A stretch of DNA of 54,609 bases. It comes from Gilvimarinus agarilyticus (GTDB lineage Bacteria > Pseudomonadota > Gammaproteobacteria > Pseudomonadales > Cellvibrionaceae). The translations under genes were made by a program, and so were the position numbers. Below the pieces are notes generated by a model. It did not search any database. It saw only the letters and a list, made by a program, of their open reading frames with translations, and was not told the DNA's origin. The stretch covers positions 1,716,206 to 1,770,814 of the forward strand of contig NZ_JXCJ01000001.1 of the NCBI RefSeq assembly GCF_000832015.1, read 5' to 3'. Position 1 is the stretch's first letter; the number at the start of each line of letters is the position of its first letter. Of the stretch, positions 1 to 54,609 are shown in pieces.

Positions 1-132
1 ATCATTACTAACTGCGATGTTAGCCGGAGGTAATTGGCTATCTAATTCTCGGTAAACCTCAAAGGCCTGGACGGTGGATACCGTTAATTGAGTCGCAAGT
101 ATGATTGTTATAAATAGCAGTTTTCTTAGCAT
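1..132 (-). CDS. Secreted protein, N-terminal fragment cut by window start
   Basis: An open frame starts with ATG at 132 and runs off the left edge of the window after 44 codons. The start reads MLRKLLFITIILATQL, then a small-residue cleavage region ending in VQA, so a Sec signal peptide of about 23 residues is clear. The first mature residues contain LPPANIAVSND, which resembles the opening of bacterial royal-jelly/yellow-type or SMP-30-like beta-propellers (usually PGNIAVTPDG), but too little is visible to name a family. It is divergent from the TonB receptor at 633 and shares the intergenic region carrying the operator-like site at 273-284, so it may belong to the same regulon. The ribosome binding site is weak. 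Confidence 0.5.
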   Translation of the reverse strand, partial: MLRKLLFITIILATQLTVSTVQAFEVYRELDSQLPPANIAVSND

Positions 133-272
133 GATATTGCCCACAATTAGTTTAATTGTTCTCTCTCGGTTATGAAAAACTCTCAAACCAACACAAACGA
201 GAGTTTCGTCTACCTCAGTCGGTATTGTTGAGCGTCTGCTGCTAGGTAACCAACGTGCTCTACTGATAGTAT

Positions 273-284
273 ATAGTAAACAAT
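273..284. promoter_or_regulatory. Operator-like site A (ATAGTAAACAAT)
   Basis: Matches 10 of 12 positions of the palindrome ATTGTATACAAT that recurs upstream of other genes in this window. It lies 349 bp before the TonB receptor start and 141 bp before the divergent minus-strand gene. This is one of the weaker copies. Confidence 0.4.
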
Positions 285-287
285 ACA

Positions 288-318
288 CAATAAGAGGGCT
301 AGTCAATAAGAGGGCTAG
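288..318. repeat. Tandem duplication, 15 bp, period 16
   Basis: CAATAAGAGGGCTAG occurs at 288-302 and again at 304-318, separated by one base. It sits 4 bp after operator-like site A. It may be a replication-slippage product or a paired binding site; no function is evident. Confidence 0.8.
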
Positions 319-632
319 GCAATGAATAAATCAATAATTTATAAGGGCGCCCCTACATTCGTTTAGGCAAGGCTTCCCGCCACCTGCTTATGGCGCTCAT
401 CTACGCCCTGGCGCCAGAGGCGTGTACACAGATTGTACAAGAGCAAAAAACTTCCCGGAAAGCCGCCCTGGTAGCAGTGAACCATGAATACCATGGGTAG
501 CTCAACTTATACTAATTTCAACAGCTTGCGAAACCAAATGTGTCAAAAAAGCACAGTCTAAACACTTATATGAGAGTGGGTGGAAGCCTGCTACAAGTAA
601 GATAAAAAATAAAAACGTTTAGGAGGTCACAG

Positions 633-3383
633 ATGCGACTAAAAAGAAATCCGGCTACCGCCAAAATGATGGCTGCGCTAGGAACTCAGGTAACATTATT
701 GGCTGGTTTGATTGCTATGCCTGCTATAGGTCAAACCAGTTCGCCCAGTAGTAGTTCTGCGATAGAAGAAGTTGTAATAACAGGGGTTCGGCAGAGTCTC
801 GAAAAGGCTAAGGATATCAAACGAGAATCGGCGCAGGTGGTTGATGCGATTGTCGCGGAAGATATTGGTAAATTACCAGACTCTAATATTGCCGAATCAC
901 TTCAGCGGGTCTCCGGTGTTCAGGTTGATCGCGGTATCGGTGAGGGCTCGTCTATTTCTATTAGAGGGTTGCGAAATAATGTTGTATTGGTAAATGGCAG
1001 AGAAGTCTATGATGCCGGTGGTCGCGGTGGCCAGGGCCCCGATACTCTTGAAACGTCCTCCTACGGTTTGTTGTCCCTTGTTCCTTCAGAATTAGTATCT
1101 CGCTTGACGGTCACAAAGCTTACCGCAGCTGATGATATTGAAGGGGCCGTTGGTGGCATCGTTAATATTGTGACTGCCAAACCTTTGGACAGTGATGGTT
1201 TGGTTGCCTCGGGTACCATTTCTGCACAGCATCGGGAGTTGGCAGGAGAGACAAAAGGTAAAGGCTCACTTTTGGTCTCCAACACGTTTTTGGATAACAC
1301 TCTTGGCCTTCAGTTTAGTGGCTCCTATGGCGAGAACGCCATCCGTGAAGACGGCTTCAATACGTTTTCTGGTTATACTCGTTTATCTAATGGTCTGAGC
1401 TTTGAAGATGAGTCGGCGTACAATGCCGTTACGGATACTAATGGAGAGTTGATCGATCCAGATCCGAACGGGGACGGCGTGCTGGGTATATACCACCAAG
1501 ACCCAAGGTTCTGGCAGATTGAGGATCACCGTGATCGGACGGGCTACAACTTTATTGCTCAGTGGCAGCCAAGTGACAGCATGGAGCTGACATATGATGT
1601 ACTCGGCTCGCGCATAGATTCCGAGCGTGATCGGCATTGGTTGGGTGTATTCTCTGGGTTTGGGGCACATACTGATGTGGCCTTGTCAGAGCAAGAGGTC
1701 GTGTATAAAGGTGTGGTGCACCGGCCCATTCAAACTAACGTGGAATATGGCAATTTTTCAAACGATGTTGTCACTCAGGCCTTGAACTTCGATTGGGTGA
1801 TGAGCGAAGCTATTGAAATGAGCTCCGAGCTGTCGTTTAATAACTCCGAAAGCAAGTCGCATCAGAGCTTTATCCGGTTTCAGGCTAATAACGCCACCCC
1901 AACGCCTTATGATTTTCGGCCTAAGATCCCCTCCTACAGTTTTGACAGTGCAACGCTCAACAGTCCACAAGATCTGCATTTAGCTATTCTCTATGATAGT
2001 GCCTCTAAGGAGGAGACGGATCAAACAGCATTTCGCTTAGATTTCGATCACGAGCTGTCAAGCGCTTTGAGCTTAGAGTATGGAGCTCGCTGGTCGTCGC
2101 TCGAAACACAGTTCAGCAGTGATCAAGTCGATTTACGACCCGTGACTCCAGCGGATCAATTAGGGGAGTTTACTACCGTTTGGTCCAGTCCTGACTTTCT
2201 TTCAGGGCAAGCACCTGATCTGCCCCGGTCCTACTTGTCTGCCTCGGAAGTACTGAAAGCAGGCGGGTGCACAGTCATGGAGTCGTTCTACCGAAATCAT
2301 CCCGATCCAGCTCAGACTGAGGCGTATTCAAAGGGTAATAACCCAGGTTTAGGGTGTGATACCCACTCTGCGCAAATCAACACTGTGGAAGAAGACTTTC
2401 TTGCGTTTTACGGTAAGTTAAATTTTTACTCAGAGTTAGGTGGCGTCCCTGTATCGGGGAATATCGGGGTTCGAAACCTTTCTAGGGACCTGACTTCGAC
2501 CGGAACTCTACGGTTGGAGGGTGAACCGCCCGCTCCGATAGTGACAGAGATCAGTGATGATGATCTTCTTCCCTCTGCTGTGATAAGAGCCGATCTTTCA
2601 GATAGTGTCGTGCTGCGAGCTGGTGCGGCGCGCGTGCTCGCTTACCCAAACACCAATGACTTAAAAAATGACCTGACTATTTATGGCAGTGGCAACGGTA
2701 CTGGAGGATCCCCAGAATTAAAACCCTTTGAGGCAGATCAGCTGGACGTTTCTATTGAGTATTATTTTGGAGACGAAGGCATGCTTTCTCTGGGCTACTT
2801 CGCAAAGGATATTAAATCGTTTGTGGTTCAACAAACGACTAGAGAAACAATTCCTAACTTTGTAAACCCCGATGATGGGACTAATCAGGGTCTCATCTCA
2901 AGAGCTATTAATGGTGATGGCGGGTCGATTGGCGGAATAGAGCTTTTATACCAGCAGTCCTACTCAATGCTTCCCTCTCCCTTTGATGGTCTCGGTGTTA
3001 TGGCCACCTATTCGTATATCGACAGTACGACACCTTTTGAAGACCCATCGGGTAAAAAGCTGACCCAGCCAGGGTTGTCTGAAAATAATATTAATTTCGT
3101 GGCATTTTGGGAAAAAGGCCCGGCAGGTGTACGCCTTGCCTACAATTGGCGCGATGAGTTTTTAGACAGGTTAGGTTTTAGTGGTTCGGGCATTTATCAA
3201 GATACCTATGAGGACTTGTCGCTAACCGCTAGCTGGGATTTTAATGACCGAATGAGCGTAAACTTTGAAGTCACTAATCTTCTTGACACTTATCAGAGAC
3301 TGTATAACACCATTCCTGAAGCGACGAGAAGTATCGTGCACTATGGCCCGTCTTACGGGGTATCGTTCCGTTACTCTCTATAA
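633..3383 (+). CDS. TonB-dependent receptor (oligosaccharide uptake)
   Basis: Outer-membrane TonB-dependent receptor of 916 residues. The N-terminus is a signal peptide ending near AIGQTS. Residues about 45-55 (EEVVITGVRQSL) form the TonB-box-like start of the Xanthomonas/Caulobacter-type family (TIGR01782-like). A plug domain follows at about 60-190, with IAESLQRVSGVQVDR and SIRGLRNNVVLVNG. The rest is a 22-strand-type barrel with many aromatic-ended strands and a final strand ending YGVSFRYSL. The ATG follows AGGAGGTCACAG, a leader closely matching that of the second TonB receptor (start 30752). It heads the plus-strand agar block, and a terminator-like hairpin lies just downstream, which could lower expression of the following genes. 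Galactan oligosaccharide as cargo is inferred from context. Its bases look more AT-rich than those of the neighbouring enzyme genes. Confidence 0.93.
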   Translation: MRLKRNPATAKMMAALGTQVTLLAGLIAMPAIGQTSSPSSSSAIEEVVITGVRQSLEKAKDIKRESAQVVDAIVAEDIGKLPDSNIAESLQRVSGVQVDRGIGEGSSISIRGLRNNVVLVNGREVYDAGGRGGQGPDTLETSSYGLLSLVPSELVSRLTVTKLTAADDIEGAVGGIVNIVTAKPLDSDGLVASGTISAQHRELAGETKGKGSLLVSNTFLDNTLGLQFSGSYGENAIREDGFNTFSGYTRLSNGLSFEDESAYNAVTDTNGELIDPDPNGDGVLGIYHQDPRFWQIEDHRDRTGYNFIAQWQPSDSMELTYDVLGSRIDSERDRHWLGVFSGFGAHTDVALSEQEVVYKGVVHRPIQTNVEYGNFSNDVVTQALNFDWVMSEAIEMSSELSFNNSESKSHQSFIRFQANNATPTPYDFRPKIPSYSFDSATLNSPQDLHLAILYDSASKEETDQTAFRLDFDHELSSALSLEYGARWSSLETQFSSDQVDLRPVTPADQLGEFTTVWSSPDFLSGQAPDLPRSYLSASEVLKAGGCTVMESFYRNHPDPAQTEAYSKGNNPGLGCDTHSAQINTVEEDFLAFYGKLNFYSELGGVPVSGNIGVRNLSRDLTSTGTLRLEGEPPAPIVTEISDDDLLPSAVIRADLSDSVVLRAGAARVLAYPNTNDLKNDLTIYGSGNGTGGSPELKPFEADQLDVSIEYYFGDEGMLSLGYFAKDIKSFVVQQTTRETIPNFVNPDDGTNQGLISRAINGDGGSIGGIELLYQQSYSMLPSPFDGLGVMATYSYIDSTTPFEDPSGKKLTQPGLSENNINFVAFWEKGPAGVRLAYNWRDEFLDRLGFSGSGIYQDTYEDLSLTASWDFNDRMSVNFEVTNLLDTYQRLYNTIPEATRSIVHYGPSYGVSFRYSL

Positions 3384-3405
3384 TTGTTGATGGAGTGAAA
3401 TCTTT

Positions 3406-3444
3406 GGCCTTTTCGCTTTTGCTTGTATTCGAGAAGGCCTTTTT
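3406..3444 (+). terminator. Rho-independent terminator or attenuator after TonB receptor
   Basis: Left arm GGCCTTTTCG (3406-3415) pairs with CGAGAAGGCC (3430-3439) with one G:T-type mismatch, followed by a run of T (3440-3444). It sits between the TonB receptor and the GH16 gene. Confidence 0.6.
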
Positions 3445-3471
3445 AAGTTTAAATATTGAATGGCTTAATGC

Positions 3472-4689
3472 ATGAATAATATTTTTCGAGCTATTAGAAG
3501 TTGTAGTTTTATCATCGCCGCTTTAGGGGTATGTAATTACTCAAATGCGAATGGTGATGTCGATTTTAGCCAGTGGACACTGAGCTGGAGTGACGAATTT
3601 GATTATGAAAACGAAGCGTTAGAAGATAACTGGATTAGCCAGAACGGCCCCACCGAAAATGAGTGGGTGCTAAGCAGCCGCTGGCGCGATAACGCGGTGG
3701 TTGATGATGGCGTGCTGCTGCTTAAAGCAGAAAAAGAGTCCCGTGGAGGGCAGGATTGGACCACCGGCAATGTCTGGAGCAAGCGCACCTTTGGTTACGG
3801 TTACTACGAGGCCCGCATGAAGTACGCCGGTGCTTATGGCACCAACAATTCGTTCTGGCTGTGGCCCAAGCAAGGCACGTCGGAGGGTGAAAAGGCCTGT
3901 GAAATCGATATTAACGAAGGCCATTACCCCAATATTATCAACACCAATGTTCACAACTGGACCGACAAGTACACTTTGCCCAACGGACGTGTGGCTCATT
4001 CAGATAATCAACTGCACCACACCTTACACGGCGATCCCGAGAACGGGCTAACGCTGGATAAACCAGTATTCACGCGAAAAGTTCGTTTGCGCTCCAATAA
4101 CCCAGCCTCTATTCATATCGCCGAGTTTCGGGTGCTCGACGGCAGTAGTGAAAATATCGCAACAGCTGCCAGCATCTCCACCAATGGTGTTTTTTCTAAG
4201 CTTCCCTCGAAAGAAAGCTTTGCCATTGACGGCAGGGCGGATACCCGTTGGGTGTCTGGAAAACACGGTGAAAAATGGCTTGAGCTGGAATGGGATAAAC
4301 CCCAGCAGGTGGCGGGCATTGAGTTTAGCAACGGATGGCTGCAAGAGTTTGGGGCTGCTAAAGGCAAATACCGCAACCTGATAAGTGACTATGTTATCGA
4401 GTATCACGATGGTGATAATTGGGTGAAGGTGGCGCAATACGATGCGGCCCAAGTCGCCGACTATTCCACACAGTGGCATACCTACGGCCTTGAATGGGAT
4501 GAAGACTACTTCCGTTTTTACTTAGACGGCGAGCTCTATCACCAGATGCGCAACGATGTTTGCTTCAGCGATACCACCATCTTATTCAGTCTGGCAATTC
4601 TAAAGGCGGATATCGCAGGCCCGGTAACCGATGCCATTGATGGCACCAGCATGAAGGTGGATTGGGTGCGCTACTACACCAAGCCGTAA
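3472..4689 (+). CDS. GH16 glycoside hydrolase with a discoidin-like domain inserted in the catalytic fold
   Basis: Secreted family 16 glycosidase of 405 residues with a signal peptide of about 26. The first part of the beta-jelly roll is at about 35-185 and carries the GH16 active-site motif EIDINE (E144 nucleophile, D146, E149 acid/base). The fold is interrupted at about 186-330 by an F5/8 type C (discoidin)-like module: KPVFTRKVRLRSNN, then FAIDGRADTRWVS, then WLELEWDKPQQVAGIEF. GH16 then resumes with WHTYGLEWDEDYFRFYLDGE (335-354) and ends with KVDWVRYY. It lacks the N-terminal signature of the window's two beta-agarases, so the substrate may be another galactan linkage, such as a porphyran-like or sulfated unit. 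The ribosome binding site is weak. It sits between a TonB receptor and a symporter. Confidence 0.88.
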   Translation: MNNIFRAIRSCSFIIAALGVCNYSNANGDVDFSQWTLSWSDEFDYENEALEDNWISQNGPTENEWVLSSRWRDNAVVDDGVLLLKAEKESRGGQDWTTGNVWSKRTFGYGYYEARMKYAGAYGTNNSFWLWPKQGTSEGEKACEIDINEGHYPNIINTNVHNWTDKYTLPNGRVAHSDNQLHHTLHGDPENGLTLDKPVFTRKVRLRSNNPASIHIAEFRVLDGSSENIATAASISTNGVFSKLPSKESFAIDGRADTRWVSGKHGEKWLELEWDKPQQVAGIEFSNGWLQEFGAAKGKYRNLISDYVIEYHDGDNWVKVAQYDAAQVADYSTQWHTYGLEWDEDYFRFYLDGELYHQMRNDVCFSDTTILFSLAILKADIAGPVTDAIDGTSMKVDWVRYYTKP

Positions 4690-4695
4690 ACGATA

Positions 4696-4718
4696 GGTGC
4701 GGTAGAAAGTGCCGCACC
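4696..4718 (+). terminator. Hairpin between GH16 and symporter genes
   Basis: GGTGCGG (4696-4702) pairs perfectly with CCGCACC (4712-4718), and the flanking ATA/TAT extend the stem. The T run is short, so this may be a processing or stability element rather than a true terminator. Confidence 0.4.
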
Positions 4719-4750
4719 CTATTTGACCATAACAATAGAAAACCGCGTGT

Positions 4751-6430
4751 ATGAATATAATCGATAGTGTCGTTATTTTAGTCTTCACTTTACTGGTGCT
4801 GACTTGTGGGCTGAGCTTTTCGCGCTCGGGTAAAAGCATGAACAGCTTTTACGCCGCCGGTGGCGCTTTGCCTTGGTGGATGAGCGGGTTATCGCTGTTT
4901 ATGAGCTTTTTTTCGTCGGGCACGTTTGTTACCTGGGGTTCTATTGCCTATAGCCAGGGTTTTGTCGCCATTACCATTCAGTGGACCATGGCGATTGCGG
5001 GCATCCTAGTGGGTTTGTATGTCGCACCGCGCTGGAACCGTACCAAAGCCCTAACGGCATCAGAGTATATCCGCGATCGTTTGGGCGCGCGGGTACAAAA
5101 AACCTACACCTATATTTTGTTGCTGATAGGCAGTTTTTCCACCGGTGCATTTTTATACCCCGTTGCCAAAATTGTCGAGGTGAGTACCGGTATCCCCCTG
5201 GTAGTGAGCATTGCCATTTTGGGGCTGATGATTCTGGCCTATACAGCAGTTGGTGGGCTGTGGGCGGTGATTGTCACCGATATTTTGCAGTTTGTGGTGT
5301 TAACCGCGGCGGTGATTATCGTGGTGCCGCTGGCGCTCGATCGGGTCGGGGGTATTAGTGGCTTTTTTGCCCAAGCTCCGCCCGAACTATTTGCGCCGGT
5401 CAGCGGTGATTATAGCTGGACGTTTATTGTAGTGTTTGGTTTGTACAATCTGTTTTTTATTGCCGGCAACTGGCCTTACGTTCAACGCTATACCTCGGTG
5501 GCTACACCGGCCGATGCTAAAAAAGTAGGGCTGTTGTTTGGCGGTTTGTATTTTATTAGCCCCCTTATCTGGATGTTACCGCCTATGGTGTATCGGATAC
5601 TTAACCCGGATTTAGCCGGTTTGGCCGACGAGGGCGCTTATCTTCTGATCAGTAAAGAAATACTTCCGGTAGGCATGCTGGGCTTAATGCTCGGTGCCAT
5701 GATCTTTGCCACATCCAGCTCGGTTAACACGGCTATCAACTTGTTCTCAGGAGTTATTGCCAATGATATTTATAAAAATATCAGACCCGCCGCCAGTGAT
5801 CGGTCGCTGGTGAGGGTAGGGCGCTTAGCCACGATAGCCTTGGGTTTAGTGACTATTGCGGTGGCACTGTTTATTCCCAAGATGGGAGGTATCGTGTCAT
5901 TTGTATTCACCATCGCCGCTATGACCGGTGGTGCACTGTTTTTGCCGCCTGTATGGGCACTGTTTTCAAAGTATCAAACCGGGGCGATGTTATTAAGCGT
6001 GTCACTTTTCACCTTGGCGGTAAACGCCGTGTTTAAATTTTTGGTGCCGGCACTTTGGGGTATCAGCCTTAATCGCGAACAAGAAACCCTGCTGGGTATT
6101 GGCTTGCCGGTAGTGTTGCTTAGCATCAGCGAGTTGATTGCAAGGTGCCGTCGCCGTGAGGCGCCCCGGTACCAAGAGTACAAAGCGCTGGAGCAGGCGA
6201 AACATAACGCCGCCGCCAGTGTTTCGCAGGCTCAGCATCAGGCCGACAATAGTCACGGCCTGCGGGTGATCGCCGCCGGTATCTTTGCCATTGGGGTGAT
6301 TATGTTGGCGCTGTCCGTTATCGCCGAGGCGAGTGCCATGTTAGTGGCACTGATTGCGGGTTTAATTATGGTGCTGGGTGCGGCGATGTATTTTCGTCCG
6401 CGACAGCCAAAAAACGTTTGGAGTAAGTGA
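4751..6430 (+). CDS. Sodium/solute symporter (SSS family)
   Basis: Inner-membrane transporter of 559 residues with about 13-14 hydrophobic helices, as usual for SSS (SLC5-like) proteins. The N-terminal YAAGGALPWWMSGLSLFMSFFSSGTFVTWGS region matches the family's first helices, where sodium-binding residues lie. TAVGGLWAVIVTDILQFVVL (helix 5-6) and ATSSSVNTAINLFSGVIANDIY are also typical. A basic, Ala/Gln-rich cytoplasmic stretch precedes the last helices. The TGA stop overlaps the GH117 start (TGATG), so the two are translationally coupled. Co-transcription with GH117 suggests import of a mono- or disaccharide from agar, such as galactose, 3,6-anhydro-L-galactose or neoagarobiose. The exact substrate cannot be read from sequence. 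Confidence 0.9.
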   Translation: MNIIDSVVILVFTLLVLTCGLSFSRSGKSMNSFYAAGGALPWWMSGLSLFMSFFSSGTFVTWGSIAYSQGFVAITIQWTMAIAGILVGLYVAPRWNRTKALTASEYIRDRLGARVQKTYTYILLLIGSFSTGAFLYPVAKIVEVSTGIPLVVSIAILGLMILAYTAVGGLWAVIVTDILQFVVLTAAVIIVVPLALDRVGGISGFFAQAPPELFAPVSGDYSWTFIVVFGLYNLFFIAGNWPYVQRYTSVATPADAKKVGLLFGGLYFISPLIWMLPPMVYRILNPDLAGLADEGAYLLISKEILPVGMLGLMLGAMIFATSSSVNTAINLFSGVIANDIYKNIRPAASDRSLVRVGRLATIALGLVTIAVALFIPKMGGIVSFVFTIAAMTGGALFLPPVWALFSKYQTGAMLLSVSLFTLAVNAVFKFLVPALWGISLNREQETLLGIGLPVVLLSISELIARCRRREAPRYQEYKALEQAKHNAAASVSQAQHQADNSHGLRVIAAGIFAIGVIMLALSVIAEASAMLVALIAGLIMVLGAAMYFRPRQPKNVWSK

Positions 6431-7650
6431 TGAGTAATACCGAGCAAAAAGCGGAACAGGGGGCATTCCCCTGGGATATTCCGGCCACCCGGCCCGATCG
6501 GCCCTTAAGCAAGGCGATGGAGCGGTTGTACAGCAACTATATAACTCCGCGCCCGGAAGATAATCCATTGTTCACAAGCTTTAAGTACACACGTATCACC
6601 GGCTTTGATTACGGGGCAGAGGATGGCCGGATCTCGCGGCGTGACCCCTCTAAAATAGTCTGCGAGAACGGCAAATATTATATCTGGTATACCAAAAGAG
6701 ATACTGTTTCACCACCGCGCGGTGCACAAGCTTGCACTGATGAAATTCCCTCCATGGATTGGGATTTAAGCGACATATGGTACGCCACTTCCGAGGATGG
6801 TTTTCACTGGCAAGAGCAAGACTTAGCCGTAGGGCGACCCGATAAACCCAAGCTGGGTTGGCGCTCGGTGGCTACGCCCGATATTCTGGTTTGGAAGGGC
6901 AGGTATTATTTGTATTATCAGGCGTTTGAAGAACCCAGTGGTTTAAAAGGCGATCATTGCCCGGTGAGTGTATCGGTCGCCGATTCGCCCGATGGCCCAT
7001 GGACGCCTTGTGGCGATGCGGTTATTCCCAACGGTGCGCCTGGCGAGTGGGATCAATATTCTATTCACGGTCCCTATCCGATTGTCATCGATGATAAAAT
7101 TTATATTTACTACAAGGCCGCTTTTGGCGATCGGCCGGACTATTTGGTGGGCAATGGTGTGGCCATTGCCGACGACCCACTGGGCCCCTTTGTGAAACAC
7201 CCGCTCAACCCGGTGTTAAATTCCTGCCACGAGACGACGGTATTCCGTTTTGGTAAAGGGGTTGCCGCTTTTGCTATTCGCAATGGTATCGAAAGCAACA
7301 CCATTCAGTACTCCACCGACGGTATTAACTTTGATATTGCTGCGGTCACCGCGCTGATGCCGGTGGGCGCAGGGCCCTATATTCCCGATATTTTTCACAG
7401 CGAAGGTGAAGGGCAGGGCTTTACCTGGGGGCTATCGCATTTTTGCGATCACGATAAGTGCGATACTAAATTCAGCTTTTTAGGGCGGTTTGACTGTGAT
7501 TTACGCAACCAGATGCCGCGCTCCACCATTGCCAACAATACTGAAATTAAATGGCACCCCGATGTATGTTTTTCACAGGGCTTGCCTGCCGAGGTAAAAC
7601 AGGCGCGAGCTAAACAAGCAAGGCAGCATGCACTTGCTAATGACAAATGA
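6430..7650 (+). CDS. GH117 alpha-1,3-(3,6-anhydro)-L-galactosidase-like enzyme
   Basis: Family 117 five-bladed beta-propeller of about 406 residues, the usual length. The family releases 3,6-anhydro-L-galactose from the non-reducing end of neoagaro-oligosaccharides. The order of motifs matches GH117 as I know it: ISRRDPSKIV, YYIWYTKRD, GWRSVATPDIL (propeller Asp), GVAIADDPLGPF, CHE (the conserved His-Glu region) and DGINFD. There is no signal peptide, so the enzyme is cytoplasmic, consistent with action on imported oligosaccharides. I prefer ATG at 6430 over the in-frame GTG at 6427: it overlaps the symporter stop and follows GGAG with good spacing. The gene end overlaps the FAD oxidoreductase start. 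Confidence 0.88.
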   Translation: MSNTEQKAEQGAFPWDIPATRPDRPLSKAMERLYSNYITPRPEDNPLFTSFKYTRITGFDYGAEDGRISRRDPSKIVCENGKYYIWYTKRDTVSPPRGAQACTDEIPSMDWDLSDIWYATSEDGFHWQEQDLAVGRPDKPKLGWRSVATPDILVWKGRYYLYYQAFEEPSGLKGDHCPVSVSVADSPDGPWTPCGDAVIPNGAPGEWDQYSIHGPYPIVIDDKIYIYYKAAFGDRPDYLVGNGVAIADDPLGPFVKHPLNPVLNSCHETTVFRFGKGVAAFAIRNGIESNTIQYSTDGINFDIAAVTALMPVGAGPYIPDIFHSEGEGQGFTWGLSHFCDHDKCDTKFSFLGRFDCDLRNQMPRSTIANNTEIKWHPDVCFSQGLPAEVKQARAKQARQHALANDK

Positions 7651-9970
7651 GTTTAGAGCTATGATTCGTGAACAATTCAGCTCGCAACCGCGAGCTAATA
7701 AACGCACCGACTTGAGCACCGATGTAGTGGTTGCCGGCGGTGGCCTGGCCGGTGTGTGCGCTGCCATCAGCGCGGCGCGCGCGGGTTCCCGTGTGATTTT
7801 GGTACAAGATCGCCCAGTGCTGGGGGGTAATGCCTCCAGTGAGGTGCGTTTGTGGGCCCTGGGGGCAACCTCGCATATGGGCAACAACAATCGCTATTCC
7901 CGCGAGGGCGGGTTAATTGATGAAGTCATGTTAGAAAATACCTATCGCAATCCGATGGGCAACCCGCTGATTTTTGACGCTGTATTGTTGGACAAAGTGG
8001 TCGCCGAACCGAACATCACTTTGCTGCTCAATACCGCGGTGTATCAAGTCAACAAAAGTGGGTCGCGCCGTATTGAATCTTGCGATGGTTTTTGCAGTCA
8101 GAACAGTATTCATTACCGGCTAGCGGCACCGGTGTTTATCGACGCCACCGGCGATGGCCTGCTGGCGTTTAACGCCGGGGCGAGCTTTCGCATCGGCGCC
8201 GAAGCGCGCGATGAGTTCGGTGAGGGTATGGCCCCATCCGAGGCCAACCGCGAGTTACTGGGCCATTCGCTGTTTTTTTACAGCAAACGAATGAACCACC
8301 CGGTGCAGTACCAAGCGCCCGATTTTGCCTATACTCAAGAGGAAATTGGTGCCTTGCCGCGCAGTAAAAATATTCAAAGCGGCGACTCTGGCTGCAAATT
8401 CTGGTGGCTCGAGTACGGCGGCATCAAAGACACCATTTACGAGACAGAAGACATTAAGTGGGAGCTTTGGAAAATTGTCTATGGCATTTGGGACTATATT
8501 AAAAACAGTGGCCGTTATGAGGATGTAGAAAACTTAACCCTCGAGTGGGTGGGTACCATTCCCGGAAAACGCGAAAGCCGCCGCTTTGAAGGCGAGTATA
8601 TGTTGACGCAACAGGATATTGTCGAGCAGCGCGAGTTTGACGACATTATATCATTCGGTGGCTGGGCTATTGATTTGCACCCGGCCGAGGGTGTTTACAG
8701 CGATAAGCCGCCCTGCTCGCAGTACCACGCCAAAGGCGTTTATCAAATTCCGTATCGCAGCTTTTTAAGCCGTGATATCGACAACCTGTTGCTAGCCGGG
8801 CGTATCATCAGCGCCAGCCATATCGCTTTTGGCTCAACCCGGGTGATGATTACCTGTGCCCACGGTGGACAGGCGATGGGGCAGGCGGCCGCCATAAGTG
8901 TGGCGAACCAATGTGATCCTAAAGCGTTACTTGCGCCGGATGCCATGGCGCATTTGCAACAACGCCTAAACCTTACCGGCCACGGCCTGCCCGGTATGGC
9001 GCTTAATAAAGAGCATTGCCTTAGCCGTCGTGCCGAGGTCAATACCAGTAGCACTTTCGAGGGGCTAACATTGGGCACGGCGACGGGCTGGGCCTCACTT
9101 AGTCAATCGCTGGCACAAATGCTGCCGCTGACTGAATGCGAGTTCCCGGAAGTTCGGTTACGGGTTAAAGCCGAAGCTGCCACCGAGCTTACCGTGCAGT
9201 TGCGCGTTAGTGAAAAAGCGCAGAATTATACACCAGAAATTACACTCGCCAGCCAAACCTTGTCGTTAGCGGCGGGCGAGCAAGAGATCACTCTTGCGTT
9301 TGATGTCACCGCGCCGACTCGGCAGTATGGTTTTATTTGCTTTATCGCCAATGACAAGGTGCAACTGGCCACCACCGACCAGCGCTTAACGGGCTTGGCC
9401 ACGGTCATGCATAAAGAGCATAAAGCGGTTTCTAACACCGGCAAACAAGAGGCACCCGCTGGTAGCGGTATCGACGAATTTGAAATCTGGACACCCGAGC
9501 GCCGCCCAGGCGGTAAAAATCTGGCGTTACATTTTTCTCAGCCGCTGGAGTTATACCATCCTAAGAATCTCAGCAACGGCTTTACCCGGCCTTGGCTCGG
9601 TAGCAATGCCTGGGTGGCATCACCTGATGATGTTAAGCCTCAGGTGCATTGGCGCTGGCATGACCCGGTAAGTATTCAAACCGTGCGACTGTTTTTTGAT
9701 TGCGATTACGACCACGCGCTCGAAACGGTATTAATGGAGCACCCAGAAAACCACATGCCTTTCTGCGTGCGTCAGTATCGGTTGCTGGACGATCAAGGCC
9801 GGGTGCTTTACCAGTGCCTGGACAATCACCAAAGCGTTAACCTTGTGCGTTTTGAGCAACCGGTGACTACCCGAACCTTGACATTGGAGCTTGAACACCC
9901 CTCACGCGAGGTGCCGGCGGGGCTGTTTGAAGTTTATATTCACAGTGACCAGTCAACACAGGCTAAATAA
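7628..9970 (+). CDS. FAD-dependent oxidoreductase (FAD_oxidored family) with beta-rich C-terminus
   Basis: Protein of 780 residues without a signal peptide, so probably cytoplasmic. The N-terminal Rossmann motif VVVAGGGLAGVCAAISAARAG, then GGNASSEVR, are hallmarks of the FAD_oxidored (PF12831-like) group common in Planctomycetes, Lentisphaerae and polysaccharide loci. Further FAD-fold signatures are FIDATGDGLLAFNAGA and NLLLAGRIISASHIAFGSTRVM. After about residue 475 comes a beta-rich extension; its last part (NLSNGFTRPWLGSNAWVASP to the end) resembles a galactose-binding or discoidin-like module. The substrate is unknown; its place between GH117 and a sigma factor suggests oxidation of a galactan-derived sugar. 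ATG 7628 overlaps the GH117 end; ATGs at 7640 and 7661 are alternatives. The stop overlaps the sigma-factor ATG (TAATG). Confidence 0.8.
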   Translation: MHLLMTNEFRAMIREQFSSQPRANKRTDLSTDVVVAGGGLAGVCAAISAARAGSRVILVQDRPVLGGNASSEVRLWALGATSHMGNNNRYSREGGLIDEVMLENTYRNPMGNPLIFDAVLLDKVVAEPNITLLLNTAVYQVNKSGSRRIESCDGFCSQNSIHYRLAAPVFIDATGDGLLAFNAGASFRIGAEARDEFGEGMAPSEANRELLGHSLFFYSKRMNHPVQYQAPDFAYTQEEIGALPRSKNIQSGDSGCKFWWLEYGGIKDTIYETEDIKWELWKIVYGIWDYIKNSGRYEDVENLTLEWVGTIPGKRESRRFEGEYMLTQQDIVEQREFDDIISFGGWAIDLHPAEGVYSDKPPCSQYHAKGVYQIPYRSFLSRDIDNLLLAGRIISASHIAFGSTRVMITCAHGGQAMGQAAAISVANQCDPKALLAPDAMAHLQQRLNLTGHGLPGMALNKEHCLSRRAEVNTSSTFEGLTLGTATGWASLSQSLAQMLPLTECEFPEVRLRVKAEAATELTVQLRVSEKAQNYTPEITLASQTLSLAAGEQEITLAFDVTAPTRQYGFICFIANDKVQLATTDQRLTGLATVMHKEHKAVSNTGKQEAPAGSGIDEFEIWTPERRPGGKNLALHFSQPLELYHPKNLSNGFTRPWLGSNAWVASPDDVKPQVHWRWHDPVSIQTVRLFFDCDYDHALETVLMEHPENHMPFCVRQYRLLDDQGRVLYQCLDNHQSVNLVRFEQPVTTRTLTLELEHPSREVPAGLFEVYIHSDQSTQAK

Positions 9971-10539
9971 TGAAGCTTGCCACGGACCACATTGCCACCG
10001 ATGCCCTACGGATTTCCCGCTGGGTGGCGCGTGCCCGTGGTGGCGATATCAAGGCATTTGAATACTTGGTTAGCCAGCAGCAAAGCCTGGTGCGCAGTTA
10101 TTTAGCTAAACGCACAGATTACAGCGCCGATGTAGATGACTTAGCCCAGGAAAGCTTTGTACTGGCCTGGCAAAAACTGACAACTTTGCAGGATGACGCC
10201 GCGTTTAGTGGCTGGTTGTTGTCTATTGCGCAAAATCTGTTGCGTAATCACCACCGCAAACAGGCCAGGCTGGCACCCACCGAGCCCGATTTACTGGCGC
10301 AGCTGCTGGATGAACAAGAGCAACAGCACCCAGACGAACAAGAAACCGAGCTAAGCCTGCTGCGGCAATGCTTGCTTAAACTGGATCACTCAGCGCAAAA
10401 AACACTCAGGCTTTATTACCGCGAGGGGTATAGCTTGCAAGAATTGCGTGAGGTTATGGGCGTGGCGCACTCGACGCTCACAATGCGACTAAACCGCTAC
10501 CGAAAAAAGCTGCGCGACTGTATTAACCGAGGTCACTGA
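9970..10539 (+). CDS. ECF-type RNA polymerase sigma factor
   Basis: Sigma-70 family factor of 189 residues. Region 2 (about 20-95) includes VDDLAQESFVLAWQKL and the -10-recognition helix FSGWLLSIAQNLLRNHHRK. Region 4 (about 130-185) includes LRLYYREGYSLQELREVMGV and a helix-turn-helix ending STLTMRLNRYRKKLRDCI. It resembles the Rhodopirellula/Verrucomicrobium sigma group (TIGR02989-like) more than FecI, judged from memory. The start codon overlaps the FAD oxidoreductase stop, and the FecR-LamG gene begins 4 bp after its stop, so sigma and anti-sigma are coupled. Targets are unknown; the surrounding agar genes are the obvious candidates. Confidence 0.9.
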   Translation: MKLATDHIATDALRISRWVARARGGDIKAFEYLVSQQQSLVRSYLAKRTDYSADVDDLAQESFVLAWQKLTTLQDDAAFSGWLLSIAQNLLRNHHRKQARLAPTEPDLLAQLLDEQEQQHPDEQETELSLLRQCLLKLDHSAQKTLRLYYREGYSLQELREVMGVAHSTLTMRLNRYRKKLRDCINRGH

Positions 10540-10543
10540 CACC

Positions 10544-12082
10544 ATGATAAGCCCGACCGATTCACAGCTGATAGAACGCTACCTGGCCGGCGATAAAAAT
10601 GCCCGGCAAGCGCTTATTGAGCGGGTGCAAAACGATGCAGAGTTTAAAGCGCAACTCGCGCAGCAGCGGGATATGCACCGCTTACTGGCTTATTCCCATC
10701 AAGCGAGTTCGGGCGATGCTTTTACCGCGGCCGTATTACAGACAGTGCAGGCCGGGCCTACCGATGCCTCTCGACGCCGTTACGGTTGGTGGGCAACCGC
10801 TTGCGCTTGCTTGTTGGCCTGTGTGGTAGCAGTTTTTTATACCTTAACCACACCCGCCAGCGTGGGCAGTATCAGCAAATTGGCGGGCACCGGGGTGGGT
10901 TACACGCCGGGCCAGAGTATTCTTGCGGGCGAGTTTTATCTAGACACCGGCTACGCCGAAATCACACTGACTAACGGCGTGGTACTGCTGCTGGAGTCGC
11001 CGGCGCGGCTTATGTTTGAAAACGCTGATCGCCTCGTGCTGAATGAAGGCGCTTTGGTTGCCAGGGTGCCGCCCGAGGCGACCGGCTTTGCGGTGGACAC
11101 CCCGAGCGCCAATATTATCGATTTAGGTACCGAGTTTGGTGTGGCGGTGGACGACACCGGTGCCTCTCAGGTGCATGTGCTTGAGGGCGAAGTCAAAGTG
11201 AAGACGCCGGGCTCGAAAGAGTATGAAAACCTTTTTCAGGACGATGCCCGAAGCTTTGATTTAAATCAGCAAATGGCGGTTATCCAAAGTCAACCCAATC
11301 GCTTTATGCGCACCTTGCCGGGGCGGCGCTATCAACAGCCGCAGTATTTGCACTGGTCTTTTGACGATGCAGGCCTTGATCATAGCGCGACGTTCGATTG
11401 CGCAGGCCCAGGTATCGAACAGCAATGCTTTACCGCTCAAGCTCGCACACTGCAAGGCGACAACACACCACCTGCGTTAATTGAGGGTGCTTTTGGTGAG
11501 GCTGTATGGTTTAACGGGGTCGATCAATGGCTGGCTACCGGGTTTCCGGGCATTGGGGGCAATAAACCGCGCACAGTAGCCTTTTGGGTTAAAGTGCCTC
11601 AAGACTTTGCCCCTCACCAGGGGTTTGGCATCCTCAGTTGGGGCTTGGCCGATAAGCTCTCTGCATGGCAAATTTCTGTAAACCCGCTGGATGTCAGTGG
11701 GCCGCTGGGGCGTATCCGGGTGGGTACCAATGAAGCGGAAATAGTTGGCACCACCGACTTGCGCGACAATCAGTGGCACCACGTGGCGATTGTGTTGTTT
11801 GGCGGCGATAAAGCCGACTTGTCGACCCATGTATTGGTTTATATCGATGGTGAATTAGAGCGCAGCTATGGGAAGTCCATAGCGCGGGTTTCTACCGAGC
11901 TCAACCACCCGCAATCCAAACCCTTGATGATGGGGCGTAACATCGCTTTTAACGACCCAAACAACAGCCAAAGAACCAATCGTTTTTTTCGCGGCGGAGT
12001 CGATGAGGTTTACCTTTTTGACACGGCGTTAACCCAGCAGGATATTAAGAAACTGATGCGCACCAATGCCCTGACGCATTAA
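10544..12082 (+). CDS. FecR-domain anti-sigma factor with periplasmic LamG domain
   Basis: Membrane protein of 512 residues. Residues 1-80 are a cytoplasmic anti-sigma-type segment (LIERYLAGDKNARQALIERV). One transmembrane helix lies at about 84-104 (WWATACACLLACVVAVFYTL). The periplasmic FecR domain is at about 120-235, with FYLDTGYAEITLTNGVVLLL, IIDLGTEFGVAVDD and VHVLEGEVKVKT. A LamG/concanavalin-like jelly roll follows at about 310-510 (AVWFNGVDQWLATGFPGIGG, RTVAFWVKVPQ, DNQWHHVAIVLF, GGVDEVYLFDTALTQQDI). The sigma-FecR-LamG arrangement is common in Planctomycetes/Verrucomicrobia and unusual in a gammaproteobacterium. The LamG domain could bind galactan oligosaccharides and release the partner sigma factor; that role is inference. 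Confidence 0.88.
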   Translation: MISPTDSQLIERYLAGDKNARQALIERVQNDAEFKAQLAQQRDMHRLLAYSHQASSGDAFTAAVLQTVQAGPTDASRRRYGWWATACACLLACVVAVFYTLTTPASVGSISKLAGTGVGYTPGQSILAGEFYLDTGYAEITLTNGVVLLLESPARLMFENADRLVLNEGALVARVPPEATGFAVDTPSANIIDLGTEFGVAVDDTGASQVHVLEGEVKVKTPGSKEYENLFQDDARSFDLNQQMAVIQSQPNRFMRTLPGRRYQQPQYLHWSFDDAGLDHSATFDCAGPGIEQQCFTAQARTLQGDNTPPALIEGAFGEAVWFNGVDQWLATGFPGIGGNKPRTVAFWVKVPQDFAPHQGFGILSWGLADKLSAWQISVNPLDVSGPLGRIRVGTNEAEIVGTTDLRDNQWHHVAIVLFGGDKADLSTHVLVYIDGELERSYGKSIARVSTELNHPQSKPLMMGRNIAFNDPNNSQRTNRFFRGGVDEVYLFDTALTQQDIKKLMRTNALTH

Positions 12083-12123
12083 ATGACCACTATACGTTCA
12101 AAAAGGTATTCGACAATAACGTT

Positions 12124-14412
12124 ATGAAACTGAATAAAAGAGCTAGTTTAATCGCAAAGGCGAGCTTTTGTTTAACGGCGATGCTAATCAGCGCATGTAG
12201 CCATGTCAGCGAGGATTCGCCCAAACAGAAACGGTTGATAGACTTTTCAGAAAAAGTCGATCTCAAGCAAATAGTCCCTTTGTCCGCCTCGGTAAGCTAC
12301 ACCGATCTTGACGGGGGTGCCGCCCAGATCGATCTTCACGCTGCATCAAATCATATCGCCGGCTTTACCATTCAGCCCGATAAACCTTGGAATTTTAGTG
12401 ATTTTAAAGCACTTGCATTAACACTGGATATTGCAAACCCAACCGACGAGTCGGTCAGTATGTACGTGAGTACCAGTGACCAAAGTGGTGATTTTCAGAT
12501 GCGCAGTGTTGTGGTTCCTGCTAATTCTAAGCAACGCTATTCGATTGATATTGACGTGCCCGAGCTCGCCGTCGAAACGGGGGTTCGCTCCAATCCAGAG
12601 AGCTGGGTTAACTCCTACCAGGCACTTATCTGGCGTGGCGGGGAGAAGCAACTGGATACCTCGGCAATTACCGCTATTCGATTTGATGTTCGCGGCGCAC
12701 TGCACGATAAAACGCTTATTGTCGATAACGTAACAGCAATAGAGCCCCTTGAGTTTAAAGATGATTACCTAAAAAGCCTGGTAGACTCCTTTGGCCAAAA
12801 TGCCAAAATGGACTTTGCGCAGAAAATTGATTCAGTGGAGCAGCTGCGTAGCGTCTCGGACGCCGAACAGCAACAGCTACAAAGCGGCCCGCTGACCGAT
12901 CGCTCGCGTTATCACGGCTGGCGCGACGGACCTAAGTTAGAGGCCACCGGTTTTTATCGCACTGAAAAGTATCAAGGGCAGTGGAGCTTGGTAGACCCGG
13001 AGGGCTATTTGTTTTTCTCCAACGGTATCGCCAATGTACGCATGGCCAATACGTCTACCATGACGGGTTACGATTTTGACCACAAGCTTATCCACGAACG
13101 CAGCAGCAATGACTTTACCCCGGAAGACTCTTTAGGGTTAAACCGGGTTCCCGATCAGGCATTATCGAGCCGCCACGTTAGCTCCAAGCTGCGTGCCGAT
13201 ATGTTTACCTGGTTGCCCGATTATCAAGATCCGCTCGGGAAACACTTTGGTTATCGCAGAGAGGTGCACTCAGGGGCAATGGAGCGCGGTGAAACCTACA
13301 GTTTTTACCGCGCCAATCTGGCTCGAAAATACCGCACCCACGATACCGCAACGCTAATGCAGCAATGGCGCGACACCACCGTTAAACGCATGGAAAACTG
13401 GGGCTTTACCTCATTTGGCAATTGGGTAGACCCCGCTTTTTACGAGATGAAAAACTACCCCTACTTTGCTAACGGTTGGATCATTGGCGATTTTAAAACC
13501 GTTTCCAGTGGCAACGATTACTGGGGCGCCCTGCCGGATCCGTTCGACCCCGCTTTCACAGAACGAGCCTATGCCACAGTGAAAAAAATTAGCGAGGAGG
13601 TGGCCAACAGCCCCTGGTGCGTGGGTGTGTTTATCGATAACGAGAAAAGCTGGGGCATTATGGGCTCGGTAGAGTCTCAATATGGCGTTGTGTTAAATAC
13701 ACTGACGCGCAAGGCAAGCGACAGCCCCACTAAAGCGGCGTTTGCGGCTTACCTTAAACAACAGTATGGCAGTATTGATGAACTCAACAACGCCTGGGGT
13801 ACTCAAGTGGCGAGTTGGAAAATCCTGGAAGAGGGCATTGTGCTTAACCGCTATACTGATGCGGCGCTTGCAGACATGGCGGCAATGCTTGAGCTCTATA
13901 CCGCAGAATACTTCCGTATTGTCGATGCGGCCATGGACGAGTTGATGCCCAACCATTTGTATCTGGGGGCGCGCTTTGCCGATTGGGCAATGACCCCCGA
14001 GGTGCGTCAAGCGGCTGCGCCCTATGTAGATGTGATGAGCTACAACTATTACCGCGAGGCCGTAAGCGATGTGTTTTGGGACTTTTTAGCCGAGCTGGAT
14101 ATGCCAAGTATTATTGGCGAATTTCACAATGGCGCGCTCGATTCGGGCCTACTTAACCCAGGTTTAATCCACGCCGAATCTCAATACGATCGTGGTGTTA
14201 AATACCAAGAGTATGTTAATAGCGTAATCGACAACCCTTACTTTGTGGGTGTGCATTGGTTCCAATACATCGATTCACCTTTAACTGGACGTGCCTACGA
14301 TGGTGAAAATTATAACGTAGGCTTTGTTAGTGTCACGGATATACCTTACAAGCCTCTGGTTGACGCCGCTCGTGCGGTTAACAGATCCCTCTATAAACGT
14401 CGTTACGACTAG
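12124..14412 (+). CDS. GH50 beta-agarase lipoprotein (copy 1)
   Basis: Family 50 enzyme of 762 residues, probably an exo-type beta-agarase releasing neoagarobiose. The signal ends in the lipobox LISACS, so it is lipid-anchored. An N-terminal carbohydrate-binding-like beta domain (about 35-210) precedes the TIM-barrel (about 260-755), the layout of Aga50-type agarases. GH50 motifs include LEATGFYRTEK, WGFTSFGNWVDPAFY and YFANGWIIGDF. The acid/base is E507 in FIDNEKSWG and the nucleophile E666 in IIGEFHNG. It is paralogous to the GH50 gene at 38362-40680 along its whole length. It follows the FecR-LamG gene by 41 bp and ends 8 bp before the convergent LysR gene. Confidence 0.93.
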   Translation: MKLNKRASLIAKASFCLTAMLISACSHVSEDSPKQKRLIDFSEKVDLKQIVPLSASVSYTDLDGGAAQIDLHAASNHIAGFTIQPDKPWNFSDFKALALTLDIANPTDESVSMYVSTSDQSGDFQMRSVVVPANSKQRYSIDIDVPELAVETGVRSNPESWVNSYQALIWRGGEKQLDTSAITAIRFDVRGALHDKTLIVDNVTAIEPLEFKDDYLKSLVDSFGQNAKMDFAQKIDSVEQLRSVSDAEQQQLQSGPLTDRSRYHGWRDGPKLEATGFYRTEKYQGQWSLVDPEGYLFFSNGIANVRMANTSTMTGYDFDHKLIHERSSNDFTPEDSLGLNRVPDQALSSRHVSSKLRADMFTWLPDYQDPLGKHFGYRREVHSGAMERGETYSFYRANLARKYRTHDTATLMQQWRDTTVKRMENWGFTSFGNWVDPAFYEMKNYPYFANGWIIGDFKTVSSGNDYWGALPDPFDPAFTERAYATVKKISEEVANSPWCVGVFIDNEKSWGIMGSVESQYGVVLNTLTRKASDSPTKAAFAAYLKQQYGSIDELNNAWGTQVASWKILEEGIVLNRYTDAALADMAAMLELYTAEYFRIVDAAMDELMPNHLYLGARFADWAMTPEVRQAAAPYVDVMSYNYYREAVSDVFWDFLAELDMPSIIGEFHNGALDSGLLNPGLIHAESQYDRGVKYQEYVNSVIDNPYFVGVHWFQYIDSPLTGRAYDGENYNVGFVSVTDIPYKPLVDAARAVNRSLYKRRYD

Positions 14413-14420
14413 CAGGGTGT

Positions 14421-15311
14421 CTAGGATCTAGCCAGCGCATCGGTTTGCTGGCACAAGGCAATAAACGCTTGATGTAGAGGGTGGTTGGTACGCTCCGGTG
14501 CCGCCACCCAACTAAAACGGCGGCTTAGATTAAGCGGCGTATTAAGCGCAACCAGCTCCCCGCTGGCTAGTTCTCGCGCAATGGATAAATGTGACAAGCA
14601 CCCGATCCCTAAACCCGCAAGTACGCACTGTTTAATCGCCTCTTGTCGGTTAAGAGCCTGAGCAATATCGATGTTTACCCCCAATCTCTGTAACTCGGCG
14701 TCCAAAATTGAGCGAGTGCCCGAGCCTGTCTCGCGCACAATCCAGCGCTCTCGCAACAGTGCATTAAACGTAACCTTGGGCTTTTGTGCCAAGGGGTGTG
14801 TGGCCGGGCAAAATATCACCAGTTGGTCGGTTTGCCAGGGCGTAATGGTTAACTCTGGGTGAGTGGCCGGTCCTTCGATCATACCCAGCAGGGCCCGGCC
14901 CTTGGCCACACTATCGAGTACGCTCTCGCTGTTTTCGATACTGAGTTTTACCCGCGTCTCGGGGTAAGTACTTTGCATTCGGCCGATTAGCGTGGGCGCT
15001 AAATAGCTGGCAATGGTGACACTGGCTGCCAGGGTCATGTGGCCGGCCACTGCGTGTCTGTCGCGGTGGGTGATGCCTCGACTTAGCTCCAGTATCTGTC
15101 GTATGCGGGGCAGTAATGCCTCACCCTCTGGGCTAAGAGTTAGCGTGCGGCCGTGGCGTTGAAACAGCCGGTACTCGAGCTGGTTTTCCATTTCCTTAAT
15201 GGCCTGGCTGGCGGCACTTTGGCTAATGGCTTGCTCCTCGGCGGCGAGACTTAGCTTCGCGAGCCGCGCCGTCGCCTCAAAGAGAGTCATCTGTCGAAGG
15301 GTAATATTCAT
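14421..15311 (-). CDS. LysR-family transcriptional regulator
   Basis: LysR-type regulator of 296 residues, a normal length. The N-terminal winged helix-turn-helix (about 1-60) has LRQMTLFEATARLAKLSLAAEEQAISQSAASQAIKEME, and the periplasmic-binding-type effector domain spans about 90-290 (GHMTLAASVTIASYLAPTLI, LLGMIEGPATHPEL, VLAGLGIGCLSHLSIARELASG). It is divergent from the YeiH-type transporter with 86 bp between starts, the usual geometry for a LysR regulator acting on its neighbour. Related LysR-YeiH pairs (for example yeiE-yeiH) are linked to sulfur metabolism. The effector is not visible. Confidence 0.93.
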   Translation of the reverse strand: MNITLRQMTLFEATARLAKLSLAAEEQAISQSAASQAIKEMENQLEYRLFQRHGRTLTLSPEGEALLPRIRQILELSRGITHRDRHAVAGHMTLAASVTIASYLAPTLIGRMQSTYPETRVKLSIENSESVLDSVAKGRALLGMIEGPATHPELTITPWQTDQLVIFCPATHPLAQKPKVTFNALLRERWIVRETGSGTRSILDAELQRLGVNIDIAQALNRQEAIKQCVLAGLGIGCLSHLSIARELASGELVALNTPLNLSRRFSWVAAPERTNHPLHQAFIALCQQTDALARS

Positions 15312-15397
15312 AAGTAAAACTTAAATAGTAGTTAACTTATATCCAATATACTTAAATTATGTCGGTGCGTACACTGCCAACCAATCGGAGGTGATGT
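15312..15397. promoter_or_regulatory. Divergent LysR/YeiH control region
   Basis: An 86-bp AT-rich spacer between two divergent starts. It holds imperfect dyads around AACTTATATCCAATATACTT (15334-15353) that fit a T-N11-A LysR binding pattern. GGAGGTG (15387-15393) is the ribosome binding site for the transporter. Confidence 0.5.
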
Positions 15398-16381
15398 ATG
15401 TGGTTTATTCTACTCGCGTTGGCGTGTTTGGCGTTGTTGATTGCCCAACTACCGGCGTTTGCTGCGGTGGGGTTGGGGGCGCTGCCAGTGGCGATTTTAC
15501 TGGGTATGCTGCTTGGCAATACCACCCGCATCGCCGAGCGCGATACAAGCCAGTCTGCGCTGAGATTTTGTCAGCAAAAACTGTTGCGCCTTGGTGTGGT
15601 GCTGCTGGGTTTTAGCCTAAGTTTGCAGCAGCTGCTAGAGGCCGGCTGGCAGGTGTTGGTGCTGGATTTGGTGGTGGTGGTCACCGTGTTGTGCTTGGGT
15701 ACCTACGTCGGTGTACGCTGGTTAAAAATGTCGGTACCGCTGGCGTTGCTGACCAGTGTGGGCAGTGCGGTGTGCGGCGCCTCGGCCATTATGGCGGTAG
15801 AGCCGGTGTTAAAAGCGCGCGAGCGAGACATCAGCCTGGCGGTCGCCACTGTGGTCACTTTCGGTTCGCTGGCGATGTTTAGTTACCCATTATTGTTTCA
15901 ATTTATCGAGGTAGACAGTGTTGATTACGGCATCTACATTGGCGCCACCGTGCATGAGGTGGCCCAGGCGGTGGCCGCTGGTCAGTCTATCGACCCTTTG
16001 GCGTTGCAGGGCGCGCTGGTGGCGAAGCTCGCCCGGGTAATGTTACTGGCTCCCGTAGTGTTTGTGTTGGGCCTTTACTGGCAGCGTCAGAAGGACCACG
16101 CTTTGACCGAGCAACGCGCATTAATTATCCCCTGGTTTGTGCTGGGTTTTATCGCCGCGGCCTGTGCTCGCAGTGTGTTGCCTATGGCCGAAAGTCTGTT
16201 GCAGGCGCTTGGCTATCTCTCGCAAGCGGCCCTTGCGTTGGCCATGGTGGCACTGGGTGTAAAAACTCGCTGGGCACTGTTGTTAAATGGTGGCGGTAAG
16301 CCTTTTTTTCTGGCTGGGGTGTTGTGGGTGTTGTTACTCGGTGGCGGTTTTTTTCTGGTCCCTATCGTACTTTCAATATAA
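15398..16381 (+). CDS. YeiH-family putative sulfate exporter
   Basis: Inner-membrane protein of 327 residues with about 9-10 hydrophobic helices. It matches the YeiH/UPF0324 family (conserved hypothetical 698): GALPVAILLGMLLGN, LRLGVVLLGFSLSLQQL, SVGSAVCGASAIMAVEPV, YGIYIGATVHEVAQAVAAG and VALGVKTRW are characteristic positions. The family is annotated as a putative sulfate exporter. In this locus export of sulfate set free from sulfated galactan would make sense, but that is inference. The likely regulator is the divergent LysR. A 10-bp perfect inverted repeat follows the stop. Confidence 0.87.
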   Translation: MWFILLALACLALLIAQLPAFAAVGLGALPVAILLGMLLGNTTRIAERDTSQSALRFCQQKLLRLGVVLLGFSLSLQQLLEAGWQVLVLDLVVVVTVLCLGTYVGVRWLKMSVPLALLTSVGSAVCGASAIMAVEPVLKARERDISLAVATVVTFGSLAMFSYPLLFQFIEVDSVDYGIYIGATVHEVAQAVAAGQSIDPLALQGALVAKLARVMLLAPVVFVLGLYWQRQKDHALTEQRALIIPWFVLGFIAAACARSVLPMAESLLQALGYLSQAALALAMVALGVKTRWALLLNGGGKPFFLAGVLWVLLLGGGFFLVPIVLSI

Positions 16382-16395
16382 ACGTGATCGAGGTC

Positions 16396-16420
16396 CCCCC
16401 TAATGCCGCGCATTAGGGGG
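16396..16420. terminator. Bidirectional hairpin between convergent genes
   Basis: CCCCCTAATG (16396-16405) and CATTAGGGGG (16411-16420) form a perfect 10-bp stem with a 5-base loop. It lies between the YeiH gene (+) and the small secreted-protein gene (-). Flanking T runs are poor. Confidence 0.6.
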
Positions 16421-16426
16421 AAGGAT

Positions 16427-16784
16427 TTAATCTAAACAATTCATAGAGTCTACAATTGGGTATCCCATTGGACTCCCAGGATCAAATCCATTCATTATAC
16501 GAGGAGATTCATAAGTACCTGTGAAGGCTATGTATGGAAAGTTATACCAATTTTCAGAGGTTATAAACACTAGATGGATCCCGCTGTGTATACCCATGTG
16601 CTTTGCACCAGCTATCTAAGAGAATATTATCTCCTGCAAAGAGTCTAGCATTCACATTCCCGTTTCCGTTGGGCGCGGGGCCCACCAACGTCGGGGCTAA
16701 AAAAGGTCCATGAGAAGCAGCCAAAGAATTTAAAGAAATTAGTGAGATAGATGTAATTGCTACCATTTTTATGATCGTATTCAT
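16427..16784 (-). pseudogene. Small secreted protein gene, apparently frameshifted
   Basis: ATG at 16784 follows AAAGGAG with good spacing and opens a signal peptide (MNTIIKMVAITSISLISLNSLAA) plus about 50 further residues, closing at TGA 16554-16556. In the frame shifted by one base, a coherent stretch continues past that stop: VFITSENWYNFPYIAFTGTY, then ESPRIMNGFDPGSPMGYP and IVDSMNCLD, ending TAA at 16427-16429, just before the convergent terminator hairpin. The two halves together would give a protein of about 118 residues. The crossover must lie somewhere between 16556 and 16617. A sequencing error, a true pseudogene or programmed frameshifting are all possible; no slippery heptamer was recognised. 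An operator-like site 57 bp upstream suggests it belongs to the agar regulon. The family is not recognised. Confidence 0.55.
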
Positions 16785-17121
16785 TATTAAACTCCTTTAT
16801 ATAGTATGCCATTAACCAAGCGTGTAATGACATAATGTATATGGTAGACAATATACATTTTTGCTGTATTAAAAGACGTTCAAATTGATTTTTTGTGATT
16901 TTCCTCACGTTTTCCGGGTGAGCCTCATTTTCTAGAAACATCGCCATTCGAGCGCTAGGTCAATTATCGAGTGCTTGCTTTAGTCAGAGTGTCCTCGGTA
17001 TCGTGGGAAGTCCATATCAACTATACAAGGTGGCTACTTATTATGGGTAACTTGGAAACCAAACGCCTGATTGATATTGGCTTAGTAAAATATGTTCCAG
17101 CAGCTAAGGCCAAGAGCGAGC
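16785..17121. other. 337-bp intergenic region
   Basis: It holds operator-like site B at 16841-16852 and the promoter side of the small secreted-protein gene. The rest (about 16900-17121) has no convincing gene. A 64-codon frame at 16971-17165 overlaps the 3' end of the convergent GH43 gene and has no family features. Confidence 0.5.
16841..16852. promoter_or_regulatory. Operator-like site B (ATGGTAGACAAT)
   Basis: 10 of 12 matches to ATTGTATACAAT, 57 bp upstream of the small secreted-protein ATG at 16784. Confidence 0.45.
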
Positions 17122-18522
17122 TTATTGGATATAAATACTTTCAATCTCCCATGTTCCGGAGTTGACATTTTCTGGAAACTCTAAACGCAACCGCTTAAGC
17201 TTATTCGGTAGTTTGTCGACGGTGGATAAGTCTAGTGTGTAGGTGCTAAAGCTTTGGTCGTTGGGTTTGATGGCGAGTTCTGCCTGCGCGCTATTGCTCC
17301 AGTCGATGTCTGAGTATTTCCAAAATTCGGGACGGTTTGTGATAAATTCGGCGAGGTAAATCCTGAGGTTTTTGGCATCGCTTTGGTTTTTTAACGTGAT
17401 CATTAAGTGGGTATCTTCGAGATCGGCTGAGGCCCAATTGGCGCTCTCGATAATGGCTGGACCTTTGTGATTACCACTGATGCTACCGGTTGAATTCCAG
17501 TTTACCACGGTGTTAGCGACAGCGCGCCAGCCCATTACCGATTGCTCGAATTCCCATACTCGTCCTCCACCTTCGGGGTAAGACGTATCATTGGCAAGAT
17601 TAACCGTACCATCGTCGTTAAAAATCAAAGGTTTAATCATAATGCCGCGGTAGTACATGCTAATGTCGTGGTGCTCGTGTACTACGTACCATTGCCCTTG
17701 CCAGTTAAAAATACTGCCGTGACCGCCACCCATAAAATCGCCGGCGTATTGGTAGGGCCCCAATAAATTGTCCGACATCGCGTATTCGGCGCCCCATACT
17801 AAATAGTAAATACCTTCGCGCTTAAACACGGTGGGTTTATCATCGGTTGGTTTTACTTTGCCGTCTTTGGTTCTAATAATGATTGGCACCGGTTCGCTGG
17901 CGAGCGAGATCATATCTTCGCTGAGTGTGGCTGCGTAGTAGGCTCCGGCACCAAAGATAATCGTATAGGTTCCATTTTCCTCAAAAACCTCGGGGTCATA
18001 GGGATGGGTTGGTGCAATGCCCTCTGGCAGTAACGGTTTACCCAGTGCGTCTTTGTAGGGGCCGCCGGGATGCTCTGCCAGCATGACGCCAGTGTCGATA
18101 TTACGGTTGGAAAAGTACCAATAGTACTTGCCATCCTTTTGCGCGAAGTCGCCGGCCCAAGCATTGGGTTGTTCCCCGATATACGTATCTTTGGGATACA
18201 TGGTGGTTTCTTTGCGCCAGGTCGTTAAATCGTCGGTTGACCAGATTTCCCAACGATCCATGGTCCAGTCGGTTTCGGTATTCCAGGTTTTGTCGTGCCC
18301 CATACCCATATAAAGTCGCCCATCAACTTCCATTACATGAGGGTCAGTTAAACCGTGTTCAGGGAACACATTTAGAATTTGCACGGGCTGGGCAACGTTT
18401 TTGTGCTCAACTACATCGGGGAATGTTGGAGTCGGCGAGCTAGCAATTGAAGCAGGAATAGTCAGTCCTGACGCTATCAGTATCAAGGTTTGCCCTGCGG
18501 CTGTCAGCGCGCGTGTAATCAT
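17122..18522 (-). CDS. GH43-family glycoside hydrolase
   Basis: Secreted five-bladed beta-propeller enzyme of 466 residues. I place the start at ATG 18522, which follows GGAAGAG and opens a signal peptide (MITRALTAAGQTLILIASGL); the frame extends upstream but that part lies in the promoter. GH43 features are LTDPHVMEVDGRLYM (general base Asp), WAGDFAQKDGKYYWYFS, YDPEVFEENGTYTIIFG and PTDDKPTVFKREGIYYLVWG. Where many GH43 enzymes have EGP for the acid, this has DKP, which I remember from one uncharacterised GH43 subgroup. The C-terminal part (about 330-466) is a beta-sandwich, probably carbohydrate-binding. The promoter and operator lie just upstream. The substrate is unknown; a galactan side-group or branch is plausible. 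Confidence 0.82.
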   Translation of the reverse strand: MITRALTAAGQTLILIASGLTIPASIASSPTPTFPDVVEHKNVAQPVQILNVFPEHGLTDPHVMEVDGRLYMGMGHDKTWNTETDWTMDRWEIWSTDDLTTWRKETTMYPKDTYIGEQPNAWAGDFAQKDGKYYWYFSNRNIDTGVMLAEHPGGPYKDALGKPLLPEGIAPTHPYDPEVFEENGTYTIIFGAGAYYAATLSEDMISLASEPVPIIIRTKDGKVKPTDDKPTVFKREGIYYLVWGAEYAMSDNLLGPYQYAGDFMGGGHGSIFNWQGQWYVVHEHHDISMYYRGIMIKPLIFNDDGTVNLANDTSYPEGGGRVWEFEQSVMGWRAVANTVVNWNSTGSISGNHKGPAIIESANWASADLEDTHLMITLKNQSDAKNLRIYLAEFITNRPEFWKYSDIDWSNSAQAELAIKPNDQSFSTYTLDLSTVDKLPNKLKRLRLEFPENVNSGTWEIESIYIQ

Positions 18523-18564
18523 AAACTCTTCCAGTATCATATAGTTGTTGTGAATATAAGCTGG

Positions 18565-18593
18565 ACTGTAACGCTGCAGGCCATTATTGTCAA
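18565..18593 (-). promoter_or_regulatory. Promoter of GH43 gene
   Basis: On the minus strand, -35 TTGACA (18588-18593) and -10 TACAGT (18565-18570) are separated by 17 bp. Operator-like site C touches the upstream edge of the -35. Confidence 0.6.
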
Positions 18594-18604
18594 ATGTATA
18601 CAAT
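18593..18604. promoter_or_regulatory. Operator-like site C (AATGTATACAAT)
   Basis: 11 of 12 matches to ATTGTATACAAT, overlapping the -35 of the GH43 promoter by one base. Confidence 0.6.
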
Positions 18605-18643
18605 AAATTCAGCCCATTGTAACGGGCCGAATTTAAGTGCGTT

Positions 18644-19969
18644 TTAGTTAAAACTAAACTGTTGGTTAGTGTTGCCGTTGCATTGCCATTGGCGAATGTC
18701 CGCGCCATTAGCAGTAGAGGCATCGGCAACGTCCAGGCACTTATTGCTATGGCGTGCGCGTAGCTCTACATACCCGTTGCCGAGATCCACGGGTTTAACG
18801 TGCAGGTTTTGGCCGTTAAAACAGTCCCACTGAATCACGACAGCACCATTAGCACTAGAGTTGCCGCCTACACCAACACACTTATTGTGTTTCGTGCGTA
18901 ACTCGTACCAACCGCTGTCGACAGGGACGAATGTAAACTCTTGGTTGGCGTTGTTAGTGCCGCAGGCCCACTGCTGGATGTTGGCGCCATTGGCGGATGA
19001 GCCCGAGGCTAAGTCGATGCATTTGCCACTTTGACGACCTTTAATGCTGGTGGCGCTTGCTGGCACATCGGTGTTTTCGCCGTTATCGCCGCCATCAACC
19101 GGCTTGTAAACACGTATCCAATCCACCCAGTAGATACTCTTGTTGGTGTTAGCCAGTTCGGCGTCAGTGGGGGAGATGCCATTGTCCGAGCGCCAGTCTT
19201 GGTCTTCGGTGTTGATGATCAGGTGCATAGGCTTGCTTAAACCTGTGCCGTTGGTAAAACCGTTGGGGTCGATAATATTATCGCCGGATACACTCCGTAC
19301 CAACTGGCCATCAATGTAGTAGTCGAGATTCCATGGGTCTTTCCAGTGCACGCCAATACGGTGAAAGTCATCGCTCCAGACTGTGCCCTGGCCATCGGTG
19401 TACCAGCTGCCGGCATCGGTTGGTTGGTAGTCCTGAAACGGGTCGCGGATAAACACATGGTGGCTCAGATGAATACGCTCCGCGAACCACTCCTGGCCTG
19501 CCCGGTCACTGCCATAGGCTTCGAGTACATCAATCTCCTGGGTCGAGTCGGCGCTTAGTAACCACACATCCGAGGCCAGTACCAGTTTGCTGATTTTAGC
19601 TTTGGTTTCTACGTACAATGGGTAGGTAAAAGTATCGTGAGAGGTGATGGAGCCCGCGCGAACTTTATCGGTACCTAGCTTGCGCGTTGCGGCTATACCT
19701 AAATTGCCGCCGGTTACGTAGGCGTGGCCGTCGGTCCACTCGGTAAGCCCGGGGCCAGTCCAGGGATTAATAAAACCTTCATGCCAGCGGCTGGTGAATT
19801 CACTGTGGTAGTTATTGAGCGATGATGAATAATTAAAATCGTCGGAAACCGCTTGTAGCTCCCATACTTTGCCGTTGCCGGCATTGGCGGGTACCGGGGT
19901 GTTATCCCAGTCGGCGGCAAGGGCGTGGGTACAGCTTAAGCCGAGAACGGCCGTCAGTAGTGCTCTCAT
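18644..19969 (-). CDS. GH16 beta-agarase with C-terminal ricin-type CBM13
   Basis: Secreted endo-beta-agarase of 441 residues cutting beta-1,4 links of agarose. The signal peptide ends at THALA. The GH16 domain (about 20-295) has the agarase opening [13 protein letters not shown], then [10 protein letters not shown] and the catalytic motif EIDVLE (E145 nucleophile, D147, E150 acid/base). Also typical are [23 protein letters not shown] and [10 protein letters not shown]. After a short linker, residues about 310-441 form a ricin B beta-trefoil with three repeats ([60 protein letters not shown]). The catalytic domain is paralogous to that of the agarase at 43078-44880. No clear operator-like site was found upstream. 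Confidence 0.93.
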
Positions 19970-20123
19970 GGTGGTGCCTCACTATGGTTATTATTAATGT
20001 CTCGCGTTATACGCACCCCGATAGTAGGCATTAGAGAACGACAAAAATATAAGAAATTATGGGAATAATATGATGTTGATGTGGTGAAATTTTTAGTATG
20101 ACGAAAGTCACTGTCGGGCAGAG

Positions 20124-20152
20124 AAAGCTCCGCGGTATTACCGCGGAGCTTT
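20124..20152 (-). terminator. Hairpin between CBM6 gene and GH16 gene
   Basis: AAAGCTCCGCGG (20124-20135) and CCGCGGAGCTTT (20141-20152) form a perfect 12-bp stem with loop TATTA, directly after the end of the upstream minus-strand gene (20157). No long T run follows on the minus strand. Confidence 0.65.
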
Positions 20153-20156
20153 GTGT

Positions 20157-21596
20157 TTAAAGAAACTCGTCAAAAAAGTCGACGTGATTGTTTAAGTGGT
20201 TAAAGCCAAAAATCCAGGTGTCCTCAACGGTGTCCGAGAAGTCCATACCACCGTTTTGAATGTTGGGGTTTTTCCAGCCCGGGTGATGCTCGATGCTGTA
20301 ATCGGCCACACGCTTGGCTTCGGTCCAAATCGCGCCTACGCGGGGGTGGTTTAACACACGGCTCCACTGGCTGGTGTCAGAGCTGTTAAAGCCGGGGCTG
20401 CCATTGCCGCGTGAGTTGCCATCACTGATTTTTTGGTAATCGGTATTGTTGCGCACGTAAGTCAAGTCGGCGGGAGTGGTTTTATCTTGGTTCCATTCAC
20501 TGTGCTGAATAACATGAATACGGGCGTTGGTGTTAATGCCGCCCATATTTTGTTTTACGCGGCGCACTAGATCGGCACTGAAGTCCGACTGGCCGGCCTC
20601 CTGAATCCAAATGTCGCCGCCGTTATTGAGTACACCGGAAACTTTTTGATAAACGGTGTTTAACGCCCCCGCGTAATCGGTGTGTGCATCGGACCAGCGG
20701 TTGGCACCAAAAGCAATGTTAAACAGGTGGTCGGCCTCGATAAAGGTGCCGCCCTGAGTGCCGTATGCACCGGCTACTGCGTGGTAGTTAACCGCACTAA
20801 AGCGCGAGTCGCTTAAAATGGTTCCGACAGCGGCTACCGTGTGGATATCATCCGGATCGGGGCGGCTATCAAAGTTAGCCAGCAGCAGATCTTGCGCCGG
20901 ATCAAAGCGACCGATCATAGGCGTTGAAGGCGTGCCAGAATCTTGCGCCAACTCAACCCAGTTAATGTTGAAATTACCCGCCTGAATTTGTACCCGCAAT
21001 GTGTGTGCACCGGCACTTAAGTTACCCAGTGCAATCTCTTGGGTTTGCCAGCTTTGCCAGCCCCCCGTGGCGCCAACGCTGGCGGCGTTGCCGCGAGTCT
21101 GGCCGTCTACCTCAAGTGTGTACAAACCACCTCCAGGCTGCGATGCGACCCGGACTTTGGCGGTGTAATTACCCGCTTGCAGTACGTTAATATCAAACTC
21201 TAACCATTCGTTGGCGGCTGTCCAGCCAACGTTGTACTGGCCGCCGTTGTCGGCGGTGTTTTGAATATCAACACCATCGTCACGGTACTGCCCGCCTAGG
21301 TTTTGCGCGGTGGTATCCGAGTAGCGGTGATAGTCTTGCGCTTGAATATAGCCGGGTACCGGTTGACTGTTGTCGGGCGCAGGATCGGTAGGGACACTTT
21401 GGCCGCAGGGTTGGCTGCCGCACATACACACGCTAAACAGCGATTGGCTGTTGGCACAGTCGGTTGCCTGGGGGCCAAATTCATTTTTACATTGGGCGGT
21501 GTAATTACACTGATCTTCCGCGAGGGCATGGGTGCTAAAACCGCCGCACAGGGCGACGATTGCGGTTGCCCGCGTTAAGTAACGTGTCATAGTCAT
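20157..21596 (-). CDS. Secreted CBM6 protein with nucleoside-hydrolase-like domain
   Basis: Protein of 479 residues with a signal peptide (to about residue 26). Residues 28-66 form a small cysteine-rich module (six Cys, CNYTAQCKNEFG through CMCGSQPCGQ) of the kind seen in secreted enzymes of agar and cellulose degraders. A CBM6 follows at about 80-218 (YIQAQDYHRYSDT, VGWTAANEWLEFDINV, AGAHTLRVQIQAGNFNINWVEL). Residues about 228-479 are a separate domain starting LLLANFDSRPDPDDIHTVAA; the Asp cluster DSRPDPDD recalls the calcium-binding DxDPGxDD loop of nucleoside hydrolases and the related Sde182-like (DUF1593) domain. That match is by eye only and the reaction is unknown. The ATG follows GGAG. 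The sulfatase gene lies 324 bp upstream. Confidence 0.75.
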   Translation of the reverse strand: MTMTRYLTRATAIVALCGGFSTHALAEDQCNYTAQCKNEFGPQATDCANSQSLFSVCMCGSQPCGQSVPTDPAPDNSQPVPGYIQAQDYHRYSDTTAQNLGGQYRDDGVDIQNTADNGGQYNVGWTAANEWLEFDINVLQAGNYTAKVRVASQPGGGLYTLEVDGQTRGNAASVGATGGWQSWQTQEIALGNLSAGAHTLRVQIQAGNFNINWVELAQDSGTPSTPMIGRFDPAQDLLLANFDSRPDPDDIHTVAAVGTILSDSRFSAVNYHAVAGAYGTQGGTFIEADHLFNIAFGANRWSDAHTDYAGALNTVYQKVSGVLNNGGDIWIQEAGQSDFSADLVRRVKQNMGGINTNARIHVIQHSEWNQDKTTPADLTYVRNNTDYQKISDGNSRGNGSPGFNSSDTSQWSRVLNHPRVGAIWTEAKRVADYSIEHHPGWKNPNIQNGGMDFSDTVEDTWIFGFNHLNNHVDFFDEFL

Positions 21597-21920
21597 AGGT
21601 GGCTCCGTTAAAACATTAAGATGTTTCGGGTATTGTTAATATATGGTGCTCAGCGAAAGCGCCAAGCGCGACCATAGTAGATTTAACGAAGTGGGCTAAC
21701 TGTCTAATTGTTCACAGTTGACAAAATGCTCTAAAAGATTGACGCAATATCAAACAAACGGGCAGATGACTCCACGCAACGGGGAGCCCCAACCAGGCAG
21801 ATAAACGCAATACGCCTTCAGTGCCCAGTTGTTAATCACTATTAAAAATGTAGCCATAACTGGGTCAAGGTAAGCGTATGTCTAAGCTGTCCTCAATGAA
21901 GTTTAACTGGCAAACCTGGC
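21597..21920. other. 324-bp intergenic region
   Basis: Between the sulfatase stop and the CBM6-protein start. A weak 9-of-12 match to the operator palindrome lies at 21707-21718 (ATTGTTCACAGT). No gene, terminator or RNA was recognised. Confidence 0.4.
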
Positions 21921-23306
21921 TTAATTCCCAGGGATTCGGTAGCGGTCCATGCGTTTCATAGCGTCGCCTTCGTACTGTCTTTTTAGTTGCCAGTGAGGTC
22001 GGTCTAAGGTTAGCTCCCAGGCAAATAGCTTTTGATAAAGCTCGCGAACTTTCTCTGGTTTTTGGTGCGCCAAGTTGTTTTGTTCACTAATATCATCGGG
22101 CAGCCAGTACAGCTCAGCAGGGCGGTCAGGGTAGCGCAACAGTTTCCAGTCGCCGTCACGAATGGCCGCACGATTTTCTTTTTTCCAATACAGCGTTGGG
22201 TGAGGGCGTGAATCGTTCTTACCCGTCATATAGGGCAGTAAGCTCACACCATCTTTCTCGTGTATTGCGTTTGTGTCGCCACCGGCTGCTTGGTAAAAGG
22301 TAGGTAGCAAATCGAGCATACTAATGGGGTACTCATACTGGCTAGCTGGTTTAATAATACCGGGCCAGCGGGCAATAAAGGGCACCCGTATCCCTCCTTC
22401 CAGGTGGTTGGCCTTAGTGCCGGCCAGCGGGGTATTGTCCGAGGCGTTATCGTCGCTCGGGCCGCCATTATCGTTGCTGTATACCACAAGGGTTGAATCC
22501 CTGAGCCCCTCGTTATCGAGTGCCTCAAGCACGCGCCCAATAGCTCGGTCCATGGCAATGGTCATCGCGGCCAGAGTGCGGCGTTTACCTTCAAGTGTCG
22601 GGAATAGGGCTAAATCCTCTTCGCGAGCCTCCATGGGCGAGTGAACCGCATTAAAGGATAAAAATAGAAAGAATGGGTTGTCCCGCTCAGTGCGAATAAA
22701 CTCGATGGCGTCATTGGCCAACGCATCGGTGAGGTACAAGGGAGATTCTTGATATTCGCCAAAACCGTGCTCCAGGCGATCTTCTTCTCGGCTGACGGGG
22801 TTTTCGTTGGAGAAAGCAAAGTAGCTGCGAGCGCCACCGCGAAACCCGTAAAAGTAATCAAAGCCGCGTTTAGTGGGGTGGTAGCGGTCGGCATTGCCCT
22901 GATGCCATTTACCGATAATGCCGGTGGTGTAGTTTTGCTCTTGCAGGTAATTGCCCAAAGTCTTCTCGCTGAGGGGCAACCCCATTTCGTCCCCTGTGAG
23001 ACCACCTTCGGCCATATAGCCAGGTACATTGTTTTCCTCAAAGCCAAATTTTTGCTGGTAACGCCCGGTTAAAATTCCGGCGCGCGATGGGCCGCAAGTG
23101 GCCGCGCTCACGTAGGCCTGATTAAACACCATGCCTTGCTGGGCCAGCTGATCTATATTTGGGGTTTGCATGACGTTACTGCCCTGATAGCCAAAATCGG
23201 CGTAGCCGGCATCGTCCGATAAAATAAATAAAATGTTGGGCTTGGTTTGAGCGGCGACAGCCGATTGCGTGATAAAAAACAATACGATGAAACACAATGA
23301 ACGCAT
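21921..23306 (-). CDS. S1-family sulfatase (secreted)
   Basis: Type I formylglycine-dependent sulfatase of 461 residues, with a signal peptide ending VAA. The metal-binding Asp pair is in NILFILSDDAGYADFGYQG. The formylglycine precursor is C71 in C-G-P-S-R (71-75), followed by AGILTGRY. GKWHQG carries the conserved Lys/His and YSNDNGG the second metal Asp/Asn. It would remove sulfate esters from galactan (agar/porphyran or carrageenan units); the position specificity cannot be read here. It needs a formylglycine-generating or anSME enzyme encoded elsewhere. It begins 32 bp after the halogenase-family gene in the same direction, probably one transcript. Confidence 0.93.
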   Translation of the reverse strand: MRSLCFIVLFFITQSAVAAQTKPNILFILSDDAGYADFGYQGSNVMQTPNIDQLAQQGMVFNQAYVSAATCGPSRAGILTGRYQQKFGFEENNVPGYMAEGGLTGDEMGLPLSEKTLGNYLQEQNYTTGIIGKWHQGNADRYHPTKRGFDYFYGFRGGARSYFAFSNENPVSREEDRLEHGFGEYQESPLYLTDALANDAIEFIRTERDNPFFLFLSFNAVHSPMEAREEDLALFPTLEGKRRTLAAMTIAMDRAIGRVLEALDNEGLRDSTLVVYSNDNGGPSDDNASDNTPLAGTKANHLEGGIRVPFIARWPGIIKPASQYEYPISMLDLLPTFYQAAGGDTNAIHEKDGVSLLPYMTGKNDSRPHPTLYWKKENRAAIRDGDWKLLRYPDRPAELYWLPDDISEQNNLAHQKPEKVRELYQKLFAWELTLDRPHWQLKRQYEGDAMKRMDRYRIPGN

Positions 23307-23338
23307 ATTACTTCTCTGTTGGTCGCTTTCCCCCGCAC

Positions 23339-24871
23339 TTAGTGGTGCAGGTGGTTAAGGTATTCCCGATTGCTTGGGAGTCGTTGAGTTAACTGGCGGC
23401 TGGCTTCGATATTTTGCCGTAGTAGCGCATCGGCCAATTGCTGTTTGTGTGCCTCGGGGGCAAACGGCATCTCGGTAATAAACCCCATGCCGTACAACAC
23501 GTACTGGTAGCTTAATGCCTGAAAGATCTCACCGGTACGATCAAAGTCGTGGCACCACGGCGGTGTGTGACGCCATAGTTGTAGCAACTCGGTGAGTGAG
23601 GCGGGGACCGAACTTGACGCTCGGTGGTCGCGCCAAAACGGATCTTGGTTACGGCTGCTAAGCAAATAGTGCAGTTTTAAAAAATCTACTAAACGCGACC
23701 AGCGATATAAAAAGCGCTTATTAAATAGGTGCGCGAGTGGCGCTAGTTGCGTGGGAGTTTGCGGCAGTTTATCGGCGATAAACTGCGCCGATAGCTCGAC
23801 GAGTAAAAGGGCCGACGCTTCTAAGGGCTCGATAAAACCCGCCGAGAGACCCACCGCAACACAGTTTTTGTGCCAAAACTTCTCGCGGTGACCCGGTGTA
23901 AAGGCAATGGATTTTACCTCGATGTTATCGGCTGATTGCTTAGTGTAGCCGGTTAGGGTGTGCAGAGCCTGTTCGTCGCTTAGGTGATCGCCCGAATACA
24001 CATAACCCACGCCACGCCGGCTCTGTAGACCAATATCCCAAATCCAGCCAGCCTGTTGCGCCGTTGCTAAAGTACACGAGGCAATGGGCGCATTGGGCTG
24101 CGTGTAGGGGGTGCGTGTCGCCAGTGCCCGATCGCAAAATAACACTGATTTTATTGGCTTAAAGGGCACGCCCAGCGCTTTGCCCAGTAGGGTGGCTTTC
24201 ATTCCGCTGCAGTCGATGTATAAATCTGCTTCGAGCTGTTCGCCGGTATTGGTTTGCAGCGACGCTATCGCGCCGTCGTCGTCCAGTGTGGCGCCGGTTA
24301 CTTCACAAAAATGATGCTCTACTTGCAAGGTTTCGGTGCAGTGTTTTTGCAATAGCTGGGTAAATTTACCAGCGTCTAGATGAAAGCCGTAGTTGAGCAC
24401 CGATTGTTGCTCGGTGTGCTGCAGTGCTTTGGGAGCCAGATGTGCTTCGCACACAGCCTCCTGTGGACTATAACAGCGCGAGAAGCTGGCGGCATGTTGA
24501 TGCTGGCTAAGCCAGTGTTCGGCCATATTGAGCTGGTGCTGGTAGCCCTCAGGCACCGCAAAAGGGTGGTGATAACTATGGCGGTGTTGGTCAAAGCGCC
24601 AGTTGATAAATTTAGAGCCCTGTTTAAACGAAGCGTCGCACTCACGTAAAAACACCGACTCGCTGATACCTAAGGTTTGTAAAGTTTGGCGCATGGTAGG
24701 CCAGGTGCCTTCGCCGACGCCAATGGTGGGGATTTTCTCCGACTCGTACAGAGTAATACGTAAGCTGCCGTCGCGTAGGCGAGATTGGTGCGCACTGGCA
24801 ATAATGCCTGCGGTTAGCCAGCCGGCAGTACCACCGCCGAGAATAGCGATTTGGGTGATGGCCTTAGTCAT
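23339..24871 (-). CDS. Flavin-dependent tryptophan-halogenase-family protein
   Basis: Cytoplasmic flavoprotein of 510 residues, the usual halogenase length. The FAD Rossmann motif GGGTAGW is at 12-18. VGEGTWP and FLRECDASFKQGSKF follow, with K83 at the position of the catalytic lysine, and GFIEPLEAS (345-353) carries the conserved Glu. The WxWxIP signature reads WIWDIG (276-281), with Gly in place of Pro, so halogenation is uncertain. Such genes often accompany TonB receptors in polysaccharide loci of marine gammaproteobacteria with unknown role. The promoter and operator lie within 62 bp upstream; the ribosome binding site is AGAGGTG. The sulfatase gene follows in the same direction. Confidence 0.88.
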   Translation of the reverse strand: MTKAITQIAILGGGTAGWLTAGIIASAHQSRLRDGSLRITLYESEKIPTIGVGEGTWPTMRQTLQTLGISESVFLRECDASFKQGSKFINWRFDQHRHSYHHPFAVPEGYQHQLNMAEHWLSQHQHAASFSRCYSPQEAVCEAHLAPKALQHTEQQSVLNYGFHLDAGKFTQLLQKHCTETLQVEHHFCEVTGATLDDDGAIASLQTNTGEQLEADLYIDCSGMKATLLGKALGVPFKPIKSVLFCDRALATRTPYTQPNAPIASCTLATAQQAGWIWDIGLQSRRGVGYVYSGDHLSDEQALHTLTGYTKQSADNIEVKSIAFTPGHREKFWHKNCVAVGLSAGFIEPLEASALLLVELSAQFIADKLPQTPTQLAPLAHLFNKRFLYRWSRLVDFLKLHYLLSSRNQDPFWRDHRASSSVPASLTELLQLWRHTPPWCHDFDRTGEIFQALSYQYVLYGMGFITEMPFAPEAHKQQLADALLRQNIEASRQLTQRLPSNREYLNHLHH

Positions 24872-24890
24872 TAGGCACCTCTATTTTATT

Positions 24891-24902
24891 ATTGTATACA
24901 AT
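24891..24902. promoter_or_regulatory. Operator-like site D (ATTGTATACAAT, perfect palindrome)
   Basis: Perfect 12-bp palindrome placed just after the -10 of the halogenase-family promoter and 20 bp before its ATG, a position expected of a repressor. Confidence 0.7.
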
Positions 24903-24904
24903 CC

Positions 24905-24933
24905 ACTATTGCTGAGGTGCGGGGTAATGTCAA
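24905..24933 (-). promoter_or_regulatory. Promoter of halogenase-family/sulfatase genes
   Basis: On the minus strand, -35 TTGACA (24928-24933) and -10 AATAGT (24905-24910) with 17-bp spacing; operator-like site D begins 2 bp further downstream. Confidence 0.6.
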
Positions 24934-24960
24934 TAGGCTGTGGTGGGTAAAATTCAGGTA

Positions 24961-24986
24961 TAAAAAAGCCCGCACTAAGGCGGGCT
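24961..24986 (-). terminator. Rho-independent terminator after Ig-like lipoprotein gene
   Basis: On the minus strand AGCCCGC/GCGGGCT (24967-24973 with 24980-24986, loop of 6) is followed by a T run (24962-24967). It closes the TonB receptor/lipoprotein transcript. Confidence 0.85.
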
Positions 24987-25006
24987 AAGGACTTGCTCTG
25001 GAGAAT

Positions 25007-26995
25007 TTATGGCAATTCAATTAAGCGAACATTATCGATACGGAAGTTCATGCCGCCAGCCCAGACATTGACGCCTAGTTGTAGCTGCAGTTCACGAGAC
25101 TCCCAGTCCGTAACGCCGGTGTAGAGGTCTGGATCAAAGATCATGGCCATGTGGTTCATGTTTTGACGAACTTCGAAGACGCCTTTGAAAGGAGCTCCCT
25201 GCACTGTCTCACCGGTTACCGGATCGATAATAGACGCCCGGATTTTTTTAGTGCCAGCAGCGGGCAGGCCGTCTGCTACTAAGTCGTACGTAAGTAGATA
25301 GCGACTGCCGTTTTTGATGGTGCCTGCTGCGAGCGGCAGTGTGCTTGAGCGGTCTTGAAGTTCGCCAGTGTTTAGGCTCGCGTTACCTGAAATCGGCCCG
25401 TTAGCCGAGATACTGCCGCCTTCCTGAACTGTCCAGTCGCCAGCACCGTTTTCGAACGTAGCGTTGTCTTGGCTAATCAGGTTGTTGCCTGGGTCAGTTG
25501 AATACTTGTACAACATAACCGCGTCGTACTCAGCGGCGCCAACTTCTACAGGTGCTGTGATGGTGACTTTGGTGTTTGCGGCACCTTCGAAGCGAGTGGC
25601 AAATGTACGCGGGTTGGCCCCGTGAGCAAACCAAGCTTGCGAATTGATGATTTGGCCAACCTCTTCGCCAATGTCACCGGTAACCCACATAGGGTAAGCG
25701 CCCCAAGAATTACCGTGAGCGCCGCGGGCCTCAATGATATAACCGGCACCTTCTTCCAGCGCATTACCCGGTAAGGCAGGGCTCAGTTCGTCGCCGGCTA
25801 GCATCGAGGCAAAAGCGCTACCGTCTACATTTAGCCCAAGCGCTGAAGCCGTTGCAGCCATTACGCCGTCGGTGGCGTTCCAGCCTTCCAGATCATTCTC
25901 AAAACTGCCGTTTGGCAGCACCTGCGTAATGGCTTCACCCATTACGGTAATTTCGACGGTATTCGTTACAGTGTGATCAGCGGTGCCGTCGCTTAAATCG
26001 TACGAGTAGGTAAAGGTTTTACTTTCGCCCTCGGCGACAAAGGCGCCAAAGTCGATACCGTCTACTGCCAGCATGGTGCCTTCTGAGCGGTTAAAGTGCA
26101 GCGCCGGGCCACCGTCAACCGGTGCTAGGCTACTCCAGTCGATCTCGATGGCATCGCCGTTGGGCTCAAGCACTGCGCCGGGGCTTGCCAGGTTAACCAT
26201 TTTAAGCGCGCCATTGGTGCTTACCTCGGTCATGGCGGGCCCGAGTACCACTGGGGGAGCTGGTTCCTCGCTGGTTTTAGCCACCACGATAGTCGCCATA
26301 CGTGGCAGGCTGTGGTTGTGGTCTTCTACGTTGTAGTTGTTGTCGCGAAAGATGGCGACATCACCTGGGGTTAGCGTATCCAAAATGGCCTGGGTTTCCA
26401 GCGTCAGCATGGCGTTTTCAGCATCTAACGTGTAGAGGCTGGCATCCAGGTCTGGTGAGGCAACAAAGTTAGAAACCAGTAGCGGTTCGTTGTCGGGGTC
26501 GTTTACTTCCGCTACTAAATCCACCTCGGTAGTCGGGTTTTTATCATCGATCAGTACGAATAGGTCGTCAAATTCGGGGGCAAAATCTTCACCCTCGACG
26601 GTTACTGTGAGCTTGCGATCTACGCTGGCTTGACCGTCGGAGATGGTATAGCTAAAGGTAACGGTCCGGGTTTCGTCATTATCCAATTCTAACGCCAAGT
26701 CGGTAGGGCGAATGCCAATACGGGCCTCATTAACCTCGAAGCCTGTGAGATCTTCGGTGTCGGCGCTCAGGTTTTGTACGTACAGAACGTCACCATCGGG
26801 GTCGTAGGCACCGTTTAATAAGTATTGAGTAAAAAAGGCGTTTTTTTCGTGAAAGTTAAGCACGATATCGCCGCCCGCTACGGGGGCGGTGTTGGGGCCT
26901 TTATCGGCGTTGCGGTCGTAGTCGTCGCTGCCACAACCGGTGGTGACAGCGATAATGGCGCTGGCGAGTAATGTTTTTTTATTCATGAGTTTCAT
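25007..26995 (-). CDS. Large surface lipoprotein with Ig/cadherin-like and CBM-like domains
   Basis: Protein of 662 residues with the lipobox VTTGC (Cys21), so lipid-anchored and probably surface-exposed. After an Asp/Asn-rich spacer come beta-sandwich repeats of Ig/cadherin-like type (about 40-350), with recurring FSYTISDGQASVDRKLTVTV and FTYSYDLSDGTADHTVTNTV. Two galactose-binding, CBM4/9-like modules follow: about 355-500 (LPNGSFENDLEGWNATDGV) and about 505-660 (DNATFENGAGDWTVQEGG), the second ending FRIDNVRLIELP. There is no catalytic motif. It sits directly after the large TonB receptor, where Bacteroidetes loci would have SusD or a surface glycan-binding protein, and I infer an analogous role: catching galactan chains for the receptor. 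Confidence 0.75.
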   Translation of the reverse strand: MKLMNKKTLLASAIIAVTTGCGSDDYDRNADKGPNTAPVAGGDIVLNFHEKNAFFTQYLLNGAYDPDGDVLYVQNLSADTEDLTGFEVNEARIGIRPTDLALELDNDETRTVTFSYTISDGQASVDRKLTVTVEGEDFAPEFDDLFVLIDDKNPTTEVDLVAEVNDPDNEPLLVSNFVASPDLDASLYTLDAENAMLTLETQAILDTLTPGDVAIFRDNNYNVEDHNHSLPRMATIVVAKTSEEPAPPVVLGPAMTEVSTNGALKMVNLASPGAVLEPNGDAIEIDWSSLAPVDGGPALHFNRSEGTMLAVDGIDFGAFVAEGESKTFTYSYDLSDGTADHTVTNTVEITVMGEAITQVLPNGSFENDLEGWNATDGVMAATASALGLNVDGSAFASMLAGDELSPALPGNALEEGAGYIIEARGAHGNSWGAYPMWVTGDIGEEVGQIINSQAWFAHGANPRTFATRFEGAANTKVTITAPVEVGAAEYDAVMLYKYSTDPGNNLISQDNATFENGAGDWTVQEGGSISANGPISGNASLNTGELQDRSSTLPLAAGTIKNGSRYLLTYDLVADGLPAAGTKKIRASIIDPVTGETVQGAPFKGVFEVRQNMNHMAMIFDPDLYTGVTDWESRELQLQLGVNVWAGGMNFRIDNVRLIELP

Positions 26996-27023
26996 AGTTT
27001 TACACCGTATTTTTTTAAGATTT

Positions 27024-27046
27024 AGGTGCAGGCTGTGCCTGCACCT
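27024..27046 (-). terminator. Intercistronic hairpin after TonB receptor gene
   Basis: AGGTGCAGGC (27024-27033) and GCCTGCACCT (27037-27046) form a perfect 10-bp stem with loop TGT. Downstream on the minus strand the sequence has A rather than T runs, so it may act in mRNA stability rather than termination. Confidence 0.5.
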
Positions 27047-27068
27047 TTCTCTAGTGTCTTAGTTATTG

Positions 27069-30000
27069 TTAGAAGACCATGCGCAGACCTAAGCGGAAGG
27101 TGGTACCCACTTTGTATGCGCTTACGGTACGGTCGGTTGGTGCATCGCCGTCCAATGGGTTGCCCTCTTCCATGGCGACGTAACTAACGCTACCGTCCTC
27201 GCCCACGAGCTGTTCAACTTGCAGCTCGCGGTTGGTGTAGTAAGTGCGGTACAACGCGTCGGTTAAGTTAATGGCCTGGAAGGTCAGATCCATGTTGTCG
27301 TTGATGGCGTAGGTGGCCGACAGGTCAACTGTGTCACGACCTTCGTTCCACAGTGAGCCCTGGAACCAGGTGCGCCCGCGCTGGCCGGTGTTCCAATCGT
27401 TACCTACCAGTGAGTCAGACGAGCCTCGGTAGCTAATGCGAACCTGATGGCCGTCTTGCTCCCAAAACGCGGTTAAGTTGTACGTGTGCTCGGGAGTGTC
27501 GGCAACCGGGTAGGTTGGCAGCAAGCGGTTCGGGTCGATGCTGGAGAAGTCGGCCTCGTATTCACTGTCTTGATAAGTGTAGTTAGCTTGCATGCCCAAC
27601 CCGCTTAAGAAATAACCGGGTAAAAAGTCGTAGGTCTGCTGGTAGCCTAGCTCCAAACCGCGAATTTCGGCGCCTTTACCGTTAACCAGTTTGTTGATAT
27701 TGAACTGGTTACACAGCTGCTCGTAATCCTCGGAGTATGCCAGCGGGCCACCAAAACCGGATTGCGTGGTAAAGCGGATCGGCATACAGCCATCTAAGCC
27801 GCTGTTTGGCTGCGCAGAGTCGGCCAGCATGACCAGGTCATCGGCGCTAAACGTACCTTCTACCTCACGTACGTCGGTGATGTAAGTCTGCGCCGACTCG
27901 GTATCCGTAAAGTTGGTCATGTCTTTATAGAACAGGGCCGCGCTGATCATTGACGTATCGTTGAAGTACCACTCAAGCGACAGGTCCAGGTTGTTGGACT
28001 CCATCGGGTCTAGCTTGGTGTTGTACATGTTAACCGTACCGGGGTTTGATGGCAGGGTGCCCCAGTAAGTTGCCCAAAGCTCGGTAATGCGGAAGCCTGG
28101 GCGCAGCTCATCGATGGCAGGGCGAGTCATGGTTTTTGACAGCGCCATACGACCAATCAGGTTGTCGCTAAACAGATAGTTCAGGTTCAAGCTTGGCAGA
28201 ACGTTTTCGTATGTGTGACTGTTTTCGGTGGCAAAAGAACCGATGGATTTATCCTGCTGGTTGAGCACGGTGTATTGATCGATACTGCCCGAGTCGATGG
28301 TGCCGTCCCACTCGATGTTGGGGCTGGTCAGTGACGAATCCCAACCGTGGTTTCGGCTGGTGCTTACATCTGCGTAACGCCACAAGTTGTTCCATGTGGG
28401 GCGGTAAGCGTATTCGTCTTGGTTAAAGCCAGGCTCTTGTGAGTCGATGGCCCACTGGGCGTACACTGGGTCGTGACAAGGATCTTGCACGCCGTCGCCA
28501 TTGGGGTCGAACATTGGCATAGGCGTCCAGGTGCTTGGATCCGGCCCTGCCGAGGTGTCCCAACCGGTGCCATCAATACGCGAGAATTTATTCTCGTAAG
28601 CCGGGATCTGGTTAAAGCGCTCTGCCGGGTCATTGCTCCAGTTAGAGGGCATGGGGCACTCAGGCAGTGAGGTGTCGCGTAGCTGTAGCAACGTCAACGA
28701 TGAGAATTCTGATTCATCGGCGTTGTCCGGGAAGTCGTGATACACCGCACCCGAGGCGCCTACAGCTTCAACTTCGGTCTCGACGTAACGCACACCGATA
28801 TCACCTGTTAAGCGGTCATCCAGATACGAAAAGTTTAACTTCAGATAAATGGCCGAGGTATCCAGTGTCGTTTCGCGCGTGTTGCTTGGGTCTACGTTGC
28901 GCGACAGCTCCGGGTCGCCTACTACCGTGTTATAGGCCGCATCGACGTCGATGGGTGCCCAGTTTATGCTTGGCAAGCCCAGGGTGCTTAAAAAGTCGTC
29001 GTACGCCAGAGAGTCGTCACGCTGGAACTCTACCGCACGGATGTCCGACAGCGCGCCGCCTGGGATTGACACCGGGTTGCCCGCTGAATCGAAAATAATC
29101 TCAGAGGTGGTGTTAGAGTTGTAGGTATAGTTCTGCTGATCGACGAGTTTTTCACGCTGGCTTACTTTGCCGCCAAACTCGATGGTGGTAATACCGGCAA
29201 AATCTAAATCGTAATCGAAGTCCAATTGAACATTGCTGATGGTGTCTTCTACGGTTACGTCGGCTTCAGAAATGCTACCCAGGTGAAAACTGTTTAAGTC
29301 ATGTGGGTTAAAGCCGGTGTAGGCGGTATTGTCGTCAGAGCCTGGCAAGGGGAGGCCAGTTTCCGGATCGGTGAAGTCTAAGAGATTATCACCAAGATCG
29401 ACGTAGCTGCTGCCAAATACCGGGGCGCACGCATTGGCGTGGCATTGATAGCCGACTGGCTCAATGTCTTGCCCTGCTCCAAACAGAATGTTGGAAGGCA
29501 CTTGCTTCCAGTTTTGCATGTTGGTGTAGCGGCTCGGCAGGCTTTCGGATTTACTGTTGGAGTAGCCGGCCATCGCCGACATGCGGAAGTTGTCGGTAAT
29601 TTCTTGGTCAAAGCGCAGGGTGGCACTGGCGTTTTCTTGTTCATCGCCGCCTTCGGAGCGGGTTATGTCGCCAATGCTATAGCGGTTAACCTGATTGATT
29701 AAGGTAAGAGTGTTGGTATCTACGGTCCACCAATCTTCTTGCGGGTCAGTAAAGCTGGCTACTTGATCGGGGTAGTTTTGGCTCCAGTTTTGGTTTTCGA
29801 TCAGATTCGGGTCGGTACCCATGCGCAGCGAAAAGCCGTCATAGTTTTGCTCGGTGGTCTGATTGGCGTAGGTCGCATCGAAGCTAAGTTCGGTACCATC
29901 AGTAGGCGCCCACTGCAGGCCTAAGGTTGCACCATAGCGCTCACTTTCGTTGTCGAACAGCTCATAGTTAACATTGGTTGGGCTGATGGCCCGAATACCG

Positions 30001-30752
30001 GAAATAATATTGCCATTTTGATCACGGGCAATATTGATATCGCGCGCTTCAAAGTTATGCGCACGGTATTGGTCTTTGCGGTAATCATTGGTTTCAGTGT
30101 AAGCCGTTAAAGCAACACCAAAGGTGTCGTCCAAAAACTTCTTAGAGCCAGCCAGTTGCAGTTTGTAGTTTTCTTTCTCACTAAAGTCGTTATAGCGGCC
30201 CTGAATAGTGGCTGTGTATTCGTCTTCCGCTTTATCCAGAGGGCGAACCGTTACTAGGTTTACGGTAGCGCCGAGTGAGCCTTCATCCATATCAGCGCTA
30301 GGCGTTTTAATTACCTCGAGTTTTGACAGGATATCTGATGAGTACGCGCTTAAATCCACTGCTTGACTGAAGTCAGTAGAAGAGAGCTGTTGACCGTTTA
30401 AGGTAATGTTGTTTTGGTTTGCGCCGGCACCACGCACGGTGATGGTCGAGCCCTCGCCGTCACGGCTCACCACCGATACACCCGTAACACGACCCAAAGC
30501 ATCGGCAATGTTCTGATCGGTGTTCTTACCCATGTCCTCGGAGTTGATCGTGTCCATGATTTGCTGCGAATCGCGCTTGTTGTCCATGGACTTTTGCAGC
30601 GCACCGCGTATACCACGAACCACAACTTCTTCAAGTACGAGCTCTTCGGTGGATTGTTCGGTGTCTGATTGAGCGTAAGCGCCTATGCCGTGGCTGGCCA
30701 GTATGGCAGCCGAAAGCGCGGTCAACTGGAAGCGTTTAGTGATGTTAGACAT
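27069..30752 (-). CDS. Large TonB-dependent receptor
   Basis: Outer-membrane receptor of 1227 residues from ATG 30752, chosen because it follows GAGAGGTCACAG and opens a good signal peptide (MSNITKRFQLTALSAAILA). EEVVVRGIRGALQKSMDNKR is the TonB-box region of the Xanthomonas/Caulobacter type. The plug (about 60-180) carries NIADALGRVTGVSVVSRDGE and ITVRGAGANQNNITLNG. A long barrel ends with the beta-signal FRLGLRMVF. At over 1200 residues it is large, as for receptors importing sizable oligosaccharides. The promoter and operator are just upstream, and the surface lipoprotein follows in the same direction. The cargo (agar or porphyran oligosaccharides) is inferred from context. Confidence 0.94.
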   Translation of the reverse strand: MSNITKRFQLTALSAAILASHGIGAYAQSDTEQSTEELVLEEVVVRGIRGALQKSMDNKRDSQQIMDTINSEDMGKNTDQNIADALGRVTGVSVVSRDGEGSTITVRGAGANQNNITLNGQQLSSTDFSQAVDLSAYSSDILSKLEVIKTPSADMDEGSLGATVNLVTVRPLDKAEDEYTATIQGRYNDFSEKENYKLQLAGSKKFLDDTFGVALTAYTETNDYRKDQYRAHNFEARDINIARDQNGNIISGIRAISPTNVNYELFDNESERYGATLGLQWAPTDGTELSFDATYANQTTEQNYDGFSLRMGTDPNLIENQNWSQNYPDQVASFTDPQEDWWTVDTNTLTLINQVNRYSIGDITRSEGGDEQENASATLRFDQEITDNFRMSAMAGYSNSKSESLPSRYTNMQNWKQVPSNILFGAGQDIEPVGYQCHANACAPVFGSSYVDLGDNLLDFTDPETGLPLPGSDDNTAYTGFNPHDLNSFHLGSISEADVTVEDTISNVQLDFDYDLDFAGITTIEFGGKVSQREKLVDQQNYTYNSNTTSEIIFDSAGNPVSIPGGALSDIRAVEFQRDDSLAYDDFLSTLGLPSINWAPIDVDAAYNTVVGDPELSRNVDPSNTRETTLDTSAIYLKLNFSYLDDRLTGDIGVRYVETEVEAVGASGAVYHDFPDNADESEFSSLTLLQLRDTSLPECPMPSNWSNDPAERFNQIPAYENKFSRIDGTGWDTSAGPDPSTWTPMPMFDPNGDGVQDPCHDPVYAQWAIDSQEPGFNQDEYAYRPTWNNLWRYADVSTSRNHGWDSSLTSPNIEWDGTIDSGSIDQYTVLNQQDKSIGSFATENSHTYENVLPSLNLNYLFSDNLIGRMALSKTMTRPAIDELRPGFRITELWATYWGTLPSNPGTVNMYNTKLDPMESNNLDLSLEWYFNDTSMISAALFYKDMTNFTDTESAQTYITDVREVEGTFSADDLVMLADSAQPNSGLDGCMPIRFTTQSGFGGPLAYSEDYEQLCNQFNINKLVNGKGAEIRGLELGYQQTYDFLPGYFLSGLGMQANYTYQDSEYEADFSSIDPNRLLPTYPVADTPEHTYNLTAFWEQDGHQVRISYRGSSDSLVGNDWNTGQRGRTWFQGSLWNEGRDTVDLSATYAINDNMDLTFQAINLTDALYRTYYTNRELQVEQLVGEDGSVSYVAMEEGNPLDGDAPTDRTVSAYKVGTTFRLGLRMVF

Positions 30753-30870
30753 CTGTGACCTCTCTGATCGTTCATTATTTTTATGCTTTACCGCCAAACC
30801 TATGACGATGCGTAGCAAGTTTTAGGGTGCGGCTCATTTATGCTATCCGCTCTTTTTGTTCCCAAGGTAG

Positions 30871-30899
30871 ATAATTAAAGATTATTTGGCTATTGTCAA
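30871..30899 (-). promoter_or_regulatory. Promoter of large TonB receptor gene
   Basis: On the minus strand, -35 TTGACA (30894-30899) and -10 AATTAT (30871-30876) with 17-bp spacing; operator-like site E lies 6 bp upstream of the -35. Confidence 0.55.
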
Positions 30900-30905
30900 T
30901 AGCAG

Positions 30906-30917
30906 ATTGTATACAAT
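30906..30917. promoter_or_regulatory. Operator-like site E (ATTGTATACAAT, perfect palindrome)
   Basis: Second perfect copy of the palindrome. It is 154 bp upstream of the TonB receptor ATG and 190 bp upstream of the divergent dehydrogenase ATG, so it could control both. Confidence 0.7.
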
Positions 30918-31106
30918 GGGCCTGAGTGGTAAGCTTGTTATTAATGAGGTTATGGTTATTGGTAATAAGTATAAGGCCTCGGGCCGCAGCTGTGGTGGCT
31001 AGGTTCCGTTAAATTTAGCTGAGCCTGATATAGGAATCAATAATAATGAATAGCGGCCTCCGGTTAGCTCAATGCCCGGGAGAGCAGCTAACCAGAGAGG
31101 ACTCTT

Positions 31107-34100
31107 ATGCGTTATAGGCCGCGTTTTCAACTGATCGCCCTTTTGCTGGCGCCTTTTGCCTTTGGGGCTCATACAGAAGGTGCAGGGCACCCCGCCAAAT
31201 CTGGCTCTAAGCTAAAGACTACGCATATGTCGGCGCTGCAAGCGAGCGATGCGGCACAGAAGGCGAGCGCAAGCTTGATGGAGAAACTCGCGCCGGGCAT
31301 TAACCTTCAGCTATGGGCCGGCGACACCCTCATCGACGATCCGGTGGCCCTGAGTATGGATTGGCAGGGCAACGCCTGGGTGACGATTACGAATCGCAGC
31401 AATAACTCTGAATTTGATATTCGCGGGTGGCCGCAATGGCACGCGGACACGCTGTCGTTTACGTCGGTGGCCGAGCGCGGTGAATTTTTAAAGCACTACT
31501 TTGCCGAGTCGAGCAACCTGGGGCCGGACGATGTACCCGATCGCAATAGCAATGGTAAGCATGATTGGCGCGATTTGGCCGTCGTCAAAGAGGAGGTGTT
31601 AAAAGTTTCCGATACCGATGGCGACGGGCGCGCCGATCGGGCGCAAACCGTACTAGAGGACTTTTCAACGCTGGTGAGTGATGTGCTGGGAGGCGTTTAC
31701 TACGATAACGCGACCGATTCGCTGTACTTAACCGTTGCACCCAACGCCTGGCGCGCCAGCGACAGCACCGGAGATGGGTATCTGGATCAAAAAACGTCGC
31801 TAGCCGAGGGCTTTGGCGTGCACATTGGCTTTAGCGGCCACAATATGTCGGGTGTGACTAAAGGCCCCGACGGGCGTATTTACTATGGCATAGGCGATAT
31901 CGGTGCCGATATTACCGACCTGGAAGGCAAGCGCCATAAGCACCCGCACGAGGGGGTGATTGTGCGCAGTGAGCCTGACGGTAGCCACCTTGAGGTATTT
32001 GCGACCGGCCTGCGCAATACTCATGAATTTACCTTCGACAAATACGGTAACCTGATTAGCTCGGATAACGACGGCGACCATGCCGGGGAGTTTGAGCGGT
32101 TGGTATACCTGATCGATGGCTCGGATACCGGCTGGCGCACCCACTGGCAGTTTGGCAAATACACCGACCCCACAAACAACCGCTATAAAGTCTGGACCGA
32201 CGAGGGCTACCACAAAAGCCGGTTTGCCGAGCAGTCGGCATTGATTTTGCCGCCTATCAAACCTTTTTATGGCGGCCCCACCGGGATGGTTTACAACCCA
32301 GGTACGGCGCTCAATGAGACGTGGCAAGATTACTTTTTTTTGGTGCAGTTTACCGGCACGCCCGGTAATTCGGGTATTAATGCCTTTACCCTAGAGCCCG
32401 ATGGTGCCGGCTTTAAGCTTGGCGAAGATAAAACCTTTATGCGCGGCGTTCAGAGCACGGGCCTGGATGTGGGCCCGGACGGCGCACTTTATACGGCCGA
32501 CTGGGTCGATGGGTGGAAAGTTAATAACACCGGTCGTATCTGGAAACTGGATGCCGACACACCGCACCCATTACGAGCGCAAACCCAACAGCTGTTGCAG
32601 CAGTCGTTTAGCGAGCTATCCGCCACACAGTTAACCGCGTATTTATCTCACCCCGATCAGCGCGTGCGCAGTAAAGCGCAGTTTGAGCTGGCCGCGCGCG
32701 GTGATCAGAAAAACCTGATAGCGGCGCTGGCGGGCGAATCGCAACTGGGGCGCATTCACGCCATTTGGGGGGTGGGCCAGTTGGCGCGGCACGACTCACA
32801 GCTTGCGAAACCTTTAATGCCGCTCTTGCAAGACGCCGATGACGAGATTCGCGCACAGGCTGCCAAGGCGCTTGGTGATACCCCTTATCCCGACGCCGAG
32901 CCTGCGTTGCGTGAAAATCTCACCCACCCGAGTGCGCGAGTGCGAATGTTTGCCGCCCAGGCGCTGGGGCGCATTGGCGCGACGTCATCGTTTGCGGCAA
33001 TTGTGGCAATGCTGCAGGACAACAACGACAGTGATGTCTACCTGCGCCAAGCCGGCGCCATTGCCCTGGCACGTTTAGGGCAAGAGCAAGCGTTGGGTGA
33101 GCTAGCCGAGCACCCCTCGGTGGCGGTAAGAGTGGCCGCCGTTATCGCGTTAAACCGGTCGGCAAGCCCAAGGCTTGCGGCGTTTTTACAGGACGACAAC
33201 GAGTATGTGGTAACCAACGCTGCCCGGGCCATCAACGACGACGCTTTTGTTGACGCTGCATTACCGGCACTGGCCGGACTGCTGCCTGAGCCACGCTTTA
33301 GCAACGAGCCTTTGCTGCGCCGCGCGATCAATGCCAATGCTTTTATAGCGGATGCACAAAGTGCGCAGCGGTTGGTGGCCTTTGCTGGTAATAAACGCTA
33401 TTCGGCCGTGGTGCGCGCCGAGGCGCTCAATGCGTTAAGCGTGTGGCAAAAGCCGTCTGTGTACGACAGAGTGAGCGGGCTTTACCGGGGCGAGCGACCC
33501 ACCGAGTCCACGGCGGCGATAGCGGCGCTCGAGCCTGAGTACGCGAGTTTACTTCAGGCCCCCGAGCCCGAGCTGCGCGAGGCGGCCGCCAACGCCGTGG
33601 GCCGTTTGGGGCTCAGTGAGGGCGGCGTTATTCTGGCCGCTTTGGTGCAAAACGACAGCGCGGCCAACGTGCGTCGTGCGGCACTGGAAAACTTACATCG
33701 GTTGGGTTATAGCGAACTAAAAACGGCGGTGTTTCTAGCGCTAAAAGACAGCGCCGAAAGTGTACGCCGCGCCGCGCTGGGCTTGATTCCCGAGTTGGAT
33801 ATCGCCGCTGCCGATAAAGTGCAGATGTACCAGCTGTTACTGCAAAAAGGCAGCTCTGGCGAGCAGCAAGAAACCTATACCGCTCTGGCAAAAGTTCATG
33901 CGCCTGAGGCTGACGCCTTAATTGCCCGGCAGCTGCAATTGTTACTGGATGAGCGTATAGCTCCTGAGGTACAGCTTGAGTTGGTGCAGGCGGCCGGCAC
34001 TAAACAAAGTCTCCAGGTGCAAACATTGTTGCAGGCATATAAGCAATCCAAACCCGTCGGCGATATGACCGCCCAGTATATCGAGACACTGAAAGGCGGC

Positions 34101-34535
34101 GATGCCCATATGGGTAAACTGTTTTTCTTTTACAACACCACGGCTCAGTGTGTTCGCTGTCACGTGATGGGCGATTTTGGCTCACCAGTGGGGCCCGAGC
34201 TTACCGATATCGGTAGCCGATTAAGCCGTTATCAACTCATTGAGGCGATGGTCGCACCGGGAGCGCGGGTAGCCCCGGGGTTTGGTCGCACCACGGTAAC
34301 CCTCACCAGTGGCGAAGTGATAGAGGGGCGCTTTGTCGCGGAGAGCGATACCAGCATCACGGTTGTGACCGACACTGACGACGAAAAAGTCATCCCTAGT
34401 AAGATTATTGCCAAGCAGAGTTTTTCAGGCTCCGGCATGCCGCCTATGGGGCTAATGCTTGAGAAAGAAAACGTTAGGGATATCGTTGAGTTTTTGGCAA
34501 ATCAAAAAGGACAAAAAAACACCGTCGGACACTAA
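31107..34535 (+). CDS. PVC-type dehydrogenase: beta-propeller, HEAT repeats and cytochrome c domain
   Basis: Secreted protein of 1142 residues. A signal-type N-terminus precedes a sorbosone-dehydrogenase-like beta-propeller (about 60-470): VALSMDWQGNAWVTI, VSDTDGDGRADRAQTVLEDF, GVTKGPDGRIYYGIGD, ATGLRNTHEFTFDKYGNLIS, GLDVGPDGALYTADWVDGW. Alpha-helical HEAT-like repeats fill about 480-990. The C-terminal putative heme-binding domain (about 1000-1135) has C1015-V-R-C-H1019, GSPVGPELTDIG and a candidate distal Met in GSGMPPMGLM. This architecture is typical of Planctomycetes/Verrucomicrobia. It probably oxidises a sugar in the periplasm and passes electrons through its own cytochrome. It is the first gene of a four-gene operon; the next gene starts 18 bp downstream. 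Confidence 0.88.
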   Translation: MRYRPRFQLIALLLAPFAFGAHTEGAGHPAKSGSKLKTTHMSALQASDAAQKASASLMEKLAPGINLQLWAGDTLIDDPVALSMDWQGNAWVTITNRSNNSEFDIRGWPQWHADTLSFTSVAERGEFLKHYFAESSNLGPDDVPDRNSNGKHDWRDLAVVKEEVLKVSDTDGDGRADRAQTVLEDFSTLVSDVLGGVYYDNATDSLYLTVAPNAWRASDSTGDGYLDQKTSLAEGFGVHIGFSGHNMSGVTKGPDGRIYYGIGDIGADITDLEGKRHKHPHEGVIVRSEPDGSHLEVFATGLRNTHEFTFDKYGNLISSDNDGDHAGEFERLVYLIDGSDTGWRTHWQFGKYTDPTNNRYKVWTDEGYHKSRFAEQSALILPPIKPFYGGPTGMVYNPGTALNETWQDYFFLVQFTGTPGNSGINAFTLEPDGAGFKLGEDKTFMRGVQSTGLDVGPDGALYTADWVDGWKVNNTGRIWKLDADTPHPLRAQTQQLLQQSFSELSATQLTAYLSHPDQRVRSKAQFELAARGDQKNLIAALAGESQLGRIHAIWGVGQLARHDSQLAKPLMPLLQDADDEIRAQAAKALGDTPYPDAEPALRENLTHPSARVRMFAAQALGRIGATSSFAAIVAMLQDNNDSDVYLRQAGAIALARLGQEQALGELAEHPSVAVRVAAVIALNRSASPRLAAFLQDDNEYVVTNAARAINDDAFVDAALPALAGLLPEPRFSNEPLLRRAINANAFIADAQSAQRLVAFAGNKRYSAVVRAEALNALSVWQKPSVYDRVSGLYRGERPTESTAAIAALEPEYASLLQAPEPELREAAANAVGRLGLSEGGVILAALVQNDSAANVRRAALENLHRLGYSELKTAVFLALKDSAESVRRAALGLIPELDIAAADKVQMYQLLLQKGSSGEQQETYTALAKVHAPEADALIARQLQLLLDERIAPEVQLELVQAAGTKQSLQVQTLLQAYKQSKPVGDMTAQYIETLKGGDAHMGKLFFFYNTTAQCVRCHVMGDFGSPVGPELTDIGSRLSRYQLIEAMVAPGARVAPGFGRTTVTLTSGEVIEGRFVAESDTSITVVTDTDDEKVIPSKIIAKQSFSGSGMPPMGLMLEKENVRDIVEFLANQKGQKNTVGH

Positions 34536-34553
34536 CTGATATTGAGGTGATAC

Positions 34554-35210
34554 ATGAAAACGATAAAAAACCTGGTCACAGCCTTCGCACTGTCTTGCCT
34601 GGCGTTAAGCACCTATGCTCAAGATCCGCTGAATCACAATATTTTTTATATTGATCAAGGTGATGCCGTCAAGCCCTGGGAGCTCAGCCTGCAGTTTGGT
34701 CAGGTGTTATTAGAGAACAAAGCCGGTGCAACGGTAAAGAATAGTTTAGTGGCCGAGCGCGCTACACGCGAAACCGATGGTGATGCGGTGCGCTTCATCT
34801 GGAACAAAAAGAAAGTGCTTACCGAGTGGGGTGGCCAAAACGAAGCCGTCTCTACGGTCAGCTTAATTAACAAAGAAGGCTTCATCGATTTGGCTGAAAT
34901 TAAAGACCAGGCGGCACTGGTGATAGACCTCAAGGTGCTTGAACGACCCAAAGAGCATGTGACCCTCTCGATCGAGAGTAACTGGAACTGGGAGAGCCGG
35001 GCTTCCATCCCACTAAAAAACGTATTACGCAAACTACCTAAAAAAGAATGGGTGAGCCTACCTCTGCCTTTACAATGCTTTAAAGGCGGAGATGTTGACT
35101 TCAGCAAACTCACCTCTATGATGTTGTTGCATACTGACGGTAACCTAGAGCTAGAAATCTCTGGCGTTCGGCTGGCGGCGTTTCCGCCCGAGCAGGTGAC
35201 CTGCAACTAA
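34554..35210 (+). CDS. Secreted ExoP-like galactose-binding domain protein
   Basis: Protein of 218 residues with a signal peptide ending STYA and a GAGGTG ribosome binding site. The mature part is one beta-sandwich. ATRETDGDAVRFIWNKKK, FIDLAEIKDQAALVIDLKVL, LRKLPKKEWVSLPLPLQCF and GNLELEISGVRLA resemble the ExoP galactose-binding-like domain (PF18559) that normally forms the C-terminus of GH3 beta-glucosidases. Here it stands alone. It has no catalytic motif, so it probably binds a sugar or assists the flanking dehydrogenases or the DUF1080 protein. The assignment is by eye. Confidence 0.65.
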   Translation: MKTIKNLVTAFALSCLALSTYAQDPLNHNIFYIDQGDAVKPWELSLQFGQVLLENKAGATVKNSLVAERATRETDGDAVRFIWNKKKVLTEWGGQNEAVSTVSLINKEGFIDLAEIKDQAALVIDLKVLERPKEHVTLSIESNWNWESRASIPLKNVLRKLPKKEWVSLPLPLQCFKGGDVDFSKLTSMMLLHTDGNLELEISGVRLAAFPPEQVTCN

Positions 35211-35231
35211 CAAAACAACAAGGATAAATAG

Positions 35232-35930
35232 ATGCGCAAATCGCTACTTTGCGCCGCACTGCTCAGTGCGGCGGCGAGCCTTTCTGTATCGGCCGATCCG
35301 GTCGATATTACTCACGATCAAAACTTGTGGATGAATGTTTCGTCGTTTGGCGAGGCTCACTGGCTGGGTGGCGAGATACATCTACTTTCGAGCGATAATT
35401 GGTTTCTGCTGACCAAAAAACGCTATCGGGACTTTACCCTGGAGCTTGAGGTTATTGTGCCCGAGGTGGAGGGTGAGTTTATTAACTCAGGTATTATTTT
35501 TCGCGCGCAAACCGAATACTCGGCCGACATAGAGAGTCAGTTTGCTTTCGGTTATCAAGCTGAGGTCGACCCTTCCGATCGCCGCTGGAGCGGCGGTTTG
35601 TACGAGCAGGCGACCCCGCGGCAGTGGTTGTTTCCGGCCCATGCCGAGCGCTCAGCGCCAGGCGATCACCTAAAAGAAAACTATTCGCCCGACTGGACAG
35701 AAGAGAAAGCCACCGCGTTTAAGGCGGGCCAGTGGAACCACTACAAAATTAGCGCCCGTGGGCCCGACATAAAAATCTGGGTGAATGATGTACTAACCAC
35801 CCACGTTAAAGATACTCATTTAAGTGAAGGTTTTATTGGCATTCAGCACCACGGCAGCCAGGGCTTTGCGCAGCGTGGTGATACCGCCTATACCGTTAAA
35901 TTCCGCAATATCTCAATCGAAGAGCACTAA
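35232..35930 (+). CDS. Secreted DUF1080 / 3-keto-disaccharide hydrolase family protein
   Basis: Protein of 232 residues with a signal peptide ending SVSA and an AAGGA ribosome binding site. It matches the DUF1080 concanavalin-like fold, now named 3-keto-disaccharide hydrolase (PF06439): WFLLTKKRYRDFTLELEVIV, NSGIIFRAQ, WSGGLYEQA, WNHYKISARGPDIKIWVNDV, GFIGIQHHGS and VKFRNISIEE. Family members cleave glycosides after C3 has been oxidised to a ketone. Flanking genes encode two secreted dehydrogenases, so a periplasmic oxidise-then-cleave route is a reasonable inference. The next gene starts one base after this stop. Confidence 0.83.
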   Translation: MRKSLLCAALLSAAASLSVSADPVDITHDQNLWMNVSSFGEAHWLGGEIHLLSSDNWFLLTKKRYRDFTLELEVIVPEVEGEFINSGIIFRAQTEYSADIESQFAFGYQAEVDPSDRRWSGGLYEQATPRQWLFPAHAERSAPGDHLKENYSPDWTEEKATAFKAGQWNHYKISARGPDIKIWVNDVLTTHVKDTHLSEGFIGIQHHGSQGFAQRGDTAYTVKFRNISIEEH

Positions 35931-35931
35931 C

Positions 35932-38301
35932 ATGAGCCACCTAAAACTTCTCGTGACCGCCTTAAGCGTGGTGCTTTGTGGCGCAGTTTCGGTAGCGGCT
36001 GAAGAGTCGGACACGGGCTTTAAGGGCGATCGCGACGGTCATGAAATGCGCGATGTTATCCCTAAGCACGAAATCCCCGAAGCCCCGGTACTAAATGTAG
36101 AGCAAGCGCTAAAAAGTTTTAACCTGCAACCTGGGTTTGTGGTGGAGCCTGTCGTATCCGAGCCCAATGTTTTTAATCCGGTAGCCATGAGCTTTGATGC
36201 AAAAGGCCGAATGTGGGTGGCCGAGATGACCACCTATATGCCCGATGTGCGTGGTGAGGGGGAAATGAAGCCTGAGGGTAATATCGCTGTGCTGGAAGAC
36301 ACCGACGGTGATGGTGCGGTGGATAAACGCCGTATTTTCCTTAGCGATATTATCTTACCGCGCACGATTTCACTGGTAGAGGGAGGCATTTTCTACGCGG
36401 ATCAAACATCCCTGTACTTTACCGAGGTGCTGGAAAAAGACGGCGTTCTAACCCCGGGTATTCGTGAGGTGGTGGACCCGAACTATGCCGAGGGCGGCAA
36501 TGTTGAGCACAAACCCAATACCATGCTCTATGGTATCGACAACTGGTATTACAACGCAAAAAGTAACAAAAAATACCAAACCCTACCGCTTACGGCCGAG
36601 CTGCCAGAAGGTAGCGAAGAGATTTACCGCAATCAGTACTGGAAGCTAGTGCGCGCCGAGACAGATTATCGGGGCCAGTGGGGCTTAAGCATGGATGATT
36701 ATGGGCGCCTGTACCATAACGGTAATAGTTCGCCTATTCATGGCGAGTATTTACGGCCAGGCTCGCTCCGCAAAAATCCAGGTTATTGGCCAGAAATGCC
36801 AGCTCACTCTATAGGTGATATTTACGTTTACCCCAGCCGTATGAACCCCGGTATTAACCGCGGTTATATGGAGGGCATGCTGGTAGCCGATGGGCCCGAT
36901 CGCGGCAAGCTTGTGGGGTTCACCGCCGCCAGTGGCAGCCTGGTGTACCGGGGCAGTAACTTCCCGAAAAAGTTCTACGGCATGGGGTTAACCCCAGAGC
37001 CCGCGGCCAATTTAATCAGCGCGCGCTTTATTAATGAAGGGGAGGGGGAGCTTACGGGCAAGCCCGTTTACCCAAAACAAGAGTTGTTTACCTCACAAGA
37101 TGAGCGTTTTCGGCCCGTTAATTTATACAATGCACCCGACGGCACTGTGTACATACTGGATATGTACCACGGTATTTTGCAGCATAAAGAGTTTTTAACC
37201 AGTTACCTTGCCGCGCAAATTGATGACCGTGAGCTGGACAAAAACAATAACACCATGGGGCGCATTTATCGTCTACGCTGGCAGGCCAATGAGGCGGCCA
37301 AAGTGGCCAATTTAGCGTCGGCTAACAACGCCGAGTTGGTTGCCTTACTGGCACACGCTAACGCTTGGCAGCGAGATACCGCGCGTCGCTTATTGATAGA
37401 GCGCAACGCTAAGGCCAGCGCGGCATCGATCCGCAAACAACTTGAACAGTTGCCAGACCCCGTGGGAATCGTGAATAGCTTATGGGCTTTGTACGGCCTG
37501 GGCGAAATCGATCTTGCCACGGTAAAAACCTTTATGGCCAGCGAGAACGACCAGGTGGCCATGGCGGCCGCTGCGGTCGGCGAGGCTCTCCCGGAAAAAG
37601 ACCACAAGGCTTATCACACGCTGTTGCTGAGCCTGGCGCAATCGGGTTACCCGCGCGCGTTACAGGCGGCGGTATCGGTATCGGCCATCAAAGGCGGCAC
37701 CGATGTGTCAAAGCAGGTGTTAGATGCCTATCTTGATAAACCCTACACCCGCGAGGCGGTGATCAGTGGCTTGGGCGACGATGCCGATGCTTTTATCGCC
37801 CGTATTGAGGATGACTACCCTGATGCACAGGTGATGTACGCGCTCAACAATTTAGGCAAAAAACGACAGGATGCCAGCAACCGCGAGCAACTTTCCAAGT
37901 CGGGTAAAGCGCTCTATGACGAGGGCAAAAAACTGTACAACGGTCGCACCGCTTGCGCCGGCTGTCACGGAGCGCACGGCAATGGGGTGCCGGGGCTGGG
38001 GCCAACGTTTTGGAACAGTCAGTGGGTAAGCAATAAAGAGACACTGGCTAAAGTGCTGCTGCACGGCTTAAGCGGCCCAATTTGGGTGGATGTGCACTAC
38101 TGGAATACCCAAGCGGTGATGCCGGGCTTTGCCGCTCGGGCCGATATTAGTGATAAGGACTTGGCCGCTATTGCTACTTACATTCGCAACAGTTGGGGCA
38201 ATACGTTGGATTCTGGCAGTGCCTACACCGAAGCTGAGGTTGCCAAGGTACGCGCTAAAACCGAAGGGCGAGCCACGCCCTACAAAGCAGCAGATTTTTA
38301 A
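35932..38301 (+). CDS. PVC-type dehydrogenase with C-terminal cytochrome c
   Basis: Secreted protein of 789 residues. The frame is open further upstream, but ATG 35932 starts a clear signal peptide (MSHLKLLVTALSVVLCGAVSVAA) one base after the previous stop. The propeller domain (about 70-470) has NPVAMSFDAKGRMWVAEMTTY, VLEDTDGDGAVDKRRIF, WGLSMDDYGRLYHNGNSS and LYNAPDGTVYILDMYHGIL. A helical repeat region spans about 480-640. The class I cytochrome c domain (about 662-760) has C675-A-G-C-H679, PGLGPTF and a Met ligand in AVMPGF near 730. It differs from the first dehydrogenase in cytochrome type. It probably oxidises a sugar and hands electrons to the respiratory chain. It is the last gene of the operon and a strong hairpin follows. 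Confidence 0.88.
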   Translation: MSHLKLLVTALSVVLCGAVSVAAEESDTGFKGDRDGHEMRDVIPKHEIPEAPVLNVEQALKSFNLQPGFVVEPVVSEPNVFNPVAMSFDAKGRMWVAEMTTYMPDVRGEGEMKPEGNIAVLEDTDGDGAVDKRRIFLSDIILPRTISLVEGGIFYADQTSLYFTEVLEKDGVLTPGIREVVDPNYAEGGNVEHKPNTMLYGIDNWYYNAKSNKKYQTLPLTAELPEGSEEIYRNQYWKLVRAETDYRGQWGLSMDDYGRLYHNGNSSPIHGEYLRPGSLRKNPGYWPEMPAHSIGDIYVYPSRMNPGINRGYMEGMLVADGPDRGKLVGFTAASGSLVYRGSNFPKKFYGMGLTPEPAANLISARFINEGEGELTGKPVYPKQELFTSQDERFRPVNLYNAPDGTVYILDMYHGILQHKEFLTSYLAAQIDDRELDKNNNTMGRIYRLRWQANEAAKVANLASANNAELVALLAHANAWQRDTARRLLIERNAKASAASIRKQLEQLPDPVGIVNSLWALYGLGEIDLATVKTFMASENDQVAMAAAAVGEALPEKDHKAYHTLLLSLAQSGYPRALQAAVSVSAIKGGTDVSKQVLDAYLDKPYTREAVISGLGDDADAFIARIEDDYPDAQVMYALNNLGKKRQDASNREQLSKSGKALYDEGKKLYNGRTACAGCHGAHGNGVPGLGPTFWNSQWVSNKETLAKVLLHGLSGPIWVDVHYWNTQAVMPGFAARADISDKDLAAIATYIRNSWGNTLDSGSAYTEAEVAKVRAKTEGRATPYKAADF

Positions 38302-38324
38302 CGAGCGGTAACACGGTTAAAAAG

Positions 38325-38344
38325 ACCCCGCCCGCGGGCGGGGT
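38325..38344. terminator. Bidirectional terminator hairpin
   Basis: A perfect 20-bp GC-rich palindrome (ACCCCGCCCG then CGGGCGGGGT) lies between the convergent dehydrogenase and GH50 genes, with A-rich sequence on its left side giving T's for the minus-strand transcript. Confidence 0.75.
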
Positions 38345-38361
38345 AAAGTGTGCCCAAGCGG

Positions 38362-40680
38362 TTATTGACCGTAGCGTTTGGGGTAGAGGTTGTAGTTAAT
38401 GTCCTTGGCGGCTTTGATCATCTCTGGGTAGGGGATGTCGGTTACCGTGACAAAGCCAATGTTGGCGTTTTCACCGTCAAAAGCGCGGCCGGTAACAGGT
38501 TCATCCACATACTGAAACCAGTGCGCGCCTACCATGTAATCTTTCTCGAGTACGCTCTCCATATAAGCTTTATACATACGCGCGCGGTCTTTTTGGCTGG
38601 CGGCGCTGACAATGCCCGGGTGGTAGTTGTCGGAGTCGGTGGTGGCGCCGATGTGAAACTCACCAATTACCACAGGCAAATCGATGTCTTCTAAAAAGGC
38701 CCACTGATGGGTTTGCATGCCTTCTTCGTAAATATTAAAACTGAGCACATCGGTGTATTTCACAGAGGCCTTAATAATCTCGTCGGGCATGCCCCAGTTG
38801 GCCATGCGTGCGCCCATGTATAGGTGATTCGGCAGGTACTCTTTAAGGGTGCCGTGTACTACTTCAAAGTACTGCTCGCCCAGCGCCTCTAGCAGCGTCG
38901 ATAAGTCGGCCACTTGTGCCTCCGAGTGCTGCTCGGTGCTGGCATTTTCGGCAAACTCACTCCAGCTACTAAAGTCGGTATTCCAGGCGCGGTTCAACGC
39001 GTTAATGCTGGAGTATTGCGCTTGTAAACGTTGGGTAAACGCTTGCTTGGCTGGGCTTTGGTTTGCATTTTTACTCAGAGCATCGAGAATCACCCCATAG
39101 CGCTCTGCGACGCTGCCTTCGCGCTCGCCCCAGCTTTTTTCATTGTCGATAAAAATACCCACACACCAGGGCGATGCCTGTACGTCTTTGGCAATCACTT
39201 CGATGGTGGCACGGGCGCGCTCGGCAAATACCGGATCAAAAAAGTCGGGCATTAAGCCCCAGTGGTTGGTGTGGCCCGATAGCGTTTGATAGTCGCCAAT
39301 AATCCAGCCGTTGGCAAAGTAGGGTACCTGCTGGTTGGGGTAAAACGCCGGGTCCACCCAGTTGCCAAACGAGGTAAAGCCCCAGCTGTTCATCCGGTCC
39401 AGAGTTACTTCTTCCCATTTTTTCACATAGGATTCGGGCGCGGTTTCGCCGTAGCGACGCTCCAGGTTGGCTCGGTAAAAGCTGTAAGTTTCACCGTGGG
39501 GCACCGGCCCTTTGTGGGTCGAGCGGCGGTAACTGTAGTGATCGGCCAGCGGGTCGTCGTAGCCGGGTAGCCATTCAAACATATCGTGGCGGGTTTCATT
39601 AATCACATAGCGGCTTTCACGCACCTCGTCCGACACCTTAATAATTCCCATGGAGTCTTCCGGGGTGACTTCATCGGCGTGCACCACGCGTACTGATGGG
39701 TCTTTAAAATCCACCCCGGTTAGGGTGGTGAGGTTAGACATACGCACATTGGCCGGGCCATGGGAGAAAAACAAATAGCCGTCCGGATCTACCATCCACC
39801 ACTTGCCATCGACTTTTTCGGTGCGAAAGTAGCCGGTTGCCTCAAGCTTAGGGCCATCTTTGTAGCCGCCAAAACGCGAGCGATCGGCGGGCCCCGGCTG
39901 CTCGGCCAGCTGTTTTAATTCGCGTTGGGCAAGCGCTTTAAGCTCGGCTTCGGATTCCACTTTCAGGGGGGAGTGCTTTTTAGCGGCCTGCCCGAAGCGA
40001 TCGACCAGGTGAGTGGTCCAGTCGGCGCCTGCATCCGGGTTGGGGCGCAGGACTATATTCCCGATCTCGAGCGTGCGATCTTGCAATACGCCAATGGTAT
40101 ACACCGAGATCTTGCTGATCTGGCTCATGTCCAGAGTTTGGTGCCACGAGCGCCACACCATTTTCATTTCGTCAGACGGCCAGGGCATGGGATTGGCCCA
40201 CATACCTTTATCGGTGGCGGCTTTCTCGCCCGCCAGCGGGAAAAACACCTTACCTCGATAACCTTTGGGGATGCTCAGCTCGCGCGACTGGCTGCTGCCA
40301 CTGGTGTCGAACAGCTCGACGTAAAAGTGCGTCGATACCGGCGAAAGGTTGTTTACTTCAAAGGCCAGGTTGTAGTTATCGAGGTTTGATAAATCCCACG
40401 GTGTCTCCGGCTCTATGTTAAATGCCGGAGTGTGCACCGAGGCGGGAAAGCGTATATTGAGCACTGGATCTGAGGTTAGCTTGAGCTCTGCTTGCTTGGC
40501 GGTGAGCCACCCTTGCTGTTGGGCGCGGGTAACATCCACCAGAGTTGCCGGGAGCTGTTGCGCCGCAAGCTGTGCGCTTGCCTGCTGGGCGGGGTTGGAT
40601 GTGCTGGCATTGTGGCTAGTACAGGCGCTGCCGAGCGCTGCGCTTATGGCAACGGCCAACGCGAAAGGCTTTAAGGTCAT
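38362..40680 (-). CDS. GH50 beta-agarase lipoprotein (copy 2)
   Basis: Family 50 enzyme of 772 residues, paralogous to the GH50 at 12124-14412. The lipobox GSACTS makes it a lipoprotein. The N-terminal beta domain (about 40-230, INNLSP-like strands around YNLAFEVNNLSPVSTHFYVE) precedes the TIM barrel with LEATGYFRTEK, WGFTSFGNWVDPAFY and YFANGWIIGDYQT. The acid/base is E514 in FIDNEKSWGE and the nucleophile E674 in VVIGEFHIG. It probably acts as an exo-beta-agarase producing neoagarobiose. Operator-like site F lies 72 bp upstream. Its gene is separate from the first copy by more than 20 kb, with divergent sequence outside the motifs, so the two may differ in substrate or product. Confidence 0.93.
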   Translation of the reverse strand: MTLKPFALAVAISAALGSACTSHNASTSNPAQQASAQLAAQQLPATLVDVTRAQQQGWLTAKQAELKLTSDPVLNIRFPASVHTPAFNIEPETPWDLSNLDNYNLAFEVNNLSPVSTHFYVELFDTSGSSQSRELSIPKGYRGKVFFPLAGEKAATDKGMWANPMPWPSDEMKMVWRSWHQTLDMSQISKISVYTIGVLQDRTLEIGNIVLRPNPDAGADWTTHLVDRFGQAAKKHSPLKVESEAELKALAQRELKQLAEQPGPADRSRFGGYKDGPKLEATGYFRTEKVDGKWWMVDPDGYLFFSHGPANVRMSNLTTLTGVDFKDPSVRVVHADEVTPEDSMGIIKVSDEVRESRYVINETRHDMFEWLPGYDDPLADHYSYRRSTHKGPVPHGETYSFYRANLERRYGETAPESYVKKWEEVTLDRMNSWGFTSFGNWVDPAFYPNQQVPYFANGWIIGDYQTLSGHTNHWGLMPDFFDPVFAERARATIEVIAKDVQASPWCVGIFIDNEKSWGEREGSVAERYGVILDALSKNANQSPAKQAFTQRLQAQYSSINALNRAWNTDFSSWSEFAENASTEQHSEAQVADLSTLLEALGEQYFEVVHGTLKEYLPNHLYMGARMANWGMPDEIIKASVKYTDVLSFNIYEEGMQTHQWAFLEDIDLPVVIGEFHIGATTDSDNYHPGIVSAASQKDRARMYKAYMESVLEKDYMVGAHWFQYVDEPVTGRAFDGENANIGFVTVTDIPYPEMIKAAKDINYNLYPKRYGQ

Positions 40681-40751
40681 TTTTATTTCCTTTGTGAGCG
40701 GTAAATTGATAGTCGCTTGTCGTCATACTAGATAAAATTCCGACAATGTAT

Positions 40752-40763
40752 ATTGTCTACAAA
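40752..40763. promoter_or_regulatory. Operator-like site F (ATTGTCTACAAA)
   Basis: 10 of 12 matches to ATTGTATACAAT, 72 bp upstream of the second GH50 gene and 87 bp upstream of the divergent molybdopterin oxidoreductase. Confidence 0.5.
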
Positions 40764-40849
40764 GTGTGGTTTGCCATAGTCAAACACAAATTAACAATAC
40801 TTAACAGCCTGTCGGTGAATATCCCGCGAGCTGCTAATGGGAGATTTCG

Positions 40850-43039
40850 GTGAAAGCAACGACAACCCCGGTAACCATCGTCGGTGGTGGGCCCAAAAAG
40901 GTTTTATATACCCTGCAAACCATTAAGCGCATCGGTTTGCTGGATTCGGCCAAAGCGTTAAAAAGCCACAACGCCTGCAAAGCCTGTGGTCTGGGTATGG
41001 GGGGGCAGCGCGGTGGGATGGTGAATGAGAAAGACGAGTTTCCCTCGGTGTGTAATAAAAGTATTCAGGCGCAATCCACCGATATTCAACCGCCTATTCC
41101 CGCCGAGCTGTTTGACCACACGCTTAATGAGTTTAACGAGCTTACCGACCGTGAGCTGGAAACCATGGGGCGGCTTAACACCCCAATTTATAAACCGGCG
41201 GGCAGCGCTAAATACCAGCCGTTAAGCTGGGACGAGGCGCTGACGTTAGCGGCCGAACGCTTCAGCGCGGCGCCGGCCGAGCAGAGTTTTTTTTACGCCT
41301 CGGGGCGCTCGTCGAACGAGGCGGGTTTTTTACTGCAATTAATGGCGCGTTTGTACGGCAGCAATAACGTCACCAACTGTTCGTACTATTGCCATCAGGC
41401 CACTGGGGTGGGGCTGCAAAGCACCCTGGGTACCGGCACCGCTACGGTGGCGCTTGAGGATTTAGCGCTGGCCGATATGGTGTTTGTGATTGGCGCCAAC
41501 CCCGCCTCTAATCACCCGCGCTTTGTGCATCAGCTCAAGGGGGTGCGCGACCGCGGCGGCAAAGTGATGGTTATTAACCCCGCCAAAGAGCCGGGCCTAG
41601 TGAAGTTTGCGGTACCCAAAAGCCCCAAATCTATGCTGGTGGGCGGCACCTGGATTGCCTCGCGCTTTTTGCAGCCCAAAATCGGCTCCGATTTGGCCCT
41701 GTTAACGGCCATGGCAAAAATGCTAGTGGAGCAAAACGCGCACAATGCTGAGTTTGTGCAAAACCATACTCAGGATTTTGCCGCGTACCGCGATTACCTG
41801 GCGGCCTTAGATTTAACCGAGCTGCTCGCGCGATGCGGTTTAACCGAACAAGCCGTGGGTGAGTTGGTGGACGATTATGCCCGCGCTGACAATGTTATCT
41901 TCGCTTGGGGCATGGGTATTACCCACCATCTAAATGGCGCCGATAATGTCGAGGCCATCGCTAACCTTGCCATGCTGCGCGGCATGGTGGGCAAGCCCGG
42001 TGCTGGGCTGTTGCCACTGCGTGGGCACAGTAACGTGCAGGGTATTGGTACCATTGGAGTCAAGCCGGTGCTGGCCGACGACGTATTGCACGCTATCGAG
42101 ACGCATATGGGGGTGAGTTTACCCACGCAAAAAGGTATGGATACATTGGCCTGCTTACGCACGGCCGAGGCCGGACAAATGAGTAACGCCTTAATGATGG
42201 GGGGCAACTTATTTGCCGCCACGCCCGATACCGAGTTTGCCCGTCGCGCGCTGGATGCTGTGGGTTTTAAACTCTACCTCACCACCACCTTAAATCGCGG
42301 CCATTTTAACGGTATGGAAAACAGCGAGGCGTTAATTTTGCCAGTGTGCGCCCGGGATGAAGAGCCGGACAGCACTACGCAAGAATCCATGTTTAACTAT
42401 GTGCGTTTAAGCGATGGCGGTATTACCCGGTTGGATAACGTGCGCTCTGAGGTAAGTATACTGGCTCAGCTGGGTGGGCGTTTACTGCCCGACTCCCCCT
42501 TGGATTTTGCCGCGTTTGAGCAACACGACAAAGTGCGCAAAGCCATTGCCGCTACTATTCCAGGTATGGCGCCCCTGGCCGATATCGGCGCAAGCAAACA
42601 AGAGTTTGTGGTGGGTAACCGCCTGGTGCACAAGCCGGTGTTTAACACGCAAAGCCAGCGTGGGCATTTTAAAACGCACGCCTTGACTCAATCAGCCAAC
42701 GCCGAATACCCATTTTTACTGGCCAGTATTCGCAGTGAGGGGCAGTTTAATTCAATTATTTACGAAGAGTCCGATAGCTATCGCGGTACCAGCCATCGCT
42801 GGTGTGTGTTGATGTCAGAATCCGATTGCCAGACGCTAAGTGTGAGTAAAGGCGATAAAGTGAATATTGTCTCGCCTCAAGGGGAAATGAAAGCCGTAGA
42901 GGTGGTGCCTTTTGATTTGCCTGCCGGTAGCCTGATGGCCTATTACCCCGAAGCTAACGTGCTTATTGGCACCGAGCATGACCCGCGCAGTAAAACACCG
43001 GCGTTTAAATCGGTTCCGGTGGCCGTGTGCCGAGTCTAG
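40850..43039 (+). CDS. YdeP/FdhF-type molybdopterin oxidoreductase
   Basis: Protein of 729 residues of the FdhF/YdeP family (formate-dehydrogenase-like alpha subunit). The GTG start at 40850 follows GGGAG with suitable spacing; no in-frame upstream ATG fits. Features: CKACGLGMGGQRGGMVNE near residue 45, LSWDEALTLAAERF, FYASGRSSNEAGFLLQLMARLYGSNN, NCSYYCHQATGVGL (cofactor-ligand region), VIGANPASNHPRFVHQLK, FAWGMGITHHLNG and the C-terminal bis-MGD-binding domain with SIRSEGQFNSIIYEESDSYRG. The YdeP group is cytoplasmic with an unknown physiological substrate and needs molybdenum cofactor and FdhD. It interrupts the agar genes and its link to galactan metabolism is not evident. Confidence 0.88.
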   Translation: MKATTTPVTIVGGGPKKVLYTLQTIKRIGLLDSAKALKSHNACKACGLGMGGQRGGMVNEKDEFPSVCNKSIQAQSTDIQPPIPAELFDHTLNEFNELTDRELETMGRLNTPIYKPAGSAKYQPLSWDEALTLAAERFSAAPAEQSFFYASGRSSNEAGFLLQLMARLYGSNNVTNCSYYCHQATGVGLQSTLGTGTATVALEDLALADMVFVIGANPASNHPRFVHQLKGVRDRGGKVMVINPAKEPGLVKFAVPKSPKSMLVGGTWIASRFLQPKIGSDLALLTAMAKMLVEQNAHNAEFVQNHTQDFAAYRDYLAALDLTELLARCGLTEQAVGELVDDYARADNVIFAWGMGITHHLNGADNVEAIANLAMLRGMVGKPGAGLLPLRGHSNVQGIGTIGVKPVLADDVLHAIETHMGVSLPTQKGMDTLACLRTAEAGQMSNALMMGGNLFAATPDTEFARRALDAVGFKLYLTTTLNRGHFNGMENSEALILPVCARDEEPDSTTQESMFNYVRLSDGGITRLDNVRSEVSILAQLGGRLLPDSPLDFAAFEQHDKVRKAIAATIPGMAPLADIGASKQEFVVGNRLVHKPVFNTQSQRGHFKTHALTQSANAEYPFLLASIRSEGQFNSIIYEESDSYRGTSHRWCVLMSESDCQTLSVSKGDKVNIVSPQGEMKAVEVVPFDLPAGSLMAYYPEANVLIGTEHDPRSKTPAFKSVPVAVCRV

Positions 43040-43044
43040 GCGTC

Positions 43045-43067
43045 GGTGCGACCGTATCGGCCGCACC
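43045..43067. terminator. Hairpin between convergent genes
   Basis: GGTGCG (43045-43050) pairs with CGCACC (43062-43067); CCG/CGG extend the stem inside after one mismatch. It lies between the molybdopterin oxidoreductase (+) and the GH16 agarase (-). Confidence 0.5.
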
Positions 43068-43077
43068 CATTGGTTAT

Positions 43078-44880
43078 TTATTGCGGTGTAAAGATAAAGC
43101 GATCGGCGTTCCACTCCCAGGTGTTGGCGGTGTTGCCGGAGCTGGTTACTCTTAGGGTGTGAGTGCCCGCGGGCAACGCCACGGCGCCGCTTGCGTTAAC
43201 CTCGGTAAAGGTGTTCCAGCCGCCGGTTGAGGGTACGTCTAAGCTAACCAGCGCGTTGCCGTTTAGCGTTAGCGTCATGGCGGCACCGCTTTCGGGAGTC
43301 GCCACAATAGCACTCACGTTGTAGTTGCCTGCGGTAGGTACCGACAGGGTGTACTCGGCGTAGTCGCCACGCTGGTTGTAGTTGGTAGCTGTGATACCGC
43401 TTTGGGTATAAGTTTGAAACCCGTCGTACGGCCCACCGGTGCTGTTAAAGCTTTCGGCCTCCAGGCTGATCATTTCGCTTGGTGTAGGTGTGGTTGTTTG
43501 GTTGTTGCTTGAGCCTTCGCCCACTTTAACCATGCGGATCGCGTTGCCGTTCCACTGCCACGGCGAGCTTCCTGCGCTTTGTACGCGCAGTGTGTGGGTG
43601 CCGGCACCGATGTTGATGGTGTTGGCAAGGCTAAAGGTTTGATAGCTCTCCCAGCCGCCAGTTTGCGAGATAGCAACTGTGCCGACAAACACGTCGTCGA
43701 TACTGATGTCGGCGCCGAGGCCTGTGCTCACTGTCGAGGCCGTGTCCAGCTCTAAACGGTACTCACCGGCCTCGGGTAGATTGATGCTGTACTCGGCCCA
43801 ATCGCCTACGGTGTTGTAGTTGATGTTGCCATTACCCGAGGGGTTAAAGCCATTAACGCTGTCGCCGGCAACGGCGCTGCCGTCTTTGCCGGTCGCAAAA
43901 AAGCTATCAAAGTCGACGCTGCTGGTAATGTCGTTATCGCCGCCATTGTCACCTCCGTTATCGCCACCATTATCGCCGCCGTTATCTCCGCCACCGTTGG
44001 CATCTGGTACCGGTTTATAAACGCGAATCCAATCGACATAAAACTGGTTTTTGCTGCTGTCGGCAAGATCGGCATCAGTCGCGATAATACCGTTATCTGA
44101 GCGCCAGTCCTGATCTTCGGCATCAACGATAATTTGCATAGGTTTGCTTAAACCGTTGCCGTTGGTGTAGCCGTAAGGGTCAATCATGTCTACACCGGAT
44201 ACGGTGCGTACCAATTGGCCGTCGATGTAATACTCCAGGTGCCAAGGATCGCGCCAGTAAACCCCAACCCGGCTGTATTGGTCACGCCATAAGCGGCCGT
44301 CGGCGTACCAGGCGCCGGCGTCTTTAGGTTGGTAATCCTGAAACGGGTCGCGGATAAACACGTGGTGGGCTAAGTGCATACGCTCGGCAAACCAGGTTTG
44401 ATCGGGGCGACTGCTGCCGTAAGCCTCGACAATGTCGATCTCTTCGGTGGAATCACTGCTTAACATCCACACGGCGTTAGCCAGCACCTGATCCATAATT
44501 TTACTGCTGGTTTCGATGTAAACCGGGTACTGGATGCTGTCGTTGGTGTGCACGGCGCCGGTGTACACCTGATTGGTGCCCGGTTTGCGGGTGGCTTGAA
44601 TCACCAGCTCGCCGTTTTCAACCCGCGAGTTGGGGTTGTGGTAGTCGGTTAGGCCCGGGCCTTGCCAGGCGTTAATAAAACCCTCGGACCAGCGATCGTA
44701 AAAGGCTGCGCTTTTACCATTGGCCGGGGCCGAGTAGTTAAAGTCGTCCGAGACGTTGCTTTGCAGTTGCCAGGTGTTGCCGCTGCCGGCATCGGCGGGG
44801 ACAGGTAAGCCGTCCCAGTCGGCGGCAAACGACGAGCTGCATAGCAGCAGGGCAGTTAAGGTACTAATGGTGTGTTTCAT
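43078..44880 (-). CDS. GH16 beta-agarase with two CBM6 modules
   Basis: Secreted endo-beta-agarase of 600 residues. The start is ATG 44880, which opens a signal peptide (MKHTISTLTALLLCSSSFA); the frame upstream of it is promoter. The GH16 domain (about 20-300) begins ADWDGLPVPADAG and has the catalytic motif EIDIVE (E147, D149, E152), then [24 protein letters not shown] flexible linker of five GGDN repeats follows (about 303-325). The first CBM6 is at about 330-465 (YNTVGDWAEYSINLPEAGEYRLE) and the second at about 478-600 (ISLEAESFNSTGG, QRGDYAEYTLSVP). The order GH16-CBM6-CBM6 is that of Saccharophagus Aga16B. Operator-like site G lies 81 bp upstream. Confidence 0.94.
   Translation of the reverse strand: MKHTISTLTALLLCSSSFAADWDGLPVPADAGSGNTWQLQSNVSDDFNYSAPANGKSAAFYDRWSEGFINAWQGPGLTDYHNPNSRVENGELVIQATRKPGTNQVYTGAVHTNDSIQYPVYIETSSKIMDQVLANAVWMLSSDSTEEIDIVEAYGSSRPDQTWFAERMHLAHHVFIRDPFQDYQPKDAGAWYADGRLWRDQYSRVGVYWRDPWHLEYYIDGQLVRTVSGVDMIDPYGYTNGNGLSKPMQIIVDAEDQDWRSDNGIIATDADLADSSKNQFYVDWIRVYKPVPDANGGGDNGGDNGGDNGGDNGGDNDITSSVDFDSFFATGKDGSAVAGDSVNGFNPSGNGNINYNTVGDWAEYSINLPEAGEYRLELDTASTVSTGLGADISIDDVFVGTVAISQTGGWESYQTFSLANTINIGAGTHTLRVQSAGSSPWQWNGNAIRMVKVGEGSSNNQTTTPTPSEMISLEAESFNSTGGPYDGFQTYTQSGITATNYNQRGDYAEYTLSVPTAGNYNVSAIVATPESGAAMTLTLNGNALVSLDVPSTGGWNTFTEVNASGAVALPAGTHTLRVTSSGNTANTWEWNADRFIFTPQ
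43932..43998 (-). repeat. In-frame GGDN linker repeat
   Basis: Five tandem copies of a 12-bp unit encoding Gly-Gly-Asp-Asn, between the GH16 and CBM6 modules. Such units can vary in copy number by slippage. Confidence 0.85.
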
Positions 44881-44960
44881 ATTGTGGCCTCTTGTTGCGT
44901 TATTTTTATATCCATGGGCTGTGCAATAAGTCGCTCGGCCCGACTCTTTGTATATCATTT

Positions 44961-44972
44961 ATTGTCGACAAT
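44961..44972. promoter_or_regulatory. Operator-like site G (ATTGTCGACAAT)
   Basis: Perfect palindrome differing from ATTGTATACAAT only at the two central bases, 81 bp upstream of the GH16-CBM6-CBM6 gene. Confidence 0.6.
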
Positions 44973-45110
44973 AACAAAGAGTGGACGTAATTCTGTGAAC
45001 CAGTGGGTAGGTTGAGGGGCGAATGATTAGTTGGGTGTCAGCCAGCCTGAGGGCGAGGCAACGAGGTGGGCAGGGGCTAAGCCAAGCGCTTCCGTGCGCT
45101 GTGTTTTTAA

Positions 45111-47054
45111 TTAAGCTGGTAGGTGAAATACACGGCGGTAAAAACCCAGCTCGCGGGTTATGGCCTCCTCGATACTGTCGGCGGCGCGAAATCCGTGGCC
45201 CTCGTTGGCAAAGGTAACGTACTGGTTGGCGATGCCTTTATCGGTTAGCGCTTTTACCATGGCCTCGGCCTGAGCCGGCGGCACCACCTTATCTTTTAGG
45301 CCCTGTAAAAAAATCACCGGGCAATTTAATTGCTCGATGTGGGTGATGGGCGAGCGATCCAGATACCGCTGTTTGGTTTCGGGGTAGGGGCCTACCAGTG
45401 TATCCAAATAACGCGATTCAAACTTGTGGGTATCTTCGGCCAGTGCGGTTAAATCGCCAATGCCGTATAGGCTTGCGCCTGCACTAAAAGTGTCGCTAAA
45501 GGTAAGCGCCGCTAATACGGTATAGCCTCCGGCGCTGGAGCCGCGAATAATCAGTTGCCCGGGGTGGGCGAGTTTTTGCTCGACTAAATACTGCGCCCCG
45601 GCCACCACATCGGCGACGTCTTTAACGCCCCAGTGAGCTTTTAAACTATCGCGATAGTCGCGGCCGTAGCCGGTGCTGCCGCGGTAGTTTACATCCAATA
45701 CCGCAAAGCCGCGCGAGGTCCAGAACTGCAGTTTGTAATTGAGGGCGCTGCTGGTGGCGCCGGTGGGACCGCCGTGACACATCACAATAAGCGGTGGCAG
45801 GGTGTCTGGCTCTGCCTGGTAACCGACGTTGCACGGTGGGTAGTAAAAACCGTGGCAGGTTTCACCATCGCTGGTAGGGTAGCTAACGGCTTTGGGGGTG
45901 GCTAAGTTAGCCGGCTCGACTATGTCTGCTTGCGAGCGGCGCACTATCGCCATCGGCGGTGCGGCAGCGTGGCCAATCGAGTGTGCCAGTAAATGGTACA
46001 GCGCTGGCGCGCGGTTGGCGTTGGCGCCAATAAACATTAAGTGCTCGGCACTGGTGGTGATGTTACTGATTTGCGTCATGGGGCTTTTAAGCGCGCTAAA
46101 GCGGTAACCCTTTTGCGTCTTTTTGGGGGTAATAAGCCCCAGCTGCCACTGACCGTTTTCGGTAAAGGTGCACAGGATTTTATCGTCGCCGCAAAAGCCG
46201 TAAGTCGACATGCCAAACACCCATTGTGGGGTGGCAAATTCGGCGTCCATCGGCAGCACGCAAACCGTGCCCGTGTCATCGTAGCGATAGAGGTTCCACC
46301 AATTGCTGCGGTCACTGACAAAAAATAACTGATCGGAGGGGCTCCAGCTGGGTTGAAAAATCGATTCGCTATCGCCGCCGGCAACCACCTGGGGGGTGTG
46401 CAGTTCGCCACCCGCATCCAGCTCGGCCAGTGTTAATTGGGTGCCATCCCAGGGCATATTAGGGTGGCACCAGCTTAGCCAGCAGAGTTTGTCGCCGCGA
46501 TGGTTTAAGCGCGGGTTGCTGTAAAAATCGGCCCCCTCGACTAAAACGGTAACCGTGAGGCTGCCGCGCAAATCGATGGCCACCAACGTGCAGACCGGTT
46601 CACCCACAGCCGAGTGATCCTCGCGCACGGCAATCAGTCGGTTGCGCTCGCTATCCAGACAAAAGTCGCTGTAGCAATAATCGCCTTTAGGGGTCAAAGG
46701 TGCAGGGGTCAGCGAGTGGCCCTGCTTAAGCGGAATTTGGTACACCCGCTGGTCGTTATCAAATACGGCAAACACCGCGTCTTCGGTGGCCAGATAAGCG
46801 CCGCCGCCATACTCATTGGCTCGTGTGCGTACACTGGTACTGGCGTCGAGCAGCTCGCGCGGCTCGCGGCCCAGTTGCTGGCGCATCAGTACGTTGCGCC
46901 CTCCTTCGTCCGGGCGCGACTCCAGCCAGTAGGCCACGTCATTACACAGCTGCGGTGCATCTAAACGCACGGCGTTGGCGGTTAGGGTGCTGGCATCGAT
47001 GGGTGACTCCCAGCGGCCATAAGGGGCGGTTTTTACGGCTTTTGCTTTGCTCAT
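45111..47054 (-). CDS. S9-family prolyl-oligopeptidase-like peptidase
   Basis: Protein of 647 residues without a signal peptide, so cytoplasmic. An N-terminal beta-propeller (about 40-390; IFQPSWSPSDQLFFVSDRSNWWNLYRYDD) is followed by an alpha/beta-hydrolase domain (about 395-645). The nucleophile is S507 in RGSSAGGYTVL; the acid Asp is in FLQGLKDKVVPP and the His in NEGHGF. The oxyanion region is VMCHGGPTGATSSALNYKLQFW, and NYRGSTGYGR is typical of dipeptidyl-aminopeptidase/acylaminoacyl-peptidase relatives. It probably cleaves peptides or acyl-peptides and has no obvious role in agar use. It lies between the agar block and the core genes, divergent from tilS. Confidence 0.92.
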   Translation of the reverse strand: MSKAKAVKTAPYGRWESPIDASTLTANAVRLDAPQLCNDVAYWLESRPDEGGRNVLMRQQLGREPRELLDASTSVRTRANEYGGGAYLATEDAVFAVFDNDQRVYQIPLKQGHSLTPAPLTPKGDYCYSDFCLDSERNRLIAVREDHSAVGEPVCTLVAIDLRGSLTVTVLVEGADFYSNPRLNHRGDKLCWLSWCHPNMPWDGTQLTLAELDAGGELHTPQVVAGGDSESIFQPSWSPSDQLFFVSDRSNWWNLYRYDDTGTVCVLPMDAEFATPQWVFGMSTYGFCGDDKILCTFTENGQWQLGLITPKKTQKGYRFSALKSPMTQISNITTSAEHLMFIGANANRAPALYHLLAHSIGHAAAPPMAIVRRSQADIVEPANLATPKAVSYPTSDGETCHGFYYPPCNVGYQAEPDTLPPLIVMCHGGPTGATSSALNYKLQFWTSRGFAVLDVNYRGSTGYGRDYRDSLKAHWGVKDVADVVAGAQYLVEQKLAHPGQLIIRGSSAGGYTVLAALTFSDTFSAGASLYGIGDLTALAEDTHKFESRYLDTLVGPYPETKQRYLDRSPITHIEQLNCPVIFLQGLKDKVVPPAQAEAMVKALTDKGIANQYVTFANEGHGFRAADSIEEAITRELGFYRRVFHLPA

Positions 47055-47219
47055 GCGGCTCGTTATTTATTTGGCGAGTGGGTGGCAAACACTAGCGATT
47101 GTGGCGCCTGGGTGCAAGAGTCGTTTTGTTGTGCCCGCTTTTGCGTTTTAATGTTGCCCAGTGTTCATATGGCCTCGCTAATGTTAGGCCACCTTTACTA
47201 TCGCACCAAGGAGCCCGCT

Positions 47220-48569
47220 ATGGCCTTAGCCGCCCACTTGCCCCACGCTGTGCTTCAGGCATCTGAAGCCGGCTGCTGCTGGGTGGGTTTTAGTGGCGGC
47301 CTGGACTCTACCGCGCTGCTGCACTGGGTGGTACAGCAGCGACCCGCGTGGCCGGTGCGGGCGGTGCACGTCAACCATGGCTTGTCGCATAACGCTGAGC
47401 ACTGGCAACGCCAGTGCGAGCAGCAGTGTCAGGCGTTGGGGGTCGAGCTGACGGTCATTACCCCGGATCTGAAGGCCGACGCTGGCAATGTAGAGGCCCG
47501 CGCCCGCGAGGCTCGCTATCAGGCTTTTAATCAATGTTTGGCGCCAGCTGATGTATTGCTGCTGGCGCATCATCAAGACGACCAGGCCGAGACGGTGCTG
47601 TACCGCTTGCTGCGCGGCGCCGGCGCTAAGGGCCTGAGTGGCATGGCGGCCAGCCGAGAGCTGGGCGGGGCGCAGCTGCACCGGCCACTGTTGCAGGTGA
47701 CGCGCGCTGAGCTGGAAGCCTACGCCCGCGAGCAGGGTTTAACCTGGGTAGAGGATGAATCTAATCAGGATGTTCGCTTTGATCGCAATTATCTGCGCCA
47801 GCAGGTATTGCCGGTACTGCGCCAGCGCTGGCCGGCGGTGACCCGCTCACTGGCCGACGCGGCTAATTTGCTGCGGCGCAGCGATGCTTTACTCATCGAG
47901 TACGCGGCGGAGGATGTGTCGCGTTTAGGCAGCACGGCGGAGCCTGCGGGGTTTAGCCTGCCGCTAATTGAGCTTGCGGCTATGTCGGAACCGCGGCGGC
48001 ACAACGTATTGCGCTACTGGTTAGAGCGACATTTTGCCGAGCTGCCGAGTCGCAATGCGCTGGCGCAAATTGATACGCAATTGATGCTTGGCCACGGCGG
48101 TTCTCATCAGGCCGAGGTGGTCGTGGGGCAGGTTAGCTTGCAGTGCTTTAATGGTCGGCTAATGGCGCTTAGCGTGCCGCTGCAATGGCAACCGGCGCCT
48201 GGCGAGCCGGTCATTGTTTGGTCTGACACGGCAGCGGCGTTGCCCCTGCCCGGTGGTGATAGCCTGCAGTGGCGCCCGGCAACGGGCGCCGGCATTGCCG
48301 CGCACTGGCTTGGTGATACGGTTACCGTGGCGTGGCGCTGCGGTGGCGAGCGCTGTCAGCCGGCCGGCCGCGCTCATTCACAACAGCTCAAAAAACTGCT
48401 GCAGGAGTATCAAGTACCGGTATGGCTGCGCTCGCGGGTGCCGCTTATTTACATTGCCGGTGAGCTCGCGGTGGTGGGCGATTACTGGGTGTGCCAGCGT
48501 TTTGCCGCGAGTGGGGCGGAATCCGGTTGGGCCCTTTGTTGGCAGTGGCCCGACATTCAGCGCCGTTAG
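47220..48569 (+). CDS. tilS: tRNA(Ile)-lysidine synthase TilS
   Basis: Cytoplasmic enzyme of 449 residues that converts C34 of the tRNA(Ile) CAU anticodon to lysidine. The start ATG 47220 follows AAGGAG; the frame is open upstream but without conserved sequence. The PP-loop SGGLDS (about 23-28) binds ATP. HVNHGLSHNAEHW, LLAHHQDDQAETVLYRLLRGAGAKGLSGM and DESNQDVRFDRNYLRQQVLPVL are the conserved N-domain motifs. The C-terminal TilS domain has VAWRCGGERCQPAGRAHSQQLKKLLQEYQVP. In related gammaproteobacteria tilS precedes pyrG, as here. Confidence 0.96.
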   Translation: MALAAHLPHAVLQASEAGCCWVGFSGGLDSTALLHWVVQQRPAWPVRAVHVNHGLSHNAEHWQRQCEQQCQALGVELTVITPDLKADAGNVEARAREARYQAFNQCLAPADVLLLAHHQDDQAETVLYRLLRGAGAKGLSGMAASRELGGAQLHRPLLQVTRAELEAYAREQGLTWVEDESNQDVRFDRNYLRQQVLPVLRQRWPAVTRSLADAANLLRRSDALLIEYAAEDVSRLGSTAEPAGFSLPLIELAAMSEPRRHNVLRYWLERHFAELPSRNALAQIDTQLMLGHGGSHQAEVVVGQVSLQCFNGRLMALSVPLQWQPAPGEPVIVWSDTAAALPLPGGDSLQWRPATGAGIAAHWLGDTVTVAWRCGGERCQPAGRAHSQQLKKLLQEYQVPVWLRSRVPLIYIAGELAVVGDYWVCQRFAASGAESGWALCWQWPDIQRR

Positions 48570-48613
48570 GGCAAAATTTCCGTCTATTAGCGGTTTCTTT
48601 TGTGCCTTTGTAA

Positions 48614-48642
48614 TTGAGCTTAACGGCACTTTCTGGTATTCT
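48614..48642 (+). promoter_or_regulatory. Probable pyrG promoter
   Basis: -35 TTGAGC (48614-48619) and -10 TATTCT (48637-48642) separated by 17 bp, 132 bp upstream of the pyrG ATG. Confidence 0.55.
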
Positions 48643-48752
48643 GGCGCCCCATCTCTAGGGCGGTTCTATACGATTTTTTAAGGCCATATACGGCCGGTTT
48701 CGTACAGTTTTGGTCCCGCTTGCCGGCTTTGTGCTGGTTAACCGCATACTGA

Positions 48753-50396
<1,644 letters not shown>

Positions 50397-50405
50397 AACA
50401 CGATC

Positions 50406-50437
50406 ATCCCGCACGCTTTGCGCGTTGCGGGATTTTA
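50406..50437 (+). terminator. Terminator-like hairpin between pyrG and kdsA
   Basis: ATCCCGCA (50406-50413) pairs with TGCGGGAT (50426-50433), followed by TTTACTTT. It may partly separate pyrG from kdsA expression. Confidence 0.6.
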
Positions 50438-50443
50438 CTTTAA

Positions 50444-51319
<876 letters not shown>

Positions 51320-51399
51320 CGGCAGCAAAACCCGATTTTGTAACATCAGCACCACGTTAACCCGTTAACCTAATTTGTATAGTTAACCGACATTACTGA

Positions 51400-52713
<1,314 letters not shown>

Positions 52714-52757
52714 ATCGCTTTAAGTTATAGGTGTGCGCCTTTGGCGTGTACCTTTTT

Positions 52758-52794
52758 AAAAGCCCCGTGCTGAGGATTCAGCACGGGGCTTTTT
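52758..52794 (+). terminator. Rho-independent terminator of eno
   Basis: A 16-bp stem (AAAAGCCCCGTGCTGA with its complement, loop GGAT), the right arm continuing into T-rich sequence. Very strong. Confidence 0.95.
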
Positions 52795-52824
52795 GGTTTT
52801 TTTGGGGTACTCTTCTTACTGCAA

Positions 52825-52853
52825 CGTCATTCCGGGCTTGAATCGGAATCCAG
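52825..52853. repeat. REP-like element, copy 1 (short)
   Basis: CGTCATTCCGGGCTTGAATC-type sequence ending in GGAATCCAG, with the small inverted repeat ATTCCG/CGGAAT. It resembles the GTCATNCCGG...ATCCAG repeats found scattered in many bacterial genomes. Confidence 0.75.
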
Positions 52854-52946
52854 TGGCTTTGTTACCTACGTAGTAGTGTGGCTGCCAAACGATAGCATTG
52901 GTTGCTTGTCCGCCTTGTGTGCCCTCAGTCGCCGGCTAAGCTACAT

Positions 52947-53076
52947 CGTCATGCCGGCCTTGAGCCGGTATCCAGCGAGCGAAGTGCTATGGTGACTTAC
53001 TAGATCTGGTTATACGGTGGTATTTGGTTGGGCTGCCGCTAAAGCGGGCTTTTTTATATGCCCGTGTCGCCGGGCG
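52947..53076. repeat. Dispersed repeat, copy 2 (about 130 bp)
   Basis: Starts with CGTCATGCCGGCCTTGAGCC and continues with CCAGCGAGCGAAGTGCTATG, TTGGTTGGG, TGCCGCTAAA and CACCGGGCG-like blocks. It aligns along its whole length with 53330-53462. Confidence 0.8.
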
Positions 53077-53082
53077 TGGCGA

Positions 53083-53112
53083 AGTACTTTTCGTTTCGCG
53101 ACGAAAAGTACT
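53083..53112. repeat. Perfect 12-bp inverted repeat
   Basis: AGTACTTTTCGT (53083-53094) and ACGAAAAGTACT (53101-53112) with loop TTCGCG. It lies between the two long repeat copies and could form a hairpin or be part of a MITE-like element. Confidence 0.9.
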
Positions 53113-53329
53113 CAAAAGGCGCGCCCCCACATATTCAGCCCTGCGGGTACCCTCACTCCAGCTAATTTTAACGGCACGGATTGACAGGGCGTCCATGCCC
53201 TGACAATTCTCTCGCACACGTCCTGTGTGCTCAACCGATAAAATAAGCCTTCGTTCGGCTGTATCTACGGGGGAGCTAAAAGCGGTGCTTCGTAGTTGGC
53301 AAGCGCGCTAGTTGCATGTTTACTTACAG

Positions 53330-53462
53330 CGTCATACCGGCCTTGAGCCGGTATCCAGCGAGCGAAGTGCTATGATGGCTTACTTGATCTGGTTGTATTG
53401 TGTCATTTGGTTGGGGTGCCGCTAAATTGGGCTGTAATCTATATGCCCTTGTCACCGGGCGC
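53330..53462. repeat. Dispersed repeat, copy 3 (about 130 bp)
   Basis: Same element as 52947-53076. Its core has the perfect inverted repeat ATACCGGC/GCCGGTAT (53334-53354) around CTTGA. Confidence 0.8.
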
Positions 53463-53533
53463 GGCAAGGGGCGCGTGGTAGCTGGCTGTGAGCCTGAGTA
53501 TTGGTATCGGATAATTAACGCGGCACCCAGTAT

Positions 53534-53550
53534 TCAAGGGAAACCCTTGA
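53534..53550. repeat. Perfect 7-bp inverted repeat
   Basis: TCAAGGG (53534-53540), AAA, CCCTTGA (53544-53550). No function assigned. Confidence 0.7.
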
Positions 53551-53663
53551 GCGCTAAGTATGGAATTGCGGTGTAAGAATAATATTTTCTAAATAATTCA
53601 ATAGGTTAGTAGAGCTTGCGCGGTAAGATAAAAAAGATTAAATTAAACCTTCAATAAACAATC

Positions 53664-53811
53664 GTCGCACTTTCCCCAGACAAGGAGCTGTCAAAACATG
53701 CCTATTTCCCCTGTACTTCCAACAGCCTCCATCTCCAACTTCATCCAGTTTCTATTGGGGATAGGGTGACAGGCGAAAGTGCGACTGAGTCGCATGAATT
53801 AGCTGTTAGGT
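53664..53811 (+). other. Possible attC- or attI-like recombination site upstream of first cassette
   Basis: An 11-bp inverted pair, GTCGCACTTTC (53664-53674) with GAAAGTGCGAC (53775-53785), defines a large hairpin. It is followed by GTTAGGT (53805-53811), which fits the integron R' core site GTTRRRY, and the cassette start codon comes immediately after. A matching left core site (RYYYAAC) was not found clearly; TAAAC near 53656 is the nearest. It could be a diverged attC of a preceding cassette. Confidence 0.4.
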
Positions 53812-54120
53812 GTGCTTGTGATCAAGATTGCTGACAAGAAGTGGTCCAATGGAAGAGTTGTAAAAACCTTGGATCTTGGCGGAATTTCGTTTGAGAAAGC
53901 AGCTTCGGCTATTTGCAATCTTTATAAGTGTGAGTTTAAGAATAGATTAGATGGGATTGATCAAGCGTATTGGGATATAGAAATAGAAGGCAATATTTTC
54001 ACCTTACACTACGAGCACTACTTGGGTGTCTCGTTTTATCCAAAGGAGGAAAATATCAATTCCTCTGTAGCTGAAAATGTCTTGGTAAATACAAAAAATG
54101 CAGTTATTCAATACACCTAA
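53812..54120 (+). CDS. Integron cassette ORF, hypothetical 102-residue protein
   Basis: Small soluble protein of 102 residues that I do not recognise. The start is GTG 53812 (or GTG 53818), directly behind the core site GTTAGGT. There is no signal peptide or membrane helix. It has a mixed alpha/beta look: WSNGRVVKTLDLGGISFEKA, YKCEFKNRLDGIDQAYWDIE, then FTLHYEHYLGVSFYP. The stop TAA lies inside the left core site of the following attC, the normal cassette arrangement. Codon and base use are AT-rich, unlike eno and pyrG. Cassette proteins of this size include antitoxins, immunity proteins and unknowns; nothing here decides between them. Confidence 0.7.
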   Translation: MLVIKIADKKWSNGRVVKTLDLGGISFEKAASAICNLYKCEFKNRLDGIDQAYWDIEIEGNIFTLHYEHYLGVSFYPKEENINSSVAENVLVNTKNAVIQYT

Positions 54121-54206
54121 CAAGCGGTTGTAGATAGCCGCACAAAAAACGTGCGGCTGGGACTGCTTACGCTTCGCTCCAGCCGCCCCTAAACCGGGCG
54201 TTAGGC
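54115..54206 (+). other. Integron attC site
   Basis: A 92-bp imperfect palindrome. The left core ACCTAAC (54115-54121) fits RYYYAAC and the right core GTTAGGC (54200-54206) fits GTTRRRY; they pair over six bases. Inner arms CGGTT (54125-54129) and AACCG (54192-54196) pair next, separated from the cores by unpaired bases. The centre holds two overlapping stems, AGCCGCAC/GTGCGGCT (54136-54158) and GCGGCTGG/CCAGCCGC (54153-54186). This is the standard attC layout. Confidence 0.88.
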
Positions 54207-54213
54207 ATAAATC

Positions 54214-54609
54214 ATGATCGAACTACCACTATTTACTGATGTGGCGAAAAAAGATGCTCAACATCCTGTCTACAAAATGATTCGAGATGGTGACTATGAG
54301 GCAGAAAGAAAAGTTCTCCTAGACTGGTCTAAGGGCTTCGAAGACCGAGATGGTAAATTTTGCCATGAATTTCAAACCAGTTTCGAACCCTGCTTATGGG
54401 AACTTTACATTCATGCTTTTCTTAAAGAGCTAAAAGTCACAGTAGATTTTAAATATGACGCTCCAGATTTTGTGGTAAATGCGGAGCTACCGTTCTGTAT
54501 TGAAGCTACGATTTCCGCTCCCGCACAGGGACAACAGCCGCCTCATGGCTACTCTATGGACTCTATGCCGGACGACTTCAATCGCTTCAATCAAGAAGCA
54601 ACTATTAGG
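54214..54609 (+). CDS. Second cassette ORF, truncated by window end
   Basis: ATG at 54214 lies 8 bp after the attC core and the frame stays open for 132 codons to the end of the window. It reads MIELPLFTDVAKKDAQHPVY, later FEPCLWELYIHAFLKELKV, then YDAPDFVVNAELPFCIEATI. The spacing of PDF and E-A-T (with a preceding conserved-looking helix containing WELY) recalls PD-(D/E)XK nuclease-like folds, but this is a guess on a partial sequence. No signal peptide. AT-rich like the first cassette. Confidence 0.65.
   Translation, partial: MIELPLFTDVAKKDAQHPVYKMIRDGDYEAERKVLLDWSKGFEDRDGKFCHEFQTSFEPCLWELYIHAFLKELKVTVDFKYDAPDFVVNAELPFCIEATISAPAQGQQPPHGYSMDSMPDDFNRFNQEATIR

Follow-up and report, generated by a model that had tools for sequence, protein, structure and literature searches.

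The four-gene operon analyzed here is a composite: an agar-linked module, P1-P2, is joined to a separate module, P3-P4, which is a conserved unit common to distant bacteria. We suggest that P4, a secreted propeller protein ending in a cytochrome c, and P3, a member of the DUF1080 family, act as a periplasmic pair that first oxidizes a glycoside and then cleaves it by elimination. We give this reading a probability of roughly 0.55. The operon lies in a stretch of 54,609 nucleotides from Gilvimarinus agarilyticus (contig NZ_JXCJ01000001.1); this whole stretch is called the window, and the positions in Table 1 refer to it.

Table 1. Features of the window in and around the operon
Feature	Position	Strand	Basis
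TonB-dependent receptor, TIGR01782, divergent from operon	27069..30818	-	profile match
P1, secreted DUF7133 propeller + HEAT repeats + C-terminal TIGR02603 haem domain, 1142 aa	31107..34535	+	ORF, profile matches
P1 TIGR02603 haem-binding domain, residues 998-1132	34098..34502	+	76.9 bits, cut-off 68.15
P2, lone Exop_C domain, 218 aa	34554..35210	+	66.3 bits; close orthologues in GH50-bearing genomes
P3, DUF1080 / 3-keto-glycoside hydrolase (eliminase/hydratase) family, 232 aa	35232..35930	+	profile, AF2 model, fold matches
P3 His207, Q-x-H histidine	35850..35852	+	alignments A5, A6
P4, secreted DUF7133 propeller + helical HEAT-like part + C-terminal cytochrome c, 789 aa	35932..38301	+	profiles, AF2 model, fold matches
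P4 DUF7133 propeller, residues 56-449	36097..37278	+	profile; HHalign to E. coli YliI
P4 cytochrome c domain, residues 663-755	37918..38196	+	profile; CAGCH 675-679
Inverted repeat, T tail on - strand, terminator-like, between convergent P4 and GH50	38325..38344	.	8 pairs, 7 G-C
GH50-type beta-agarase, Agarase_CBM domain, convergent with P4	38362..40680	-	profile match
FdhF/YdeP-family molybdopterin oxidoreductase	40850..43039	+	profile match

The operon and its agar-linked module

The four genes share one direction (plus strand, 31107-38301) and are spaced by 18, 21 and 1 bp; the ORF coordinates here agree with the preliminary description. The gap of 1 bp depends on the start of P4, since the open frame runs from 35824 to 38301 and the in-frame ATG at 35932 is the likely start. 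Signal sequences had been claimed for all four proteins. Indeed each has a signal-like hydrophobic segment at its N-terminus, and membrane-like segments further on are absent from all four, both judged by hydropathy only. The intergenic gaps contain no terminator-like sites on the plus strand; the five such sites are all within P1 and P3. A search of the plus strand 5′ of P1 gave no sigma-70-like promoter, and the two promoter-like sites on this strand are located within P1 and P2 (four sites in total versus 6.0 expected from shuffles).

The operon sits inside a large agar locus, which includes galactokinase, GH117-like and GH2 genes. It therefore seems that a hydrolytic route is present in this genome as well, a point against our reading.

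The first protein, P1, matches DUF7133 with 89.4 bits (cut-off 27) and with 119.6 bits stays just below the cut-off of 122.2 for TIGR02604. Its single CxxCH motif is at residue 1015. At the positions of the PQQ site His and R-N are present; R-x-R is absent, and this makes a dehydrogenase function of P1 the least secure point of the preliminary description. The operon had been described as containing two propeller dehydrogenases with haem domains of different type. This holds for the anatomy, TIGR02603 in P1 and cytochrome c in P4, but "dehydrogenase" is deduced from fold and haem. P2 matches Exop_C (PF18559) well above the cut-off of 26.1 bits and by itself finds no solved structure at E 0.1. 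A free-standing ExoP-like domain is thus present as reported, whereas "galactose-binding" is the name of the fold. Reading galactose specificity from the Exop_C name is ruled out because Exop_C terminates a GH3 enzyme (L047). P2 is probably a carbohydrate-binding protein.

The module P1-P2 is linked to agar. All seven genomes with a P2 of at least 40% identity, and all four with a P1 of at least 69%, carry the GH50 marker PF17992; both thresholds were set after inspecting the match lists. Weaker matches to P2 turn up in 111 of the 144 genomes. A P1-like protein of at least 44% identity occurs in 29 genomes, nine of them with PF17992 (p 0.07). In one genome (G026) P1-P2 and GH50 occur without P3-P4, in another (G006) P2 and GH50 do so, and there a homologue (57%) of the TonB-dependent receptor of the window is nearby. 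These two genomes rule out that the four genes are one ancestral agar operon. Likewise, the proposal of a single agar-specific route is not supported: P1-P2 occurs without P3-P4, and P3-P4 is found in genomes free of the GH50 marker and in galactose operons.

The P3-P4 pair across genomes

From 237 relatives we fetched 80 P4 loci and dropped four without a recognized ORF. In 31 of the remaining 76 a DUF1080 gene accompanies P4: 18 times upstream on the same strand, 11 times divergently, once within the locus and once fused. The pairing is seen in 17 of the 21 marine gammaproteobacterial loci. The other 45 loci are without a DUF1080 of the P3 subfamily, although the subfamily model, built from matches of less than 420 aa, may miss distant members. 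Near a P4 homologue of K. vulgare no DUF1080 is annotated in a gene table that is incomplete. The fused case (L073) is a natural DUF1080-DUF7133-cytochrome c protein, and Gilvimarinus agarilyticus itself encodes a chain of 1098 aa with the order DUF1080-cytochrome-propeller. The order P3-P4 with a small gap in 18 of 76 loci, together with the fused form, argues that the arrangement is not due to chance.

Four of the seven DUF1080 genes of Gilvimarinus agarilyticus start less than 5 kb from a DUF7133 match, which none of 20,000 random placements reached; this figure includes one sub-cut-off DUF7133 match and one DUF1080 on the same chain. When the DUF1080 chained to the sub-cut-off match is omitted, three of six are within 5 kb (1/20,000), and with DUF7133 matches above the cut-off only, two of seven (33/20,000).

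Downstream of P4 seven loci carry a Gfo/Idh gene, a Nramp-like gene and a second Gfo/Idh gene, and DUF1080 was found in five of these. Gfo/Idh genes like those of one such locus (L065) are absent from the fetched stretch in 67 of the 76 loci, and no Gfo/Idh gene was seen adjoining the operon of the window or the gal operons. In L040, L059 and L060, one syntenic locus, the pair comes after galK, and there FdhF/YdeP-family homologues come after P4 as well. These occurrences elsewhere, next to galK, next to Gfo/Idh genes or as fusions, support the chemistry of oxidation and subsequent elimination.

They also bear on the substrate. P3-P4 could be a general, lactose-like galactoside system without a particular part in agar degradation; in three Gilvimarinus it would then have been inserted by accident between P2 and GH50 of the agar locus. 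This view touches the substrate alone and is compatible with an oxidizing and eliminating pair; we regard it as a serious possibility at less than even odds. The pair is not confined to agarolytic genomes as six of the 11 P4-bearing genomes in this bacterial family are without the GH50 marker, two of the three gal-operon copies are in such genomes (G002, G003), and the pair is missing from the P1-P2-GH50 and P2-GH50 arrangements mentioned above. Against this, the three agar-locus copies form one clade (support 100/99) with the same gene order, so the placement has persisted, and in Catenovulum agarivorans DS-2 the pair adjoins GH50 and a porphyranase-type gene. The GH50 marker is present in five of the 11 P4 genomes versus 23 of 133 others (p 0.039, with kinship ignored).

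A gene of LacC type (PF13618) exists somewhere in nine of the 11 P4 genomes, Gilvimarinus agarilyticus included. Thus another oxidant may serve the DUF1080 proteins. The one of Gilvimarinus agarilyticus is not beside the DUF1080 gene of the operon, and none was found in the two GH50-negative genomes with the gal-operon pair.

Folds, cofactor and proposed reaction

P4 scores 273.1 bits with DUF7133 (cut-off 27), 179 bits with TIGR02604 (cut-off 122.2) and 45.9 bits with Cytochrom_C PF00034 (cut-off 21.3). Its single CxxCH is at residue 675 and M730 is kept in 50 of 51 rows; E192, H193, N196 and Q249 are invariant across the 51 rows of alignment A3. As a query against solved structures the sequence profile retrieves cytochrome domains only and no propeller, and PF07995 (GSDH) does not match P1 or P4 at E 0.1. 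The AF2 model (pLDDT 90.7) resembles in a fold search the sugar dehydrogenases AA12 and 2ism, the glucose dehydrogenase of Thermus. For the PQQ site we take the residue set of soluble GDH, that is His, Arg, Lys and R-x-R. HHalign aligns H193 (51/51 rows), R394 (50/51) and R392 (40/51) with E. coli YliI. R247 was paired with a PQQ-site residue by eye, the global alignment being of low quality around the center of the propeller, and the Lys position is Ala. From these models and alignments P4 appears to be a propeller of the glucose dehydrogenase type with part of a PQQ site. To regard PQQ as the established cofactor would be too simple, since the site is partial in P4 and P1 and no pqqE (TIGR02109) exceeds the cut-off in any of 13 genomes (best 62 versus 381 bits); nor does one in 14 controls, a series without a positive control. 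PQQ may be taken up from outside.

AA12 and glucose dehydrogenase, the fold relatives of P4, oxidize aldoses at C1 and are not known to act at C3. P4 might accordingly convert the reducing end of released galactose or oligosaccharides to lactones, with P3 as a binding protein or acting on another substrate. The link of the P4 propeller to YliI and the galactose genes next to the pair in one syntenic locus agree with such an activity. We nevertheless consider it unlikely: DUF1080 is a 3-keto family, and both its coupling and fusion to P4 and the downstream Gfo/Idh genes fit oxidation at C3 better; nor does PF07995 match P4.

P3 matches PF06439 (3keto-disac_hyd) with 112.2 bits (cut-off 26.8), and the DUF1080 protein reported between the two propellers is thereby confirmed. 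Its AF2 model (pLDDT 92.9) matches 4jqt (E 3.6e-15, TMq 0.69), 8v31 (1.4e-8), 8rr2 (2.4e-8) and 8tda (2.7e-8; TMq 0.49-0.55 for the last three) as well as 9fbe and 3osd, and some of the matched proteins were solved with 3-keto ligands. The second-ranked match is the levanase CBM66, and unrelated lectin-like sandwiches also match, less strongly. The predicted fold of P3 is that of the solved 3-keto-glycoside eliminase/hydratases. The Q-x-H histidine is present in all 29 rows of alignment A5 and in 16 of the 17 of A6. We tentatively propose His207 of P3 as the counterpart of His275 of a Bacteroides lyase, named in the available part of PMC13273386, from the motif in a non-significant piece of the alignment and a provisional numbering offset. 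For the DUF1080 family PMC9765024 marks three putative active-site positions in a figure. One DUF1080 protein of the Gilvimarinus agarilyticus genome (L142) is without the Q-x-H histidine and, in a single-sequence search, matches no solved structure at 0.01.

Least likely of all, we think, is that P3 is a DUF1080-superfamily glycosidase or carbohydrate-binding protein which needs no oxidation, with P4 as an electron carrier only or acting elsewhere: the accessible text of PMC5673643 proposes xanthan-backbone hydrolysis for Thermogutta DUF1080 proteins, that of PMC9007349 names THTE_1561 an endo-xanthanase/lichenase, and the CBM66 match and the many P4 loci without DUF1080 point the same way, but the partners commonly lie side by side and are fused in some cases, all rows of A5 retain the Q-x-H histidine and the fold matches include structures with 3-keto ligands.

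Returning to the oxidizing and eliminating pair, we suggest the following steps. P4 would oxidize a secondary alcohol of the glycoside, most likely at C3, and pass the electrons through its own haem to the respiratory chain. P3 would then cleave the 3-keto-glycoside by beta-elimination and hydration and release a 3-keto-hexose together with a sugar that is free or shortened. In other genomes the keto sugar could then be reduced by cytoplasmic Gfo/Idh enzymes; in the agar locus of Gilvimarinus agarilyticus P3-P4 is joined by P1-P2 as a second, agar-linked module. Oxidation at C3 followed by elimination was already put forward in the preliminary description. The pairing, the fusions, the fold of P3 and the Gfo/Idh neighbors in seven relatives speak for it; the assumed dehydrogenase role of P1 holds up least.

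Among the substrates named there, neoagaro-oligosaccharides and, of the carrageenans, the kappa type are chemically unsuitable by their standard structures. In agarose and in neoagaro- and kappa-carrageenan oligosaccharides the galactose is glycosylated at O3, and the anhydro bridge of the other residue includes its C3; without a free C3-OH they cannot be 3-oxidized. Terminal beta-D-galactose and L-galactose-6-sulfate have a free C3-OH. The likeliest substrates would be oligosaccharides with terminal beta-D-galactose, left once GH117 removes anhydrogalactose, or porphyran fragments with L-galactose-6-sulfate at their end.

Should P4 be the oxidant, the PVC-type heme-binding proteins, a large and unexplained family, would acquire a function, energy harvest would begin in the periplasm and the breakdown of red-algal galactans would gain an oxidative branch. 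More tentatively, DUF7133-cytochrome c proteins could be an unrecognized class of periplasmic glycoside 3-dehydrogenases which use a cofactor other than self-made PQQ and deliver electrons to cytochrome c directly. Paired with DUF1080 proteins they would make up a glycoside-cleaving system that works by oxidation and without hydrolysis and extends over Gammaproteobacteria, Verrucomicrobiota and Planctomycetota; in Gilvimarinus it would have been recruited to red-algal galactan breakdown. Given the pairings, the fusion and a clear substrate prediction, our reading can be tested directly with two proteins.

Comparison with known systems

The kind of oxidizing protein represented by P4 is not known to be tied to 3-keto-glycoside chemistry. 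A literature search with most subscription journals outside its scope returned no use of PVC-type heme-binding, Piru_Ver_Nterm, DUF7133 or PF23500, and in the titles and abstract beginnings listed for DUF1080, agarose, porphyran and 3-keto, limited in the same way, there is no oxidative agar route. The PVC-type heme-binding CxxCH proteins (TIGR02604/TIGR02603) share the propeller-haem architecture of P1 and P4. The available text of PMC5615132 suggests a carbohydrate role for planctomycete PSCyt genes and calls their functions wholly uncharacterized; in our own reading these planctomycete-specific PSCyt/PSD proteins belong to families other than P1 and P4. The PQQ aldose and pyranose dehydrogenases (YliI, soluble GDH, AA12) resemble P4 in the propeller fold and in the partly kept His/Arg residues, but P4 is without a PF07995 match and without the PQQ-site Lys, and the genome is without a pqqE over the cut-off.

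LacA is a GMC-type flavoprotein with further subunits. In Caulobacter crescentus the periplasmic DUF1080 protein CCNA_01705 has been proposed to work with LacABC in lactose use; as far as the accessible part of that report goes (PMC9007349), periplasmic oxidation of a galactoside precedes the proposed DUF1080 step, similar to our proposal. In Gilvimarinus agarilyticus, however, a propeller with a fused cytochrome c is the candidate oxidant, and the sole LacC-type gene found lies far from the operon (G000:C1:3748616). The Agrobacterium O-glycoside beta-eliminase AtOGE also acts by elimination after C3 oxidation, according to the available text of PMC10628242, yet it is a Mn2+ TIM-barrel and not a DUF1080 beta-sandwich.

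That sugars can be cleaved by oxidation and elimination rather than by hydrolysis has been recognized only recently. The dehydrogenase of the Bacteroides 3-keto-glycoside route is a soluble NAD-type Gfo/Idh enzyme, whereas the candidate in Gilvimarinus agarilyticus is a secreted haem protein. That route (BT2157 and related proteins), so far as citations and PDB titles show, shares with our proposal a DUF1080 cleavage enzyme with P3-like fold and Q-x-H motif. As we read it, P3-P4 would be a variant of this already known 3-keto-glycoside route.

Anatomy of the operon and its surroundings

The four genes P1-P2-P3-P4 lie where the preliminary description had placed them, and the ORF listing together with an inspection of the junctions confirms its gaps of 18 bp (P1/P2), 21 bp (P2/P3) and 1 bp. 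For the last gap an in-frame ATG is taken as the start of P4; the longest frame, from a GTG, would overlap P3. Scans with Pfam and NCBIfam find DUF7133, HEAT and the TIGR02603 haem domain in P1, Exop_C in P2, 3keto-disac_hyd (that is, DUF1080) in P3, and DUF7133 and cytochrome c in P4. There is one CxxCH motif each in P1 and P4. By hydropathy, which is not a signal-peptide prediction, all four proteins have a hydrophobic N-terminal stretch and none has a membrane-like stretch after it. The promoter and terminator scan gave no sigma-70-like site on the plus strand 5′ of P1 and no terminator-like site on this strand within the intergenic gaps. A minus-strand inverted repeat with a T tail separates the convergent P4 and GH50 genes.

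P4 is 92% identical to its counterpart in G. chinensis and 83% to that in G. polysaccharolyticus, and the genome is most likely a Gilvimarinus. The operon sits inside a long agar locus. Upstream of the window, the two genes before galK look like galE and galT, judged from size, order and N-termini. A GH43-type protein by Pfam, which in our own reading may be a GH117, is also encoded upstream, as are a GH2 protein, a sulfatase, and a mandelate-racemase-type protein and an aldehyde dehydrogenase; the last two would fit the use of anhydrogalactose. Just 5′ of a GH50 gene an ECF sigma factor gene is followed by one for a FecR protein that has a Laminin_G_3 domain and may be an anti-sigma factor sensing sugars. 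A gene for an FdhF/YdeP-family molybdopterin oxidoreductase stands near P4 in the agar loci of G. agarilyticus (G000) and genome G007, and was not seen near the agar-locus P4 of G005.

Positions of features in the agar locus and in related loci (G000:C1, contig of G. agarilyticus; L, fetched loci)
Feature	Position	Strand	Remark
P1-P2-P3-P4	window 31107-38301	+	
P4, in-frame ATG	window 35932	+	
P4, GTG of longest frame	window 35824	+	
ECF sigma factor and FecR protein genes	window 9970-12082		
FdhF/YdeP-family gene	window 40850-43039		
PF17992 domains	G000:C1:1661632, 1693833, 1728446, 1756229		Agarase_CBM matches; window starts at 1716206
galK	G000:C1, match at 1677849		upstream of window
P1 paralogue and DUF1080 gene	L142:9330-13947		G000:C1, near 120 kb
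1098-aa chain	L143:10434-13730		G000:C1, near 1140 kb
1371-aa DUF7133-type protein and GH10-type gene	L144:7451-13481		G000:C1, near 3115 kb
Nramp-like transporter gene between Gfo/Idh genes	L065:11368-15091		
P4 homologue in two frames	L070:5820-8177		Paraglaciecola bin

P3 and P4 as a conserved pair

The idea that a glycoside is first oxidised and then eliminated, which was the chemical core of the preliminary description, is supported for P3 and P4. Among the best 80 of 237 relatives of P4, four without a recognisable ORF were dropped. Of the remaining 76 loci, 18 have a DUF1080 gene of the P3 subfamily immediately upstream on the P4 strand, 11 have a divergent one, one has it elsewhere in the locus and one as a fusion; none was found in 45. 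In the marine gammaproteobacterial loci (L054-L073 and L124; L121, titled a Klebsiella bin and with a P4 only 36% identical, was left out) the proportion is 17 of 21. The fusion of L073 is a single 1190-aa protein of DUF1080, DUF7133 and cytochrome c. In G. agarilyticus itself a 1098-aa chain combines DUF1080 and cytochrome c with a weak DUF7133/GSDH propeller, and a second DUF1080 gene adjoins it. Four of the seven DUF1080 matches of this genome have their start no more than 5 kb from a DUF7133 match (0 of 20,000 random placements), counting one DUF7133 match below the cut-off, on the same chain as one DUF1080 match. The count is two of seven with DUF7133 matches over the cut-off only (33 of 20,000) and three of six without the shared-chain DUF1080 match (1 of 20,000).

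For P1 the partnership looks looser, since a DUF1080 gene lies within about 5 kb in 13 of the 31 P1-type loci viewed, convergent in 11 of these (31 of 37 loci, excluding the four copies in agar loci and two partial frames). One P1 paralogue of G. agarilyticus, 56% identical, is convergent with a DUF1080 gene. The DUF7133-type protein beside a GH10-type gene suggests use on other glycans.

Some further P4 relatives were noted. On the large plasmid pCadTS8_1 of Catenovulum adriaticum a P4 homologue (41%) lies amid sulfatase and GH88 genes, and on plasmid p1 of Ketogulonicigenium vulgare a P4-like propeller annotated "dehydrogenase" (32% over 72% of the query) is directly 3′ of a separate c-type cytochrome gene; neither fetched stretch has an annotated DUF1080. 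The homologue in the Paraglaciecola bin is split over two frames of 201 and 552 aa, perhaps by an assembly error.

The AF2 model of P3 (pLDDT 92.9) has BT3469 (4jqt) as its best fold match, followed by levanase CBM66 and DUF1080 proteins. Its matches include 8v31, 8tda, 8rr2 and 9fbe, titled 3-keto-2-hydroxy-glucal hydratase or 3-keto-glycoside eliminase/hydratase, of which 8rr2 and 9fbe were solved with 3-keto ligands, as well as BT2157 (3osd); unrelated lectin-like sandwiches are weaker. By sequence, the profile of a broader DUF1080 alignment of 17 rows finds 8rr2 and 3osd (E about 6e-16). All 29 rows of the P3 alignment have the histidine of a Q-x-H motif (H207 in P3), as do 16 of the 17 broader ones, the exception being the DUF1080 protein next to the P1 paralogue of G. 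agarilyticus. In 3osd, Q-x-H aligns at chain position 250, within a short stretch of alignment that by itself falls short of significance. This position would correspond to His275, the numbering offset being an assumption; the available text of PMC13273386 describes the H275N variant of a Bacteroides lyase as deficient in hydration.

The AF2 model of P4 (pLDDT 90.7) matches, with modest scores, hedgehog-interacting protein, AA12 pyranose dehydrogenase and Thermus glucose dehydrogenase, and also a nitrite-reductase cytochrome domain; the only solved structures that the sequence profile of P4 finds are cytochrome domains. In the HHalign alignment with E. coli YliI, H193 pairs with the YliI histidine and R392 and R394 pair with R-I-R, the YliI lysine position not being kept; R247 was matched by eye only. 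Among 51 aligned P4 sequences H193 is conserved in 51, R247 and R394 in 50 each and R392 in 40. In P1 the histidine and an R-N pair align with YliI and R-x-R is absent. The roles of these positions we take to be those in soluble glucose dehydrogenase. No pqqE exceeded the cut-off in 13 genomes (11 with P4, two without), nor in 14 control genomes, a comparison without a positive control. PQQ, if used, would have to be imported.

The order galE-like, galT, galK, DUF1080, P4, FdhF/YdeP on one strand is found in L060 and L040, and from galK onwards in L059, at a contig end. The pair begins 75-85 bp 3′ of galK with a DUF1080/P4 gap of 2 bp. Being one syntenic locus, the three are counted as a single event. 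The FdhF/YdeP gene is directly 3′ of P4 in all of them. In seven other loci (L044, L065, L066, L067, L068, L070 and L124) two Gfo/Idh genes with one for an Nramp-like transporter between them lie 3′ of P4, at a distance of about 2.4 kb in L068; the search for DUF1080 found none in L068 and L124. Protein families were checked in L060 and L065, respectively. Gfo/Idh genes like those of L065 occur in nine of the 76 P4 loci and are absent from the fetched stretch in 67. According to the accessible text of PMC10628242 and PMC13273386, a reduction step turns 3-keto sugars from such chemistry back into the plain sugar, and the Gfo/Idh genes would therefore fit a keto-sugar reductase step. It is conceivable that the Nramp-like transporter carries a sugar rather than a metal. 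A non-galactan context is seen in G018 (L047), where a more distant P3-P4 pair lies 5′ of genes for a protein of arabinofuranosidase type and for a GH3 enzyme with Exop_C at its end.

Two modules and their relation to agar

The operon consists of two modules, P1-P2 and P3-P4, and only part of the proposal of an agar-specific four-gene pathway stands: at chosen thresholds P1-P2 goes with PF17992, the marker of GH50-type agarases, whereas P3-P4 often occurs without it. P4 at 50% identity or more is found in 11 of 144 family genomes (G000, G002, G003, G004, G005, G007 twice, G026, G031, G039, G048 and G119) and PF17992 in 28, five of them with P4; this excess is modest (Fisher p 0.039, not corrected for kinship), and six of the 11 P4 genomes lack PF17992. 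Each of the seven genomes with a full-length P2 orthologue of at least 40% identity also has PF17992 (p 5e-6), as does each of the four with P1 of at least 69%; both thresholds were set after the lists had been seen. Weaker P2 matches (E 1e-4 or better) are in 111 of the 144 genomes, and a P1-like protein of at least 44% is in 29, nine with PF17992 (p 0.07). The P2 homologues of G097 and G098 adjoin other genes (DUF5060, GH3, GH43-like); thus the link to agar there is one of genome, not of locus.

The modules also separate physically. Marinimicrobium agarilyticum (G026, L155) has P1, P2 and GH50 together without P3-P4, whose homologue is on a different contig, and G006 (L154) has P2 and GH50 without P1, P3 and P4. 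In G000, G005 and G007 the P3-P4 pair is located between P2 and GH50. In a tree of 26 of the 51 aligned sequences the P4 proteins of these three genomes group together in a single clade with support 100/99, apart from those of the gal operons.

Possible substrates and known systems

Agarose consists of 3-linked beta-D-galactose alternating with 4-linked 3,6-anhydro-L-galactose. In neoagaro-oligosaccharides and in the chain interior the galactose carries a glycosidic bond at O3, and the other sugar has its C3 tied up in the anhydro bridge. Without a free C3-OH, oxidation at C3 is impossible there, and the neoagaro-oligosaccharides first proposed as substrates need replacing. Oxidation is possible on the terminal beta-galactose bared once GH117 removes anhydrogalactose, and likewise on the L-galactose-6-sulfate of porphyran. 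The accessible text of PMC5943477 describes the agarose units and a GH2 enzyme that P. hydrolytica uses at this step. The P3-P4 pair would replace or complement an exo-galactosidase. In Catenovulum agarivorans DS-2 the pair is beside GH50 and a porphyranase-type gene, which fits either substrate. A LacC-type gene, a mark of lactose 3-dehydrogenase, is present somewhere in nine of the 11 P4 genomes, G. agarilyticus included, and absent from G002 and G003, both with the gal-operon pair.

Our search, with most subscription journals outside its reach, turned up nothing published about DUF7133 or about PVC-type heme-binding proteins. In the portions available, PMC5615132 suggests small sugars as the substrates of other planctomycete-specific cytochromes and PMC5673643 links DUF1080 to xanthan. 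The four-gene set is real, conserved and functionally suggestive, and P3-P4 is a candidate 3-keto-glycoside route with P4 as a possible new oxidant. Its nearest precedent is Caulobacter, where, in the accessible text of PMC9007349, a periplasmic DUF1080 protein is tied to lactose use together with LacABC.
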